From Sphingomonas sp. SORGH_AS_0879 (GTDB taxonomy: Bacteria; Pseudomonadota; Alphaproteobacteria; Sphingomonadales; Sphingomonadaceae), in the NCBI RefSeq assembly GCF_030819175.1, contig NZ_JAUTBJ010000002.1, positions 2,118,001 to 2,182,000 on the forward strand: a stretch of DNA of 64,000 bases. Direction: 5' to 3'. This document shows positions 1 through 64,000 of the stretch, in pieces (within the stretch, counting starts at the first letter, position 1; every line of letters starts with the position of its first letter). The position numbers and the translations under genes are program-made. The notes under the pieces are model-generated. The model was not told the DNA's origin. It saw only the letters and a list, made by a program, of their open reading frames with translations, and ran no database searches.

Positions 1-188
1 TCCTGGAGCATGGGCGTGATGAAGATGCCGGCGGTCGCCTTGACCTCGGGGTCGATGCGCTCGAGCGCCTCGGCGGCCTGACCGCGACCGGCCGCCTCCG
101 TCGCCGCACGGACGGTATCCCCCGGTCCTTGGCCGCAGGCGGTCAGCGCCAGAAGTGCGGCGGCTGCGACAAGCGGGCGGATGTGCAT
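1..188 (-). CDS. Putative lipoprotein, 5' part (cut by window edge)
   Basis: Reading the reverse strand from an ATG at 188 gives a short hydrophobic leader ending in a lipobox-like LTAC at about residue 17, followed by a Gln/Gly/Pro-containing mature start. The frame stays open to position 1, so about 62 residues are visible and the rest lies outside the window. The leader and lipobox suggest a lipid-anchored envelope protein. The visible part, rich in Ala and Glu, gives no family clue. It lies 26 nt after the stop of the secreted protein at 215-955 on the same strand and may be in the same operon as the S8 peptidase. It was found by reading the reverse strand directly. Confidence 0.6.
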   Translation of the reverse strand, partial: MHIRPLVAAAALLALTACGQGPGDTVRAATEAAGRGQAAEALERIDPEVKATAGIFITPMLQ

Positions 189-214
189 CGTGCAGGTCGC
201 TCCCATTCGGCGGT

Positions 215-955
215 TCACAGCGTCGGCTTCTTTGCGCGAGCGGCGATGAAGGCGGCGGTCGCCTGCTCGACCAGCGTGCCGGGCTGCTGGCTTGAGCCTT
301 CTGGCTGCGCGATCTCCACGGTCCCGCCACGAGGGCCAAGGTTCGCGCTGGCCCGGAAAGCTCCTGCACCGCCGCCCCAGCGTGCGCCGAACGTGTCCCC
401 CGACTGCTCTTCGCGCGGGCGCCCCCACTTTTCGACCAGCATCCGGCGCCATTCCGCTGTCGCCGTACCTTGCGGCGCGAGGTACACGATCGACGACAGG
501 TGCGCCCCGTCAGGCCACACCAGCGTCTTCAACATATAGCGCCCGCCAGCATCGTCCTGGAGCGTAGCTTCGCCTAACACACCGCGCCGGGTTTCCACGC
601 CTCCCACGCCGCCACGGATGTTGATGAGGCTGCGGACCTGACTCTCGAAGTCGACATAGCGGGTCACGCCCCGGCTCGTCAGCTTCCGCGACGCGATGAC
701 GGCGGACACCTCCGCCTCGCTCATGCCGAGGCGGAAGCCGCCGAGATCGAAGGTCACCGGATCACCCGGAACGCTGCGATCGGCGGCATGCGTCAGGCCG
801 AGAATGACGGGTGTGGCCGGCAGGGTAATGGCGGGTTGCTTTGGCCCACTGCCGAAGACGGATGGGATCTTGTCGAGCAACTTGGTGATCGGTGCCCGCT
901 GTGCGGCAGCGGGCACGGCGGCCAGCCCGATGACGAGCGCAATGGTCAAACGCAT
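215..955 (-). CDS. Secreted hypothetical protein next to an S8 autotransporter
   Basis: A 246-residue protein with a clear Sec signal peptide (MRLTIALVIGLAAVPAAAQ, cleavage after about residue 18). The start at 955 is chosen because AGGGAGAG lies about 7 nt upstream and the signal peptide begins there; the same frame stays open far upstream, but that part is antisense to the peptidase. The mature protein has a segment FDLGGFRLGMSEAEVSAVIA that looks like a repeated-fold periplasmic domain, but I do not recognise a named family. It starts only 29 nt after the S8 peptidase stop on the same strand, so co-transcription is likely. A chaperone-like or substrate role for the peptidase is possible but not shown. 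Confidence 0.75.
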   Translation of the reverse strand: MRLTIALVIGLAAVPAAAQRAPITKLLDKIPSVFGSGPKQPAITLPATPVILGLTHAADRSVPGDPVTFDLGGFRLGMSEAEVSAVIASRKLTSRGVTRYVDFESQVRSLINIRGGVGGVETRRGVLGEATLQDDAGGRYMLKTLVWPDGAHLSSIVYLAPQGTATAEWRRMLVEKWGRPREEQSGDTFGARWGGGAGAFRASANLGPRGGTVEIAQPEGSSQQPGTLVEQATAAFIAARAKKPTL

Positions 956-984
956 GTGGTTCTCTCCCTGTGATATCGGTCGGA

Positions 985-3381
985 TCAGAAGCCGGTGTGC
1001 CAGCCGACGAGCGCAGCGACCGAGCCGTCGGTGACGTCGTGCATGACACCGAGGCGGAGCGGCATGGCGGTGCGGGTGACGTACCCGGCGGCCAGCTGGA
1101 TGCGGCGGGTTCCGGCGAGGCTGGCGCGGGTGACGCCGTACAGGACCGATCGGGTCGCGAGGTCGTAACCCGTCCCGAGGGTCAGCTCCGCCGCACCCGC
1201 CTCGATGGCGAGCGGCTGCGCGATCCCCAGCGTCAGCAGGCCGCCGGGCACCGCGCCGCTCGCCTGCACGCCGATCCGGCTGCCGATGATCGGAGTTGCG
1301 CCGGTGACGAGCGAAGCGGCGTCGATCTTCAGCCGGGTCACGCCCAGCGAGCCATAGCCCTCCAGCGTCCAGCCATCGGTCACGCCGAGCCGGTGATGCA
1401 CCTCGACCATGACCGTGCGGGCGCCGCGTCCCAGCCGCAGCGCCCCGGCACCGGTCGGCATGCCCATGAGCGTGCCGTCCTCGTCGATGAACGAGGCGCG
1501 TAAGGAGAGGTCGCCACGGTTCCAACCCAGCGTCGCAGCCTGCGCGGCGCTGCCGGCGGTACGACCCGCCGCCATGGTCAGCCCGAGCCGCCCGCCACCG
1601 ATCGCCCAGTCGACGCCGAGGCTGGTTCCGGCCTGCGGGACATAGGCGAGCACGCCATCGGCGAAGGGGGCCAGCCCCATGACATCGGCCTGGAGCATGT
1701 CGCCGGCATTCCACGCCGCATGCACCCCGGTCGTCCCGTCGGTATAGCCGAAGGTCCCCGCCGTCGCTGCGGACCGGACCTGATCCTGCCCGGGGCCGAA
1801 GCGGGCGCTGGTATAGCCCATGGTGCCGCTGAAGCCGCCGAACGAGAGGCTGGCCTGTTGCCCCATCTGCCGGACGCGACGTTCGATCCGGCGATCAGCC
1901 ATGACCTGCGGCTGGACGACCAGCGCGGCGATCGAGCCGGTAAAGTCACGGCCGAAAGCGTCGAGCACTGTCACACGCGACAGCGCCGTCTGGATCGCAG
2001 CGGTGCCGACGGCACCCGGCACCACCATCACCGATGTGGCGATGCTCGTCTGGCTGCTACCGTTCGACAGCGTCGGATTGACCGGCGCCAGCGCCGCCTG
2101 GAAGTCGACCAGCCCCATGCCGAACACCTCGTCCGGCCCCGGCGCACCGATGTCCTTGGCGGTCTGAAGGATCACGTCGCCGGCCTGCTGGCCGCTGAGT
2201 TGCGGCCACTTCGACAGGATGTCGGCGGCGAGCCCTGCCACCACCGGCGCTGCCGAACTGGTGCCGGAGAAGACCCCGACCGTACCGTCGACCAGGGTCG
2301 TCACATTGGCGCCGACCGCGAAGACGGTGCGGTCCTTCATCGTGCCCGCCTTATTGGAATAGGCCTCGATCTCATATTTGTTCAGCGCCGGGCTGAGCGC
2401 GCCGACGAACAGCACCGCCTTGCGATTGTCGGCGGTGATCCACTGCGCATTGTACGGATCGGCTCCGCCGAAATTGCCGGTCGAGTTGACGAGCAGGCCA
2501 CCCGTCGTCGCCAGCCGTTCGGTCGCTGAGGTCCAGCCCGCGCTGCCGCCGACCAGCGAGCTGCTGACGATCTTGATGCCCTTGTCCGCCGCGTAGCGGA
2601 TGGCCTCGTCAGTGTGCGACAGGATCTCGCCTTGCGTCTTCTCGTCCCAGTCGGCGACCCGCAGTGCGACAATCATTGCGGACGGCGCATAACCCACCGT
2701 GCCACCGCCGTTGACGCGAGCGGCGATGATATTGGCGACCGCCGTGCCGTGGTCCGACGCTGTGCTGCCCAGCTCACCCCGCTTGGTCCGCGTGCCATCG
2801 GCGGCCACGACATAGCCGAAGTCCTTCGACAGCGTCTGGTCGATGCGGCCGTCGAGCTCGCCGTTCACGTTCATCACGCCGTCGTCGACCACGGCGACGG
2901 TGACACCCTGACCGGTGTGCCCGCTGTCGAGCGCGTAGAGCGCGTTCATGAACTCGTTGGCGCCGTAGTTGCGGCGAAACTCGGGCGTGTCGTTGACCGA
3001 GCGGATCGGCTGCTTGTCCGAAGGGGTAATCACATATCCCGCCGGCGGTGGCACCGGCGCCGAATAGACCGGTGGCGTCGGGGTTGGCGTGGGAGCCGGT
3101 GTCGGCGTCGGTGTAGGTGACGGCGTCGGAGACGGCGTTGGCGTGGGGCTCGGTGTTGGGCTCGGCGACGGTGTCGGACTTGGCGTCGGCGACGGTGTGG
3201 GCGTAGGTGACGGCGCGGGCGTCGGCGATGGGCTGGGCGTCGGCGTCGAGCCGCTGGTGGGCGGTGGCGTCGCCACGCTGCCCGCACTGTTGATCCCGCC
3301 GCCGCCACCGCAGGCGGCGACCGTCAACGCCAGCATGCTCACCGACGCTGCTCTGATCCCCCGTATTCCAACCATCTTCAT
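985..3381 (-). CDS. S8 family (subtilisin-like) autotransporter serine peptidase
   Basis: A 798-residue secreted peptidase. In order: an N-terminal leader with a lipobox-like TVAAC (about residue 24), a Gly run, a long Pro/Thr/Ser linker (about 45-105), a subtilase domain and a C-terminal region of short beta-rich repeats that ends in Phe, as expected of an outer-membrane autotransporter barrel. The catalytic triad is visible: Asp in VAVVDDGV (about 164), His in [11 protein letters not shown] (about 210) and Ser in [12 protein letters not shown] (about 372). The protein would be exported, inserted into the outer membrane through its barrel and expose or release the protease. It heads a likely operon with the secreted protein at 215-955 and the lipoprotein. 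Family assignment is firm; the substrate is unknown. Confidence 0.9.
3075..3260. repeat. Tandem coding repeat for the Pro/Thr/Ser linker
   Basis: About 180 bases of imperfect short repeats, built from GGCGTCGG/GGTGTCGG-like units as read on the plus strand. On the minus strand they encode the SPTPTPSP linker between the leader and the protease domain of the autotransporter. Such stretches can vary in length by slippage. The repeat is coding and has no CRISPR-like spacer structure. Confidence 0.7.
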
Positions 3382-3389
3382 CCCCCGAT

Positions 3390-3600
3390 GGGGATGCCCG
3401 CCGGCCAGCCGGCGGCACCCCGTGAAATGGCGGGGTGCCGGCCCTCTGGAGACCGGATGTTCGAAACCAGCACTGAAACTGGCGCGGGCGCCTTTAGCCG
3501 GGTGGCCTGGACATACGCGTCCGCCACCCGGTCACAAAGAGCTCTGCGACCGTGTTTGGTCTTGCGACCGGCTTTCAGTGCGGGGTTTCGACGCCCCGGT
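3390..3600. promoter_or_regulatory. Nested inverted repeats upstream of the S8 peptidase
   Basis: This gene-free stretch holds several dyads. One is a GC hairpin at 3390-3421 (GCCGGC arms around a short loop). Another is an outer pair, TCGAAACCAGCACTGAAA at 3461-3478 against TTTCAGTGCGGGGTTTCGA at 3573-3591. Inside it is a perfect CCGGGTGGC/GCCACCCGG stem (3498-3506 and 3523-3531) with GGAC/GTCC continuing inward. On the minus strand it lies just upstream of the peptidase start, in the position of a 5' leader or operator. It could also be a mobile palindromic repeat. No known riboswitch was recognised. From 3600 to 3903 I see nothing definite. Confidence 0.45.
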
Positions 3601-3903
3601 TCACGGACAAAATCCGCGAACCGCCTCAGGCTATAGGCCAATCCTTAACAGATTGCGACAGTCCGAAGGACACAGCCATGCCGCTGGCATGGAAAAGGGC
3701 GCCCGTGGCGCTGATCCCAACGGACGGATGAAGCGAAGGTTCTGAAAGAAGGGAAAAACAGGGTCGGCATCCGCCGGCTCGGCCCTCGGTAAGAATTTTC
3801 GTCGTCGACTGGTTCTGCCGGTCATCCCCACCATCCGCATGTCCTCACCCCAGCCGCTCCGCGCAGCATGGGGACGAGGACGCGCGCCTGGAGCACTGTG
3901 TCC

Positions 3904-4557
3904 ATGCTTCCCACACCTATCATCACCACCGTGAACGTCGCCGCCCTCGATGTCGGCTATCGGCTCGGCCTTGATCGAAAAATCCCCATCGGAGCAGCGG
4001 TCCTCACGGCCCGGCTGCAAGGTCCGACGATCCACTTCTCGCTCGACAGCTACATCCTGCGGCCGTCGGACCCCGCCGACGCGCTGCTGGCCTGGCTTGA
4101 CCAGCGGCTGACGACCGATGGCGCGACGATCACCGGCTATCGCATGAAGGACGCGATAGCATTGCTCGATCGGCTGCCCGGCGCCGAATGGTCGCCAGCA
4201 CTCCGCGCGCTGGCGGGCTGCGGCCAGCAATATCTGCTCGATCTGTCGGCCACTGTCGGCGACGGGCCGCTGACCCTTCAGGAAGCCTGCGTCCATTCGC
4301 AGGTTCTGTGTGCGCCGGGCGATCCGGACCGGCGCTTCGCTGACTGGGTGCGGTCAGACGTCGGCGAGATCGAGCAGGACGCACAGGTCGACGCGATCGC
4401 CACTTTCCGGCTGGTCATACGCCGTCTCGCCAAGGTGAATCCGGTCGGTCACAGCATCGCTACGGCCATCAGCGGCCACTTCGCCGAATGGCTGGGCGAA
4501 GCGGATTATGCCGCCACCCGGCTCCATGTCGCGGACCTGCTGTCCGCCGCCGACTGA
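3904..4557 (+). CDS. Hypothetical protein, possibly a degenerate exonuclease-fold relative
   Basis: A 217-residue protein of unknown function. The start ATG at 3904 is chosen over an in-frame ATG at 3868; neither has a strong ribosome binding site. Two segments recall the exonuclease-like protein two genes downstream: a GATITGYRM segment after LLAWLDQRL, and VDAIATFRLVIRRLAK near the end, similar in pattern to GDVLTTAALLMRWRHLSG there. The acidic pair of exonuclease motif I is not evident. It is the first of three same-strand genes of accessory type (gaps of 40-50 nt). Family membership is by eye only and needs profile comparison. Confidence 0.6.
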   Translation: MLPTPIITTVNVAALDVGYRLGLDRKIPIGAAVLTARLQGPTIHFSLDSYILRPSDPADALLAWLDQRLTTDGATITGYRMKDAIALLDRLPGAEWSPALRALAGCGQQYLLDLSATVGDGPLTLQEACVHSQVLCAPGDPDRRFADWVRSDVGEIEQDAQVDAIATFRLVIRRLAKVNPVGHSIATAISGHFAEWLGEADYAATRLHVADLLSAAD

Positions 4558-4597
4558 TCGAACCCGGCCGCATCGCGGCCAACCTCCAGGAAAAACT

Positions 4598-5254
4598 ATG
4601 TCTCTCATTGATCTATCGATCGAGGACCGCGGTTTCGCGCCCGCGTCGATCGCGCTCGCCGTCCGCACCATTGGTGCCTGTCCCGCCGCCCGCAACAGGC
4701 CGGATGCCCGCATCCTCTGCGGCATCGGTGTGCTCACCGTCACGCCGGATGATGATGGTGGCTGCCGGTTCACCAGCGACGCCCGGTGTCTCGGCGAAGG
4801 CGATACGCCCCGCGATCTGCTCGACTGGCTGGAGCAGCGCATCCCCGCGACCGGCGCTGCAATAAGCTGGGACAATTGGGGCCGCGTCCCCCGCCGACTG
4901 CTGGCGCTCGCCGATCCTGCGCGCCATCCGCGCCTCATCACCGCCGCTGGCGACACGGCCGGGCGGTGGCGTGACATGCCGCGCGGCCACACGTGGCATA
5001 TGCATCAGGCACAGGCGCATCTCATGCCGTGCATCTGCCGCCCCGGCACTCCCGTCGACGAATGCGACGCGGCCACGCCGACCGCGCTGCTGCCGGATCC
5101 GGCGACCACCGCGGTCGAGTTGATCGGCGAGGCGATCGCCGGCTGGCAGTGCTGGGCACGACTATTCGGCGATTTCGACGACGCCGACCACCCCGCACAA
5201 GCCGCGCTTCGCGCCCTCGACCGCTGGCGCGCCGATCAGCCCGCCACCCGCTGA
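4598..5254 (+). CDS. Hypothetical protein in the same accessory gene set
   Basis: A 218-residue protein almost identical in length to its upstream neighbour. The ATG at 4598 is chosen because CCAGGA precedes it and because the in-frame extension upstream runs over the end of the previous gene. The segment TPRDLLDWLEQRIPATGAAI closely parallels PADALLAWLDQRLTTDGATI in the neighbour, suggesting a common ancestor. The middle part has several His and Cys residues (HTWHMHQAQAHLMPCICR), which may bind metal. No named domain is recognised. Confidence 0.6.
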   Translation: MSLIDLSIEDRGFAPASIALAVRTIGACPAARNRPDARILCGIGVLTVTPDDDGGCRFTSDARCLGEGDTPRDLLDWLEQRIPATGAAISWDNWGRVPRRLLALADPARHPRLITAAGDTAGRWRDMPRGHTWHMHQAQAHLMPCICRPGTPVDECDAATPTALLPDPATTAVELIGEAIAGWQCWARLFGDFDDADHPAQAALRALDRWRADQPATR

Positions 5255-5304
5255 CCTTCCCCCAACCGACATGCGGGCGCGCGAGCGCCCGCCGGAGAAC
5301 CACC

Positions 5305-6168
5305 ATGCACCACGACCTGAACTCGCTCTGGAAGAGCAACACGCCCCGTGTCGTCGTCGTCCTCGATGCCGAACTCGCCTACGACCATGAAGCGCACGCG
5401 CGCTATCAGTCCGCCGAACGTTTCCTCCCCGCCGATGCCGCGCATCTGTCGCCGCGCGAACTGCGTACCGACCCGCGCGTGACGCCGCGCTGGCCGTGCC
5501 ATCGGATCACCACCCTGTCGTGGCTGGTGATGACCGAGGCGGAAGACGGCCTGCGCCCGGTGCGCCTGGAAACGCGCGGCCTGCCAGAGCAGGACGAAGC
5601 CGCTGTCCTGAAAGCATTTTTCGCCGAGATGGAGCAACTTGGCCGCGTCCAGATCGTGACGTGGGGCGGATTCCACTCCGACCTGCCGCAGATCTTGATC
5701 GGGGCGATTGACGCCGGACTGCGGCTGCCGTCTTGCCTCACCGGCCTGTTGTCGCCGTGGCGGCGCGACGCATCGGGCCATCTCGACCTTTGCAGCGAAA
5801 TGTGCGGCGGGGCGGCACCAGCGCACCTTGCAGAGGTCGCCGCCCGCCTCGGCATGCCAGTCAAACTCACCTGTCGGCCGAACCTCGTCTCCCAACTGAT
5901 GCAGCAGGGTAAATGGCCGGCAGTCCGCTCGGTCGCCGAGGGGGACGTGCTGACCACCGCGGCGCTGCTGATGCGCTGGCGTCACCTCTCCGGCGGCACC
6001 GTTTCCGTCCTGGAGGCAATGCGGCGACTGACCGGCTTCGTCGCCGAGCACTGCGCCCACCGCCCCTACGCTGCCGATTGGCAGCGATACGCCGACGGCC
6101 TGCTTGGCGCGTCCTACGCGGCGGAAGCCCGCAAATTGGAAACCCTGGGAGCCTCGGCCTGCAACTGA
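5305..6168 (+). CDS. Predicted 3'-5' exonuclease of the PolB-like DEDD type
   Basis: A 287-residue protein. It starts at the ATG at 5305, preceded by GCCGGAGA; an upstream open extension overlaps the previous gene and is ignored. It resembles the family of predicted exonucleases related to the DNA polymerase B proofreading domain (PF10108). Motif I reads VVVLDAELAYD (Asp-x-Glu), motif II TWGGFHSDLPQI, and motif III lies around EGDVLTTAALLMRWRHL. These residues would bind two metal ions and remove 3' nucleotides. It follows two proteins with similar local patterns and is followed by small hypothetical genes. The family call rests on motifs seen by eye; activity is inferred. Confidence 0.6.
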   Translation: MHHDLNSLWKSNTPRVVVVLDAELAYDHEAHARYQSAERFLPADAAHLSPRELRTDPRVTPRWPCHRITTLSWLVMTEAEDGLRPVRLETRGLPEQDEAAVLKAFFAEMEQLGRVQIVTWGGFHSDLPQILIGAIDAGLRLPSCLTGLLSPWRRDASGHLDLCSEMCGGAAPAHLAEVAARLGMPVKLTCRPNLVSQLMQQGKWPAVRSVAEGDVLTTAALLMRWRHLSGGTVSVLEAMRRLTGFVAEHCAHRPYAADWQRYADGLLGASYAAEARKLETLGASACN

Positions 6169-6220
6169 GCCGTGATGATGGCCTCTTCGAAGGGGCGGAA
6201 AAGAAAGAAGGATCAACGAT

Positions 6221-6760
6221 ATGAGCGTCATCGAATCAATGGACACGATGCAGGCCTGGACCGTCGGCCTGCGCCTGGCGATGGGCTATCCGCAATATGC
6301 GCCTATCGGCAATCCGATCGCCTATGCCTCGGGCGGGCGCAAGAACTTCGCCGAGGCGCTGGAGATCGCCGCCATCGTCGAACAGACGAACCGAGACTTC
6401 GTCCTCGTGCAATTCGACCTGCCCATCGCCGACGGGCCGGTCGGCATCTCGCTCGCCACCCGCGGCAACGTCCTTGTCGAGTGGCACGCGGACGTGCAGC
6501 CCTACCTCGCCAGCGACGACGGGGTCATCGAACTGCTCGGCGACACGCATCGCTGGTCAGTCGGGCCACGCTCCATCCTGACCGCGTCGCCCCTGCCGTC
6601 CCGCAGCCGCATCAAACGCGGCATCGAACGCGCGCACCGGCGCTGGCGGGAAGCTGCGGATCAGATGCACGGCATCGAATTGCACGGCTCCCTCTTCATC
6701 CCCGCCGGGGGCAGCTACTCCGACGCGATACCGACGGAGGTGGTGCGGGCGGCGGCGTGA
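6221..6760 (+). CDS. Hypothetical protein (intact member of a duplicated pair)
   Basis: A 179-residue protein of unknown function. The start is supported by AAGGA 9 nt before the ATG at 6221. It is mixed alpha/beta in character, with no signal peptide or membrane segment. A basic stretch near residues 130-145 (SRSRIKRGIERAHRRWREAA) could contact nucleic acid. A second, broken copy of this gene lies at 7759-8136, and the sequence after the stop is also duplicated. The frame is intact here, so this is presumably the functional copy. Confidence 0.65.
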   Translation: MSVIESMDTMQAWTVGLRLAMGYPQYAPIGNPIAYASGGRKNFAEALEIAAIVEQTNRDFVLVQFDLPIADGPVGISLATRGNVLVEWHADVQPYLASDDGVIELLGDTHRWSVGPRSILTASPLPSRSRIKRGIERAHRRWREAADQMHGIELHGSLFIPAGGSYSDAIPTEVVRAAA

Positions 6761-6823
6761 GGCGCCACGACAGCCGATGACTATCGGGCGGACATGACCT
6801 ATCGTCCGCCCGATGCATCAGCT
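6340..6823. repeat. Direct repeat, copy A
   Basis: The segment from within the hypothetical gene at 6221-6760 to about 60 bases past its stop recurs, diverged, at 7759-8196. The two copies share long runs, for example CTACCTCGCCAGCGACGACG and a near-identical tail with a GGGCGGAC/GTCCGCCC hairpin. Copy B lacks about 25 bases present here and has an internal stop. The pair marks a tandem duplication, with two unrelated genes between the copies. Confidence 0.85.
6785..6812. terminator. Hairpin CGGGCGGAC/GTCCGCCCG, possible terminator
   Basis: A perfect 9-bp stem with a 10-base loop, 25 bases after the stop of the preceding gene. There is no T run, so termination is only possible. The same hairpin, with one stem base changed, recurs at 8162-8187 in repeat copy B. 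Confidence 0.45.
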
Positions 6824-7268
6824 ACACCAGTGCGAGGGCCGCATCGATACAAGACAGTCGAGGAAGCCGATCAACCCTCTCAATCTGCTCCACTGGACCA
6901 ACTGGGTTCGCAGTTCGCGCCGGAACATCGTTCACATGTCCTTCCGGGAGGATTGGGCCGGCGTCCACACGGTCGCGCTGGTGTTCGTCGACGATGACGA
7001 CCGCTCCCTCGTCGCCGAACACTGCTGGCTCTGGCTGCCGCAGAGCGGCGGTCGCTGCTGGCTCATCCCGGATGGCGAGGGTTGGGGCGCATACCGGCTC
7101 GACGCCGACCTGAAGCTGCGCCACCATCCACGCGCCCCGGCGCGCGGTGGAAAGGCACGGCAGGACGGCTGCATGCGCGCTTATCGGCGCTTCGCCGATA
7201 TCCTCGACGAGCAGGACGCCAGCGGCGTCGAGCTACCGCTGCCGGAGCAGCTGCGCACCGCGGCGTGA
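6813..7268 (+). CDS. Hypothetical protein
   Basis: A 151-residue open frame of unknown function. The true start may be later, at ATG 6936 (MSFREDWAG), because the first 40 residues are Arg-rich and lack a ribosome binding site. The better-defined core runs from SFREDWAGVHTVALVFVDDDD to the end and has many Trp and acidic residues. It lies between the two copies of the direct repeat. Confidence 0.45.
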   Translation: MHQLHQCEGRIDTRQSRKPINPLNLLHWTNWVRSSRRNIVHMSFREDWAGVHTVALVFVDDDDRSLVAEHCWLWLPQSGGRCWLIPDGEGWGAYRLDADLKLRHHPRAPARGGKARQDGCMRAYRRFADILDEQDASGVELPLPEQLRTAA

Positions 7269-7415
7269 CACGGCAGAAAATTCAGTATGTTGGAAGAAGT
7301 AGATGCTCGTCGTCATTGGCGAGCATCGTCATTAAAGATCACTGATTTCAGCTGCCGCGCAAAGATGTATTTTTAACGGTTTGGCGCTGATATCCATATA
7401 GAAAGGGTATCAAAT

Positions 7416-7751
7416 ATGCACATCTATCGCATTCATGTCGGCAACAAATTTCATACCGCTTCTTTGCTCGTTGCGTCTCCCGATGAAGGAAGTGCGCTAT
7501 CTGCGGTCGAAAACTTCCTTCAATCAGAGGAGGTTCGCGAGATGGAGCGTAGAGAGATTGAATGGTCTAAGGAGGTGGAAAGCAAAGAGATTGTTTCCGA
7601 AAGTGATCACCGTTATGCCACTTTCGGCCATCCCGTCGAGAGATGCGATGATCTTTATGATCAAAATGACGGGCAGGGCCCCTCCTTCGTAAATGACCTC
7701 TTGGTCAATCCTGGCTCTGTGATCGTGGATGACAGCTGGAACAACGGCTAG
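7416..7751 (+). CDS. Small low-GC hypothetical protein
   Basis: An 111-residue acidic protein whose base composition is clearly less GC-rich than all neighbours, in both the gene and the AT-rich 145 bases before it, which suggests separate transfer. AAAGGG lies about 9 nt upstream of the ATG at 7416. The start MHIYRIHVGNKFHTASLLV looks like a beta-strand N-terminus, and the centre is charged and helical (EEVREMERREIEWSKEVE). No family is recognised. It sits between the two copies of the direct repeat. Confidence 0.6.
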   Translation: MHIYRIHVGNKFHTASLLVASPDEGSALSAVENFLQSEEVREMERREIEWSKEVESKEIVSESDHRYATFGHPVERCDDLYDQNDGQGPSFVNDLLVNPGSVIVDDSWNNG

Positions 7752-7758
7752 ACAGATG

Positions 7759-8136
7759 TGAAAAACTTGCCGAGGCGATTGAGATCGCCACCATGGTCGA
7801 ACAGACCAAGCGCGACTTCGTCCTCGTCCAATTTGATCTGTCCGTCGCCGACGGGCCGGTCGGCATGCGGACTTGTCGAATGGCACGCCGATGTGCAGCC
7901 CTACCTCGCCAGCGACGACGGGGTCATCGAACTGCTCAGCGACACGCATCGCTGGTCGGTCGGACCACGCTCCATCTTGACCGCGTCGCCGCTGCCGTCC
8001 CGCAGCCGCATCGAACGCGCGCACCGGCGCTGGCGGGCAGCCGCCGATTAGATGCGCGGCATCGAAATTCCCCGGTCGGATTTCATCCCCGCCGGCGGCA
8101 GCTATGCCGATGGAGGCGCTGCGGGCGGCGGCGTAA
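7759..8136 (+). pseudogene. Decayed duplicate of the 6221-6760 gene
   Basis: Homologous to the 3' two thirds of the gene at 6221-6760. The 5' end is missing. About 25 bases are deleted near 7868, which shifts frame. A CAG codon has become TAG near 8048 (CCGATTAG), and further small changes follow before the TAA at 8134. Many blocks are still nearly identical to the intact copy, so the duplication is fairly recent. No product is expected. Confidence 0.85.
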
Positions 8137-8196
8137 TACGCCACGACAGCCGATGACTATTGGGCGGACATGACCTATCGTCCGCCCGATGAATCA
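7759..8196. repeat. Direct repeat, copy B
   Basis: Diverged second copy of 6340-6823. It includes the decayed gene and the hairpin GGGCGGAC/GTCCGCCC at 8162-8187, and ends about 40 bases before the chosen methyltransferase start. Recombination between the copies would delete the two genes in between. Confidence 0.85.
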
Positions 8197-8238
8197 GTCC
8201 CGCCGAGGCGGGCCAGCCTGTTGGACCTGACGAACCGA

Positions 8239-11089
8239 ATGAACGCCGTCGAAATCGAAGAAGCCGTATCCGAACTCGTCCAGCAGCCGTTCGACGCCGC
8301 CGAATTCCCGTTCCAGTTCATCACCGCGTTCGGCGCCAAGAAGGCGACCGTCGACCGCCTGCGCGCGACGAAGAACGGCACCAACCAGTCCGATGTCGGC
8401 GGCGTCCTGCAGCGCAACAACATCCATATCGGCATCGCCCCCGTCGGGCAGGTCGGCGCGACGCTCGCCGCCTTGCGCGCCAGCCCCAAGACCGCCAGCG
8501 CCAAGGCCAAATTCCTCCTCGCCACCGATGGCGAGACCGTCGAGGCCGAGGATTTGGTCGGCGGCGACGTCATCGCCTGTCCTTATGCCGAGCTGCCGCG
8601 CCATTTCGCGACCTTCCTGCCGCTAGCTGGCATCTCGACGGTCAAGGAGATCAAAAACAATCCCATCGACGTCAAGGCGACGGGGAGGCTCAACAAGCTG
8701 TATGTCGAGCTGCTGAAGGACAATCCGGACTGGGCGACCGAGGAACGGCGGCACGAGCTGAACCAGTTCATGGCGCGGCTGATCTTCTGCTTCTTCGCCG
8801 AGGACACCGGCATCTTCCGCGAAAACCAGTTCACCGCCACCATCACCCAGATGAGCCATGCCGGGCACGGCAGCGGCGACGATCAATGGGGCAATACGCA
8901 CGAGGTGCTGACCGAGCTGTTCCGCGCGATGGATACGCCGGTCACACATCAGGGTAATCTCGACGACCGCTATCGCCGCGCGGTGGGTATCCGGCCCTAT
9001 GCCGACGTCTTCCCCTATGTGAACGGGGGCTTGTTCACCGGCGCGACCGAGAGCCCGCGCTTCAGTCGTACTGCGCGCGCCTATCTGCTGCGCGCGGGCG
9101 AGCTGGATTGGAAGGAGATCAACCCGGACATTTTCGGTTCGATGATCCAGGCGGTCGCCGACGATGGCGAGCGGGGTGAGCTGGGCATGCACTATACCAG
9201 CGTGCCCAACATCCTGAAGGTGCTGAACCCGCTGTTCCTCGACGGCTTGCGCGAGCAGCTGGAGGCGGCGGGCGACAGCCGCCAGAAACTGCGCAACCTG
9301 CGGCGGCGGCTGGCGAACATCCGCGTGTTCGACCCGGCGTGCGGATCGGGCAATTTCCTGGTCATCGCATACAAGGAGATGCGCGCGATCGAGGCGGTGA
9401 TTGTCGAGCGGCTGGGCGGCGAGGCCAATCTGAAGCTGGAGGACCGGCGCAGCGTCATCCCCTTGAGCAACTTCTACGGCATCGAGATCAAGGGCTTCGC
9501 CGCTGAGATCGCCGCGCCTCGCACTGCTGATCGCCGAGTTCCAGGCGGACTGCCTGTACCTCAGCCAGCAGGAAGCGCGCGCGATGGTGCTGCCGCTGCA
9601 CAAGACGGGGCAGATCACGGTCGGCAATGCGCTGCGGCTGGATTGGCTGGAGGTATGTCCGCCGGTTAAGGTGGTGACTGGGGCGGAGCAGGATCTGGGC
9701 GGAGCAACGGGGCGCTTGGCGCTGGAGGAAAACGGGCTGGGCGCCGATGAACAAGTTGAGACATATATCTGCGGAAATCCCCCATATGTAGGCAGCAAAC
9801 GCCAAATCGACGCTCAGCGTGAGGACCTTGCGCTGCTGCTGAAGGGCATCGCTTCGAAATTCGCTACACTTGACTATGTCTCCGGCTGGTTCGTCAAAGC
9901 ATCCAAGTACATCGATACCTGCAATGCGCGTTTTGCCTTCGTATCGACAAATTCAATTGCACAGGGTGAACAGGTTTCTCAGCTATGGCCAATCATCCTG
10001 GATGGAAAGAGGCACATTCGCTTCGTCCATCGTTCCTTTCTGTGGCGTAATCTAGCGAGCCATAATGCTGGCGTGACTTGCGCGATCATTGGCGTTGATG
10101 TGGACCCGCAAGGATCGCGCATCGTATATGATGACGGTGTCGCCAGGGAAGTCAGGTCCATCGGGCCATACTTGGCACCTTCGGACGAGGTAATCGTCGA
10201 AAAAGTAAGCCGTCCCACGGGCGGGCGGGCGTCGATGAATTTCGGAAATCACCCCTATTACGGCGCCGCTCTGATCTTAGGTCGAGAGGAGGCGGATGAG
10301 ATCGCCAAAGAGTATCCGGAGGCTAAGGCCTTCTTCCGACCGCTCTATGGCACTGTGGAATTAGTCAATGAACGTCCGCGTACGTGCATCTGGATCACAG
10401 ATCCAATAGCAGAAGAAGCCATTGCAATTCCGCCTATTGCGAGGCGGGTTGATGATGTCCGCATAGCAAGATTGGCTGCTTCCAAGGACTTGGCCGCTCA
10501 GAAACTTGCCGGAACGCCGTATCGGTTCCGTGACCAAAATGAACCTTCGACGCATCTTATTGCCGTTGCAAGACACAGCTCGGAATCGAGACCTTACCTG
10601 CCTGCCGCCTTATGCAGTCCCTCAGCGGTAATTTCGGATGCTGCTTTCGCGGCTTACGATGCAGAACTTTGGAACTTTGCTCTCATCGTGTCTCGGCTGC
10701 ATCTGGTGTGGGTGGAAACGGTCTGCGGGAAAATCAAAACCGATTTCCGCTACTCCAACACGCTCGGCTGGAACACCTTTCCCGTTCCCCGGCTCACCGA
10801 ACAGGACAAGGCCGACCTCACCCGGACCGCCGAGAACATCCTGCTCGCGCGCGAGGCAAATTTCCCCGCCACCATCGCCGACCTCTACGACCCGGAGGCG
10901 ATGCCGGACGACCTGCGCCGCGCGCATGAGGAGAATGACGAGGTGCTGGAGCGCATCTATATCGGCCGCCGCTTCCGCAACGATACCGAACGGCTGGAAA
11001 AGCTGTTCGACCTCTACACCAGGATGACCGCCGATGCCGGGCCGAAGGGTGGGGCCAAGGCTAAGCCGCGCGGTAAGAAGGCGGCGTGA
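8239..11089 (+). pseudogene. MmeI-like adenine DNA methyltransferase, split by a +1 frameshift
   Basis: A class I SAM-dependent DNA methyltransferase of the MmeI-like architecture, about 950 residues if joined. Motif I DPACGSGNF lies near residue 365 and motif IV NPPY near 513, the pattern of N6-adenine methyltransferases; the target-recognition region follows. The N-terminal part lacks an evident D-ExK nuclease triad, so cleavage is probably done by partner genes. One extra base near 9512-9518 (GCCGCGCCTC where CCCGCCTC-like sequence is expected) moves the frame. The first part reads to about 9510 and the second is in the next frame to 11089. The start ATG 8239 is preferred over an upstream GTG-like extension that runs through the repeat. 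It may be a real inactivating mutation or a sequence error. Confidence 0.8.
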
Positions 11090-11142
11090 GGGCGGCACCG
11101 TCCGTCCTTCGCCTCGCTTGATCGAACGGCGCCAATCCATTA

Positions 11143-11162
11143 TGTATCGCAACTGAGATACA
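11143..11162. promoter_or_regulatory. Operator-like dyad before the toxin-antitoxin genes
   Basis: TGTATC and GATACA arms separated by 8 bases, lying 12 bases before the antitoxin start. Type II antitoxins normally bind such palindromes with their toxin to repress their own promoter, so autoregulation is the natural inference. The same promoter would also drive the helicase and GIY-YIG genes. Confidence 0.5.
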
Positions 11163-11173
11163 CACGGGAGGCG

Positions 11174-11446
11174 ATGATGGCGACGTCCATGCTCCACGTC
11201 CGAATGGACGAACAGTTGAAGGCGCAGGCGACGGCGGCGCTCGACGCGATCGGGCTGTCGGCGTCGGACGCGGTGCGCCTGCTGTTCCACCGCATCGTCG
11301 CCGACCAGGCCTTTCCGCTGGAGCTGAAGGTGCCCAACGCGGATACGCGCGCGGCGATGGAGGAGATCGCGCAGATGAAGGCGGACGGTCGCGAGCCGTT
11401 CCCTACGGCCGAGGCGATGTTCGCGAGCCTGGAGCGTGGCGAATAA
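11174..11446 (+). CDS. RelB/DinJ family antitoxin
   Basis: A 90-residue protein with the DinJ pattern: a ribbon-helix-helix N-terminus (SMLHVRMDEQLKAQATAAL), then a helix LGLSASDAVRLLFHRIV-like segment and an acidic C-terminal tail that would wrap the toxin. GGGAGG precedes the ATG. It overlaps the next gene by 11 nt, typical of toxin-antitoxin pairs. It would neutralise the YafQ-like toxin and repress the operon through the dyad just upstream. Placement inside a restriction-like operon is unusual. Confidence 0.85.
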   Translation: MMATSMLHVRMDEQLKAQATAALDAIGLSASDAVRLLFHRIVADQAFPLELKVPNADTRAAMEEIAQMKADGREPFPTAEAMFASLERGE

Positions 11447-11753
11447 ACGCGCGCGGCATCCCCGCGCCTGTCGATACGCCAAAGCATTCACCAAGGATTG
11501 GGACCGGCTCGATCGCTCGGGCCGATACGATATGCGTCAGCTCAAGTCGGTGATCCTTCACCTGATCGCCAATGACGGGCCGCTTGGACCGGAATGGAAG
11601 GATCATCCGCTCAAGGGCGATTGGGCGAGCTACCGCGAATGTCACATCGGCGGCGACTTTCTGCTCATTTACCAGATCGACGAAACGATGGGCAAAAGCG
11701 GCACCGTCTATTTCGCCCGCGCCGGCACTCATAGCGAGCTGTTCAACGAATGA
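11436..11753 (+). CDS. YafQ-type mRNA interferase toxin
   Basis: A 105-residue RelE-fold toxin starting at GTG 11436. Recognisable YafQ features are the early RYAKAFTKDWDRL, the central EWKDHPLKGDW and the late YRECHIGGDFLLIYQID. The His of DHPL and the late Asp/Arg-rich strand match the catalytic region of YafQ, which cleaves mRNA on the ribosome. Its stop overlaps the helicase start (ATGA), so the toxin and helicase are translationally coupled. Loss of the operon would also lose the antitoxin, which would penalise the cell. Confidence 0.85.
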   Translation: MANKRARHPRACRYAKAFTKDWDRLDRSGRYDMRQLKSVILHLIANDGPLGPEWKDHPLKGDWASYRECHIGGDFLLIYQIDETMGKSGTVYFARAGTHSELFNE

Positions 11754-13837
11754 CTTCCAGCACCATCCCCGCCGTCCGCCTCGTCACCGGCCAGACCGGC
11801 GCGTCCTCCAGCGCCAACGAACTCGGCATGCGGCCGATGCAGGCGCGGGCCTATGCCCATCGCGGCGAGCAGTATCTGCTGATCAAGTCGCCGCCCGCGT
11901 CAGGCAAGTCCCGCGCGCTGATGTTCATCGCACTCGACAAGCTGCACAACCAGGGCGTCAAACAGGCAATCATCGTCGTGCCCGAACGCTCGATCGGCGG
12001 CAGCTTCGCCGACGAGCCGCTGTCGGCGCACGGCTTCTGGGCCGACTGGACGGTGAAGCCGCACTGGAACCTGTGCAACACGCCCGGCGCGGACGATGTG
12101 AAGGTCGCCAAGTCGAAGGTGAAGGCGGTCGGCGAGTTCCTGGCCTCGGACGACACGGTGCTGGTCTGCACCCACGCCACCTTCCGCTTCGCGATCGACG
12201 AGCTGGGCATCGCGGCGTTCGACGGGCGGCTCATCGCGGTGGACGAGTTCCACCACGTTTCAGCGAACCCGGAAAACCGGCTGGGCGCGCAGTTGGGCCA
12301 GCTGATCGCGCGCGACAAAGCCCATCTGGTCGCGATGACCGGCAGCTATTTCCGCGGCGACGCGGTCGCGGTGCTGTCGGCGGAGGACGAGGCGAAGTTC
12401 ACCACCGTCACCTACACCTATTACGAGCAGCTCAACGGCTATCGCTATCTGAAGACGCTCGACATCGCGTACAGCTTCTACACCGGCCCCTATATCGATA
12501 AGATCGGTGAACTACTCGATCCGGCGGTCAAGACGATCGTCCATATCCCCAGCGTCAACAGCCGCGAAAGTACCAAGCGCGGCAAGCATACCGAGGTCGA
12601 GGAGATCATGGATCACCTCGGCACGTGGAAAGGCACCGACGCGCAAACCGGCTTCCACCTGATCGCGACGGCGGCGGGCGCGACGATCAAGGTCGCCGAT
12701 CTGGTCGACGACGATCCCGCCAAGCGCGACCGCGTGGCGGCGGCCTTGAAAAGCCCGGAGGCGCGGAGCGACCGCGACCATGTCGACGTCATCATCGCGC
12801 TGGGCATGGCGAAGGAGGGGTTCGACTGGATCTGGTGCGAGCACGCGCTGACCGTCGGCTATCGCTCCAGCCTGACCGAGATCATTCAGATCATCGGCCG
12901 CGCCACCCGCGACGCGCCGGGCAAGACGGTCGCGCGCTTCACCAACCTGATCGCCGAACCCGCCGCCGCCGATGACGTGGTGGCCGAAGCGGTCAACGAC
13001 ACGCTGAAGGCGATCGCTGCCAGCCTGCTGATGGAACAGGTGCTGGCCCCGCGCTTCGAGTTCACGCCGAAGGATGCGGGGCCGAAGGATGGGTTCGTTT
13101 ATGGTCCCGATGGGTACGTCGAGGGCCGCACCAATGTCGGGTGGAACGAGGAACGCGGCCAGTTCCACTTCGAGTTGAAGGACCTGGTGCTGCCCAGCTC
13201 GACCGAGGGCAAGCGCATCTGCGCCGAGGACATCAACGAGGTCATCACCAGCTTCATCCAGGACAAGCAGGCGATCGAACGCGGTCTGTTCGACACCGAG
13301 GTGGTGCCGGAGGAACTGACTCAGGTCCGCATGGGCAAGATCGTCCGCGACCGTTACCCCGACCTCAGCGAGACGGACCAGGAGGCGATCCGCCAGCACG
13401 CCATCGCCGCGCTCAACATCACCCAGCAGGCGGCGAAGATCGTCACCGAGACGGCGAGCGACGACGGCACGGGTGAATTGAAGGCAAACACCTCCTTCGT
13501 CGATGGCGTCCGCAAGTTCATGAACGTGCGCGAGCTCGACATCGACCTGATCGACCGGATCAATCCGTTCGATGCCGCCTATGCGATCCTCGCCAAGGCG
13601 ATGAACGAGGGCACGTTGCGGCAGGTGCAGGCCGCAATCTCGGCGCGCAAGACCACACTTAGCGAGGAAGAGGCGCGCGCCTTCGCGATACGTGCGGTCC
13701 AGTGGAAGCGCGAACGCGGCCGCGCGCCCGAGGCGACGTCGCAGGATCCGTGGGAACGCCAGCTGGCGGAGGGCGTCGCCGCCTTCGCCCGTTTCCGCGC
13801 CAAGGCCCAGGCCGCGGAAGCCGCCGCTCATGGCTGA
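11750..13837 (+). CDS. SF2 DEAD/DEAH-like helicase of a restriction-like operon
   Basis: A 695-residue superfamily 2 helicase. Walker A is PPASGKS (about 47-53), Walker B VDEFHH (about 164), motif III MTGSY and motif VI IIGRATRD (about 382). The C-terminal 250 residues are helical and may contact DNA or partners. The start overlaps the toxin stop by 4 nt and the end overlaps the GIY-YIG gene by 8 nt, so all are coupled. Together with the methyltransferase upstream and a nuclease downstream this is the translocase expected of a restriction-modification-like defence module. I cannot match the set to a named system from memory. Confidence 0.85.
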   Translation: MTSSTIPAVRLVTGQTGASSSANELGMRPMQARAYAHRGEQYLLIKSPPASGKSRALMFIALDKLHNQGVKQAIIVVPERSIGGSFADEPLSAHGFWADWTVKPHWNLCNTPGADDVKVAKSKVKAVGEFLASDDTVLVCTHATFRFAIDELGIAAFDGRLIAVDEFHHVSANPENRLGAQLGQLIARDKAHLVAMTGSYFRGDAVAVLSAEDEAKFTTVTYTYYEQLNGYRYLKTLDIAYSFYTGPYIDKIGELLDPAVKTIVHIPSVNSRESTKRGKHTEVEEIMDHLGTWKGTDAQTGFHLIATAAGATIKVADLVDDDPAKRDRVAAALKSPEARSDRDHVDVIIALGMAKEGFDWIWCEHALTVGYRSSLTEIIQIIGRATRDAPGKTVARFTNLIAEPAAADDVVAEAVNDTLKAIAASLLMEQVLAPRFEFTPKDAGPKDGFVYGPDGYVEGRTNVGWNEERGQFHFELKDLVLPSSTEGKRICAEDINEVITSFIQDKQAIERGLFDTEVVPEELTQVRMGKIVRDRYPDLSETDQEAIRQHAIAALNITQQAAKIVTETASDDGTGELKANTSFVDGVRKFMNVRELDIDLIDRINPFDAAYAILAKAMNEGTLRQVQAAISARKTTLSEEEARAFAIRAVQWKRERGRAPEATSQDPWERQLAEGVAAFARFRAKAQAAEAAAHG

Positions 13838-15071
13838 CATGACCGACGACGACATTCTCGCCGAACTGGGCGTCGATCTCAGTCCCAAGAAGGTCCGCGC
13901 CCGCACGCCACGCGAGGAGCGGATCATCGCGGGCTTCGAGGACATCGTCCGCTTCCGGGAAGAGCATGGCCGCGCGCCACAGCATGGCGAAGGCCGCGAC
14001 ATCTTCGAGCGGCTCTATGCCGTACGCCTTGACCGGCTCCGCGCGCAGGCCGACTGCCGCGAGCTGCTGGCGGACATGGACGTGCACCGCCTGCTCGACG
14101 GCGCAACCAATGCCGATGCGATCGACGAACTGGACGACAGCGCGCTACTGGCCGAACTTGGGATCGAGCCCGATGCGTCGAACGACATCACCCAGCTGCG
14201 CAACGTCCGCTCCAACGCCGACCGTCAGGCGGCGGAGGAAGTCGCCAGCGCCAAACGCTGCCCGGATTTCGCGACGTTCAAGCCGCTCTTCGACCAAGTG
14301 CAGGCCGAAATCGAAACGGATATCCGCACAACGCGGCCCTTCGTCCGCGACCTCGGCATGTCGAAGGCCGATATCAAGCAAGGCGAATTCTTCATCGTCG
14401 GCGGCCAACTGGCCTATGTGGCCGAGGTGGGCGAACCGATCGCGGCGCCCAATGGCGAAACCGATGCCCGCCTGCGCGTCGTCTATTCCAACGGCACCGA
14501 AAGCGACCTGCTGCTCCGCTCGCTCCAACGCGCGCTGTACAAGGACGAGGGTGGCCGCCGGATCACCGAACCGACCGCCGGCCCGCTGTTCGACGGTGCC
14601 GCGAAGGCCGAGGTCGAACCCGACCACCTGCCGACCGGCACGCTCTACGTCCTGCGCAGCCGCTCGACGCACCCCACTATCGCTGCGCACCGCGACCTCA
14701 TCCATAAGATCGGCATCACCGGCGGATCGGTCGAGTCGCGCATCGCCGGCGCCGCCGACGACGCTACTTATCTCCTGGCCGGGGTGGACGTGGTCGCCAC
14801 GTACAAATTGTACGACGTACACCGTTCCCGACTGGAAGCACTGATCCACCGCGTCCTCGAACCCGTCCGGTTCGACGTCGAGATACCCGACCGCTTCGGC
14901 AAACCGGTTCGCCCGCGCGAATGGTTCCTGGTGCCGCTGCACATCGTCGACGAGATTGTCGCCTGCATCGCCAACGGAGCGCTGGCCGGAATGACCTACG
15001 ATCCGCAAACCGTGGCTCTGGCTTCGGTCAACACACATGGCGGATCGGTCAATGATCAACGACTCACGTAA
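13830..15071 (+). CDS. GIY-YIG (T5orf172/MUG113-like) nuclease-family protein
   Basis: A 413-residue protein starting at ATG 13830 inside the end of the helicase gene. The N-terminal part is helical and charged. The middle has a small beta domain (about 180-240). The C-terminal domain from about residue 270 has the GIY-YIG-like pattern LYVLRSR ... HKIGITGGSVESRI, followed by a conserved Leu/Glu-rich helix (SRLEALIHRVL) and WFLVPL. This matches the T5orf172/MUG113 branch, whose members are predicted endonucleases. It is the probable cutting subunit of the operon. Catalysis is inferred from the family only. Confidence 0.75.
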   Translation: MADMTDDDILAELGVDLSPKKVRARTPREERIIAGFEDIVRFREEHGRAPQHGEGRDIFERLYAVRLDRLRAQADCRELLADMDVHRLLDGATNADAIDELDDSALLAELGIEPDASNDITQLRNVRSNADRQAAEEVASAKRCPDFATFKPLFDQVQAEIETDIRTTRPFVRDLGMSKADIKQGEFFIVGGQLAYVAEVGEPIAAPNGETDARLRVVYSNGTESDLLLRSLQRALYKDEGGRRITEPTAGPLFDGAAKAEVEPDHLPTGTLYVLRSRSTHPTIAAHRDLIHKIGITGGSVESRIAGAADDATYLLAGVDVVATYKLYDVHRSRLEALIHRVLEPVRFDVEIPDRFGKPVRPREWFLVPLHIVDEIVACIANGALAGMTYDPQTVALASVNTHGGSVNDQRLT

Positions 15072-15268
15072 CAAAACCATTTAGGGGATGACCCATTTCC
15101 GGTCGCTCGCGAAGTCATTCACGCTTCCCGGTTTCAGCCATTCGTTCACCGCAACCATCTGCGTTGTGGCGCGCCGCGGACCGCTAGGCACGCCGCCCGC
15201 TGCCGGACCGCGTGACACGGGGCGGACCACGCGTCGTCATCGACGCATGGTATGTTAGTTATGCGGTA

Positions 15269-16537
15269 ATGATCCTCGACCCAATCCCGTTCGACGGCTC
15301 GATCGAGCGCGCCGGCCTCAGCGTCCCCGTAACGTTCACTGCCGCCATCGACGACGACGGTGAGCTCCGCCTCGAGTTCGGACCAATCAAGCCGAGCCAC
15401 GCTGCCGCCTCGATCGTCCCGGAGCAGCCGCTGCTGACCCCACTCCAGCCGCTCACCTTGCGCGGACGCGCCGCCGAACATTGGAGCTTTGAGAGCTCGG
15501 AATTCTATGTCGGCCGATGGTCGCGCCGCCCCGATCATGTCGAGATCACCGGCTCGTGCGGCACTGCCGAGCTCAGCCGACCGGCTAAACCCGATCATCA
15601 CGATGCCTGCGCTTGGTTCTTTCGCAAGCTCGCAGCGATCCACCCGATCGTCGCAAAGACAAAGGCGTGGAGCATCGTCCTACGTGGCTATCGCGACGAT
15701 GCCGACCAGGAACCCGTCTCACTCTTGGCGGTCGAGAGTGAGCGCCAGGAAAATGAGGCATGGTGGCAGGAAACCGAACGCCTCCTAATCCACGTGCAAC
15801 GCGTCCTGTCGCTGGCCTGCGGCGTCTATCTTCTGCCCGTCTATGAGCAGCGCCACCGGGCGGGCCGCTTCACGATCCGGATCGCGCAGCGCGGCCGTTC
15901 GCCCGCCCCCTATCTCGCCCCGTTCCGCGACCTTTTTATGGAGGAGATCTTTGCCGCCGCCGTTCGCTCGTTCGACGATCATCCGGCCGAGGTGGCAAGG
16001 CTTGACCCCGCCATCCGCTGGCTGACGGCCCCGGTCGCGCTTGCAGAATCGCGGCTCATGAACGCGATGAGCGCGCTCGAATGCATCCTCGCCAGCTCCG
16101 ACGTCGAGCAGTTCCACCTGCCCGACGCCGCCGCATTCGATACGTTGCGACAGAAGATCGCCAAATTCCTTAAGGCCGAGGCAGCTCCCCGGAAGATGGC
16201 GGGCAAGTTGCGCGAGCTGAACCGGCGCTCGTTCGCCGAGAAGCTGCGGGACCTGCTCTCCCGTCAGCCATTTCCGGCTCAGGACTTCCCGGACGAATGG
16301 CTCAAGGGCGCCGTCGATGCCCGGAACGTCATCGTGCACACCGGCGTCTCGCCCGAGCTGTCGATCGACGATCCCTCGCTAATCGACCATGTCGTGCGCG
16401 TCCGCGAGATCGTCATCCGGTTGATGCTCGCCGCGATCGGCTTTGAGGGCCAGTATCAAAGCTGGCTGCACGGATGTGCTGACCTGCGCTTCCCGTCCTG
16501 CAAGCCGGTGGCTGGGGCGACGATCTCTCCTGCCTGA
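15269..16537 (+). CDS. HEPN-domain protein, ApeA-like
   Basis: A 422-residue protein starting at ATG 15269; the open frame extends upstream but without support. The N-terminal half is beta-rich (about 1-150). The C-terminal half is helical and ends in a HEPN-like segment with RNVIVH, matching the R-x4-H motif of HEPN ribonucleases, at about residue 355. This order, a beta-rich N-terminal domain followed by a HEPN domain, resembles ApeA, an abortive-infection RNase. It stands alone between the GIY-YIG gene and qatA, with gaps of 197 and 133 bases, and may be an independent defence gene. The family call is moderate. Confidence 0.6.
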   Translation: MILDPIPFDGSIERAGLSVPVTFTAAIDDDGELRLEFGPIKPSHAAASIVPEQPLLTPLQPLTLRGRAAEHWSFESSEFYVGRWSRRPDHVEITGSCGTAELSRPAKPDHHDACAWFFRKLAAIHPIVAKTKAWSIVLRGYRDDADQEPVSLLAVESERQENEAWWQETERLLIHVQRVLSLACGVYLLPVYEQRHRAGRFTIRIAQRGRSPAPYLAPFRDLFMEEIFAAAVRSFDDHPAEVARLDPAIRWLTAPVALAESRLMNAMSALECILASSDVEQFHLPDAAAFDTLRQKIAKFLKAEAAPRKMAGKLRELNRRSFAEKLRDLLSRQPFPAQDFPDEWLKGAVDARNVIVHTGVSPELSIDDPSLIDHVVRVREIVIRLMLAAIGFEGQYQSWLHGCADLRFPSCKPVAGATISPA

Positions 16538-16670
16538 TCGAAGCCCGGTGCGGGACCGGCGAGCCGACGCGGCCGCGCGGGTGACTCGCCATTGCTTAAC
16601 TCTGCACGGGGACTACCATCGTCGTCATCAAAGCATTGATGACATGACATAGGCGGGGACGAACGAACCG

Positions 16671-18654
16671 ATGTTGCTGGCGGACAATGAAACGCGTGTC
16701 GATCTGCTCAACAATGAAGCGATCGCGAGGACGATCGTCACCTTGCTCCGCGACCGCCCCGACAAGCCCGTGACCGTCGGTGTCCACGGCGACTGGGGGG
16801 CGGGCAAGTCGAGCGTCCTAGAGATGATCGAGGCATGCTTCGAATCCGAGTCCAAGGCGCTCTGCATCAAGTTCAACGGCTGGCGCTTCCAAGGTTTCGA
16901 GGACGCCAAGATCGCGCTAATTGAGGGGATCGTCACCGGCCTTATCGAAAAGCGGCCCGCGCTCACCCGGGCCGCGATTGCGGTCAAGGATGTGTTCCGG
17001 CGCATCGACTGGCTCAAGGTGGCGAAAAAGGCAGGCGGACTCGCCTTTAATGCCTTCACCGGCGTGCCGACCCCCGAACAAATCCATTCGGCGATCGGCC
17101 TCGTGCAGGGCGCGCTGGCCGATCCGGCGAAGCTCGCGACCAAGGAGAACGCCAAGAAGGCGTTCGAGGAAGTCGACGGTCTCCTCAAGGAGAAGGACGA
17201 CACGACCAACGTTCCCGAGGAGATCAACGCCTTCCGCAAGGCCTTTGACGAACTCCTCGACCAGGCCGGAGTCACCCAGCTCGTCGTCCTCATCGACGAT
17301 CTCGACCGATGCCTGCCCGACACCGCGATCGAGACTCTAGAGGCGGTGCGGTTGTTCGTCTTCACCTCCCGTACCGCGTTCGTCGTCGCCGCCGACGAGG
17401 CGATGATCGAATACTCGGTGCGCAAACATTTCCCCGATCTTCCCGACACCACCGGACCGCTGAGCTACGCACGCAACTATCTTGAGAAGCTCATCCAGAT
17501 TCCCTTCCGCATCCGCGCCGCTGGGCGACACCGAAACGCGCATCTATGTGACATTGCTGCTGGTCGCGGCCGAACTCGGCGAGGACGACCCCGCCTTCCT
17601 AGAACTCATTACCGTGGCGCGCGAACGGCTCAAACGCCCCTGGCTTGAGGGGCCACTCGAGGCGCAAACGGTGCGTTCGGCGCTCGGCGACAAAGCCGCC
17701 AGCGCCAACAATGCGCTGACGCTCTCTGACCAGATCGGCCCGATCCTTGCGAGCGGCACGCAGGGCAACCCGCGTCAGATCAAGCGCTTCCTCAACGCGC
17801 TCCTGCTCCGCGAACGGACCGCAGACGCCCGCGGGTTCGGCGACGACGTGAAATTGCCCGTCCTGGCCAAGCTGATGCTCGCCGAGCGCTTCCTACCTCG
17901 CCTGTTCGACCAGATCGGCGCCGCCGCGGCCGCGTCGAGCGACGGACGCTGCCGCGATCTCGCAGCCCTCGAGACCGCAGCCGCCTCACCCGAGCCCGAC
18001 CCCGCCGCACCTCCGCCCAAGCCAGCGGACGCCTCCCCCGCCCCGCGACCGGCCGCCGGTAAGGGAGCCGCCAAGCTGCAGCCGGTCGCGAACGATGCGA
18101 GCGGGCCGCTCGGCGAATGGCTGACCTCGCCGGTGATCCGCGCTTGGGCCGAGGTCCAGCCTGCGATCGGGGTCGAGGATCTGCGCCCCTATCTGTTCAT
18201 CGCCAAGGATCGGAAGGACTATTTCGGCGCTGCCTCGGTGCTCGGCAGCCTCGCCGGCGTCGTCGAGCAGCTATTCGGCGGTAAATTCGTCGTCCAGGCC
18301 ATGGAAGGCGATCTCGCCCGCCTCGCGACGCCGGAGGCGGCGCGGATCTTCGAAGCGGTGCGTGCGCGGATCGTCGGCGGCGACGCCTTCGACTTGCAGC
18401 CCGCGGGCGTCGATGGGCTCGCAGTGCTCGTCAAGGCGCAGCCTTCGCTCCAAGGCAATCTGCTCGACTTCCTTGAGGCGCTGCCCCGCGAACGGCTTGG
18501 TGTTTGGGTGACCAGCGGCTGGGAGACGGCGTTGAAGGACCCCGAAACCCGCGCCCGCTTTGGACGGCTCCTCACCGCCTGGGGCAAGGACGGCTCTCCA
18601 ATCCTGAAAGCGGCGGCCGGCAATGTTGCCCGGACCCGGCAGGGAGGCCGCTAA
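16671..18654 (+). pseudogene. qatA: QatA, KAP-family P-loop ATPase, split by a +1 frameshift
   Basis: First gene of a QatABCD anti-phage operon, about 660 residues if joined. Walker A is GDWGAGKSS (about 40-48), Walker B LVVLIDDLDRC (about 203-213) and the sensor-like region FVVAADEAMIEYSVRKHF, all typical of KAP NTPases. After LEKLIQIPFRIR the frame is lost. The continuation LGDTETRIYVTLLL is in the next frame, so one extra base lies near 17513-17521. The second frame then runs to the TAA at 18652-18654, which overlaps the qatB ATG. Everything else is well conserved, so the defect is recent, a programmed shift or a sequence error. Confidence 0.85.
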
Positions 18655-19538
18655 TGGGAACGTCGAGCGTATTCGGCGGCCAAGGCGGCGCCAGCCCGCT
18701 GGTCCCGAGCTTCGTCGGCGACGCCGGCGCGCCATCGGCCGATGATGCCGCCGACGCGACCTACCGCGACGAAGATGGCGACGGCACACCGCCGCCAAGC
18801 GATCCACCGCAGCCGCCGCAACGCCCGCCAGTACCGCCCAATGCCGATCCCACGCGTTTCACGGCCGCCCGCAACAACTTTTCGCGCTTCGCGAGCTCGG
18901 GCGGCACCGACCGCGCCAGCCTCGGTCGCGCGCTCTCCCACTACGTTGACTCATCGACTGGCGGCGCGCGGGGCGCGGCCGGTCGGATGGGATCGGCGCG
19001 CGGCGCGGGCAGCCGGCTCCTCGGCTTCCTCGCGGACGCGACAACGCGCGGCATCACCGAGGCGTTGCGCGCGCTCGATCTCGCCGATCTCGCCGGACGG
19101 CCGATCGAAGAGGTCTTCCTCGGCCTCGCCGATTACATCTGCCCCGACGGCGGCTCGGTCGACGAGGGGATCGCACGCGAGGCCTTCATCGAGACGATCG
19201 TCGACTTGGCGGCGGCCGGCATTACCGACCTCGACACGCTAAGCGAGGACCAGATGCAGACGGTGTTCGAGCTTTACGCCACTAACGCCATCGAAGCGCG
19301 GCTGTGCAACGACATCGGCACCAAGGCCGTCATGCTGCCGGCGAGCGCGCGCGACGCCGCCAGCGTCCAAGCCCAGCTCAACGATTTCATCCGTCGTGGC
19401 GTCGCCGACGCCCTATCGGCCGCACGCGTCGCGGCGGCGGCGCTCACGCCCGATCGCGTCCTCGGCTTCGTCGCGCGGGTCTACGAGCAGGCTTTCGACA
19501 TCCTGCGCATAATGGGCGACGCGGAGGCGAACGCATGA
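18654..19538 (+). CDS. qatB: QatB, anti-phage Qat system protein
   Basis: A 294-residue protein in the QatB position, starting at an ATG that overlaps the qatA stop (TAATG). The N-terminal 60 residues are low-complexity and Pro-rich. A Gly/Arg/Ser-rich segment follows, and the rest is helical (TEALRALDLADLAGRPIEE). QatB has no known activity, but deletion of any qat gene abolishes defence in described systems. The call rests mainly on operon position between a KAP ATPase and a QueC-like gene, together with length and the SSVFGGQGG-type start. It overlaps qatC by 4 nt (ATGA). Confidence 0.85.
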   Translation: MGTSSVFGGQGGASPLVPSFVGDAGAPSADDAADATYRDEDGDGTPPPSDPPQPPQRPPVPPNADPTRFTAARNNFSRFASSGGTDRASLGRALSHYVDSSTGGARGAAGRMGSARGAGSRLLGFLADATTRGITEALRALDLADLAGRPIEEVFLGLADYICPDGGSVDEGIAREAFIETIVDLAAAGITDLDTLSEDQMQTVFELYATNAIEARLCNDIGTKAVMLPASARDAASVQAQLNDFIRRGVADALSAARVAAAALTPDRVLGFVARVYEQAFDILRIMGDAEANA

Positions 19539-20902
19539 ACAGGCATGTCATCATCGGCCGGTTCGGGCCGGGCGATCGCCTCTCCGTGCCCCGCGCCGCA
19601 GACGAGGTGATGACCCGGCTCGACCTCCTCAACGGCAATGATAGCCTCGATCATGGCATCGGCCGGGCGCTAGCCGATCTCGCCCGCGAAGGCGTCTTCC
19701 CCACCGATCTCGGAGTCGATCTCATCATCCTCGCTGCGCATGTCCACGCCGCCGACACGCGCATCGCGCGGTGGATGGACAGCCAGGACGGCTGGACGCG
19801 CGAGATCCGGCTCGTCGTCCCCGTCGCCGATCCGCGCCGCTGGGCTGCGGCCGGCCCGATCTTCGAGCGAATGCTCGGCTTCCTGACCGGCGATCGCTGG
19901 ACGGTCGGCTTCCGCTCACGCCCGCGCCGTCACGCGCAGCTGATCGCGCAGCCCTCGACGTTGCTGCCGGCCCGCTTCGATCACCTTGCACTGTTCTCGG
20001 GCGGGCTCGACAGCCTGATCGGGGCGATCGATGCGCTTGAGGCGGGCAAGACGCCGTTGTTCATCAGCCATGCCGGCGAAGGGGCAACCAGCGAGGCGCA
20101 GGCGACGCTGCAGGCGGCGCTCGGTGCTGCCTACCGCGGCCGCGGCTTCGCACGGCTGCGGCTTTGGATGGCGTTCGCGCAGGGTTTGGTGGCGCGATCG
20201 TCGGGCGAGGACACGACGCGCGGCCGCTCGTTCCTGTTCTTCGCGCTCGGCGTCATGGCCGGGACCGGCTTGGCGGAGCCGTTCGTCCTGCACTGCCCGG
20301 AGAATGGCTTGATCGCGATCAACGTCCCGCTCGACCCGATCCGGCTCGGCGCGCTCAGCACGCGCACCACCCACCCCTTCTATATCGCGCGCTGGAACGA
20401 GGCATTGACGGCGCTCGGCATCCCCGGCCGGATCGAGAACCCCTATTGGGACAAGACCAAGGGCGAAATGGTTCGAGCGTGCGCGAACCAGACGTTGCTC
20501 CGCGGCATTGCTGCGTCGTCGCTGTCCTGCTCGTCGCCGACCAAAGGCCGCTGGCAAGGGATCGGCGTCCAGCATTGCGGCTATTGCCTGCCGTGCCTGA
20601 TTCGACGGGGGTCGCTCACCGCCGGGCTAGCGCCTGCGGCCGACCCGACCACCTATACGCTGGCTGATCTCACCGCCCGGGCACTCAACACCCGCGAGGC
20701 GGAAGGCGTCCAGATCCGCTCGTTCCAGTTCGCGATCGACCGGCTTCGTCGCCGGCCCGCGCTGGCCGAGCTCCTCATCCACAAGCCCGGGCCTCTGTCC
20801 GACGAGAATGCCGCACGACAAACGGCGCTCGCCGGTGTATATCGCCGCGGCATGGACGAGGTGGGCAATATCCTGGCCGGAGTGCGGACACGGCCTCTGT
20901 GA
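19535..20902 (+). CDS. qatC: QatC, QueC-like protein of the Qat system
   Basis: A 455-residue protein related to the 7-deazaguanine enzyme QueC. The PP-loop ATP-binding motif SGGLDS lies near residue 154, and a zinc-binding cluster HCGYCLPCLIRRG near 347-359. QueC makes preQ0; QatC is thought to use related nucleotide or protein-modification chemistry in phage defence, with the target in Qat still open. The N-terminal 140 residues are extra relative to QueC. The start overlaps the qatB stop and the stop overlaps the qatD start, so all four genes are translationally coupled. Confidence 0.9.
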   Translation: MNRHVIIGRFGPGDRLSVPRAADEVMTRLDLLNGNDSLDHGIGRALADLAREGVFPTDLGVDLIILAAHVHAADTRIARWMDSQDGWTREIRLVVPVADPRRWAAAGPIFERMLGFLTGDRWTVGFRSRPRRHAQLIAQPSTLLPARFDHLALFSGGLDSLIGAIDALEAGKTPLFISHAGEGATSEAQATLQAALGAAYRGRGFARLRLWMAFAQGLVARSSGEDTTRGRSFLFFALGVMAGTGLAEPFVLHCPENGLIAINVPLDPIRLGALSTRTTHPFYIARWNEALTALGIPGRIENPYWDKTKGEMVRACANQTLLRGIAASSLSCSSPTKGRWQGIGVQHCGYCLPCLIRRGSLTAGLAPAADPTTYTLADLTARALNTREAEGVQIRSFQFAIDRLRRRPALAELLIHKPGPLSDENAARQTALAGVYRRGMDEVGNILAGVRTRPL

Positions 20903-21669
20903 CGGTCGCCGAAACGGCGCCGGGCGTGCGCGGCGTCGACTTCCACTGCCATCTCGACCTGTTCCTAGACCACGACGCCGCGATTGCACGTGCGGAGGCG
21001 GCCCGCATCTACACGCTCACCGTCACCACCACCCCGCGTGCTTGGTCGCGCAACCATGAGCTTACCCGCGATCGGCGCTTCGTGCGCGCCGCCTTAGGTC
21101 TCCATCCGCAGCTCGCCGGCGAGCGCGAGGCCGAACTCCGACTCTGGGAGCGCCACCTCGCCGAGACACGCTATGTCGGCGAGGTCGGGCTCGACGGGGG
21201 GCCTCGCTTCTACAAGACGATGGAAGCGCAGCGACGGGTCTTCCAGCGCATCCTCGAATGCTGCGCCGAAGCCGGCGACAAGGTGCTGACCGTTCACAGC
21301 ACCCGCGCCGTCAAGCCCGTGCTCGATCTGATTGAAACCTGCTTGCCGCCTGACCGGGGCCGGGTAGTGCTGCACTGGTTCGGCGGCAGCCGCAGCGAGG
21401 CGGGGCGCGCTTTGGCCCTCGGCTGCTTCTTCTCGGTAAACGCCACGATGCTAGCGACTGATCGCGGCAAGGTGCTGGTAGCGTCGCTGCCACCCGATCG
21501 CTTACTTACCGAAACCGACGGACCCTTCACGCCGGGGCGTGATGGCCCGGCGCACCCAGAAGATGTAGAGTTGGCAGTCGAGGCGATCGCCGGCCTACGC
21601 GGGAGCGCCGCCGAAGAGGTCAGGAGCGGTCTGATCCGGACGCTGCGTGACCTGCTCGCGATCGGCTGA
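20899..21669 (+). CDS. qatD: QatD, TatD-like metal-dependent nuclease
   Basis: A 256-residue TatD-family protein starting at GTG 20899, overlapping the qatC stop (GTGA). Metal-binding features are visible: HCHLD near residue 16-20, GEVGLDG near 95, VHSTR and HWFGG near 134-155, and LLTETDGPF near 203. TatD enzymes are DNA exonucleases/deoxyribonucleases. In Qat systems QatD is the likely effector or processing nuclease. It is the last gene of the operon. Confidence 0.9.
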   Translation: MTVAETAPGVRGVDFHCHLDLFLDHDAAIARAEAARIYTLTVTTTPRAWSRNHELTRDRRFVRAALGLHPQLAGEREAELRLWERHLAETRYVGEVGLDGGPRFYKTMEAQRRVFQRILECCAEAGDKVLTVHSTRAVKPVLDLIETCLPPDRGRVVLHWFGGSRSEAGRALALGCFFSVNATMLATDRGKVLVASLPPDRLLTETDGPFTPGRDGPAHPEDVELAVEAIAGLRGSAAEEVRSGLIRTLRDLLAIG

Positions 21670-22055
21670 CCGCGCTCGATCGCGCTGCGGACGAACTCCC
21701 CGTTGGGGCACTGGCCTGAACGTATGCACGGTTATCGTCATTGCTGCCCAAAGCTGCCGGGCCGCTTCCCACCACGACCAGACGCAAATGAGCTTATCGA
21801 ATTCCAGCCACGGCCGCCTTCGGGATTGTGCATTGAACTGTGCACCAACCTGTAGCACAAGGCGGATCGGACGAACCAAGAACCGCGGATTTCCGTGGCT
21901 TTCGGCGCCGTAAGATGTTGGAACGGAATCCCTTCACCCGCTCCATCACAACCGTACATTCCTCCGCGATCGGCTTTCCGGTCCCGCTTCACGGAATACC
22001 GGGGCTGTACGCTCTGCACAATCGCGATGCCACGCCGCATCTAAGCCGGAACGGG
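21670..22055. other. Intergenic region, nothing recognised
   Basis: About 390 bases after qatD with only short unconvincing frames in any direction, mixed composition and no clear repeat or terminator. It may mark the right border of the defence island. Confidence 0.4.
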
Positions 22056-22331
22056 TTACTGGGCGAAAGCAGCTGTGCCCCACTGCCCGATTCTGGCGGT
22101 GTGCCCGTCGATCAAGGCATTCGCCTCGGCGGTTCCTGCGGCAAGGTTCGTCTTGCCCGACTGGATGACCAGCTTCAGCGGATCGACCGTCGACAGCGAA
22201 CTGCGCGCACCATCGGGCGCGATCTGGTCCCCTTCGGCATAGGAGATGGCGAGTTGGCCGGTCAGGCCGTTACCGTCCTCCGCTGGCTCCCAAAGCGCTG
22301 CCATCGCGGCGAGCGTCAAAAGAATGTACAA
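22056..22331 (-). CDS. Possible small protein (weak)
   Basis: A 91-residue frame with a short hydrophobic start (TTG 22331: MYILLTLAAMAALW) and GC-rich third positions like real genes here. The sequence is not obviously low-complexity. AAGGGG sits almost directly against the TTG, which is too close for normal initiation; an ATG eight codons later is an alternative. No family is recognised. It could be a truncated remnant. From 22332 to 22631 the sequence is AT-richer and I see no gene. Confidence 0.3.
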   Translation of the reverse strand: MYILLTLAAMAALWEPAEDGNGLTGQLAISYAEGDQIAPDGARSSLSTVDPLKLVIQSGKTNLAAGTAEANALIDGHTARIGQWGTAAFAQ

Positions 22332-22631
22332 CCCCTTATTAGCTATCAGCTATCATTCGCAAGAAGAGGGTCGATAGCGACGGGCAAATAAAACTGCGAA
22401 TAAATCGCATTGGTATTATTTTTGAGGTGGAATATATTTGAAGCGCATTGTGGAGTGGCTAAGGACCCGAATGGGTGCACAAAACGGCGGAAGGGTACGC
22501 GGAGCGGCGAGGCGCCCGTGCAATCATCGACGCCGTCGCGCCTTGCCCGGAGCGTGTTGGAGCTGCGCCTGGTTTCGGCAGGGCGATTCAGTTTTTCCTG
22601 ACATTCACAGGCCCGGCGATCCGGGTTCGGC

Positions 22632-23294
22632 TCAGCCCAGGATGCTCTGGCCCATTTCCAATCGCTTGCCGTTGGTCACGATGACGCGGTCGCCCAGCTT
22701 GGTCGCGGCGAACAGCTTGCGCGCGAAGCCGAACGGTACGCCGATGCAGCCATGGGTCGCATTGCCATAGCGAACGTCGCTGGCATGGATCGCCACCCCG
22801 TCATTGGTCAGCCGCAGCATATAGGGCATCGGCGCGTCGTACAGGTTGGAGACATGGTCCGCATCCTTCTGAAGGATCGGGAACACGCCGAGCGGGGTCG
22901 GCATATTGTCGGCGCCGAAGATCATCGCCGCCGCACCGATCTCATGGCCGTCGCGGAAGATCGATACGACCTGCGCTGCCAGATCGACGGTGATGACCAC
23001 CGGACCCTGCGGCGCGCCGCTTTCGTCCCAGACGAATTCGCCGTGATGCAGCGGCTTGCCGATCGGCAGGATGTGGCGGACGACGAAGGGAGCGGGTGTC
23101 GGGCTGGGTGTCGGCGACGGAGCGGTGGGCGCCGGCACGGCACTGGCCCTGGCGGCGACCGGGCCGCTGGGCGCGGTATTGGGCCGAGCGGCGTGGCGCG
23201 ACAGCATCACGCCACCGCCCACCGCACCCAGGAGGATGGCGCCCGCGAGAAGTTGCAAGGGTCGCATCGATGCCATCCTAGGGCCAATCGACAT
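22632..23294 (-). CDS. L,D-transpeptidase (YkuD family)
   Basis: A 220-residue envelope enzyme. An N-terminal hydrophobic anchor or signal (about 10-32) is followed by an Ala/Pro/Thr linker with PTPSPTP repeats and a YkuD domain from about 70. The active-site motif THGCIGVP has the catalytic Cys at about residue 181, with the conserved upstream His in GVAIHASD. Family members cross-link peptidoglycan (3-3 links) or attach proteins to it. The gene stands alone: upstream is the insertion-sequence nest, downstream a gene-poor region. An alternative start is at MRPLQLL. Confidence 0.85.
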   Translation of the reverse strand: MSIGPRMASMRPLQLLAGAILLGAVGGGVMLSRHAARPNTAPSGPVAARASAVPAPTAPSPTPSPTPAPFVVRHILPIGKPLHHGEFVWDESGAPQGPVVITVDLAAQVVSIFRDGHEIGAAAMIFGADNMPTPLGVFPILQKDADHVSNLYDAPMPYMLRLTNDGVAIHASDVRYGNATHGCIGVPFGFARKLFAATKLGDRVIVTNGKRLEMGQSILG

Positions 23295-23313
23295 TCATGC
23301 TACTCCTTTTTCC

Positions 23314-23335
23314 CTCTCTCCTGGATAGGAGAGAG
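23314..23335. repeat. Perfect hairpin CTCTCTCCT/AGGAGAGAG
   Basis: Nine-base arms around GGAT, 20 bases upstream of the L,D-transpeptidase start and followed by further short dyads (AGCC..GGCT, GCGCGCTCCGCGCGC) to about 23425. It may be a chromosomal palindromic repeat or part of the promoter region. Function unknown. Confidence 0.4.
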
Positions 23336-23622
23336 AGTCAGCGGAGCTTGCCAGCGTGTTGGCTAGCGCAGCTTGAGTGAGGGGTTGAGCGAGCCGAAGG
23401 CTCGCACGCGCTCCGCGCGCACCGCTCACCCAGCTCCGACTGGATTCAGGAGCTATTGGTCGACTTGCGTAAGGGGCGTCGGATTGATTCATTAGCAGCG
23501 AAGGCGCCGCTGATGAGTGACCTGTTCTGGCTGACGGATGAGCCGACGCGCCGGATCTGACGTGACCCCCGTTTCTTCATCCAACTGGAAGTAGAGACCG
23601 TCTCCTTAAAGGGACGGACGGA

Positions 23623-23889
23623 ATGAAGCGGAAGCAGTTTTCGGAAGAGCAGATCATCGGCATCCTGAAGGAGGCCGAGGCGGGTGCGGTGGTGACGGAG
23701 CTGTGCCGCAAGCACGGGATGTCGAGCGCGACTTACTATGCGTGGAAGGCGAAGTTCGGCGGCCTGGAGGTGTCCGACGCAAAGCGCCTGCGGTCGCTCG
23801 AAGAGGAGAACGCCCGGCTCAAACGGCTACTGGCGGACACGATGCTGGACAATGCGGGGTTGAAAGACCTGCTGTCAAAAAAGTGGTGA
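23623..23889 (+). CDS. IS3-family transposase OrfA
   Basis: An 88-residue helix-turn-helix protein ([20 protein letters not shown], then a leucine-zipper-like helix). This is the usual length for the IS407 group. A-AAA-AAG near its end (23876-23884) fits the IS3-family -1 slippery site, which would join it to OrfB to make the active OrfAB transposase. OrfA alone normally regulates transposition. Confidence 0.9.
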
Positions 23890-24788
23890 CGCCCGCCGCG
23901 AAGCGGCAAGCGGTCGCGCATCTCCAGGCGACGCTGGGGATGAGCGAGCGGCGGGCATGCACGGTCGTTGGGGCAGACCGCACGAGCATGCGGTATCGCT
24001 CGTGCCGGGCGGATGATGGCGACCTGCGGTCGCGGCTGCGCGAGCTGGCGCAGCAACGCCGACGGTTCGGCTATCGGCGTCTGCACATCCTGCTGCGCCG
24101 GGACGGCATCACGATCAACCGCAAGAAGACCCAGCGGCTCTATCGTGAGGAGGGTTTGACGGTCAGGCGCCGGAAGGGACGAAGGCGCGCCACAGGCAGC
24201 CGTGCGCCCGCGTCAGTGCTGGCGCTTCCCAACCAGCGCTGGAGTCTGGACTTCGTCCACGACCAGCTCGTGACCGGCCGTCGGTTCCGCGTGCTCAACA
24301 TCGTCGATGACGTCACGCGCGAATGCCTTCGGGCGGTGGTGGACACGTCGATCTCGGGCCGGCGGGTCGTGCGCGAGCTGGCCGATCTGATCGCCGAGCG
24401 TGGCAGGCCGAAGATGATCGTCAGCGACAACGGGACCGAACTGACGTCGAACGCGGTGCTCGCCTGGTCCGGCGATGCCCGCATCGAGTGGCATTACATC
24501 GCGCCGGGCAAGCCCACGCAGAACGGGTTCGTCGAGAGCTTTAACGGTCGCATGCGCGACGAGCTGCTCAACGAGACGCTGTTCTTCACCATCGGTCAGG
24601 CCCGCTCGATTCTGGCCCGCTGGGTCGACGACTACAACAACGAGCGTCCGCACTCCTCGCTCGGCTACGCCACTCCGGCAGCCTTCGCTGCCGGGCTCGA
24701 ACAGCAACGGGCGGGGTTAACCCCGCCCGTTGCTTCACCTGCGCTTATGCGCGAAAACCACGGTCGGTCTCTGGTTGCCGCTGGATGA
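23886..24788 (+). CDS. IS3-family transposase OrfB (DDE)
   Basis: A 300-residue catalytic part, starting at a GTG that overlaps the OrfA stop; in vivo it is mostly made by -1 frameshift. It has a HTH_21-type region ([16 protein letters not shown]) and an rve integrase core with Asp in [10 protein letters not shown], Asp in IVSDNGTEL and Glu in [16 protein letters not shown], the DD(35)E triad. It ends just inside the right inverted repeat. Confidence 0.9.
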
Positions 24789-25194
24789 AAGACCGGGGTC
24801 ACGTCAGATCGAGCCATATTTTCCGTTGTCGCAGGGTGTGCCGCGCGTGGATGATCGGCGGATCGTGGGCGGCGTACGGTCCGCTCAAGACGATCTGGAA
24901 TCGGTTCATCCGCTGGAGCCGGATGGGGGTGTTCAACCGCATCTTTGCGGGGCTGGTGGCCGAGGCCGAGCCAGCAGACCAGCTGATGATCGACACCACC
25001 CACCTGAAGGCGCATCAGACAGCGACCAGCCTGCTCAAAAAAGGGGTTCGAGCGATGATCTCGATGTATCGGGCGTGCCAAGGGCGGTCTGAACTTCAAG
25101 CGGCACGCCGTCTGTGATGATCGTGGCCGCCCGCACGTCACACTCCTTGCCGAAGGGTAGATGAGTGATCTGGCCCCCGTTTCACCGGACGGGT

Positions 25195-26076
25195 TCAAGC
25201 GGTTGCAGAAACCAGTGCGCGATGCTCGCGCGGCGAACGCATTTTGAGCCCTGAATGGGGGTGGTTGTCGTTGTAGTCCTCGATCCATCCGGCAAGCGAT
25301 GTCAACGCGGTGAGTGCGTCCGGCAGCGGCGAGACGCGGACGTAATCCCGTTTGAGGGTATGGACGAAGGCCTCCGAGATGCCGTTGGACTGCGGGCTGC
25401 GGACGGGGGTGAAGCAGGGTTTGAGGCCCAGCTGCCGGGCAAAGGTCCGTGTTTCGCAGGCGGTATAGGCCGAACCGTTGTCCGACAGCATCTCGACCGG
25501 TGTCGCCGCGCGCATGGTGCCGAAGCGGGTTTCCACGGCTTCCAGCATGATGTCGCGCACGTCCGAGCCGCTGATGCCGGCATTGGCAACCGCGCGCCAC
25601 GAGATGATCTCGCGGTCATGGGCGTCGATGATGAAGGCACCGCGCACGACCTCACCGTTCCAGCAGGTGAACTCGAAGCCGTCGGAGCACCAGCGCAGGT
25701 TCGAGCGGATCGTCACTACGACGCCGTCATGCCCATAGTCGGCTCGCTCGGCGTAGCGCCGCGCCAGCAGCAGGCGGTCCGCCGCCATGATGCGGTAGAC
25801 GCGCTTGTGGTTGACCGGCGCAAGTCCTTCGGCGCGCCGCTGCCGATTGAGGACCGCCGCGATGCGGCGGTAGCCGTATGTTGGCCGTTGCGCGGCGATC
25901 TGGCGAATGCAGGGCAGCAGATCCGTGTCGTCGGCCTTGGCGTACGGCCCGCGCGTCCTGGTGGTTCCCGTCAGGCGGTCGTACACCGTCGAACGCCCGA
26001 CCCCGAGCGTGCTGGCGACCAGGCTCACCGGATAGTCTCCGGCAGCGGCGAGTGCATGAGCAAGCTCGCTTTTTTT
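25195..26076 (-). CDS. IS2-like transposase OrfB (frameshift product part)
   Basis: About 294 residues of catalytic transposase downstream of an A7 slippery run (26070-26076). Segments such as PTYGYRRIAAVLNRQ, RWCSDGFEFTCWNGE, EMLSDNGSAYTA and SPQSNGISEAFVHTLKRDY carry the DDE residues and match IS2 OrfB closely. The translated frame is open upstream to 26250 without a likely start, consistent with production by -1 frameshift from OrfA. It ends within 25 bases of the IS end. Confidence 0.85.
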   Translation of the reverse strand, partial: KKSELAHALAAAGDYPVSLVASTLGVGRSTVYDRLTGTTRTRGPYAKADDTDLLPCIRQIAAQRPTYGYRRIAAVLNRQRRAEGLAPVNHKRVYRIMAADRLLLARRYAERADYGHDGVVVTIRSNLRWCSDGFEFTCWNGEVVRGAFIIDAHDREIISWRAVANAGISGSDVRDIMLEAVETRFGTMRAATPVEMLSDNGSAYTACETRTFARQLGLKPCFTPVRSPQSNGISEAFVHTLKRDYVRVSPLPDALTALTSLAGWIEDYNDNHPHSGLKMRSPREHRALVSATA

Positions 26077-26429
26077 GGGCGCGAGCGCTCCAGCGCCTCC
26101 TTCAGTATCTCGACCTCCAGCGTCTTGCGCCCGAGCTGGCGCTCCAGTTCGCGGATGCGGGTTTCCATCTCGCGGACCTGCCGGTTGCTGGTCACGTCGT
26201 CGTCGCCGGCAACTGCAACGCTCCCGCCTTCCAGCATCAGCCGCCGCCAACGGTACAGCAGGTTCGGCGCCACGCCGTTGCGGCGCGCCACCACCGATAT
26301 GCTCTCCCGACCATCGAGCGTCTCCTCGACGATCCTCAGCTTCTCGGGCGTGCTCCAGTGACGGCGACGACCGCCGTCGGTGATGATCTCGGACACGGAC
26401 ATAAGCCTATGCTCAGGGGATAGCCCCAA
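26025..26429 (-). CDS. IS2-like transposase OrfA
   Basis: A 134-residue protein with an HTH region (WSTPEKLRIVEETLDG, VARRNGVAPNLLYRWRRLM) and a coiled helix (METRIRELERQLGRKTLEVE) ending in ALERSRPKKASLL over the slippery A7. Composition and order match IS2 OrfA, which binds the terminal repeats. An internal start at MSVSEIITDGG is also possible. Confidence 0.85.
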   Translation of the reverse strand: MGLSPEHRLMSVSEIITDGGRRRHWSTPEKLRIVEETLDGRESISVVARRNGVAPNLLYRWRRLMLEGGSVAVAGDDDVTSNRQVREMETRIRELERQLGRKTLEVEILKEALERSRPKKASLLMHSPLPETIR

Positions 26430-27000
26430 GCCTCCTTCCTAGGCTCAAATCCGTCCGGTCGAAATGGGGGCCAGTTCAATGAGCGACTACAAGAACGCTG
26501 TCCTCATGTCCGAGGCGATGCCAGCCGCTCCGGTGCTACTCGCCGATCGCAGCTACGACGCCGACTGGTCCCGCGAGGCGCTCGGTGTACGCGGCACCGC
26601 TGCCTGTATCCCGTCACGCAAAGGCCCAAAATGCCGATCCCGCATGACGCCCTCCTCTACCGGCGTCGCCACAGGATCGAGGACATGTTCGCCGCCTCAG
26701 GAGCCTGTCCCGGCCAGGGGCGAGACTGGTGACGCATCCACACCCGCCATCGCCCTCGCCGCATCCGTCATCTTCTGGATCAATCAATGAATCCTGAGCC
26801 CAGCGCCTCCGCCTCATGCTGGCGAAGCTGGCCGAGCTGGCGCATACGGATGGGATGGTTCTCCTGATGGGGTGGATGAACCCGAGATACGCCGCGAACG
26901 TCCGACCGACGCCGCCGATCCGATCAATGTCCTGCCCGATCCTATCAAGGTGAGGCGCGGGGTGGTGCATTTGGAGCACGGCGGAGCTAAGGTTCCTTCC

Positions 27001-27897
27001 ATGACGACGCTGTCCGACCTCGCCGAGCTGATAGAGCGCCACTGGTTCGTCCATGGTCGCGAAACCCCGATCCCGGGCCTGCTTATTACCCGTGCGGAGG
27101 AGCCGACCGGCATCATCCGATCGGTCTATAGGCCATCCTTCTGCCTCGTCGTGCAGGGTGCGAAGATGTCGATGCTGGGGTCCACGCCCTATCATTACGC
27201 CCAAGGCCAGTGCCTGCTCGCTTCGGTCGACCTGCCGGTCACATCGCGCATCGTGCGGGCGAGCACGGCAGAGCCCTATCTCGCCCTCTCGCTCGCGATC
27301 GAGCCCGAGAGCGTGGCCGAACTGGTCGCGGAGCAGGCCGGGCTGCAAGGCTCGGGCGCTGCCTTCAACGCGCTGTCGACCAGTGATCATGACCCGGCGT
27401 TGCGCGATCCTCTCAGGCGGTTACTCGAGCTGCTCGACCATCCGGCGGATCGGGCGGTGCTCGCCCCGCTGATCCGGCGTGAAATTGTGTGGCGGCTGCT
27501 CGGTGGGACGCTCGGACCGGCGCTGCGCCAGATGGGCCTTGTCGACACCCATGCCGCACGGATCGGGCGCGCGACGGCGTTCATCCGAGACCATTATGCC
27601 GAGACGTTGCGGGTGGCGGACCTCGCCGCGCTGGCGGGTATGAGCGTCCCCGGCTTCCATCGCCACTTCAAGGCGGTGACCACGATGACCCCGGTGCAGT
27701 TCCAGAAGCAGGTGCGGTTGCAGGAGGCGCGCCGCCGCCTGGTTGCCGCCCAGGAGGTCGCGCGGGTCGGCTTCGCGATCGGCTATGAAAGCCTGTCACA
27801 GTTCAGCCGCGACTATCGCCGCCTTTTTGGTGCGCCACCCGGCCGCGATGCGGCGGCCCTTCGCGCGCAATTGGTGCCGGAGCCGACTTTGCCCTAA
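27001..27897 (+). CDS. AraC-family transcriptional regulator
   Basis: A 298-residue regulator: an AraC N-terminal effector domain (about 15-165, with SFCLVVQGAKMSMLG), followed by a C-terminal double HTH (about 190-285, with LRVADLAALAGMSVPGFHRHF and VGFAIGYESLSQFSRDYRRLFG). The start ATG 27001 is chosen because it begins the conserved N-domain; the frame stays open upstream. Members often control a neighbouring oxidoreductase or transporter. Here the nearest downstream genes are MarR-GNAT and GNAT. From 26801 to 27000 only promoter DNA is expected. Confidence 0.9.
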   Translation: MTTLSDLAELIERHWFVHGRETPIPGLLITRAEEPTGIIRSVYRPSFCLVVQGAKMSMLGSTPYHYAQGQCLLASVDLPVTSRIVRASTAEPYLALSLAIEPESVAELVAEQAGLQGSGAAFNALSTSDHDPALRDPLRRLLELLDHPADRAVLAPLIRREIVWRLLGGTLGPALRQMGLVDTHAARIGRATAFIRDHYAETLRVADLAALAGMSVPGFHRHFKAVTTMTPVQFQKQVRLQEARRRLVAAQEVARVGFAIGYESLSQFSRDYRRLFGAPPGRDAAALRAQLVPEPTLP

Positions 27898-27900
27898 TAC

Positions 27901-27913
27901 TTGACTCGGTCAA
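27901..27913. promoter_or_regulatory. MarR-type operator TTGACTCGGTCAA
   Basis: A perfect palindrome, TTGAC-TCG-GTCAA, ending 15 bases before the start of the MarR-GNAT gene. MarR proteins bind palindromes of this size, and the position over the translation start region suggests autorepression. It also offers a TTGACT -35-like hexamer. Confidence 0.55.
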
Positions 27914-27928
27914 CAAACATGGTCCAGC

Positions 27929-28855
27929 ATGGTGATCATGGAAGATGCAGACATCGCCGCCATCCGTCGCTTCAACCGCTTCTATACCCAGACGATCGGC
28001 GCGCTCGACGCGCATTTCCTGGGCACCGAGGCGAGCCTGCCCGAAGCGCGGCTGTTGTTCGAGATCGCCACGCGCGAGCCGGTGACCGCAACCGTGTTGC
28101 AGGACGCCCTCGGCATGGATGCGGGCTATCTCAGCCGCCTGGTCGCGCGTTTCGAGAAACGCGGCTGGATCGTGCGCGAGCGGCGCGAGGACGACGCCCG
28201 CGCCCGGGACCTGCGGCTGACCGAGGCGGGGCAGGCGGCCTTCGCGGTCGTCGACCAGCGGCAAAGCAGCGCGGTCGGCGACCTGCTCGGCACCGTGGAA
28301 GGTCAGGCGCGGCGCGATCTGATCGAGGCGTTGACGCGCGCTCGGCTGCTGCTCGACCCATTATCGGGCGGACCGTTCGTCATCCGCCCTTTCCGCACCG
28401 GCGAACCCGCACTGATCGCCGCCCGCCAGTCGGTGCTCTATGCCGAGAGCCATGGCTGGGGCCGCGAACTGGAGACGATCGAGAGCGAGGTGACGGCGGC
28501 CTTCCTGCGTGACTTCGATCCGGCGCGCGAGCAATGCTGGATCGCCGAGATCGACGGCGTGATGGCGGGCGCGGTGTTCGTCACCGACGAAGGGGAGGGG
28601 ATCGCACGGCTCCGCCTGCTCCATGTCGAGCCCTTTGCCCGCCGTCGGGGTATCGGCGATGCGCTGGTCGGCGCTTGCGTCGGCTTCGCGCGGGACACCG
28701 GCTACCGCACCCTGGTGCTGTGGACGCACACGGTGTTGGAGTCCGCTCGCCGCATCTATGCCGCGCACGGCTTCGTGTGTGTCGAGACGGCGATGCACGA
28801 AAGGTTCGGCGTTCCGCTTCAGGGGGAAACGTGGCGACTGGAACTGACGGCATGA
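27929..28855 (+). CDS. Bifunctional MarR HTH / GNAT acetyltransferase
   Basis: A 308-residue fusion. Residues 1-150 are a MarR winged helix (LPEARLLFEIATREP, GMDAGYLSRLVARFEKRGWI, and the wing RREDDARARDLRLT). Residues 155-305 are a GNAT acyltransferase (VEPFARRRGIGDALVGACVG binds acetyl-CoA). Such fusions probably sense or modify a small molecule while controlling their own operon. The gene overlaps the next GNAT gene by 4 nt (ATGA), so the two are coupled. A later start at MEDADIAAI is possible. Confidence 0.9.
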   Translation: MVIMEDADIAAIRRFNRFYTQTIGALDAHFLGTEASLPEARLLFEIATREPVTATVLQDALGMDAGYLSRLVARFEKRGWIVRERREDDARARDLRLTEAGQAAFAVVDQRQSSAVGDLLGTVEGQARRDLIEALTRARLLLDPLSGGPFVIRPFRTGEPALIAARQSVLYAESHGWGRELETIESEVTAAFLRDFDPAREQCWIAEIDGVMAGAVFVTDEGEGIARLRLLHVEPFARRRGIGDALVGACVGFARDTGYRTLVLWTHTVLESARRIYAAHGFVCVETAMHERFGVPLQGETWRLELTA

Positions 28856-29400
28856 GCAGTGGCCTGACCATCCGCCTAGCGACCGAAGCCGACCTAGGGG
28901 CGCTCCGCCAATTGATGACGCTGTCGATTGATCGCGGGCAGGCAGCGGTGCTCACCCCCAGGCAGATCGTGGCCAGCAGGGCGGTGATGGGCCTCGACAC
29001 CCAACTGGTGCGCGACGGCACTTATTTCGTCGTCGAGGACCATGGCGTACCGGTCGGCTGTGGCGGCTGGAGCCGGAGGGCGACGCTTTATGGCGGCGAC
29101 CATAGCACCGACCTGCGCGACCCGGCGCTTCTCGATCCGGCGAAGGACGCGGCGCGCATCCGGGCCATGTATACGCATCCGGATCACGTCCGGCGCGGGA
29201 TCGGTCGGATGATCCTTCACGCTTGCGAAAAGGCCGCGCAGGGCGAAGGCTTCGCCGCCGTCGAACTGATGGGAACGGCCGGCGGCGTGCTGCTCTATAC
29301 GGCCTGCGGTTACGAGCCGGTCGAACGCGCTGATACGGAGGTCGACGGGGTGGTCGTGCCGCTGACCCGCATGCGCAAGCGGCTGCGTGATATGGCCTAG
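28852..29400 (+). CDS. GNAT family N-acetyltransferase
   Basis: A 182-residue acetyltransferase with the typical fold: an N-terminal strand (GLTIRLATEADL), FVVEDHGVPVGCGGW and an acetyl-CoA binding loop HPDHVRRGIGRMILHACE. C-terminal elements are LMGTAGGVLLYTACGYEPVE. It is translationally coupled to the MarR-GNAT gene, suggesting a joint detoxification role. The substrate cannot be predicted. Confidence 0.9.
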   Translation: MSSGLTIRLATEADLGALRQLMTLSIDRGQAAVLTPRQIVASRAVMGLDTQLVRDGTYFVVEDHGVPVGCGGWSRRATLYGGDHSTDLRDPALLDPAKDAARIRAMYTHPDHVRRGIGRMILHACEKAAQGEGFAAVELMGTAGGVLLYTACGYEPVERADTEVDGVVVPLTRMRKRLRDMA

Positions 29401-29485
29401 CGGGCCGGCGGCGAAAATTCCGGATGAGCACGTCGCACTGGCCATCGCTGTCTCGTCGTGGCGTCGGAACCCAGGGAGACCGACC

Positions 29486-29772
29486 ATGACACCTGTGTCG
29501 CGAACCGGCACGCTCTGGTGCCCGAAGCGATCAAGGCTATGATGGCGCTGGAGCAGAGCTTCATGACGAGTGGGCTCGATCACGATCTGCTGGCACTGGT
29601 GAAGTACCGCGTGTCGCAGATCAACGACTGTGCCTTCTGCCTGCGCATGCACTCGACCGATCTGCGCCGTCATGGCGAAAGCGAGCTGCGGCTGCACATG
29701 CTGAGCGCATGGCGGGATTCGACGATCTATTCGGATCGCGAGCGGGCGGCGCTTGGCTGGGCGGAGGCGTTG
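29486..29772 (+). pseudogene. Carboxymuconolactone decarboxylase/AhpD-like remnant (5' part)
   Basis: GGGAGA lies before an ATG at 29486, but the conserved protein continues in another frame: VPEAIKAMMALEQSF, INDCAFCLRMHSTDLRRHGE (CxxC motif with His) and SDRERAALGWAEALTR. It therefore has a frameshift near the start and is cut off after EALTR, where a sigma-factor fragment begins. Family members are AhpD-like peroxide reductases. No complete product is possible. Confidence 0.8.
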
Positions 29773-30054
29773 ACGCGCTTGCCCTGTCGGACCTGCTGGC
29801 GGCGGTCGTGTGATGGGGGGCCACAATATCGTTCGGGGTCTGGCAAAGGCGCGACGGCCGTTCGCAGGGCTACGTCGCAAGTATCCCAACGCGCCAGTAG
29901 AAGTGATCCGCTTCGCGACGATCGACGGGCTGCCCGGCTATGTCAGCCGTGGGGGCGGCGACGGATCGCGGCGATCTATATCGTCCGCAATCCAGACAAA
30001 CTGGCCCACGTCGCGGCGGCTTTTCAGGCCGGCCGAGCTGCCGCACGGGGCTGA
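29773..30054 (+). pseudogene. SigJ-type ECF sigma factor remnant (3' part)
   Basis: The C-terminal domain of a SigJ-like sigma factor is recognisable in shifting frames: ALSDLLAAVV, GLRRKYPNAPVEVIRFATID, GLPGYVSR and RRIAAIYIVRNPDKLAHVAAA. This last segment, an SnoaL-like tail, is characteristic. The sigma2/sigma4 DNA-binding parts are missing. In related genomes such sigma genes commonly follow a carboxymuconolactone decarboxylase gene, so a deletion has joined the two. The end overlaps the convergent MFS gene. Confidence 0.75.
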
Positions 30055-31187
30055 CGCCGGAGCGCCAGCAGCATCACGAGTGCTGCCGCCGCCATCGCCG
30101 CACCGGCCAGCGACACGACCGGCAGTCCCATTCCGGCACCGATCACACCTCCGCCTAGGGCCGCCCCAAAGGCGTTGCCAAGGTTAAACGCGCCGATATT
30201 CATCGCGGAGGCGAGGTTCGGCGCGTCGAAAGCCGCGTCCATCACCCGCATCTGCAACGGCGGCACGATCGCGAAGCTGGCGATGCCCCAGATCAGGATG
30301 GCTACGGCGACGGCCCATGGCCATTGCATCAGCACGGTGAAGGCGAGCAGCGTCAGCGCCATGATCGCCAGCATGGTCAACAGCGCCCGATCGACCGAAC
30401 GGTCGGCCAGCCGCCCGCCGATGCCATTGCCGATCGTCGCGCCGATCCCGAACAGCATTAGCATCGCGGTAACATAGCCGGTCGAGCCATGCGTCACATC
30501 CCGCAGGATCGGGACGATATAGGTGAACACGGTGAAGACACCGCCAAAGCCGATCGTGGTCAGGGCCAGCGCCATGACCACCGGCCCGCGCGTCAGCACG
30601 CGCAGTTCAGCGCGCATGTCGCCGCCTTCGGCGCGGGGCAGCGGCGGCAGGGCAAGACGGAGCGACAGCATAGCGATCGCGCCAACGCCCGCGATCCCCG
30701 CGAACACGGTGCGCCAGCTAACTGCCTCGCTGACCCAGGTCGCCGCCGGCACGCCGCCGATCGTGGCGACGGTCAACCCGGTGAACATCGCCGCCACCGC
30801 GCCCGCACGCTTGTCCGGCGGTACCAGGCTGGCGGCCACCACCGATCCGACGCCGAAGAAGGCGCCATGGTTGAACGAAGTGACGATCCGCGCCGCCATC
30901 AACATCCAGTACCCGCCCGCCACCGCCGACAGCGCGTTGCCGAGCGTGAAGATGCCCATCAGCGCGATCAGGAGCGTCCGCCGGTCGATCCGCCCGGTGG
31001 TGAGCGTCATCAACGGCGCGCCGATCAGCACGCCCATCGCATAGGCGCTGACCAGCAGCCCGGCGGCGGGGATCGACACCTGCAGGTCTGCCGCCATCAC
31101 CGGCAACATGCCCATCGGCGCGAACTCGGTGACGCCGATGCCGAAGGCACCGACCGCCAGCGCGAGTAATCCGAGGTTGAACTTCAT
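30024..31187 (-). CDS. MFS transporter (DHA1 drug/sugar efflux type)
   Basis: A 387-residue integral membrane protein with about 12 hydrophobic segments. It starts MKFNLGLLALAVGAFGIGVT and contains the MFS loop GAPLMTLTTGRIDRRT between helices 2 and 3, and FTGLTVATIGGVPAATW as motif C (antiporter type). It belongs to the AraJ/PbuE-like drug:H+ antiporters. It is 13 nt downstream of the aldo/keto reductase gene on the same strand, so the two probably form an operon controlled by the divergent LysR regulator. Confidence 0.9.
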   Translation of the reverse strand: MKFNLGLLALAVGAFGIGVTEFAPMGMLPVMAADLQVSIPAAGLLVSAYAMGVLIGAPLMTLTTGRIDRRTLLIALMGIFTLGNALSAVAGGYWMLMAARIVTSFNHGAFFGVGSVVAASLVPPDKRAGAVAAMFTGLTVATIGGVPAATWVSEAVSWRTVFAGIAGVGAIAMLSLRLALPPLPRAEGGDMRAELRVLTRGPVVMALALTTIGFGGVFTVFTYIVPILRDVTHGSTGYVTAMLMLFGIGATIGNGIGGRLADRSVDRALLTMLAIMALTLLAFTVLMQWPWAVAVAILIWGIASFAIVPPLQMRVMDAAFDAPNLASAMNIGAFNLGNAFGAALGGGVIGAGMGLPVVSLAGAAMAAAALVMLLALRRQPRAAARPA

Positions 31188-31200
31188 GATCCTGGCTCCC

Positions 31201-32235
31201 TCAAACCATCGGCGGCGCTAGGCGGGCGAAGCCCTCCTGTTGCCGGTATGGGGTATGTGGATAGGGCGGCAGCACGTCGCTTGCCGCGTCGAGCGCGGCC
31301 ACCTGCTTGGGCGACAGCGCCCAGCCGACCGCGCCGAGATTGTCGCGCAGCTGCGCCTCGTCCCGCGCACCGATGATGACCGACGATACGGTCGGACGTC
31401 GCAGCAGCCAGTTGATCGCGACCTGCGGCACCGTTTTGCCCACCTCGGCCGCCACCGCTTCCAGCGCATCGACGACGCGGTACAGATGCTCTTCCTCGAC
31501 CGGCGGCGCGAACTGTGCGGTTTCGTGGAGGCGGCTGCCTGCCGGGATCGGCCGTCCCCGCCCGATCTTGCCGGTCAGCCGGCCCCAGCCGAGCGGGCTC
31601 CAGACTAGCGCACCGACACCCTGGTCCGCCGCTAGCGGCATGAGATCCCATTCATACGCACGGCCGATCAACGAGTAATAGACCTGATGCGCGACGAGAC
31701 GCGGCCAGCCATGGCGATCGGCTAAGCCTTGTGCCTTCATGATCTGCCAGCCGGGATAGTTGGAGACGCCGGCATAACGCACCTTGCCGTCGGCGATCAG
31801 CCGGTCGAGCGTGCTCATCACCTCCTCGGTGGGCGTTGACGCGTCGAAGGCGTGAAGCTGGAGCAGGTCGATCCGGTCCGTACCGAGCCGCCGCAATGCC
31901 GCCTCGGCCGCGCCGATCAGCCGTGCCCGAGACGCGCCCCAGTCCTGCGGGCCGTCACCCATCGGTAAGCCGGTCTTGGTCGAAATGAGGACGGCGTCGC
32001 GACGTCCCTTGATCGCTTCGCCCAGCACCTGTTCCGACGCGCCATCCGAATAGACGTCGGCAGTGTCGAACAGCGTCACGCCGGCGTCGAGGCAGATATC
32101 GACCAGCCGCCGCGCCTCGGCGGCGTCGCTTGTGCCCCAGGCGCTGAACAGCGGGCCCTTGCCGCCGAACGTCCCCGCGCCGAACGACAGGGCCGGAACG
32201 CGCAGGCCGGACGATCCCAATTGCCGATATTCCAT
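31201..32235 (-). CDS. Aldo/keto reductase
   Basis: A 344-residue NADPH-dependent oxidoreductase of the TIM-barrel AKR family. The catalytic tetrad is recognisable: Asp and Tyr in DTADVYSDG, Lys in VLISTKTG, His in LLQLHAFD. The NADP site appears late (SSVIIGARDEAQLRDNL). The start ATG 32235 is 92 bases from the divergent LysR gene at 32328, a usual arrangement for a regulator and its target, and the gene is followed by the MFS gene. The substrate is unknown. Confidence 0.9.
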   Translation of the reverse strand: MEYRQLGSSGLRVPALSFGAGTFGGKGPLFSAWGTSDAAEARRLVDICLDAGVTLFDTADVYSDGASEQVLGEAIKGRRDAVLISTKTGLPMGDGPQDWGASRARLIGAAEAALRRLGTDRIDLLQLHAFDASTPTEEVMSTLDRLIADGKVRYAGVSNYPGWQIMKAQGLADRHGWPRLVAHQVYYSLIGRAYEWDLMPLAADQGVGALVWSPLGWGRLTGKIGRGRPIPAGSRLHETAQFAPPVEEEHLYRVVDALEAVAAEVGKTVPQVAINWLLRRPTVSSVIIGARDEAQLRDNLGAVGWALSPKQVAALDAASDVLPPYPHTPYRQQEGFARLAPPMV

Positions 32236-32327
32236 GACACCTCCTTTGCGAATGTCATTCGTCAGGCGCATAGATGGACGGTGAAGCAGCGCCGCGGAAC
32301 CGCCCGCGGGTGCAAAGGATCTATGCT

Positions 32328-33245
32328 TTGGACGCAAAGATAACCGGCAACGACGATCGCGCCCGGTCGCTCGCCTTGTTCGCGAGCGTGGTGGAGGAAG
32401 GCAGCTTCTCCGCCGCCGGTCGCACGCTCGGGCTGACGCCGTCGGCGGTGGCGCGGGCGATCGACCGGATTGAGGCGCGGCTCGGCGTGCGACTGCTGCT
32501 CCGCTCCACCCGCGCGCTGACGCTCACCGCCGAGGGACAAGCCTATCTGCTCGCAGCCCGCCGCATTCTCGCCGATCTCGATGATGCCGAGCAGCAGATC
32601 GCCGACCAGGGCGCGCCGCGCGGACGGCTTCGGATCAGTGCGGCGCTGGCGCACGGCCGGTTGTGCGTCGTGCCGCTGCTCGGCGACTTCGCGCGCGCCT
32701 ATCCGCATATCCTGATCGACGTGGCGCTGACCGACACGCTGGTCGATGTGGCCGGCGGGCAGGCCGATGTCGCCGTCCGGTTCGGCCCGCTCGCGGACAG
32801 CGGGCTCACCGCGCGCAAATTGTCCGAAGGCGGACGGGTGATTGTCGCCTCACCGGACTATCTCGCCCGGGCAGGTACGCCCCGGGTCCCAGAGGATCTG
32901 CACGCTCATAACTGCCTCAACTTCAACTTCCGCCGCGCCGAGCCGACTTGGCCGTTCCGCCGCGACGGCCGGGATTTCGCGCTGTCCGTTGAAGGCGGCA
33001 TCGTCGCCAACAATGGCGAGACGCTGGGTCATCTCGCCGCTGCCGGGGTTGGCATCACCCGGGTCGGCCGCTTCAGCGTCGCGGCTGAGATCGCGGACGG
33101 GCGGCTCGTGCCGCTGCTCGAGGACTATAATCCGGGCGATGTCGAGCTGATCCACGCGGTCTTCGTCGGTGGCTCGGCCACGCCTGCACGGGTGCGGGTG
33201 TTCGTCGACTTTCTGGTCGAGCGCTTAGCCAGCCGGTTCGAGTAG
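32328..33245 (+). CDS. LysR-family transcriptional regulator
   Basis: About 305 residues: an N-terminal winged helix with FSAAGRTLGLTPSAVARAI and a C-terminal periplasmic-binding-like effector domain from about residue 90 (GRLRISAALAHGRLCVVPLL). The start TTG 32328 is chosen because AAAGGA lies 8 nt upstream; an ATG at 32274 (18 codons earlier) has no site and would leave too little room for divergent promoters. It probably controls the adjacent aldo/keto reductase-MFS pair. Its last 21 bases overlap the end of the MocR gene tail to tail. Confidence 0.85.
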   Translation: MDAKITGNDDRARSLALFASVVEEGSFSAAGRTLGLTPSAVARAIDRIEARLGVRLLLRSTRALTLTAEGQAYLLAARRILADLDDAEQQIADQGAPRGRLRISAALAHGRLCVVPLLGDFARAYPHILIDVALTDTLVDVAGGQADVAVRFGPLADSGLTARKLSEGGRVIVASPDYLARAGTPRVPEDLHAHNCLNFNFRRAEPTWPFRRDGRDFALSVEGGIVANNGETLGHLAAAGVGITRVGRFSVAAEIADGRLVPLLEDYNPGDVELIHAVFVGGSATPARVRVFVDFLVERLASRFE

Positions 33246-34637
33246 CGGGCGCGACACGGTCTTTTCCAGAAAGGCGTACAGCCGGTCATCGCCGCTCATC
33301 GCGACGTTGAAGCGCATGTGATCGCGCCACCCGCCGCTGGTGCTGAACACCGGGCCCGGCGCCAGGACGATCCCTGCATCGATCGCCCGCCGGGCAAGCT
33401 CGACGGCATCGACGCCGTCCGGCAGTCGCGCCCACAGGAAGATGCCCGCCGCCGGGTCGGTCCATGGCTCGATTCCGATGGCCCGCAGGCGTTTCGCTAC
33501 ACGGGCTGTCGCTCGGGCCAGCCGGGTACGAACGCCGTCAACGTGACGCCGGTAACTCCCATCGGTCAGCACCGCGTGCAGCAGGTTGGCGGCGAGCGGA
33601 CTGCCCGCCATCGACGTCGCGATGCGTAGGTCGGCCAACCCTTCGATCCAGTCGGGTCGGGCCGCGATATGGCCGCAGCGCACCGCCGCCGACAGCGATT
33701 TGGAGAAGCTGCCTATACGGATCGTCCGGTCGAGCCCGTCGAACGCCGCCAGCCGTGGCGACGGCGTGTGCTCGAAGTCGGCGAAGATATCGTCCTCGAC
33801 AACGACCATGTCATGCGCCTCGGCGATCTTGAGCAGTCGGTGCGCGGTGGCGGCCGCGAGCGACGCTCCGGTCGGGTTATGGACGCCTGAGTTGGTCAGG
33901 TAGAAGCGCGGCCGATGCGTCGCGGCGGCCTCGGTGAAGGCGGTGACGTCCGGCCCGGTCGGCGTCATCGGTACGCCCACCACCGTTGCCCGGTGCGCCC
34001 GCAACAACGCCAGAAAGTTGAAATAGCACGGGTCGTCAACCAGCACGGTATCGCCCGGCTGAAGCAGGAAGCGGCACACCAGATCGAGCGCATGGGTGCC
34101 GCTGTCGGTCAGCAGGATCTGGTCGGGGCCGGCTTCGATCCCCTGATCCGCCATCCGCCTCGCCAACAACGCCCGGAGCGGGGGCGAGCCCAAGGGGGAT
34201 GCATAGCCCGCCAGCGTGCCGTTCTCGTCGGATCGCGCTGCCCGGCGCATCGCCTTGCGCAGCGCGTCGCCCGCCAGCCAGTCATCGGGCAGCCAGCCGC
34301 ATCCCGGCATCATTTCGTGCCGTCGTTCGCCGAGCGACTGACGCAGCATCCAGAGCGGGTCGACCTCGCGCTCCTTCGTGCTGACCAGCCGATCCAATGC
34401 CAGCGGGGCCAAGGGCGCGGCGACATAAAAGCCCGATCCCGGTCGCGACCGGATCACCCCCTCAGCGGCGAGGCGATCATAGGCCTCGACCACCGTCGAG
34501 CGCGCGACGCCGCTCGTCTCGGCCATGGCGCGGATCGACGGCAGCCGGGCGCCCGGCGTCAGCGTGCGGGCGTCGATCCGGTCACGGATCGCACGGACCA
34601 CCATGCCGGTGCGGGTTTCGTCGGGCGCGCTCGCCAT
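33225..34637 (-). CDS. MocR-type PLP-dependent regulator (GntR + aminotransferase)
   Basis: About 470 residues. A GntR winged helix (about 5-75: LTPGARLPSIRAMAETSGVA, TVVEAYDRLAAEGVI) is fused to a class I aminotransferase fold. The PLP lysine lies in GSFSKSLSAAVRCGH, and the PLP-binding Asp in VVVEDDIFAD. MocR proteins usually regulate a divergent gene, here phzF across about 100 bases. The start at M34637 is preferred over a longer one at 34670, which has no ribosome binding site and would shrink the promoter. Confidence 0.88.
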   Translation of the reverse strand: MASAPDETRTGMVVRAIRDRIDARTLTPGARLPSIRAMAETSGVARSTVVEAYDRLAAEGVIRSRPGSGFYVAAPLAPLALDRLVSTKEREVDPLWMLRQSLGERRHEMMPGCGWLPDDWLAGDALRKAMRRAARSDENGTLAGYASPLGSPPLRALLARRMADQGIEAGPDQILLTDSGTHALDLVCRFLLQPGDTVLVDDPCYFNFLALLRAHRATVVGVPMTPTGPDVTAFTEAAATHRPRFYLTNSGVHNPTGASLAAATAHRLLKIAEAHDMVVVEDDIFADFEHTPSPRLAAFDGLDRTIRIGSFSKSLSAAVRCGHIAARPDWIEGLADLRIATSMAGSPLAANLLHAVLTDGSYRRHVDGVRTRLARATARVAKRLRAIGIEPWTDPAAGIFLWARLPDGVDAVELARRAIDAGIVLAPGPVFSTSGGWRDHMRFNVAMSGDDRLYAFLEKTVSRPLLEPAG

Positions 34638-34737
34638 CGTACTGCCAATCCCACCAATACAGTTCGGCATGATCGTACCGATGTGTATCTGTCGGCGCCA
34701 GTCGCTCCGCGATAGGACCAGCCATCATCAACAGGAG

Positions 34738-35586
34738 ATGACCGTGACCCGCCCCTTTCGCCTCGTCGACGTATTCGGCACCGATCCGCTGACCGGCAAT
34801 CCCTTGGCCGTTATCGCCGATGCCGATGGCCTGACGACGGACGAGATGCAGGCGATCGCAAGCTGGTTGAACTTTTCGGAGACGACCTTCCTGCTGCCGC
34901 CGACCGATCCATCGGCCGACTATCGCGTGCGGATCTTCACCATGGCGCACGAACTGCCGTTCGCCGGGCACCCGACCTTGGGCAGCGCGCATGCGTGGGC
35001 GGAAGCGGGCGGGCAGCCGAAGCAGGACGGCGTGATCGTGCAGGAATGCGGCGTGGGACTGGTGACGATCCGGCGCGATGGCGATCAGCTTGCTTTTGCC
35101 GCCCCACCGCTGCTGCGCGGCGGCACGCCAACCAAGGCGGAGATCGCACAGGTCGCCGATCTGCTGCGGATCGACCGCGCGGCGATCGTCGATGCTGCCT
35201 GGGCCGACAATGGCCCCGGCTGGATCGCGGTCATGCTGGCGTCGGCCGAGGCGGTGCTGGCGGTCGAGCCGGCGCGGTACCACCCCGAGCATATCGACAT
35301 CGGCATCGTCGGACCACATGCACCCGGCAGCGAGGTCGCGTTCGAACTGCGTGCGCTCTTCACCGACGCGCATGGCGGGCTGATCGAGGACCCGGTGACC
35401 GGCAGCCTCAACGCGTCCGTCGGCCAGTGGCTGTTCGCCAGCGGCCGGGCCAGCGGCAGCTATGTCGCTGCACAGGGCACGCGCCTCGGGCGGAGCGGGC
35501 GTATCCATGTCTCGCAGGATGAAACCGGCCAGGTTTGGGTCGCCGGTGCGACGCGGACGCTGTTCTCCGGACGGACGCAAGGGTGA
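34738..35586 (+). CDS. PhzF family isomerase-like protein
   Basis: A 282-residue member of the PhzF/YddE family (diaminopimelate epimerase fold). Conserved parts are FRLVDVFGTDPLTGNPLAV, NFSETTFLLPP (Glu near residue 45 is the usual catalytic position), ELPFAGHPTLGSAHAW and EDPVTGSLNASVGQWL. AGGAG lies directly before the ATG at 34738, so GTG 34744 could be the real start. The gene is divergent from the MocR regulator and overlaps the downstream DJ-1 gene (TGATG). The reaction is unknown. Confidence 0.9.
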   Translation: MTVTRPFRLVDVFGTDPLTGNPLAVIADADGLTTDEMQAIASWLNFSETTFLLPPTDPSADYRVRIFTMAHELPFAGHPTLGSAHAWAEAGGQPKQDGVIVQECGVGLVTIRRDGDQLAFAAPPLLRGGTPTKAEIAQVADLLRIDRAAIVDAAWADNGPGWIAVMLASAEAVLAVEPARYHPEHIDIGIVGPHAPGSEVAFELRALFTDAHGGLIEDPVTGSLNASVGQWLFASGRASGSYVAAQGTRLGRSGRIHVSQDETGQVWVAGATRTLFSGRTQG

Positions 35587-36191
35587 TGCAGGTCGCGGTC
35601 CTGACCTTCGACGGCTTCAACGAACTGGATTCGTTCGTGGCTGCCGCGATCATCAACCGGCTGCGCCCGCATGGCTGGGCCGCGCACATCACGGCGCCGA
35701 CCGAGACGGTGACGTCGATGAACGGCGTCGTGGTCCATCGCCAACGGCCGCTCGCATTTCTCGAGGAGGCGGATGCGGTGCTGATCGGCAGTGGTGTCCG
35801 CACGCGGGAGATCGCCAACGATCCGGCGATGCTCGCCCGGCTTCGCCTTGATCCGGCGCGGCAGTTGATCGCGGCGCAATGTTCGGGAACGCTGTTGTTG
35901 GCCAGGCTCGGCCTGATCGGTGATTTGCCCGCGTGCACCGACCTCACCACCAAGCCATGGGTGGTGGAGGCCGGTGTCACGGTCATCGACGCACCGTTCG
36001 CCGCTCATGGCAATGTCGCGACGGCGGGCGGTTGTCTTGCCGCGCCCTATCTCGCCGCATGGCTGATCGCGCGCGGAGGCGCGCCCGAACTGGCGCGCGA
36101 GGCACTTCGTTACGTTGCACCGGTCGGCGAGAAGGGGCGCTTCGTCGACCATGCCATGGCGATCGTCGCGGGCGATTTGGCGTTCGCCTAA
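35586..36191 (+). CDS. DJ-1/PfpI family (GATase1-like) protein
   Basis: A 201-residue single-domain protein. VLTFDGFNELDSFV carries the conserved Glu, AAQCSGTLLLARLG the nucleophile-elbow Cys (about residue 99), and AHGNVATAGG a later His. Family members are glyoxalases, chaperones or isonitrile hydratase-like enzymes. It is translationally coupled to phzF, so both are likely in the MocR regulon. Confidence 0.85.
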   Translation: MQVAVLTFDGFNELDSFVAAAIINRLRPHGWAAHITAPTETVTSMNGVVVHRQRPLAFLEEADAVLIGSGVRTREIANDPAMLARLRLDPARQLIAAQCSGTLLLARLGLIGDLPACTDLTTKPWVVEAGVTVIDAPFAAHGNVATAGGCLAAPYLAAWLIARGGAPELAREALRYVAPVGEKGRFVDHAMAIVAGDLAFA

Positions 36192-36230
36192 CCCGCCCGC
36201 GCGCGTAGCTCGTAGGGACCCGCGTCGAGA

Positions 36231-37262
36231 TTACGCCTGCGGGCTGTCCCAGCCTTCCAAGACGATCTTGCCCCTCGTGGTGGCGCTCTCGATGCGGCGG
36301 TGCGCCTCGATCAGGTTGGCGGCATTGATCGGCGAGAGCGTGTCGGTCGCCGTAGTGCGAATGCGCCCCTCGTCCACCAGTTCGGCGACCGCGTCCAGCA
36401 ATCGCCCCTGCTCGTCGACGTCCGGCGTGTCGAAGAGCGACCGGGTGAACATCAATTCCCAATGGACCGACACCGCCTTGCGCTTGAAGGCGACGATGTC
36501 GAGGCTGGCGGGATCGTCGATCAGCGCAAAATGCCCCTGCGGCGCGATCAGCTCGGCGATGTCGGCCAGATGGCGATCGGTATGGGTGGTCGAGAAGACG
36601 AAGGCGGGCGCGCCGATCTCCAGCGCGGCGATCTGCGGTGCCATCGGCCGGGAATGATCGATGACATGATGTGCGCCGAGGTCGCGCACCCAGCCTTCCG
36701 TCTCGGCGCGCGAGGCGGTGGCGATCACGGTCAGGTCGGTGCGGGCCCGCGCGATCTGGATCGCCGCGGAACCGACGCCGCCCGCGCCGCCGATGATCAG
36801 GATGGCACGGGCGCCGCCGGCCGGCTGGTTGTCGACCTTCAATCGGTCGAACAGGGTTTCCCACGCCGTGATGGCCGTCAGCGGCAACGCCGCCGCCTCC
36901 GCGAAGCCGATGCTGCGGGGGCGATGGCCAACGATCCGCTCGTCGACCAGCTGATATTCCGCATTGCTGCCGTCGCGCATCAGGTCGCCCGCATAGAAGA
37001 CCTCGTCACCCACCTTGAAGCGGGTGGCCTCCGGGCCGACCGCCCCGACCACGCCCGCCGCATCCCAGCCGAGAATGCGCTCGTCACGTCCGTCGAATGG
37101 CGCGGCGCCAGTGCGAACCTTCGCGTCGACGGGGTTCACCGAGACGGCCCGAACTGCGACCAGAATGTCACGCCCGGTCGGAACGGGTCGTGGCAGTTCG
37201 ACCTCGACAAGGGCTTCGTCCCGGTCAATCGGGCCGGGCTGGCGATAGGCTATGGCGCGCAT
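36231..37262 (-). CDS. Zinc-type alcohol dehydrogenase-like (MDR) quinone oxidoreductase
   Basis: A 343-residue medium-chain dehydrogenase. The N-terminal GroES-like domain (SVNPVDAKVRTGAAPF, GWDAAGVVGAVGPEATRFKVGDEV) is followed by a Rossmann domain with ILIIGGAGGVGSAAIQIARA. It lacks the structural zinc cysteines, so it belongs to the zinc-free ZDR/quinone oxidoreductase branch. It is divergent from an HxlR regulator, a common arrangement in which HxlR senses an electrophile or quinone and derepresses the reductase. Confidence 0.88.
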   Translation of the reverse strand: MRAIAYRQPGPIDRDEALVEVELPRPVPTGRDILVAVRAVSVNPVDAKVRTGAAPFDGRDERILGWDAAGVVGAVGPEATRFKVGDEVFYAGDLMRDGSNAEYQLVDERIVGHRPRSIGFAEAAALPLTAITAWETLFDRLKVDNQPAGGARAILIIGGAGGVGSAAIQIARARTDLTVIATASRAETEGWVRDLGAHHVIDHSRPMAPQIAALEIGAPAFVFSTTHTDRHLADIAELIAPQGHFALIDDPASLDIVAFKRKAVSVHWELMFTRSLFDTPDVDEQGRLLDAVAELVDEGRIRTTATDTLSPINAANLIEAHRRIESATTRGKIVLEGWDSPQA

Positions 37263-37313
37263 GGGTCTTGCTCCTTTTACTGACGCACGCGAGATAGGGA
37301 CGGTGTCAGCTTA

Positions 37314-37324
37314 TGCCGTAGGCA
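37314..37324. promoter_or_regulatory. Small dyad TGCCGTAGGCA in a divergent promoter
   Basis: TGCC-GTA-GGCA lies midway between the oxidoreductase (start 37262) and hxlR-type (start 37363) genes. It could be the HxlR operator. The motif is short, so the call is tentative. Confidence 0.35.
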
Positions 37325-37362
37325 CAAAAAACGCTCATAGTGTCAAAAAGGATACCGCCCTG

Positions 37363-37710
37363 ATGGCGAAAGCCCGTCACTCCCGCCTCGATTGTACCCC
37401 GGGTTGCGCCGTCGAGGCGGCGGTGAGCCTGATCGACGGCAAGTGGAAGGCGGTGATCCTCTACCATCTACAGGACGGACGCACGCGCTTCAACGAACTG
37501 CGCCGCCGCGCTGGTGATGTGACGCCGCGCATGCTGACCAATCAGCTGCGCGAGTTGGAAGCCGATGGCCTGATCGAGCGCGAGGTCTTCGCTCAGGTGC
37601 CGCCGCGCGTCGAATACAGCCTGTCCGATCGCGGCCGATCTCTGTCGCCGATCATCGCGGCGCTGAAGGACTGGGGCGACGCGAACATGGATCTCTTTGC
37701 ACGGCGGTAA
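37363..37710 (+). CDS. HxlR-family transcriptional regulator
   Basis: A 115-residue winged-helix regulator. The start ATG 37363 (MAKARHSRLDCTPGC) is chosen because AAGGA lies about 10 nt upstream; the longer frame from 37252 overlaps the divergent gene. Typical features are the N-terminal Cys pair (CTPGC), LIDGKWKAVILYHLQDGRTRFNELRR and MLTNQLRELEADGLIERE. Cys-based sensing of electrophiles is known in the family. It probably controls the divergent oxidoreductase. Confidence 0.9.
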   Translation: MAKARHSRLDCTPGCAVEAAVSLIDGKWKAVILYHLQDGRTRFNELRRRAGDVTPRMLTNQLRELEADGLIEREVFAQVPPRVEYSLSDRGRSLSPIIAALKDWGDANMDLFARR

Positions 37711-37805
37711 TCATTCGGCCGATGCGCTGACTGACTTTGCTGACACCGCGTGAACTTCCCCCAACGCGGTGAGCGTCTTGTTCGACCGGGAAGGGCGACC
37801 CGATC

Positions 37806-39617
37806 CTACCCTCGCGTCCCCGCGATATAGCGCGAGACATTGTCGGCCAGGACGTTCAACGGCACATTGCCCCCGTCCACCACGGCCTGGTCGAAATCAC
37901 GCAGGTCGTAGCGGGGGCCGAGCGCCGCCTTGGCACGGGCGCGTTGGGCCACGATCTCGGCGCGGCCGACCTCATAGCCACAGGCCTGACCCGGCCACGC
38001 GCAATAGCGGTCCACCTCGCTCACCGCATTGCTGCGGGGCAGGCCGGTGGCGGCGATGAACTCGGTCAGCGCCTGGTCGCGCGACCAGCCGATGGCGTGG
38101 ATGCCGGTATCGACGATCAGCCGCACCGCCCGCCAGGCCAGCCCCATCAGATACCCCAACCGCCCGGCCGGATCGTCGGCATACATGCCCAGTTCATCCG
38201 CGAGTTGCTCGGCATAGAGCGCCCAGCCCTCCGAATAGGCGTTGAAAGCCAGAATCGAGCGGATGAGCGGCAAGGCCTGCGCATATTCGCCTTGCCAGAC
38301 ATGGCCCGGAATCCCTTCGTGATAGACCAGGTCGGGGATGGTCACACGGTTGTGGATGGTCGGGTCCCCCAGATTGACCCAGACCTTGCCCGGCTCTCGC
38401 CCGTCGATCGTGCCGGGTCCGCCATAGGCCGCCGGAGCCCCCGCTTCCTGGGCGAGCGGCATGCGACGGATATCCAGATGCCCGCGCGCCAGGCGGCGGA
38501 ACGCATCGGGCAGGCGGGGCCGGATCGCGTCGATCCGCGCCTGCATATAGGCGACGATTTGCTTACGCCCCTCGTCATTGTCGGGAAAGCCGATGCCCGG
38601 CCGACGCTGATAGGCAATGGCCCGCTCGGCGACGCTGCCCTGGGTCAGGCCTTCCTTGCGCAGGATCGCGTCCATTTGCGCCTGAAGATCGGCCAGGCGC
38701 GCGCGACCCATCTGGTGGAGCTCGGTCGGACTGCGGCGGATGGTCGTGCTCGCACGCAAGCCCCAGTCGTACCATTCGGGACCATGGGGGCGGCTGCCCA
38801 TTCCTGCGGCATCGGTCGCGACCGCGCGCTGGGCGCGCAACTCGGCCAGCTGTCGCTCCAGCGCGGGCAGGATGCCCGAGCGCACGATCCGCATCGCGCG
38901 AGCCGTCCAGTCGCCGGGGATCGCCCGTGTCTTGCGCGCCAGAGGCCCCACCAGCGGGCCATCGGCATTCGCCGCCTCGGCGATGGTGCGGGTCATGCCG
39001 GTGATCGTCTTGTCGAGCAGGAAGGCGGGCGGAACCAGCCCCTGTTCGCGCGCCTGGCGGATACGCACCGTCTCGCCGTCCAATTGCGCTGCCATGGCGG
39101 CCAGGCGGGCGAGATAGGCCTCGGCATCGGCGGCATTGCGCACAGGCTGGTCGCCGTCCAGCATCTGCGGCACGTCGAGCCACGCGCCGACATTCTGGAT
39201 GACGCCATAGGGCGTGTTGCGCCAGTCGCCGATGGTCGCAACGCCGTAAGGCAGGGCCATGCCGTCAAGCGCGGTCCGGAAGGCGGTTTCGACCACGGCG
39301 ATGCTGGTCGCGGTGGAGGAGTCCAGCCCCGTACGGGGCAATCGCGCCAGTTCCCTCAGGCTTTGGGTCAGGAAACGCTGGCGTGCGGCCACCCCGGCGG
39401 GTGAGCGATCCTCCAATCGCCGCCGGAGATCGGCCTGCGCGCCCTCGTCCACCCCCAGCGACGTCGCCCGCTCCGGGATCAATGGCAGTAGGCCCTGCGC
39501 GATCCGGTCGAGCAGCGCGGTGGCATTCGTGGGCGGCACCGCCCCATGCAGGGCGGTCGCGGCGGTCAAGGCGGCGGCGCCGGCCAGGGTGTCGCGGCGC
39601 GAAAAAAGCTGGGTCAT
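37806..39617 (-). CDS. DUF885 family (peptidase-like) exported protein
   Basis: A 603-residue protein with a Tat-like signal (FSRRDTLAGAAALTAATALHG). The long helical body ends in the DUF885 metallopeptidase-like region, with the zinc motif YHEGIPGHVWQ (HExxxxH type), NAYSEGWALYAEQLADELG and GQACGYEVGRAEI. Members are predicted carboxypeptidase-like metalloproteases; the substrate is unknown. The start ATG 39617 is used because the extension upstream has no support and the twin-Arg signal follows it. Confidence 0.88.
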   Translation of the reverse strand: MTQLFSRRDTLAGAAALTAATALHGAVPPTNATALLDRIAQGLLPLIPERATSLGVDEGAQADLRRRLEDRSPAGVAARQRFLTQSLRELARLPRTGLDSSTATSIAVVETAFRTALDGMALPYGVATIGDWRNTPYGVIQNVGAWLDVPQMLDGDQPVRNAADAEAYLARLAAMAAQLDGETVRIRQAREQGLVPPAFLLDKTITGMTRTIAEAANADGPLVGPLARKTRAIPGDWTARAMRIVRSGILPALERQLAELRAQRAVATDAAGMGSRPHGPEWYDWGLRASTTIRRSPTELHQMGRARLADLQAQMDAILRKEGLTQGSVAERAIAYQRRPGIGFPDNDEGRKQIVAYMQARIDAIRPRLPDAFRRLARGHLDIRRMPLAQEAGAPAAYGGPGTIDGREPGKVWVNLGDPTIHNRVTIPDLVYHEGIPGHVWQGEYAQALPLIRSILAFNAYSEGWALYAEQLADELGMYADDPAGRLGYLMGLAWRAVRLIVDTGIHAIGWSRDQALTEFIAATGLPRSNAVSEVDRYCAWPGQACGYEVGRAEIVAQRARAKAALGPRYDLRDFDQAVVDGGNVPLNVLADNVSRYIAGTRG

Positions 39618-39707
39618 GCGATAGTGATGACCAGCCGCCCCGCTCGCGTCAAATGCTCGTGACCGCTCAGGCATTCTTCTCCATGCTCGGTGGCCTGTTG
39701 TACCCGC

Positions 39708-40085
39708 TCAGGGCTGACGACGGCTTCCCATGGCGAGCAGCGCGAAGCACAGCAGGCTTGCGCCATGCAGCAGATAATGGACCGGGCGCGCGGTGCCCGA
39801 CATCATCAACAGCGCGATATCCCCCGCCGGAATGACGATCGTTGCCGTCAGTATGATGGACAGTGCGCGCCACCGCGTCGACAGGGTCAGGCCAAGCAGA
39901 TACAGTGCCAGCGCCACATCCCGCAGTCCGATGGCCCGGACGAAGGTCGTCGCGGCGACGTCGCGGGTCGGCGCACCGTAGAAGCTAGCGCCCGCTCGCG
40001 GCATCGCCAGGAAGAACAGCCCCAGCAGCAGGAACACCAGCGACACCGCGATGGTCGTGATCGCGAACGGACGGAACCTCGTCAT
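39708..40085 (-). CDS. DUF4267 family small membrane protein
   Basis: A 125-residue protein with four hydrophobic helices (ITTIAVSLVFLLLGLFFLAM and three more) and the family pattern GASFYGAPTR ... AIGLRDVALALYLLGL. Function unknown. It stands between the DUF885 gene (90 nt away, same strand) and the divergent DUF4336 gene. Confidence 0.8.
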   Translation of the reverse strand: MTRFRPFAITTIAVSLVFLLLGLFFLAMPRAGASFYGAPTRDVAATTFVRAIGLRDVALALYLLGLTLSTRWRALSIILTATIVIPAGDIALLMMSGTARPVHYLLHGASLLCFALLAMGSRRQP

Positions 40086-40183
40086 CGGCGTCCTTCCATC
40101 GGGCGATTACACGCTTCCTAGAAAGAGTCACGGGAACTTCCGTTCCGCGCCTTCGCTGCTGTACCGAGAACAGGAGAAAAGCG

Positions 40184-41104
40184 ATGAGCACAGCCATTCG
40201 GGATACCAAGCCCGGCGACCCGTCGCGGTTGCCCGATCCGACGGTCGAGGCCCAGCGTCCGGCGCCGCCGCGCAAGACGTGGCTGATCGGCACGGCGGCG
40301 GCGGGCGTGGTCACGGTTGCTCTGTGGCTGGCGCGCGGATCGGCGCGGGGGAAGGGGGCGGTCGTCTATCCCCCGGTGGACATGCTGAAGCCCGTCGCGC
40401 CCGATATCTGGATCGTCGACAGCGGCCCGATCAGCGCAATGGGCCTCACGCTGCCGGTGCGGATGACGGTCGTCCGGATGAAGGACGGCGGGCTGTGGCT
40501 CCATTCGCCGACCCGCCACACGCCCGCGCTGGAACGGGCGCTGGCGGAGCTGGGACCGGTGCGGCATCTGGTCGCACCGACCGTCGCCCATTGGACGTTC
40601 CTGGAGGCGTGGCAACGGGCCTGTCCCGACGCGACCAGTTGGGCGGTACCGGCGCTTCGCGATCGCGGTGCGATCCGGCGATCTGGCGTGCGGATCGACC
40701 GCGATCTGCTGGATACGGCTCCGGCGGAATGGGCCGACGCGATCGACCAGGGGATGGTCCGGGGCGGTGCGGGCTTCGAGGAAGCCTGGTTCCTCCACCG
40801 GGACAGCCGTACTCTGATACTCGCCGACCTGATCGAGAATCTCGAACCCGCCAAATTGCCGCCCGTCACCGCCGCGATGATGCGCGCGACGCTGGCGACC
40901 CGCGCGACGACGGGCGTCCATGTCCGTGCGGCGCTGACCTTGGGCGGGGGAGCTGCGCGGGCAGCGATCCGCCGCATGGTCGCGACCGCGCCGGAGCGGG
41001 TGATCTTCGCCCATGGCACCCCGTTCGACAGCGACGGCGCGGCGCGGTTGCGGCAGGCCTTCGACTGGATCGCCCCTGGCGGTGCTGTCCCGGTACCGGG
41101 ATAG
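40184..41104 (+). CDS. DUF4336 family protein (metallo-beta-lactamase-like)
   Basis: A 306-residue protein with an N-terminal membrane anchor (TWLIGTAAAGVVTVALWLA) followed by a DUF4336 domain (PDIWIVDSGPI, GGLWLHSPTRHT, LVAPTVAHWTFLEAWQ, FEEAWFLHRDSRTLILADLI). The fold is related to the metallo-beta-lactamases, but the HxHxDH motif is not preserved. AACAGGAG is near the start. Activity unknown. Confidence 0.82.
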   Translation: MSTAIRDTKPGDPSRLPDPTVEAQRPAPPRKTWLIGTAAAGVVTVALWLARGSARGKGAVVYPPVDMLKPVAPDIWIVDSGPISAMGLTLPVRMTVVRMKDGGLWLHSPTRHTPALERALAELGPVRHLVAPTVAHWTFLEAWQRACPDATSWAVPALRDRGAIRRSGVRIDRDLLDTAPAEWADAIDQGMVRGGAGFEEAWFLHRDSRTLILADLIENLEPAKLPPVTAAMMRATLATRATTGVHVRAALTLGGGAARAAIRRMVATAPERVIFAHGTPFDSDGAARLRQAFDWIAPGGAVPVPG

Positions 41105-41122
41105 GCACAGGATATCCCTTCG

Positions 41123-42202
41123 CTATTCGAGCACGAGCGCGGCATCGACGAGCTTCGCGTCGTGCATCTGGTTCAGATAGGCTTCGTAATAGGCCTTGTG
41201 AGACGCACCGACGACCGCGAGCAGCCGGGTGCCGGGCTTCCAGCCGAGCACCGCGCGGATGTTGGCGACCATGCGCAGGTTACGGGTTTCCCAATAGGCG
41301 ACATATTGCCGCCCATAGGCCTGGAGCGAGGGTTCGTTCAGCGCCGCGCCCCAGTCCGATCGATAGGCTTCCGCACCATAGGCGGGCGCGTTGTACGCGC
41401 GGTACAGGTCGAGCAGCCCGTCGGGACGACCAAGCCCCGCACTCAGCGCATTTCCCTGCGCGATCCGGGCCTTGGTCGCGGGATTGTCCCACGCGGCGGT
41501 CAAGGCCGCGCCATAGGCCTTGTCATCCACCGGAGCGCCCGAGGAGGACTGGTCGTCGACGCCCCAGACCCGCTCCAGCCCCAGGCGCGCGGCGAGCGCC
41601 GCGACGATCAGGCTGTCCTCGCTCTTCCTGGCCGTGTTCTTGTCCAGGTTGGCGGCTAGGTCGGCGGTGAGACCATCGGCGGCGCGGCGTTCCGTTGCGG
41701 GCAGGCGGAGCCATTGGACCAGCGCCGATGTCGGTTCTCCGGCAGCCAGAAAGAGCAACGCGAGGCGACGACGCTCGGCGGGGGAGGGCGAGGCGGGCCA
41801 GTTCGCCAGCCGCCGCTCGACCTCCGCATTGGCGGCAGGCACGCCCAGCCCGGCGGCGTTTCCGGCGGCGGTTGGGTCGTAGCAATAGCTCTCGACCGAC
41901 GATGCCTGGCGCTCGCCTTGAGCGCGCAAGCTGAAGCACAGCAGCCCCGACATATTCTCATTGGCGATCGCCGTCGGTTTCCAGCGGGCGAGGCGGGTGA
42001 GCAGCGGCTCGACCATCTCCGGGCCGATATTGCCGGGCAGTTGAGACAGATGCGGCGTGCCGAGAACCAGCACCTCGTTCGGGCGGCCCGCGATCGGTCC
42101 TTTCAGCATGTCCGGATGAAAGGACGGGCGATACTCCTGCCCCGATGCGGGCGACAGGGCGGCGGTCAGGCAGAGGGCGGCGCCCAGGAGGGATGTGTGC
42201 AT
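41123..42202 (-). CDS. DUF5694 family exported protein
   Basis: A 359-residue protein with a signal peptide (TSLLGAALCLTAALSPASG). The domain begins with EVLVLGTPHLSQLPG and includes WKPTAIANENMSG and a C-terminal RLLAVVGASHKAYYEAYL, as in DUF5694. This fold resembles TraB/haem-degrading-like GTxH proteins. The start is ATG 42202; the long frame upstream is antisense noise. It follows the ABC-type permease gene after 62 bases, so it may share that operon. Confidence 0.82.
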   Translation of the reverse strand: MHTSLLGAALCLTAALSPASGQEYRPSFHPDMLKGPIAGRPNEVLVLGTPHLSQLPGNIGPEMVEPLLTRLARWKPTAIANENMSGLLCFSLRAQGERQASSVESYCYDPTAAGNAAGLGVPAANAEVERRLANWPASPSPAERRRLALLFLAAGEPTSALVQWLRLPATERRAADGLTADLAANLDKNTARKSEDSLIVAALAARLGLERVWGVDDQSSSGAPVDDKAYGAALTAAWDNPATKARIAQGNALSAGLGRPDGLLDLYRAYNAPAYGAEAYRSDWGAALNEPSLQAYGRQYVAYWETRNLRMVANIRAVLGWKPGTRLLAVVGASHKAYYEAYLNQMHDAKLVDAALVLE

Positions 42203-42264
42203 CGGTTTCGCTTTCGTTCGTTCGTTCGTGGAGGGAGGTTGGCGGACGGTCGTTCTGGGGCACT

Positions 42265-44691
42265 CTAGTCGTGGCGCAGGGCCCAGGCGGGGGCCGCGCG
42301 GCTGGCACGCAGGGCCTGGCCGAGCACGGTCAGGACCGCGATGACGAGCGCCAGCACGGACGCGCCGACGAAGAAGACGGGCGACAGCGCGATACGGTCG
42401 TCGAACCCGGCCAGCCATGTCCGCATCGCGACGAATGCCAGCGTCCAGGCGATCAGGTTCGCCAGCAGCACGGGGCGGAGGAACTGGCCGACGAGCAGCC
42501 TGACGATATCGGCCGAAGACGCGCCCAGCGTCTTGCGGATGCCGATCTCCTTCACCCGCCGCTGCGTGTTGAAGGACGCGAGCCCCCATAGGCCCACGCA
42601 GCCGATCAGCACGGCCAGGCCCGCCCCGATGCCGAACAGCCGCGTGGCGCGATCATCCTCATCATAGAAGGTCTGGAGCAACTGGTCGCCGGTATCCGCC
42701 CTGAACGGGGCTTCCGGTGCCACCCGGACCCAGGCGGCACGGACGGCGTCGCGCACCGTGCGCGGATCGCCGGTAAAGCGCATGGTCGCGACCGGATAGG
42801 GCACGATGCCGTGAGTATAGGTGTAATAGACCGGCGTGGTGGGCAGGCGGGGCGAGAAGAAGCGCAGGTCGTCGAGCACGCCGACGATGGTCATCGCGCG
42901 GGGCTGCACCACCGTCTTGCCGATCGCCTCCTGTGGCGATGCGAAGCCGAGCGCGGTGACGGCTTTGCGGGAAATGACGATGTTGCTCGCCTCGCCCTTT
43001 TGCGCGTTACGCGTGTCGTCCATCCGGTGCGCGTCGTCCAGCAATCGGCCCGCCACGGGCTTCGTGCCGAACAGGCGAAAGAAGTCCGATCCGACATGGA
43101 TATGCCGGACGGCGGGCCCCGGTCCGGGCCGCCCCGCCAAAAGCAGATTATCCGCATTGTTGTTTCCGACATCGCCAAGACCGGTATCGGAGGTCGTCAC
43201 CATCGAAACGCCGAGCGCGCGGCGGAAGGCGGCGATCAGGGCGGGGTGCTTGGCCGGATCGACATAGCCCAGCCACGGCGCAACCAACAGGCCTTCGCGC
43301 TGGAAACCCAGATCGGCGGCGCGGACATGCCGGGTCTGCGCGACAAGCACCCCCGCACCGATCAGGAACGCGATCACCAGGGCGAACTGCCCCATGACGA
43401 GCATTTCCCGCACCCGCGTCCCCGTGCGGCCGCCGCCCGGTGAACGCGCCGAGGCAAGGACCGCCGCCGCCGGAAAGCGCGACAGGAGCAGCGCCGGGTA
43501 GAAACCCGCCGGAACACCGACACCGATGGCAAGCAGCACGAGCACCGGTATGACCTGCGCATAGGGCATGCTCAACGACAGCGCACCCGCCGCATTGACC
43601 AGCGGCAGGCCAAGCTCCGCGAGCATCAGCCCCAGCATGCCTGCCACCCCGGCGGCCAGTATCGCTTCTCCTAGGAACTGGCGGACCAGCGTGGCCCGGT
43701 CGGCGCCCAGGACCTTGCGCATCGCCACCTCGCGCGCCCGCAGTCCGGCACGGGCACTCGCCAGATTGACGTAATTGACGATCGCGATCAGCAGCGTCAG
43801 CACGCCGACCAAACCCAGCGTGACGATGGTCAGCTTGCGGCTGGCGCTTTCCTGTCCAGAGGGCTGGAGATGCGCCTCGGTCAGGGGCAGCAACGGCAGG
43901 CCGATCCGCGTCGCTACGTCGTCGCCCAGGTCGCGCCGCCCATGCCGGGCCACGAAGCCGGGCATCTTCTCTTCAAACGCCTTGGCGGCTGCTTCATCGG
44001 GAAAGCGGAGATAGGTCCTGAGCGAGGTGCTGCCCCAATGGTTCCACCAGTCGCCCAGGTCGCTGGTCGGCAATCTGGCGAGGATCGAGAATTTGAAATC
44101 GGTCGTCTTGGGCAGATCCTCGAAAACGCCGGTCACACGGTGTGGCGCGGTCTTGTCGAGTGCGAGGGTCAGGGTCTGGCCGATCGGATCGGCCTCGCCG
44201 AAATATTTCCTGGCGGCCGAGCGGCTGAGGATCACGCTCGCGGGATCGGCGAGCGCGGTGGCCTTGTTGCCCGCTACCCAGGGCAGGTCGAACACCTGGA
44301 GGAAGCTGGCGTCGACCTGGCCGATATCGTCGAAGGTGGCGATCCCGCCCCGGACCACGCTGCCCCCGTCCTTACCGTCCATATTGGTGCCGCCCATGAA
44401 GCGGGTGCCGACCAGACCGGGCAGGTCCTGCCGCAGTTCGTCCAGAAGCCCGCCCATCGTACTGGGATAGCGACCGGCGAAGGGCCCGTCCGCGCGCTTC
44501 CAGTCGGTCTGGACGAGGTAGATTTCACCATGATGCGGGAGCCATGTCTCGAAGCTCGTCTCGAACCGGACATAGAGGGCGAGGACGAAGAACACCGCGA
44601 TCCCGACCGCGAGGCCGCCGATGTTGAGCGCGGCATAAAGCTTGTGGCGCGTCAGCGAGCGATAGAGCGAGATGAGGGCGAAGCGGTTCAT
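42265..44691 (-). CDS. MacB/FtsX-type ABC transporter permease
   Basis: An 808-residue membrane protein: an N-terminal TM helix and MacB-like periplasmic domain (about 20-280), an FtsX domain with three TM helices (VGVLTLLIAIVNYVNLASARAG, AREVAMRKVLGA), a second periplasmic region, and a second FtsX domain (GVLVGCVGLWG-type segment, VKEIGIRKTLGAS). This duplicated form is common in macrolide/peptide efflux. No ATPase partner is visible nearby. The start at 44691 (MNRFALISLYRSLTRHKLYA) is preferred. An IS701 element lies 160 bases upstream. Confidence 0.88.
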   Translation of the reverse strand: MNRFALISLYRSLTRHKLYAALNIGGLAVGIAVFFVLALYVRFETSFETWLPHHGEIYLVQTDWKRADGPFAGRYPSTMGGLLDELRQDLPGLVGTRFMGGTNMDGKDGGSVVRGGIATFDDIGQVDASFLQVFDLPWVAGNKATALADPASVILSRSAARKYFGEADPIGQTLTLALDKTAPHRVTGVFEDLPKTTDFKFSILARLPTSDLGDWWNHWGSTSLRTYLRFPDEAAAKAFEEKMPGFVARHGRRDLGDDVATRIGLPLLPLTEAHLQPSGQESASRKLTIVTLGLVGVLTLLIAIVNYVNLASARAGLRAREVAMRKVLGADRATLVRQFLGEAILAAGVAGMLGLMLAELGLPLVNAAGALSLSMPYAQVIPVLVLLAIGVGVPAGFYPALLLSRFPAAAVLASARSPGGGRTGTRVREMLVMGQFALVIAFLIGAGVLVAQTRHVRAADLGFQREGLLVAPWLGYVDPAKHPALIAAFRRALGVSMVTTSDTGLGDVGNNNADNLLLAGRPGPGPAVRHIHVGSDFFRLFGTKPVAGRLLDDAHRMDDTRNAQKGEASNIVISRKAVTALGFASPQEAIGKTVVQPRAMTIVGVLDDLRFFSPRLPTTPVYYTYTHGIVPYPVATMRFTGDPRTVRDAVRAAWVRVAPEAPFRADTGDQLLQTFYDEDDRATRLFGIGAGLAVLIGCVGLWGLASFNTQRRVKEIGIRKTLGASSADIVRLLVGQFLRPVLLANLIAWTLAFVAMRTWLAGFDDRIALSPVFFVGASVLALVIAVLTVLGQALRASRAAPAWALRHD

Positions 44692-44852
44692 CGGCCTGCT
44701 CCTGAAACCACGCATGGGACGAAGGCGCCAGCTTCGGCGAGAGGGCGTGGGCCCGCATGGATGGATTGTCGTGTCATCGCGACGATCGTCGCTGTCCAGC
44801 GCCGAAAAGCCTAACCTGCGATGACGAAAGGGGTTTTGTGCTGACCGCCTAG

Positions 44853-46283
44853 CACTACTTTGGCAGAGTAGGGGAACTGGTGGAATCGTCGTTGATTCCG
44901 GTGGCATGAAGATGCTGACCGGGACGATGCGTGATGGTTGCGAGGGATAGCTGGCGGCAAGATCTGGAGACGTGGCTGGCGCCGTTTCTCGCCGAGCTGA
45001 CGCACCCGGCGCAGCGGCGGATGTGTCCGACCTACATCGCCGGCCTGATCGGCCCGGGCGACCGCAAGAGCATCCAGCCGCTGGCGGCGCGAACGGAGGA
45101 TGCCGGCTACGACCAGCTGCACCATTTCATCGCCAGCGGGACATGGGACGCAGCGCCGCTCGAGCGCCGGCTGCTGGCGGAGGCGGACCTGCTGGTCGGC
45201 GATGCGAAGGGCTTTCTCGTCATCGATGACACCGCGCTGCCGAAGAAGGGACGCGCCTCGGTCGGCGTGGCGCCGCAATATGCGTCGTCGCAGGGCAAGA
45301 CCGCGAACTGCCAGTCGCTGGTGTCAGTGACGCTGGCATCGCGCGAGGTGCCGGTGATGGTGGGGCTGCGCCTGTTCCTGCCGGAGAACTGGACGAGCGA
45401 TCCGGCACGTATGAAGCGTGCACGGGTGCCGGCCGGACGACAGGCCGCGATGAGCAAGCCCGAGATCGCCATCGCCGAGATCGACCGGGTGATGGCCGCG
45501 GGCGTTCGGTTCGGATGCGTGCTGGCCGATGCGGGATACGGCTCGGGAACGGCGTTCCGCCAGGCGCTGAGCGAGCGGGGATTGTCATGGGCGGTGGGCC
45601 TGTCATCCCGGCAGACCGTCTATGCACCCGATGTTGAACTGACCTTTCCGCAGGCTCAAGGCGGACGTCCGCGCAAATATCATATTCCTGACCGGGCGCC
45701 GGTATCGGTGGCCGACATGCTTGCCGACGAGCCGTGGCGCAAGGTCGCCTGGCGCCGCGGCACGAAGGGGCGGCTCACCTGCCTGTTCGCTGCCCGACGC
45801 GTCCGGATCGCCGAGGGCCATCGGCACCGCATGGCTGACAACCGTGTCCAGGCCATGCCCGGTGAGGAAGTCTGGCTGGTTGGCGAACGACGGTCGAGCG
45901 GCGAGCGCAAATACTACGTATCCAATCTCCCGCCCGATACGCCGCTGCGGCAGCTTGCCGCTGCCATCAAGGCGCGGTGGGTCTGCGAACAGGCCCACCA
46001 GCAGCTCAAGGAGGAACTGGGGCTCGACCATTTCGAAGGGCGATCATGGCCGGGGTTGCATCGACATGCCTTGATGACGATGCTCGCCTACGCCTTCCTG
46101 CAATCCCGCCGCCTCAAAGCTGCGGGACGGAAAAAAAAGAGTCGGAGGACCGCCCCCGCAACCAACCCTGCCTGCCATCCGGCAGGCGATCCTCGACTGG
46201 CTGGCACGACCACCGTCAATGCACTGCCCGCACTGTAATAAGCAGCTGATAACCGCCGACAAACCTACTCTGCCAAAGTAGTG
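44853..46283 (+). mobile_element. IS701-family element (1431 bp)
   Basis: The ends CACTACTTTGGCAGAGTAGG and its exact reverse complement bound the element, and CTAG stands on both sides as the 4-bp target duplication typical of IS701. It carries one intact transposase gene. It separates the MacB-type permease gene from DNA with a strong palindrome at 46313-46330. Confidence 0.92.
44934..46238 (+). CDS. IS701-family transposase
   Basis: A 434-residue DDE transposase. Visible motifs include FLVIDDTALPKKG (first Asp), CVLADAGYGSGTAFRQAL (second Asp) and WVCEQAHQQLKEELGLDHFEGRSW (Glu region with the YREK-like K-E pattern), typical of IS701 and IS4-like enzymes. A GTG three bases earlier is an alternative start. 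The C-terminal tail is basic. The gene is intact, so the element may be mobile. Confidence 0.9.
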   Translation: MVARDSWRQDLETWLAPFLAELTHPAQRRMCPTYIAGLIGPGDRKSIQPLAARTEDAGYDQLHHFIASGTWDAAPLERRLLAEADLLVGDAKGFLVIDDTALPKKGRASVGVAPQYASSQGKTANCQSLVSVTLASREVPVMVGLRLFLPENWTSDPARMKRARVPAGRQAAMSKPEIAIAEIDRVMAAGVRFGCVLADAGYGSGTAFRQALSERGLSWAVGLSSRQTVYAPDVELTFPQAQGGRPRKYHIPDRAPVSVADMLADEPWRKVAWRRGTKGRLTCLFAARRVRIAEGHRHRMADNRVQAMPGEEVWLVGERRSSGERKYYVSNLPPDTPLRQLAAAIKARWVCEQAHQQLKEELGLDHFEGRSWPGLHRHALMTMLAYAFLQSRRLKAAGRKKKSRRTAPATNPACHPAGDPRLAGTTTVNALPAL

Positions 46284-46312
46284 CTAGGTCGGGCAGGACC
46301 GGGTGGAACAAT

Positions 46313-46330
46313 CTGTCCGAAATCGGACAG
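46313..46330. promoter_or_regulatory. Perfect palindrome CTGTCCGAAATCGGACAG
   Basis: Eight-base arms around AA, 30 bases beyond the IS701 right end and 91 bases after the TonB receptor stop. Read on the minus strand it would lie upstream of the MacB-type permease if the insertion were absent. It looks like a regulator binding site cut off from its gene by the insertion. A short terminator for the receptor gene is less likely. Confidence 0.5.
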
Positions 46331-46420
46331 CGGTACGCTGCGTCAAGCTAGGTCGAGCGCTCGCGCAAAACCGTCGCTCGGGCCCCGTCGTCTGTGATGG
46401 GGCCCGGGCGACAGGCAGTC

Positions 46421-49420
46421 TTACATCTTCACGCGGGCACCGACGAACATGAAGCGGCCAACCGCCGTCGTCGGTTGGATGGTCTGGCCATAGTCGGGCA
46501 GCTGATCGAACAGATTGCTGACACCGCCATAGAATTGGAAGTGGTCGGTCGCATCGACGCTGGCATAGATATTATGCTGCCAGCGCGGCTTGATGTAGTA
46601 ATATTCCGCCGCCACGAAGTCCGGGTTGCTGCCCGAGGTCTCGCGGGTATAGCGCAGCGTCTTGTCGAACCATTGCAGGCCATAGTTCAGGGTCAGCAAA
46701 CCCTTGGTCCAGGACAGGTTCGACGTCACCTGATATTTCGGCGCGACCGATGCGATCGTCCCACGATAATTGGTCGCGGGCGCCCCCGGCACGCCGATGA
46801 ACAGCAGCTTGTCGAGATAGTTGCCGTTCACCTGGAGGTTGAACAGACCCAGATTGGTGGTCGGCAGGCGCCAGTTCAGGTTGAAGTCGAGACCGGCGGT
46901 CTGGAACGACGCGACGTTCTGCGGCCCCACGCTGAAACCGATGACGTTGCCCGCCTGCACGACGCCGCTGCCGGGACCGTTCTGACGGGTGATGGCCCCG
47001 CAGAACTGGTTGTCGAGCGTCGGGGAGTCGACGCACAGCTGCGCCAACTGGATCGGCGAGACGGTGTTGATCGCGTTCTTCAAACGGATGTCATACCAGT
47101 CGGCCGACAGCGTCAGGCCCGGGATGAAACGCGGCGACAGGACGACGCCGGCGGTCCAGGTATTGGCCTCCTCCTGACGCAGCAGCGGGTTGCCGCCCGC
47201 CGTTCCCGACACGTTGATCGAGCGGTTGTCGTTATAGGTCGCCGGGTCCGCCCCCAGGCCCTGCAGCAGCGTGCGGCAGTTGGCGGCACGATATTGGGTG
47301 CCGTTGCCGGTGTTCGCCGGGATGCAGGGGTCTTCGTTGAAGAAGGCGAAGGTCTGCGACCGGCCACCGAACAGTTCGCCGATATTGGGCGCGCGGATCG
47401 CGACCGAATAGGTCCCGCGGAAGGTGATGTCGCGGATCGGCGCATACATGCCGTCGACCTTCCACGTCGTGGTGCGGCCGATCGTCGAATAATCCGACAC
47501 GCGGATGGCGGCACCCAGTTCCAGGTCATGCGCGAAGCGCATGTTCTTGGCGATCGGCGCGTTCAGCTCGGCAAAGACTTCCTTCACGTCGAACGATCCG
47601 CGCGTCGGGCTGAGCGCGTTGGTGAAGGTCAGGCCCTGCTGCTCGAGGGGGTCGGGCGTGAAGCGGCTGATCTCCTTGCGATATTCGGCGCCGAACGCAT
47701 AAGCGAGCGGACCGCCGGGAAGCTCGAAGAACTTCGCGAAATCGCCGCTGACCGACGCGGAGACGACATGCTGCTCGACGCTGGAGCGGTCGGTGGTCGG
47801 CGCCAGGATGAACGCGATCCCGGCGGGGTCGGACTGCCCTTCGCCCAGGATATTGATCGGGCGGCACTGACCCGGCTGGAACGTCGTGCGCGGCAGGACG
47901 GTCCGCCCGCTCGAATAAGGCTGGTTCGGAGCCCAGTTGGGATCGAGGTTGGCGCGGCAGGTGATCTGCCCCGTCGTCGGATCGCGCACCGCGTCGATCG
48001 CGGCGAAGAAGCGGTCCGAATAGATGTCGTTGGTGTACTGGCTGCGCACGTCGGTGCGCCCGAAGACATAGGACACTTCGTAATGCGTCTTGTCTTCCAG
48101 ATCGCCGCGCAGGCCGATGACCGTGCGATAGGTGTCGCGCTTGATGCTCTCGCCGCGCTGGCCGTTGCCGTTCACGCCGAGGTCGAAATTGTCGCGGCTG
48201 ACCAGTGCGCCGCCGATCTGGGGATCGATCGCCGCCCGGATGTTGGCGGGCAGATAGGGATTATCGCCTTCGACCAGGATATTATAGTCGAAGGTCGGCT
48301 GGGCCAGCGAAAACGACTTGGTCGTCGCATATTTGGCTTCGCCGAACAGGGTGACGGTATCGCTGATGTCATAATGACCCAGGAAGTTGGCGATATGCCG
48401 CTCGATCCGGGGCTGTAGATCGTTCAGATACCGCGAGACGGGCGTGCTGGAGCCGCCCACCGCATAGCCGCCGGGATAGGCGGTGCCGTTGTCATAGACC
48501 GCGCCGGTGCCCGTGAAATCGGGCACGCCGTCGCCATCCACATCCACCGCGCCGTCGGGCGAGCTGCCATAATAGCGAGCGTCGGTGATCGGAATGCGCG
48601 CGGGCACGGTGCCGTTGGGGTTGCGCGTGAACACCGGATAGACCGACTGACCGAATTGCGGGCGCTGCTTGGCCTGAAGCCGATCGTCGATCGAATATTG
48701 ATAAGCCAGTGCGACGTTGCCGCGCCCATCGGAGAAGTTGCGGCCGCCGGTCACCGCGATCAGGCGTTGGCCCGCATCGCCACGGTCCGAGATGCCGGCC
48801 TGTCCGCGAACGGTCAGCCCTTCGAAATTCTGCCTCAGTCGGAAATTGACCACGCCCGATACACCGTCCGCACCATAAATGGCCGAGGCGCCGCCGGTCA
48901 GGATGTCGACGCCTTCGATCAGGTCGGTCGGGATGGTGTTGATGTCGACCGACTGCTCGCCCGGAATGCCGGAGACGTGCCGCCGTCCATCGACCAGGGT
49001 CAGCGTCCGCTGGCGGCCGAGATTGCGCAGGTCGAGCGTGTTCAGGCCGGTCTCGCCGATGCCCGCACGATCACCCGAATTGTTGGCCGAGCCGCCCGAG
49101 CCGACCAGCGCGGGATAGGCGCGCAGGAAGTCGGTGACGTTCGTCGTACCCTGCGCTTCGAACGTCTTGGCGTCGAGCGTGACGATGGGGCTGGGGGTGG
49201 AGAAATCCTGGCGGCGAATGCGTGAGCCGGTGACGACCACGTCGCCGGTCTGGCCCGCATTGCTGCTGTCCTCGACCGTGCCGGGATTGGGGTTCTGGCC
49301 CGGCAGATTGGCGTCGGTCTGCGACGTGGCGGGTGTCGTTTCCTGTGCCTGGGCGGCGCTGGAAAGGCTGGCGACCGCGACGGCCATCGCGGCCACCCCA
49401 TGGGCGAATGCGATCCGCAT
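46421..49420 (-). CDS. TonB-dependent outer-membrane receptor
   Basis: A 999-residue receptor: a signal peptide (about 1-25), an Asn/Pro/Gln linker and the TonB-box region GDVVVTGSRIRRQDF. A plug domain follows (about 70-190, with SVDINTIPTDLIEGVDILTG) and then a long beta-barrel ending FMFVGARVKM. AGGGAG is placed before the ATG at 49420. Large receptors of this type import siderophores, vitamins or carbohydrates using TonB energy. No substrate-specific genes lie beside it, and the divergent cupin gene is its nearest neighbour. Confidence 0.92.
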   Translation of the reverse strand: MRIAFAHGVAAMAVAVASLSSAAQAQETTPATSQTDANLPGQNPNPGTVEDSSNAGQTGDVVVTGSRIRRQDFSTPSPIVTLDAKTFEAQGTTNVTDFLRAYPALVGSGGSANNSGDRAGIGETGLNTLDLRNLGRQRTLTLVDGRRHVSGIPGEQSVDINTIPTDLIEGVDILTGGASAIYGADGVSGVVNFRLRQNFEGLTVRGQAGISDRGDAGQRLIAVTGGRNFSDGRGNVALAYQYSIDDRLQAKQRPQFGQSVYPVFTRNPNGTVPARIPITDARYYGSSPDGAVDVDGDGVPDFTGTGAVYDNGTAYPGGYAVGGSSTPVSRYLNDLQPRIERHIANFLGHYDISDTVTLFGEAKYATTKSFSLAQPTFDYNILVEGDNPYLPANIRAAIDPQIGGALVSRDNFDLGVNGNGQRGESIKRDTYRTVIGLRGDLEDKTHYEVSYVFGRTDVRSQYTNDIYSDRFFAAIDAVRDPTTGQITCRANLDPNWAPNQPYSSGRTVLPRTTFQPGQCRPINILGEGQSDPAGIAFILAPTTDRSSVEQHVVSASVSGDFAKFFELPGGPLAYAFGAEYRKEISRFTPDPLEQQGLTFTNALSPTRGSFDVKEVFAELNAPIAKNMRFAHDLELGAAIRVSDYSTIGRTTTWKVDGMYAPIRDITFRGTYSVAIRAPNIGELFGGRSQTFAFFNEDPCIPANTGNGTQYRAANCRTLLQGLGADPATYNDNRSINVSGTAGGNPLLRQEEANTWTAGVVLSPRFIPGLTLSADWYDIRLKNAINTVSPIQLAQLCVDSPTLDNQFCGAITRQNGPGSGVVQAGNVIGFSVGPQNVASFQTAGLDFNLNWRLPTTNLGLFNLQVNGNYLDKLLFIGVPGAPATNYRGTIASVAPKYQVTSNLSWTKGLLTLNYGLQWFDKTLRYTRETSGSNPDFVAAEYYYIKPRWQHNIYASVDATDHFQFYGGVSNLFDQLPDYGQTIQPTTAVGRFMFVGARVKM

Positions 49421-49742
49421 GATTTAACTCCCTGTAACATGTGGTTTATTGTTTAACCAAAACGCCCATGGAGCCGCGGTGACAACAGCATCATTAACCA
49501 AAATCGAAAATGGCCGTAAGCCGTGACATTTCCACAACAATTTATGACCGGTACGTCACCCGGACCGATGGGAAATCGATGGATCGTCACCTCGCGGCCA
49601 TCGATGAGCCGTCCGGCATCTCCATTCCTGTGAAGGCAAGTATCCAACCTCATGAAATGAATGGATTTGTCACGGCTTTCCGGGGATATTGACGAAACCG
49701 GCAAAGCAAGACGCGCGTGGATCATCAGGGGAGGAAGCCGCC
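49421..49742. promoter_or_regulatory. Divergent promoter region (TonB receptor / cupin)
   Basis: About 320 bases without a gene between the two divergent genes. The first half is AT-richer (GTTTATTGTTTAACC, TTAACCAAAATC) and probably holds the receptor promoter. No clear palindrome was found apart from short GTGAC/GTCAC arms near 49545. Confidence 0.4.
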
Positions 49743-50255
49743 ATGCGAAGGACCGTCGATCGAACCGCCATGGTTGCCGCTTCGCTGTTGCTGGCGACGG
49801 CCTTCCCGCTGACGCCCGTGCTGGCGCAAAGCGCGCCGAACGCCGCCGATCCCACCGGCTTTGCGAGTGGGCAGGAGATACGCGCGCAGGTCGCGGCGAT
49901 GCGTGCCGAGATGAAGCCCGATCAAGGTTTTATGTGGCGCCCCCTGGTCGGAGACGGACCGCGCGTCGCGGCCATCGAGATCTGGAAGAAGCCGGGCCGT
50001 CCCGCCGTTCATCCGACCGAGGCGGAATATGCGATGGTGCTGGAGGGGGCGGGGACGATCGTTTCCGGTGGAACGCTGGTCGCACCGGAAACGCGTCAGA
50101 AGGGACTTGTCGAGGGGACGGAGATCAAGGGCGGCACGACGCGGACATTGGGACCGGGCGACGTGCTGCTCGTCCCGGCGGGCGTACCGCACTGGTTCGG
50201 GATCACGGGCGACCGATTGGTGCTGCTGGGTATGAAGCTGCCCGCAAACCCGTGA
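49743..50255 (+). CDS. Exported cupin-domain protein
   Basis: A 170-residue protein with an N-terminal signal (MVAASLLLATAFPLTPVLA) and a single cupin domain. The His/Glu region HPTEAEYAMVLEGAG is motif 1 and GDVLLVPAGVPHWF motif 2. GGGGAGG lies about 8 nt before ATG 49743. Cupins bind a metal and act on small organic acids or sugars, but the substrate cannot be given. It is convergent with the FKBP gene. Confidence 0.82.
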   Translation: MRRTVDRTAMVAASLLLATAFPLTPVLAQSAPNAADPTGFASGQEIRAQVAAMRAEMKPDQGFMWRPLVGDGPRVAAIEIWKKPGRPAVHPTEAEYAMVLEGAGTIVSGGTLVAPETRQKGLVEGTEIKGGTTRTLGPGDVLLVPAGVPHWFGITGDRLVLLGMKLPANP

Positions 50256-50264
50256 TTTGCGCGC

Positions 50265-50852
50265 TCAGGGTTGCGACGGAGCGGGTTTGGCGGGTGCGCT
50301 CGTCTGTGCCCGGCGCATTTCGTCGATCTCGGCGGCGGTCTTGAAGTCGAGCAGTTCGACCTGGAACACGAGGTCGGAATTGGCCGGGATCGGGCCAGAG
50401 GCCTGCGCGCCATAGCCCAGCGCCGCGGGAATGCAGAGACGCAGGATGCCACCGCGCCCGATCATCTGGAGCCCCTGCGAAAAGCCGGGAATGACCTCGC
50501 CGACCGGCATGGGCGATTGCATGGACTGGTCGAAGACCGTCCCCGTCGCAGCCAGATAGCCGATATAGTTGACCAGCACGGTCGCATCGGCGGACGGCTT
50601 CGGCCCCTCGGCGGCACGCAGCACCGTATAGCCCAGGCCAGCCGGCGTGCGCGCGGCGCATTGCCGCTGGGCCGCCGGAATGACGGGGTTGAGAGGCAGG
50701 GGGATGATTCCGCCATTCGCCGCCACCGACTGGCTCGGGGCGGCGGGGACCGCCTTGTTCGTCTGCGCCGCCGCATGGACGGGCGCCGCCGCCAGCAAGG
50801 GGAAGGACAGGGTGGCGAGGAGATGGCCCAGGGCCCGCGATGAAAGCGTCAT
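50265..50852 (-). CDS. FKBP-type peptidyl-prolyl isomerase (exported)
   Basis: A 195-residue envelope protein with a signal peptide (LLATLSFPLLAAAPVHAAA) and an FKBP domain from about residue 75: ATVLVNYIGYL, GTVFDQSM, VIPGFSQGLQMIGRGGILRL and IPAALGYGAQA. A Pro/Ala-rich tail follows. It should catalyse Pro isomerisation of secreted proteins. It starts 56 bases after the YaiI gene on the same strand. Confidence 0.9.
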   Translation of the reverse strand: MTLSSRALGHLLATLSFPLLAAAPVHAAAQTNKAVPAAPSQSVAANGGIIPLPLNPVIPAAQRQCAARTPAGLGYTVLRAAEGPKPSADATVLVNYIGYLAATGTVFDQSMQSPMPVGEVIPGFSQGLQMIGRGGILRLCIPAALGYGAQASGPIPANSDLVFQVELLDFKTAAEIDEMRRAQTSAPAKPAPSQP

Positions 50853-50908
50853 GCCCGACGCCGTAATCGGCCTTGCGGCGGCAGATCAAGGGGTGCCGCC
50901 CTTCGGCT

Positions 50909-51412
50909 CTATCGCGCCGTCTTTCGCATGAGTTGCATCAAGGCGGCGTCGAGCGCCGACAGGAAACGGGAGCGGTCCTCCTTGCCGAAGGGCGGCGGCC
51001 CGCCGATGCGGTCTCCCCCGGCCCGCAAGTCGCTCATGATCGCGCGGACGGCGACCGCATTGCCGATCGAACTGGTGGTGAACGGCTTGCCGTTCGGCGC
51101 GATCACCGCCGCGCCGGCCTTCAGACAGCGATCCGCAAGCAAAATGTCCGCCGTGACGACCACCGCCGCCCCGTCCGCCCGTTCGGCGATCCAGTCATCG
51201 GCGGCGTCGAAACCGTCGCCGACCACGATGCGGCTGATCAGCGGGTGCTGCGGAATGCGCAGATGCGCGTTGCTGACCACCGTGACCGGCACGGATAGCC
51301 GATAAGCGACGCGATAGATTTCCTCCTTTACCGGGCAGGCGTCGGCGTCGACCAGGATATGGGGGCGGTTCTGCACGGCGGGCCCTTGCCATGACCGAGT
51401 GTCGGACGGCAA
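50909..51412 (-). CDS. YaiI/YqxD family (DUF188) protein
   Basis: A 167-residue PIN-like fold protein of the YaiI/YqxD family, recognised by HILVDADACPVKEEIYRVA at the start of the domain and by VVVTADILLADRCLKAG. The Asp residues fit a PIN-type metal site, but no activity is established. A start further inside (before HILVDADA) is possible. The gene follows the frameshifted TonB receptor by 33 bases. Confidence 0.88.
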   Translation of the reverse strand: MPSDTRSWQGPAVQNRPHILVDADACPVKEEIYRVAYRLSVPVTVVSNAHLRIPQHPLISRIVVGDGFDAADDWIAERADGAAVVVTADILLADRCLKAGAAVIAPNGKPFTTSSIGNAVAVRAIMSDLRAGGDRIGGPPPFGKEDRSRFLSALDAALMQLMRKTAR

Positions 51413-51445
51413 GCACCCCCCTGCGGAACCCTTTGGCGGCCGCCG

Positions 51446-54416
51446 TCAGAATTTGGCGCGCACGCCGATCCGGTAGAAGCGACCCAGCGTGTCGTAGAGC
51501 GCCGGATTGACGTCCAGCCCGGTATTGGTCTGGGGCGAAGGTTCGGGGTCGTGGTCGAGCAGATTGTCGACCTTGAAGAACATGCTGACCGCGGGCGTGA
51601 CGTTCAGCGACCCGCCGATATCGAGATAGAAGGCCCCCTTCATGAAGTTGCGGTCGATGGTCGGGTTGTTGCCGGTCGATACCGGGCAATTGGTCGAGCA
51701 GACGACATATTGGTTGCCGATCACGCCGTCGCTGAACCAGCGCTCCTGGATCAGCAGGCTGAATTTCTCGGTGTCGTAGCTCTGGATCGCCAGCCATTTC
51801 CAGTCGGGCGTCGCACCCGAATTGGCGCCCGCGCTGTCCACAGGGATCGTGCCGGGCAGGCCGGGATCGGTGACGAACTTGATGACGTGCGTGGCGAGCG
51901 CGCGCAGCGTCAGGTTGCCGTTCAGCCCCAGCGGATTGCGCCACTGATAACTGCCCTCGATATCGAAGCCGCTGGTCTTGATCGAGGCGAGGTTGAACGC
52001 CTGGACGTTGACGAAAATTGGGCCCCGCCGTGTTCTGGAGATTGAAGGCGCCGCACGTCTCGGTATTGCCCTGGAAGCACAGGTTGACGATCTGCGCCGC
52101 CGACAGGCTGGACACGACGTCGTTCACCTTGATCGTGTAATAGTCGAACGACAGGCTGAGCCCCGGCAGCCAGCTGGGCCGGGACAGGACGACGCCCGCC
52201 TCGGTGCTGCGTGCGATTTCGGGGCGGAGATTGGGATTGCCCAGGGTGTTCTGGATGATCAGCACCTGGGTATTGCGAAACGGATCGGTAAAGTTGGGGA
52301 CCGTCGTCGTGGTCGGCGCGGCGAACAGTTCCGACAGGTTGGGAGCACGAACGTCGCGCGAGGTGACGGCGCGAAGGCGGAACCCGTCGAGCGGCGTGTC
52401 CCAGGTGCCGCCGAGTTTCCAGGCATAGACCGCGCCCGAGGTCGAATAATGCGTCGCACGCCCCGCCGCGTTCAGATTGGCGCGGCCCAGCACCTCCGAA
52501 TTCACGATCGGCAGGTTCAGTTCCAGGAAGCTCTCATACACATCATATTTGCCCGAGCCGTTCTTGTAATTGCCGGCATACCAGTTGCTGCCCACCGCCG
52601 AATTGAGCGAGGGGTCGGCAGGATAGAGGGGGGAATTGGGGCTTATATCGGAGACGCCCGCGCCATAAGGGTCGGCGTTCACGCGATACGCCTCGCGCCG
52701 ATATTCGATGCCGGTCGCGATCGACAGCGGCCCGGCCCACAGGTCGATCAGGTTGCCCGAGATCGTGCCCGCCGCCACGTCCTGGGTCTGGCGGGTATGC
52801 TGGAACGGCCCATTGGCGGGGACGATATAGGCGAGTGCCGTGGCGGAGGGCACCGCGCCGCCGAAGATGTTGATCGGCTGGCATCCGCTGGCCCGCGCGG
52901 CGGCGTCGGCGCAGACGATCTGGCCGTTGATCGTGGTGGCGTTGATCGCCTGGTTATAGCGGCCGGTCAGGCTGATATTGTCGACATCGATGTCGGTGAC
53001 GTTGATCCCGTGCTCGTAATAGACATCGTAGTTCCAGGTGCCGCCGAACACCTCGGCCTTGCCCTTCAGCCCGCCGACGAAGCGGTACTGGCGCCGGTCG
53101 GTATTGACCTTGATGTTGGGCAGGATCGCATTGCTGAGGCCATAGCCGAACTGGGTGATGCCGTTCGCCGCGCACTGCTGCTGGATGGATGCGGGCAGAT
53201 AGGGGTTGGCGCACTGGATCGTAAGCCCGGTCTTGGCCGCACCGGGATTGGGCTGGTTGCTGGTCTTCACCTGCGCGATGTTGGCGGTGACGTAGAGTTC
53301 GGCATCGGGCGCGATGTCATAGCCGATCCGGGTATAGCCGTTGATCCGCTCCAGCGCGGATTGCAGCGAGGTGCCCGATCCGACATGCCCCGACTGGTCG
53401 CCGCCGACACAGAAGCCGACATAGCATCCGACGACATTGCCCGCCGCGTTCTTCGCGGGCACGCCGTTCGAGCCATATTGGAAGGGGAAGGGGTTGCCAT
53501 TGGCATCGAACGCGGTGCCCTGAAGCGGTCCGGAACTGATCAGGCCATATTTGGTGTATTGATAGGCTTGGCCATGGTCGCGGTAGAGGAATTGCGGCGT
53601 GCTGCCGTTGCGGATGCCGGTATCGACCAGGGTGGTGGCGCGATACCAGTCGCGACTTCCGGCCAGGTCCTCGCCAAAATTGCCGGGCCCGACACCCTGA
53701 TCCTTGGCATATTCGCCGCTGAGGATCAGGTGCAGCCTGTCCCCGGCCAGCGACTTGCCGAACGCCGCCTGGGCCAGCACCTGACCATCGTCGCCATAGG
53801 TGGTGACGCCGGATTGCAAATTGCCCTTGAAGCCGGTGAAGCGCGTATCGGTGATGAAGTTGATGACGCCGCCCACCGCGTCCGATCCCCAGGAGGCTGA
53901 GGCGCCGCCGGTGACGACGTCGACCCGCTTGATCAGCAGTTGCGGAAACTGGCTGATATCGGGAACGCCGGTGACGTTCGCGCCGACCACCCGCTGCCCG
54001 TCGAGCAATGTCAGGGTGCGGATCGTGCCCAGCCCGCGCAGCGAGAAGGAACTGAGGCCCTGCTGGCCGCTCGACGTGCTGAACGTGCCGGTGGTCGCGC
54101 CGGTCGACCCCTGGAGCGAAGGCAATTGCGCGACGGTGTTGAAGATATTGGGCTGGGCGTTTTGCTGGATCTGCTCCTCGCCGATCACCGTGGTCGGGGT
54201 GGGGGCGTTATAGCCGTTCGCGATGATGCGCGTGCCGGTGACGATGATGTCCTTGGCGCTGGTCGTCTCTTCCTGCGGCTCGGGAGTGGCAGCGGGTGCC
54301 TGTTGCATGGGTGCGGCCCAGGCGGGCGTCGCGACCAGCGCCAGCGCAAGCGCCGCGAGGCTGGTAGCGTTACCGGATTTCGTCGTGACGCCAAGGCGCC
54401 GCTTGCCCATTTTCAT
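51446..54416 (-). pseudogene. TonB-dependent receptor split by a +1 frameshift
   Basis: About 990 residues if joined. Signal sequence, TonB-box region IIVTGTRIIANGYNAP, a plug (FPQLLIKRVDVVTGGASASWG) and a barrel are all present. After ETCGAFNLQNTAGP the frame changes; the barrel continues as IFVNVQAFNLASIKTSGFDI in the next frame and ends with FYRIGVRAKF at 51446. One extra base lies near 52013-52022 (CCCAATTTT where CCCATTTT is expected). Except for this the sequence is intact. It follows the beta-helix protein gene on the same strand, and an operator-like palindrome precedes it. Confidence 0.85.
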
Positions 54417-54509
54417 CGATCCATCCCCTCATCGCGATCGGACCGCCCCCGTTCGACGGCGCGGTCCTTTCTTATCCCCCATCTTATCGCGGCGGCCGGG
54501 GCGGAGCAT

Positions 54510-54528
54510 ATACGACCATGGTCGGTAT
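54510..54528. promoter_or_regulatory. Operator-like palindrome ATACGACCATGGTCGGTAT
   Basis: A 12-base perfect core CGACCATGGTCG with ATAC/GTAT outer arms offset by one base, in the 120-base gap between the beta-helix gene and the TonB receptor. Its size and spacing fit a LacI- or GntR-type operator for the receptor gene. The regulator is not identified. Confidence 0.5.
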
Positions 54529-54537
54529 GGTGATCGC

Positions 54538-57500
54538 TCAGGGATGCGCGGCGTAGAGCGCGTGATGGGTCAGGATGAATAAGGTCCGCCCGTCCGCGCC
54601 GCCGAACAGCAATTGAAGAGGGCGGTCGGGCACGTCGATCCGCCCCTGCTCCCGCCCGTCCGCGCCATAGACGAAGATCTGGGCGTTCGCGACATAGACG
54701 CGGCCGTCCGGCCCTGTCGCGACACTCTCCCCACCACGATTGGCGAAGGGTTTCAGGTCGGTGACGGTGCCGCCAACGCCCAGCAGACCGGTATATGTCC
54801 GATCTTCCGATCCGTTGGCGATCGCGATCCGACTGCCGGGCTTTCCGACGATGAAGCCATAGGTGTCGAGCGTATCGGAAAAGCGCCAGCCGCGATGGTC
54901 CGCCGGCCCCTGTTGCCACACCCGGAACGCGGGCAGGGCAATACTGCCATCGGGGGCGACATAGGATGTCGGTTTGGCGGCGGCGATGTCACGCGCGAAC
55001 ATCTCGGCCAGCGTCGTGAAGCGGTCGGTGGCGGGGTCATATTGATCCCGGAACTCGCCATTGTTCCACAGGCTGGCGGGCATGGCGATCCGGGCTCCGG
55101 GCGGCGTCGCGGTGGTTGGCGACAGCGGTGCGATGGTGGCGGGCGCCTTCGGATCGATGCTGTAGACGGTCGCTGCCGCACCCGCCGAGGACAGCACCAT
55201 CAGCTTGCCCGATCCATCGACCGCCAGGTTGACCGGATCGAGCGGAGCCTCCGATACGATCGACAACCCTTCCGCCTCGCTCCAGCCATGGATGCGGTGG
55301 AAATAGCGGTCGACGAAATAGAGCTTGCCGCTCGTATCCGTTGCACCGCCGCCCAGCGAATAGAAGCCATCGGCCAGACGGCGGACCGTCGTCAACGACG
55401 GGGAGGGGGCGGGCAGGGGCGCGGGAGTGACGTCCAGCGTCGCGAATTCGCGCTCGCGGACCTCGGCCCCCCGCGTGATGTCGCGGATCGCATTCCCATA
55501 GGGATATTTGCTGGCCCGCAAATAGGTGCCGCAGGCATCCGCCTGGCAGGTCGCAAAGCCGCTCTCGGCATTCACATGGACGTTGCGGAAACGGATCTCG
55601 TTCTCGCCATAAAGCGCGACCGCCGCCCGTGCAGGCTGGAGCGAGCGGGTGACGCGATAGGCGTGGAGGTTCGCGAACAGCACATCGTGCGAATTGCGTA
55701 TCTCGAAGGCGACGGCATCGCGGCTCTCGCCCGCCTCCTCCTCGGTCTGCGGTGCCAGGAACTCCCAATGCGCGACGCGGTCCAGCACGATCTCGGCACG
55801 ACGGTGATGCTCGGCGGAGAGTTGATAGACATGGCCCGGCGTTTCGGTGTCCGACACCGTCATGCCCGCCGAGGCATAGGTGTCGGGCGTCCACAGCCCG
55901 TTGAACGTACCGCCGCCGCCATCGGTCACCCACAGGCTGGGATAATGGCCGTCCCAGCGCTGCATCGGGTCGGGATCGCCGGTGTGATCGGCGTTATACG
56001 GATCGAAGCGGCTGCCATCGGCACGGAAGGTGCCGTGGCCGCCCTGGAACTTCACGTCATCGACCAGCGAGCGTTCGCCCGCGCGCCAGAGCAGCGCCGT
56101 CGCACGGGGATTGCGTCCGCCCGGCGCCAGCCCCAGGCCGGAGACGATCGCATCGCCGCCACGAGCGCTCTCGATCACTCCCTTGGCGCTGCCGACCCCG
56201 CGAAAGGCGGGACTGTCGTCGGTCAGGACGATCTGGGTCAGGCTGGGGTGCAGGCCGATCAGGACGCTGTCGGGGCGCAGGCGCAGCGTGTCGCTGACCC
56301 GGTAGAAACCGGCGGGGAAGTAGAGGACTGCATGGCTGTCGATTGCCGTTTGCAACGCGGCGGTGTCGTCGGTCGCGTCATCGCCCTTCACCCCAAGAGC
56401 GCGGACATTGGTCCAGTCCTCGACCGGCGGCAGCGACCGTATCGCGCGCGCGGCGACCCTGGGCGTGGACGACAAGGGTGTCGCATCGACCTTCGTCTCG
56501 TACCGCCCGGTCTGGCCTAGCGAAGGCACCGCCATGCCGTGGGTGAAGCGGCTTACCTGATAGCGGCGCGACGGACCTGCGACGTCGCGGCCGCTCTCGC
56601 GGAAACGGGCGAAGACGGGCGTGTCGATCGCGGTCGCCCCCTCGAACCCGATCTGGGTATAGGCATTGTCCTCGTTGCTGATGATGACGCCCGCGCGGCG
56701 AACCCGCTCGAACCGGACATGCTTGCCCCATAGCCAGTCGCCATAGCCCCGGTCGATCTCGATCCCGACGGGCGTGTCGCGGATCACCGTATTGACCAGC
56801 GTCAGCCCCGCCTCATGCTCGCGGATGGCGGCGTCACGCTGTCCGTCGAAGCTGGAATCAAGCAGCGTATAGGACCAGGCGGGCGAGGGCTTCTCGGTAA
56901 GGATACCATATCGTCCGCCATGGAAATGCAGGTCCTGCCCGAGATTGCCGACCTGATAGATGCCCGCCAGCGCATCGCCCAATCGAAAGTCGATATGCGC
57001 CAGATAGCTATGCTGCGCGGTGTGGAAACGGACTGCCGTAGCCGCCGGGTTGCCCGCGCCGATCTCGAAATCGACATTGGCCATGGCGGAATAGAAGGTG
57101 CCCGAATTGGCGTCGGCGATGGTCGGGTCGAAGGGCACGCTGGTCGGCGGCGGCACGGGAACGCGGGGGGCGTCCTTGCCCGCTTGCGGTGGCAGAGTGC
57201 CGGTAAAGAAGACCATGCTCCCGACTCCCTGCTGGAAACCCGGCGTTCGGGGGGCGAGCACGAAAACAGGGCGCGTCCTGCCCACGCCGAACAGCCGGAC
57301 GCCGGGCCGCATATAGAGGGTGCGGCTCAGGCGATAACGGCCCGACGGCAGGAAGACGATGCCGCCGCCGCCCTGGCCCGCGACACGGTCGATCGCCTGC
57401 TGGATCGCCGCGCCATCGTCGCTTCGCCCATCACCCTTCGCCTGGACGGTCACCGCACGGGGATCGTCCGGCGCACGGGTGAAGACGGAGACACGGTCCG

Positions 57501-57570
57501 CCGCCAGCGCGGGCAATGCCGCGCTCCCGACCAACAGCAGCGAGACGGCAAGGCGAAGGCGGCGCGGCAT
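54538..57570 (-). CDS. Exported twin-beta-helix / propeller protein (pectate-lyase superfamily)
   Basis: A 1010-residue protein with a signal peptide (LRLAVSLLLVGSAALPALA). It contains two pectate-lyase-like beta-helix units, each opening with a G-D-G/D-x-x-D pattern: AKGDGRSDDGAAIQQAID (about 50) and VKGDDATDDTAALQTAID (about 425), as in GH28/GH55-type enzymes. After about 770 a propeller-like part with RRLADGFYSLGGGATDTSG and GRVYVANAQIFVYGADGR follows. It is a probable secreted polysaccharide hydrolase or lyase; the linkage is not known. ATG 57570 fits the ribosome binding site spacing better than ATG 57579. A paralogue is at 60964. Confidence 0.75.
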   Translation of the reverse strand: MPRRLRLAVSLLLVGSAALPALAADRVSVFTRAPDDPRAVTVQAKGDGRSDDGAAIQQAIDRVAGQGGGGIVFLPSGRYRLSRTLYMRPGVRLFGVGRTRPVFVLAPRTPGFQQGVGSMVFFTGTLPPQAGKDAPRVPVPPPTSVPFDPTIADANSGTFYSAMANVDFEIGAGNPAATAVRFHTAQHSYLAHIDFRLGDALAGIYQVGNLGQDLHFHGGRYGILTEKPSPAWSYTLLDSSFDGQRDAAIREHEAGLTLVNTVIRDTPVGIEIDRGYGDWLWGKHVRFERVRRAGVIISNEDNAYTQIGFEGATAIDTPVFARFRESGRDVAGPSRRYQVSRFTHGMAVPSLGQTGRYETKVDATPLSSTPRVAARAIRSLPPVEDWTNVRALGVKGDDATDDTAALQTAIDSHAVLYFPAGFYRVSDTLRLRPDSVLIGLHPSLTQIVLTDDSPAFRGVGSAKGVIESARGGDAIVSGLGLAPGGRNPRATALLWRAGERSLVDDVKFQGGHGTFRADGSRFDPYNADHTGDPDPMQRWDGHYPSLWVTDGGGGTFNGLWTPDTYASAGMTVSDTETPGHVYQLSAEHHRRAEIVLDRVAHWEFLAPQTEEEAGESRDAVAFEIRNSHDVLFANLHAYRVTRSLQPARAAVALYGENEIRFRNVHVNAESGFATCQADACGTYLRASKYPYGNAIRDITRGAEVREREFATLDVTPAPLPAPSPSLTTVRRLADGFYSLGGGATDTSGKLYFVDRYFHRIHGWSEAEGLSIVSEAPLDPVNLAVDGSGKLMVLSSAGAAATVYSIDPKAPATIAPLSPTTATPPGARIAMPASLWNNGEFRDQYDPATDRFTTLAEMFARDIAAAKPTSYVAPDGSIALPAFRVWQQGPADHRGWRFSDTLDTYGFIVGKPGSRIAIANGSEDRTYTGLLGVGGTVTDLKPFANRGGESVATGPDGRVYVANAQIFVYGADGREQGRIDVPDRPLQLLFGGADGRTLFILTHHALYAAHP

Positions 57571-57743
57571 GGCGGTCATCCTCTTGGACAGGAACGGATC
57601 GGGGACAGGGGAATTGCGATAGGCAAGTGCGCGATCGGGCGCGATTGCGACAAAGGTCGTAATGGCGTTTCGGCCGACCACGTCGGATAGCGGTGATCGG
57701 ACAGGTGCGGCAGGAATGCCGGATGAAAGGACAGGGGTGACGG

Positions 57744-58292
57744 GTGACGGCGGGCAAAGGAATCGAAGCGGCGACCGACCCCTATGGCATCGTGGTGATG
57801 GGGGTTAGCGGCACCGGCAAGTCTACGCTGTCGCAGCGGTTGGGGGCCGAACTCCATTGCCCGGTGCTGGAGGGCGATGATTATCATTCGGCGGCGAATG
57901 TCGCCAAGATGCGCAGCGGCCATCCCCTGACCGATGCGGATCGCTGGCCCTGGCTCGACCGGCTGGGGGCGGCGATCGGGACGGAGGCGAAACGCGGCGG
58001 CGTGGCGGTTGCGGCGTGTTCCGCGCTCAAGCGAAGCTATCGCGAACGGCTGCGAAGTGCGGCGGGATTGCCCTTGTTCTTCGTGCTGCTTGATACCGAT
58101 ACCGATGAGATCGCGCGGCGGATGCGCGGACGTGCGGGGCACTATATGCCGCCCAGCCTGCTCGACAGCCAGTTGGCGACGCTGGAGCGCCCTCTGCCGG
58201 GCGAATGCGCGCTGACGCTCGATGCCGGGCATTCCCCCGATCGGCTGGTCGCGGAGGCGCTGACCTGGATCGACGGGGCGAGGCACGCCTGA
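57744..58292 (+). CDS. gntK: Gluconokinase
   Basis: A 182-residue kinase starting at GTG 57744. The P-loop is VMGVSGTGKSTL (about 18-29), followed by LEGDDYHSAANVAKMRSGHPLTDADRWPWL split across the substrate-binding region, and CSALKRSYRERLR. All are diagnostic of GntK, which phosphorylates gluconate to 6-phosphogluconate. It is divergent from the beta-helix gene and convergent with the regulator gene. With gntP and the FadR-type regulator it completes a gluconate module. Confidence 0.92.
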   Translation: MTAGKGIEAATDPYGIVVMGVSGTGKSTLSQRLGAELHCPVLEGDDYHSAANVAKMRSGHPLTDADRWPWLDRLGAAIGTEAKRGGVAVAACSALKRSYRERLRSAAGLPLFFVLLDTDTDEIARRMRGRAGHYMPPSLLDSQLATLERPLPGECALTLDAGHSPDRLVAEALTWIDGARHA

Positions 58293-58297
58293 GGTCC

Positions 58298-58981
58298 TCA
58301 CGGCATCAGCCGTTTGCGCCCCTGCGACAAATGCCACCGCATGGCGAGTGCCGCTCCGTCCGCGTCGCGCGCCCGGATCGCGTCGACGATGGCGTCGTGC
58401 TCCTCCATCATCGCGCCGATCACCTCGGGCGGGCGCGAGCGCGAGATGTCGACCCCGGCGCGCAGGATGTGCATCACCTCGTCGTGCAAATGATCGAAGA
58501 CCGGCAGGAAGGCCGAGTTGCCGGTCGCCTCGACGATCGCGCGGTGAAGCCACCAGTCCTCGTCGTGCGCGGGCGCATCCGACAACAGGGCGGCGCGGAG
58601 CGCGGCAAGTGCCTTCTCGATCTCGTCCAACTGGTCGCTCGACCGCCGGATCGCGGCCAGCCGCGCCGCCTCCGCCTCCAGCACGAAGCGTACCTCATAG
58701 GTGCCCAGGGTCTTGGCGAGTTCGTCCATCGGCATATGCGTGCCCAGCCGCTCCGACGGGCGGCGCTTGACATAGGAGCCCGCGCCACGCCGCGCTTCGG
58801 TAATCCCGTCAGAGGCGAGCCGGGCCAGCGCCTCGCGCACGATGGTGCGTGACATGCCGAACGTCTCGGCCAGCCTCGCTTCGGAAGGCAGGCGGTCGCC
58901 GATCCCCAGCCCCTCGTCGTTGATGATGCGGACGATCGCCGTATAGGCCCGGTCCGCCAGCCGCCCCTCGTTCATGCCCAC
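58298..58981 (-). CDS. FadR/GntR-family regulator of the gluconate genes
   Basis: A 227-residue regulator: a winged helix (IGDRLPSEARLAETFGMSRT, IVREALARLASDGI) and a FadR C-terminal domain of helices (EVRFVLEAEAARLAAIRR, EDWWLHRAIVEATGN, HDAIVDAIRARDADGAALAM) with His/Asp residues that bind a metal-chelated acid. It is 6 nt downstream of gntP, so it is in the same operon. It should repress gluconate genes and be released by gluconate or a derivative. Confidence 0.9.
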   Translation of the reverse strand: MGMNEGRLADRAYTAIVRIINDEGLGIGDRLPSEARLAETFGMSRTIVREALARLASDGITEARRGAGSYVKRRPSERLGTHMPMDELAKTLGTYEVRFVLEAEAARLAAIRRSSDQLDEIEKALAALRAALLSDAPAHDEDWWLHRAIVEATGNSAFLPVFDHLHDEVMHILRAGVDISRSRPPEVIGAMMEEHDAIVDAIRARDADGAALAMRWHLSQGRKRLMP

Positions 58982-58987
58982 CCCCGT

Positions 58988-60334
58988 TCAGACGATATGG
59001 CTCAGGATCATCACCAGCGCGAGGCCGACGACCGAGATCACCGTCTCCAGCATCGACCAGGTGCGGAAGGTGTCGGCGGTGCTGGTCCCGACATAGCTTT
59101 TGACCAGCCAGAAGCCGGGATCGTTGACATGGCTGAAGAACACCGACCCCGCACCGATCGCCAGCACGACCAGCTCGGGCGCGACACCCGATCCCGCCAC
59201 CACGCCGGGCATGATGCCGACCGCAGTGATGGTCGCGACCGTCGCCGATCCCGCCGCCAGCCTGATCCCCACCGCGACCAGCCAGCCGAGCAGCAGCGGC
59301 GAGATGGCGTACATGGTCACCAGCCGCGCGAGCAGATCGGACAGCCCCGCGCTGACCAGTACCTGTTTCAATGCGCCGCCAGCACCGATCGCGAGAAGGA
59401 TGGCGCCCGCCGCGCCCATGGTCTCGTGCCAGACCGCATCCTGAATCTTCGCCTCGCGCAGCCGACGTCCGAACAACAGGGGCAGGGCGAGCAGATTGGT
59501 GACGAGCAGCGCGATCACCGGATTGCTGGCGGCTACCAACCAGGCGCTGCCCTTCCATGCCGAGGATAGCTGACCCAGTTCCCCGGTCGCGATCAGCAGC
59601 ACGGGGAGCAGGACGATGAACAGCGCCGCCCCCAGGCCCGGTGTCGCAACATCCAGGCGGTGATCGCCCAGCACCGGCGGGGCCAGCCGCACACCCGGCG
59701 TCACGATGCGCGCCAGCGCCGGGCCCGCGATGATCGCGGTCGGGATGGCGATCAGGATGCCGTACAGCATCGTCCTGCCCAGATTGGCCCCCAGCGCCTC
59801 GACCGCCAGCAACGGACCCGGATGCGGGGGGACCAGCGCATGGACCACGCCCAGCCCGGCGAGCGCGGGCATGATGAGGCGCAGCTTGGCCGCGTCGCGC
59901 GCCGGGCCATCCGGTGCGTCCATCGCCTCCGCCGCCGCCACGACGATCGGCAGCAACAGGACCAGACCGGTCTCGAAGAACAGCGGCAGGCCGATCAGGA
60001 TCGCGATGCCCAGGGTCGCCCAGGGAGCGGCTCTCGCGCCGGTCAGTCGCAGGGCGCTTTGGGCCAGTGCGGCGGCGGCGCCCGACAAATGCAGCATCGC
60101 GCCCAGCGACAGGCCGAGCGCGACGACGAGGCCGGTTCCGCCGACGATATCGCCCACGCCCTTTTGCACCGCCTTGGCGATATCGGCCAGCGGCAGTCCG
60201 GCGAGAAGCCCGACCGCGAAGGCACCGCATAGCAGCCCGATAAAAGGATGGAGCCGCCCGCGAACGATCATCAGGACCGCCAGCATTATGCCTGCCAGCG
60301 CGGCGGCGATCAGCCTGACGTCACCGTCCGTCAT
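58988..60334 (-). CDS. gntP: GntP family gluconate permease
   Basis: A 448-residue membrane protein with about 12 hydrophobic segments. GntP signatures visible are GLPLFFETGLVLLLPIV, ALVPPHPGPLLAVEALGAN, FSHVNDPGFWLVKSYVG and ETVISVVGLALVMIL. It imports gluconate with protons. The start ATG 60334 is chosen because the family N-terminus begins there; the longer frame is unsupported. It is the first gene of an operon with the FadR-type regulator, and a FadR-like operator lies about 110 bases upstream. Confidence 0.9.
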   Translation of the reverse strand: MTDGDVRLIAAALAGIMLAVLMIVRGRLHPFIGLLCGAFAVGLLAGLPLADIAKAVQKGVGDIVGGTGLVVALGLSLGAMLHLSGAAAALAQSALRLTGARAAPWATLGIAILIGLPLFFETGLVLLLPIVVAAAEAMDAPDGPARDAAKLRLIMPALAGLGVVHALVPPHPGPLLAVEALGANLGRTMLYGILIAIPTAIIAGPALARIVTPGVRLAPPVLGDHRLDVATPGLGAALFIVLLPVLLIATGELGQLSSAWKGSAWLVAASNPVIALLVTNLLALPLLFGRRLREAKIQDAVWHETMGAAGAILLAIGAGGALKQVLVSAGLSDLLARLVTMYAISPLLLGWLVAVGIRLAAGSATVATITAVGIMPGVVAGSGVAPELVVLAIGAGSVFFSHVNDPGFWLVKSYVGTSTADTFRTWSMLETVISVVGLALVMILSHIV

Positions 60335-60439
60335 CGCATCGCCCGTCGCAAGACGATGGTCATGCTTCGTGGATCGCGCATCGACACCCCTCCTTCGGCA
60401 TTGGGGCGGTGCGTTCACCTGCCCATGGCTCATGCCGAG

Positions 60440-60450
60440 TTGTACGACAG
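60440..60450. promoter_or_regulatory. Candidate FadR-type operator TTGTACGACAG
   Basis: It matches the FadR-subfamily pattern T-N-G-T-N3-A-C-N-A except for the last base. It lies about 105 bases before the gntP start, in the 290-base gap shared with the divergent LuxR-type gene. The natural binder is the FadR-type protein encoded in the gntP operon. Confidence 0.4.
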
Positions 60451-60624
60451 GTTTCTGCGATCCGGCAACATAAAAGGGCTTGATCATGAACAATGGCTGG
60501 GCGCATGGTGAAAACCTGTCCAACCGAATCCCTCCATATGGGGCGCGTTCGGGGGACGATCGGACCATGTCGGCGTGCACGACCGACAACCGATGGCCAA
60601 CGAGCCGCATGGAGGAGGATGACG

Positions 60625-60891
60625 ATGGAAGGGATGCACTCGATCGCCCGTCAGCCCGCAAGTCCGGGCCTTGCCACACCCATGGCGGCGGCACTCGCGC
60701 AATTGACTCCGACCCAGATGAAGGTCCTGCGCGGCGTTCATTCGGGCCTGCTCAACAAGCAGATCGCGTTCGATCTGGGCATCGCCGAGGCGACGGTGAA
60801 GGCGCACATGACCGCGTTGATGCGCAAGCTGAACGTGCGCAACCGGACCCAGGTGGCGATCGCGGCACAGGCGCTCAGCCTCCACGCCTGA
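60625..60891 (+). CDS. Stand-alone LuxR-type HTH regulator
   Basis: An 88-residue protein that is only a GerE/LuxR DNA-binding domain: LTPTQMKVLRGVHSGLLNKQ, FDLGIAEATVKAHMTALMRKL and NVRNRTQVAIAAQ. It has no receiver or autoinducer domain. GGAGGAGG lies 7 nt before ATG 60625, better spaced than for the ATG at 60619. It sits between gntP (divergent) and the second beta-helix gene (downstream, same strand), so it may control either. Confidence 0.85.
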   Translation: MEGMHSIARQPASPGLATPMAAALAQLTPTQMKVLRGVHSGLLNKQIAFDLGIAEATVKAHMTALMRKLNVRNRTQVAIAAQALSLHA

Positions 60892-60963
60892 TACCGGGCT
60901 TGATCCAGTTTGGCGACGTCGACGGCCCGGCGGTTACGATGAGGCCGAAACAGGGAGAGGATC

Positions 60964-63900
60964 ATGAAAGCGAACTGGCTGCTCGGCGCGGCGGTGGTGA
61001 TGGCGTTCGCGCCGTCGATGGCGACACCGGCCGCGGCACAATCCTCGAGATCGGTCTATAGAACCGCCCCGTCCGACCCGCAGGCGGTGACGATCCGTGG
61101 CGTAGGCGATGGCCGTGCCGACGATAGCTCGGCGATCCAGCAGGGGATCGATGCGGCGGCGAAGAGCGGCCATGGCGGCATCGTCTTCCTGCCGTCCGGT
61201 CGATACCGGATCAGCCGCACGATTATCCTGCGCTCGGGCGTGCGGATATTCGGCGTCGGCGCGACCCGGCCCGAAATCCTGCTGGGCGATGCCACGCCGG
61301 GTTTCGGATCGGGGATCGCCGCCATGCTGACCTTTTCGGGTGAGGACCAGTATCGCGCGGGCAAGCCGCCGGTGCCGGTGCCGACGACGGTGCCGTTCGA
61401 CGAAAGCCTGTTCGACGCGACGTCGACCACCTTTTATTCCGCGCTGGCCAATATCGATTTCCGTATCGGAGCGGGCAATGCGGGCGCGGTGGCGGTGCGC
61501 TTCCGCGTCGCCCAGCATGGCTATCTGCGCCATGTCGACTTCCATCTGGGATCGGGCTTCGCCGGTATCTATCAGGCGGGGAATGCGGCCCAAGGCCTGC
61601 GCTTTTTCGGGGGACGATATGGTATCGTTACCGAGAAGACCTCGCCCGCCTGGCAGTTCACGCTGATAGATTCCGATTTCGTCGGGCAGCGCGAGGCGGC
61701 GATCCGCGAGCATGAGGTCGACCTGACGCTGGTCAACGTCGCGATCCGCGATACGCCGGTCGGGATCGAGATAGATCGCGGCTATTCGGACTCGCTCTGG
61801 GGCAAGCAGGTGCGGTTCGAGAATGTCCGCGATGCGGGCGTACTGATCTCGTCGGAAAAGAGTGTGTTCACGCAGATCGGGTTCGACGATGCGGTGGGGA
61901 TCACGACGCCGGTCTTCGCGCGCTTCCGCGACAGCGGCCGGACGGTGAAAGGCGCGGGAGCGCGCTACCGCGTCGCGGACTTCTCCTACGGCCTGAAGGT
62001 CCCGGCGCTGGGTGAGATGGGCGACTTCGCGACGGATGTGCGCATGACGCCGCTGGCCAAGGCACCCGCCCGGCCCCGTCCCGCCATCCCAGCGCTGCCC
62101 GCCATGAACGCCTGGACCAATGTCCGTGACCTGGGCGTCAAGGGCGACGACACGACCGACGATACCGCCGCACTGCAACGCGCGATCGATACGCACCGCG
62201 TGCTTTACCTGCCGATGGGACGCTACCGGGTCGGCGACACGCTGAAGCTGCGGCCGGACAGCGTGCTGATCGCACTGCATCCCAGCCTGACGCATATCTA
62301 TCTGGCGGATGACTCGCCCCCCTATCGCGGGGTCGGTTCCGCTCGCGCGCTGATCGAGAGTGCAAAGGGTGGGGCGGGGATGATCTCCGGCGTCGGGCTT
62401 TGGACCGGCGGCGTCAATCCGCGCGCCACCGCGCTTCTGTGGAAGGCGGGCGAGGCTTCGCTGGTGGATGACGTTAAGATCCAGGGTGGCGGCGGCACCG
62501 TGCTGACGCCCGGCAGTCCGATCGGCTTCGGCAGCGATCGCGCGCGGTTCGACGGCCAATATCCCAGCATCTGGGTGACGGACGGCGGCGGGGGTACGTT
62601 CAACGCGCTATGGTCGCCCAATACGCTGGCGTCGGCGGGCTTCCATGTCTCGAACACCACGACGCCGGGCCATGTCTATCAGCTTTCGGCCGAGCATCAC
62701 TACCGCGCCGAGATCGTGCTGGATCATGTCGCGAACTGGGAGTTCCTCGCCCCCCAGACCGAGCAGGAGGTGCGCGACGGGGTCAATGCCGTCTCGACCG
62801 AATTCCGCCACAGCCGCAACATCCTGTTCGCCAATTACCATGGCTATCGCGTGACACGCACCGCCAAGCCGATGGACGCGGCGGTCAGGCTCTACGATTC
62901 GGGCGATATCCGTTTCCGCAACGTCCATGTGAACGCCGAGAGCGGCTTTGCCAGTTGCGACGAAAAGGGGTGCGGCACCTTCATTCGCGCCAGCAAATAT
63001 CCGTTCGAGAACGCGATCAAGGACATGACCCGCCAGACCGAGGTGCGCGAGCGCGAGTTCGCCAGCCTGGACGTGCCGCCCGCGCCCGCAACGGCGGCGG
63101 TCCAGTCCGCCGTGGCGGTGTCGCCGGGCGTTCGCAGGCTGGCGGACGGCTTCTACTCGATCGCCGGAGGCGCGATGGATGCCAAGGGCAAGCTCTATTT
63201 CATCGATCGTTTCTTTCAGCGCATCTATGGCTGGTCGACGGCAGAGGGGCTGAACATCGTCGCCGACGCGCCGCTCGACGCGGTCAATCTGGCGGTCGAT
63301 CGGTCCGGGCGATTGCTGGTCCTGTCCTCGGCGGGGCGTGACGGCACGGTGTACAGCATCGATCCCGCCCGCCCGGCGGCGGTCACGGTCATTCCGCCGA
63401 CGCCATCGCGCCCGCATCAGGGAGCGACGACGCTGCTGCCGGTCAATGTCTGGGCCAATGGCGAGTTCGCCGACCGGATCGACCCGAAAAGCTATGCTTA
63501 TCCGACCATGGCCGACCTCTTCACCGCCAAGATGGGCGAGGCCAAGGCGCAGGAATATGTGTCACCCGATGGTTCGCTGGTGCTCCCGGCCTTCCGCGTG
63601 TGGAACCAGGGGCCGGACGATCACCGGGGCTGGCGCTGGTCGGATACCCTGGATGCCCATGGTTTCGCATCCGCGCCCAGCGGCGGCGAGGTCGTCGTCA
63701 CCAACGAGTCCGAGAACCGGACCTATGCCGGACGGGTTGGGGCGGACGGCATTGTCACCGATTTCCGCGTGCTGGCCGAACGGGGCGGGGAGAGCGTGAC
63801 GCGCGATGCGGCGGGCAATCTCTATGTCGCGAACGGGCAGGTTTTCGTCTATGCGCCGGACGGTCGATTGCTACGCCGGATCTACGTGCCCGAGCGGCCG

Positions 63901-63981
63901 CTGCAACTGGTGATGGACAAGGACGGTGCCGGACGGTTGTTCGTCCTGACGCACCATTCGCTCTACGCCGTCGATCTTTGA
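60964..63981 (+). CDS. Exported twin-beta-helix / propeller protein, paralogue 2
   Basis: A 1005-residue paralogue of the protein at 54538-57570, similar along its whole length with the same motif order: GDGRADDSSAIQQGID and VKGDDTTDDTAALQRAID begin the two beta-helix units, and VRRLADGFYSIAGGAMDAKG the propeller-like tail. Signal peptide MKANWLLGAAVVMAFAPSM. GGGAGAGG lies 6 nt before the ATG. Both paralogues face outward around the gluconate genes, suggesting a common sugar-acid substrate. The exact reaction is unknown. The window ends 19 bases after the stop. Confidence 0.78.
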   Translation: MKANWLLGAAVVMAFAPSMATPAAAQSSRSVYRTAPSDPQAVTIRGVGDGRADDSSAIQQGIDAAAKSGHGGIVFLPSGRYRISRTIILRSGVRIFGVGATRPEILLGDATPGFGSGIAAMLTFSGEDQYRAGKPPVPVPTTVPFDESLFDATSTTFYSALANIDFRIGAGNAGAVAVRFRVAQHGYLRHVDFHLGSGFAGIYQAGNAAQGLRFFGGRYGIVTEKTSPAWQFTLIDSDFVGQREAAIREHEVDLTLVNVAIRDTPVGIEIDRGYSDSLWGKQVRFENVRDAGVLISSEKSVFTQIGFDDAVGITTPVFARFRDSGRTVKGAGARYRVADFSYGLKVPALGEMGDFATDVRMTPLAKAPARPRPAIPALPAMNAWTNVRDLGVKGDDTTDDTAALQRAIDTHRVLYLPMGRYRVGDTLKLRPDSVLIALHPSLTHIYLADDSPPYRGVGSARALIESAKGGAGMISGVGLWTGGVNPRATALLWKAGEASLVDDVKIQGGGGTVLTPGSPIGFGSDRARFDGQYPSIWVTDGGGGTFNALWSPNTLASAGFHVSNTTTPGHVYQLSAEHHYRAEIVLDHVANWEFLAPQTEQEVRDGVNAVSTEFRHSRNILFANYHGYRVTRTAKPMDAAVRLYDSGDIRFRNVHVNAESGFASCDEKGCGTFIRASKYPFENAIKDMTRQTEVREREFASLDVPPAPATAAVQSAVAVSPGVRRLADGFYSIAGGAMDAKGKLYFIDRFFQRIYGWSTAEGLNIVADAPLDAVNLAVDRSGRLLVLSSAGRDGTVYSIDPARPAAVTVIPPTPSRPHQGATTLLPVNVWANGEFADRIDPKSYAYPTMADLFTAKMGEAKAQEYVSPDGSLVLPAFRVWNQGPDDHRGWRWSDTLDAHGFASAPSGGEVVVTNESENRTYAGRVGADGIVTDFRVLAERGGESVTRDAAGNLYVANGQVFVYAPDGRLLRRIYVPERPLQLVMDKDGAGRLFVLTHHSLYAVDL

Positions 63982-64000
63982 CCGTTTCAACGCCCCCATA

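Follow-up and report, generated by a model that had tools for sequence, protein, structure and literature searches.

A likely DnmA-YeeB-YeeC-type restriction-modification system with an embedded RelB-YafQ module in a Sphingomonas defence island

The window, by which we mean the whole stretch of 64,000 nucleotides analysed here, likely encodes a DnmA-YeeB-YeeC-type restriction-modification (RM) system in which an autoregulated toxin-antitoxin (TA) module is embedded. The core of this system is already known and consists of an MmeI-like methyltransferase (M), an SF2 helicase (H) and a T5orf172/GIY-YIG nuclease (N); new are a cargo slot at the M/H junction and a putatively TA-operated restriction arm. 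Gene order, gene coupling, the H and N motifs, a variable target-recognition domain (TRD), a frameshift in M and the cargo slot are all observed in the sequence.

Gene layout and relation to known systems

The source genome (4.33 Mb in two contigs, 99.99% complete), whose closest relatives with a name belong mostly to Sphingomonas, carries M, relB, yafQ, H and N on the same strand (+) at 8239-15071, and the surrounding island also carries QatABCD, a HEPN protein and a transposase-type gene. The features are:

8239..9669, + strand: first reading frame of M, an MmeI/DnmA-like adenine methyltransferase (PADLOC PDLC03598, E 7e-108; Pfam)
9584..11089, + strand: second reading frame of M, with the rest of the methyltransferase domain, the TRD and the C-terminal domain (PDLC03598, E 2.5e-152; Pfam)
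11143..11162, + strand: palindrome just 5' of relB, a candidate RelB operator (6-base arms, 8-base spacer)
11174..11446, + strand: RelB/DinJ-family antitoxin (PF04221 and TIGR02384, over cut-off)
11436..11753, + strand: YafQ-family toxin with a GTG start (PF15738, 93.8 bits, cut-off 30)
11750..13837, + strand: H, a YeeB-like SF2 DNA helicase/translocase (PF00270, conserved helicase motifs)
13830..15071, + strand: N, a YeeC-like GIY-YIG (T5orf172) nuclease of 413 aa (PF10544, PF13455)

The families named in a first-pass annotation of this DNA (MmeI-like M, RelB/DinJ, YafQ, SF2 helicase and T5orf172/GIY-YIG) were all recovered over Pfam cut-offs: M through MmeI_N, MmeI_hel, MmeI_Mtase, MmeI_TRD and MmeI_C, H through DEAD (PF00270; 27.2 bits, cut-off 26) and N through both T5orf172 (PF10544) and MUG113 (PF13455). 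TIGR00053 scored 80.5 bits on YafQ, below its cut-off of 87.25. The overlaps of 4 to 11 bases described from the antitoxin onward were likewise found, at 11 bases for relB/yafQ, 4 for yafQ/H and 8 for H/N, with N starting at the ATG at 13830, while M and relB do not overlap and are separated by 84 bases.

In B. subtilis, DnmA is an MmeI homologue without a nuclease motif that places m6A at GACGAG, and the helicase YeeB and the T5orf172 protein YeeC are encoded downstream of it in an arrangement conserved in other species (PMC9973331 and PMC7261158, both available in part); the same two sources describe the proposal of a Type I-like RM system by Morgan in 2009. The core is thus already published, and by architecture the window set belongs to it. 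The two share gene order, an MmeI-like M without nuclease motif, an SF2 helicase, a T5orf172 nuclease and a defence-island setting, whereas the window differs in the TA pair between M and H and in the frameshifted M. In B. subtilis, stretches present in Vibrio crassostreae are reportedly missing from YeeB and YeeC (available parts of PMC7261158 and PMC9973331). A B. subtilis control genome gave matches to both MmeI_N and T5orf172. The first-pass annotation knew of no named system with this exact set; the core does match one, DnmA-YeeB-YeeC, in the available portions of PMC7261158 and PMC9973331, although in PADLOC-DB 2.0 H has only a marginal PbeA match (7e-4), no match is dedicated to H and N has none. 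The cassette is widespread, yet a scanner of this type would therefore see only a Type IIG-like methyltransferase.

M has the methyltransferase, spacer, TRD and C-terminal domains of MmeI (Type IIL), its only solved relative (PDB 5hr4; phmmer E 3.7e-120). A Type IIL enzyme was nevertheless rejected for M because the 5hr4 alignment runs only from residue 91 onward and no ExK is conserved: within the N-terminal domain, any ExK occurs in 4 of 74 relatives and never in the same column, which bears out the earlier remark that M lacks an evident nuclease triad. MmeI carries its own PD-ExK nuclease within one chain (PMC7261158, in the part available), whereas cutting in the window would come from the separate H and N. 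With Type I and Type III systems the window set shares an ATP-driven SF2 motor that would depend on a specificity/modification subunit. HsdR and Res each carry motor and nuclease on a single chain, and in Type I specificity lies in a further subunit, HsdS; in the window, motor and GIY-YIG nuclease are separate genes and the TRD lies inside M, on which grounds a Type I RM assignment was rejected. BREX core genes include PglZ and BrxC, and those of DISARM include DrmA and DrmB; both systems were rejected since the neighbours scanned gave no BREX or DISARM match. The matches of M itself to DrmMI (7.6e-22) and PglX (2.3e-5) are much weaker than the one to IIG (2.5e-152).

Spread of the cassette and state of its genes

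The GTDB genome collection was scanned with H and the best 80 of 577 confirmed loci were analysed, a selection that leans to close relatives. In these 80 loci M lies upstream of H in 78 and N downstream in 79, and the misses fall near contig ends (about 1 kb of contig precedes H in L053 and L098, and L099 ends with H). The set is thus conserved and its partners are not unrelated ones, in keeping with the first-pass view that modification enzyme, motor and nuclease sit on separate genes of one restriction-like system. A draw across the phylum gave H in 17 of 299 genomes, the source genome counted, with N adjoining H in 17/17 (in G195 the N match contains a stop and the open frame is short) and M upstream in 15/17, while the remaining two loci begin where their contig does; in G013 and G068, M lies as far as about 7 kb upstream of H. 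Within the family of the window, H was found in 17 of 149 genomes, its own included, a patchy distribution. Both draws partly overlap the 80 loci (e.g. G256/L068, G304/L061).

Plasmids carry the cassette as well. Among 72,556 plasmid records, 261 have H matches, and in 153 the match spans 80% of H or more. The PLSDB tables, which are incomplete, list no genes but M, H and N for a 7.7 kb Pediococcus plasmid; the same trio is borne by a Staphylococcus plasmid, and an H relative on an Acetobacter plasmid (67% identity) bears the annotation restriction/modification component YeeB. Taxa as far apart as Alphaproteobacteria and Bacillota share the M-H-N order, and this recurrence of order and overlaps across phyla indicates that the set is more than a chance assembly. 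A gene order that stays fixed while the spread is patchy and mobile is the pattern of a defence system.

M in the window is split by a frameshift between its two frames, which the first-pass annotation missed: the family it gave to a single methyltransferase was correct, the one open frame was not, and this copy of the operon is not intact. Residues 1-425 of the M of an intact relative align to the first frame, ending at 9513, and residues 426-940 to the second frame at 9515-11062, so that apart from the frameshift the window M is complete and colinear with the relative on both sides. The split separates methyltransferase motif I, which falls in the first piece, from the NPPY motif of the second piece. 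M is intact in 74/74 relatives whose locus covers it (among the best 80 of 577 H loci); of the 14 other M genes in the phylum draw, one, that of the distant relative G150, also lies in two overlapping frames. The frameshift in the window is either a real mutation or an assembly error. Unless it is the latter, modification is off here and restriction probably off as well.

The target-recognition block of M is hypervariable among relatives. For 272 pairs picked because their spacer/MTase I parts are more than 85% identical, the medians of identity were 83% for the N-domain, 87% for spacer/MTase I, 47% for MTase II, 43% for the TRD and 86% for the C-domain. The H and N frames are fully open in the window. 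The helicase motifs of H are conserved among relatives, and the invariant GIY-YIG residues of N are KIG, R305 and E337 (numbering from base 13827). The structural models of H and N each have a mean pLDDT of 71.5, a middling confidence, with that of H matching many SF2 cores, including HsdR and HamB, and that of N showing a weak fold match to Slx1.

The M/H junction and the RelB-YafQ pair

Among the 78 readable M/H junctions (best 80 of 577 loci), M is coupled directly to H in 30, a short gap separates them in 2, and the other 46 contain at least 150 bases; lengths were taken from the longest open frame of H, and single values may shift by tens of bases. RelB-YafQ fills 9 of the 46 and other sequence the remaining 37. 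In contrast, the H/N junction is nearly closed, exceeding 150 bases in only 1 of 79 loci (L051), a difference with a Fisher p of 2e-17 when related loci are counted as independent. Over the 78 junctions the cargo comprises YhcG (7), RhuM (6), SLFN/AlbA (5), GmrSD (3), Fic (2), PDDEXK_4 (2), ParE (1) and a Tmn-like gene (1), together with a PLD-like family under the Pfam cut-off (3), a family that looks GIY-like by eye and includes some fragments (7), a nameless 251-aa family (6) and several other unnamed families; for the 414-base junction of L100 no cargo family was identified. The YhcG, RhuM, PDDEXK_4 and GmrSD cargo matches the PADLOC candidates PDC-S02, PDC-S05, PDC-S26 and HEC-05, and Tmn is also among the PADLOC matches. 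In 27 of the 37 loci with non-TA cargo the first gene starts between -12 and +30 bases from the M stop, and in 18 of the 37 the cargo is coupled to H too. Since the three closest relatives of the window (96% helicase identity) hold other cargo instead of the TA pair, the slot turns over fast. An open M/H slot beside a nearly closed H/N junction means that embedding in the slot flags candidate defence genes. Embedded defences are reportedly the subject of Payne 2024.

RelB-YafQ is accordingly optional cargo (9 of 78 junctions) and not a constant part of the system, which answers a question of constancy raised by the first-pass annotation. The pair has the DinJ-YafQ/RelBE architecture, in which a RelB-family antitoxin is followed by an overlapping YafQ/RelE toxin, and it shares with that group family, gene order, gene overlap and upstream palindrome, but in the window it runs directly into an overlapping restriction-type helicase gene. 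The 10 TA copies, counting that of the window, all group within a single 17-row Sphingomonadales clade of the helicase tree (one row of which is labelled Arthrobacter), and TA presence requires 4 changes on the tree, at least 3 of them forced. A close YafQ (63% or more) is encoded in 8 of 149 genomes of the family, among them that of the window; 4 of these copies adjoin H and the other 4 are in genomes that gave no H match.

All 10 TA loci have a palindrome of the TATCTC-N-GAGATA type, placed 27-57 bases ahead of their RelB match. This count is descriptive, since the pattern was derived from those loci; as a control, 2.6 million strand-bases from the other 71 loci gave 0 matches. All three embedded copies besides the window in the family draw (L162-L164) carry it. 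Of the free-standing RelB-YafQ copies, L161 has the same type and L167 a variant, while the upstream regions of L165 and L166 have no such palindrome; its presence in 2 of 4 suggests that it probably arrived with the TA module. The palindrome before relB is a candidate operator, and transcription of H and N probably starts at the TA promoter, since the 4-base yafQ/H overlap (ATGA), found in 10/10 TA loci, leaves no room for a terminator. TTGACT stands upstream of the palindrome in 8 of 10 TA loci and is absent from the window and L025. A promoter scan of 7000-15300 gave no sigma-70-like site, which counts against this assignment of the promoter.

Type I operons hold embedded cargo genes, and DarTG2 sits inside one such RM operon with the repressor RptR (PMC12255303, available in part). 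The window resembles this case in having a TA between specificity and restriction genes and, putatively, a repressor-controlled operon, but TA family and RM type differ and the repressor of the DarTG2 operon is a separate first gene. No description of RelB-YafQ inside an M-H-N cassette, nor of the cargo slot, was found in the literature surveyed in part. The TA-bearing form is a direct test case for whether a toxin-antitoxin operator can control restriction. We consider it rather unlikely that in one Sphingomonadales lineage the TA operator, inserted with its palindrome between M and the H-N arm, replaced the RM controller, so that H-N expression would follow the RelB level. In that case abundant RelB would keep the restriction arm low, and degradation of RelB under phage attack would raise both the arm and the toxin.

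Proposed mechanism and alternative explanations

In an RM system of the DnmA-YeeB-YeeC type, the swappable TRD of M would give it recognition of an asymmetric site, and by analogy with DnmA M would mark self DNA by m6A. On unmarked DNA M would serve as the specificity platform that loads H, which would translocate on DNA with ATP and recruit N, whose GIY-YIG site would cut. When an asymmetric site is marked on one strand, replication yields daughter sites that carry no mark, and cutting would therefore probably need two inverted unmarked sites, as in Type III (PMC12707154, available in part). RelB-YafQ would be one of many M/H cargo modules, bringing its own palindrome region, with H and N probably transcribed from the TA promoter and M from upstream.

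A different role for the TA pair is that of a working defence part, in which YafQ would act as a fail-safe against inhibition of restriction by killing or stalling the cell. Occupation of the same slot in the window and in 9 of 78 loci (best 80 of 577), the invariant 4-base coupling to H and the DarTG2 precedent (PMC12255303, in part) are all consistent with such a role, but 69 of the 78 systems lack the pair, the three near-identical relatives carry other cargo, and half of the close YafQ copies occur without H; we regard it as unlikely.

Also unlikely, in our estimate, is a defunct relic, with M as a former or present orphan regulatory methyltransferase, H and N in decay and the TA pair retaining the locus by addiction. 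The B. subtilis authors conclude for a relic (PMC9973331, in part). The split M in the window, that of the distant G150 and QatA, which lies downstream of the cassette and is frameshifted as well, point the same way. However, the frames of H and N are unbroken and their motifs conserved, M is intact in all 74 loci covering it, and deletion of the dnmA and yeeB homologues made V. crassostreae more sensitive to some phage subclades, others being unchanged (PMC9973331, in part), a phenotype that also favours the RM reading. Both flanks of the frameshift being colinear with relatives, any decay would be recent, which argues against a relic. The absence of restriction in B. subtilis, where DnmA-YeeB-YeeC restricted neither plasmid uptake nor three phages (available parts of PMC7261158 and PMC9973331), the split M here and in G150, the middling H and N models and the missing promoter match nonetheless count against the RM reading.

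That TA pair, helicase and nuclease are unrelated defence-island genes is what the mixed content of the island might suggest, but this carries next to no weight, as a chance neighbourhood is refuted for M-H-N, if not for the TA pair, by gene order and overlaps conserved across phyla.

Defence genes and repeats flanking the cassette

The methyltransferase-helicase-nuclease cassette lies within a stretch of the window that also carries the following genes.

Genes around the cassette (window coordinates)
4993-6168, PolB-related predicted 3'-5' exonuclease (PF10108), upstream of the cassette
15212-16537, protein with an Apea-like HEPN domain at its C-terminus, between the cassette and the Qat genes
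16671-21669, QatABCD anti-phage system, directly downstream of the cassette
23703-24788, transposase-type gene with an integrase core (rve), beyond the Qat genes

The HEPN-domain protein is possibly another defence gene. The presence of the transposase-type gene suggests that the island is mobile. Immediately upstream of the methyltransferase gene, an imperfect direct duplication pairs positions 6350-6821 with 7769-8197 (83-94% identity in pieces) and is perhaps a scar left by insertion of the island.

Split reading frames

Near-full-length profile matches were obtained for QatB, QatC and QatD in the window, and QatA is divided between two frames (16671-17648 and 17482-18654), frameshift-split like the methyltransferase gene. 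The methyltransferase of a distant relative (genome G150, locus L130, 1456-4169) likewise consists of two overlapping frames, and its split falls near the middle part of the gene where the window's copy is broken too. This agreement could be due to chance, or it weakly hints at a methyltransferase that can exist as a two-piece or switchable gene.

Junction contents and cassette number among relatives

The methyltransferase/helicase junction of one related locus, L080, holds 7 kb of cargo (3016-9213), in which RhuM is accompanied by a 454-aa protein that matched nothing in Pfam and by a Tmn-like YobI ATPase of 1217 aa. A recurrent family of up to ~400 aa, GIY-like by eye and present partly as fragments, occupies the same slot in L022, L023, L060, L061, L067, L069 and L082; its L022 member matched neither Pfam nor PADLOC. 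At the helicase-nuclease junction, a long gap occurs solely in L051, where a partial nuclease copy (12134-12403) lies between the helicase and the full nuclease gene. Two genomes, G412 and G356, each encode two separate helicase copies, indicating that two cassettes may coexist in one genome.
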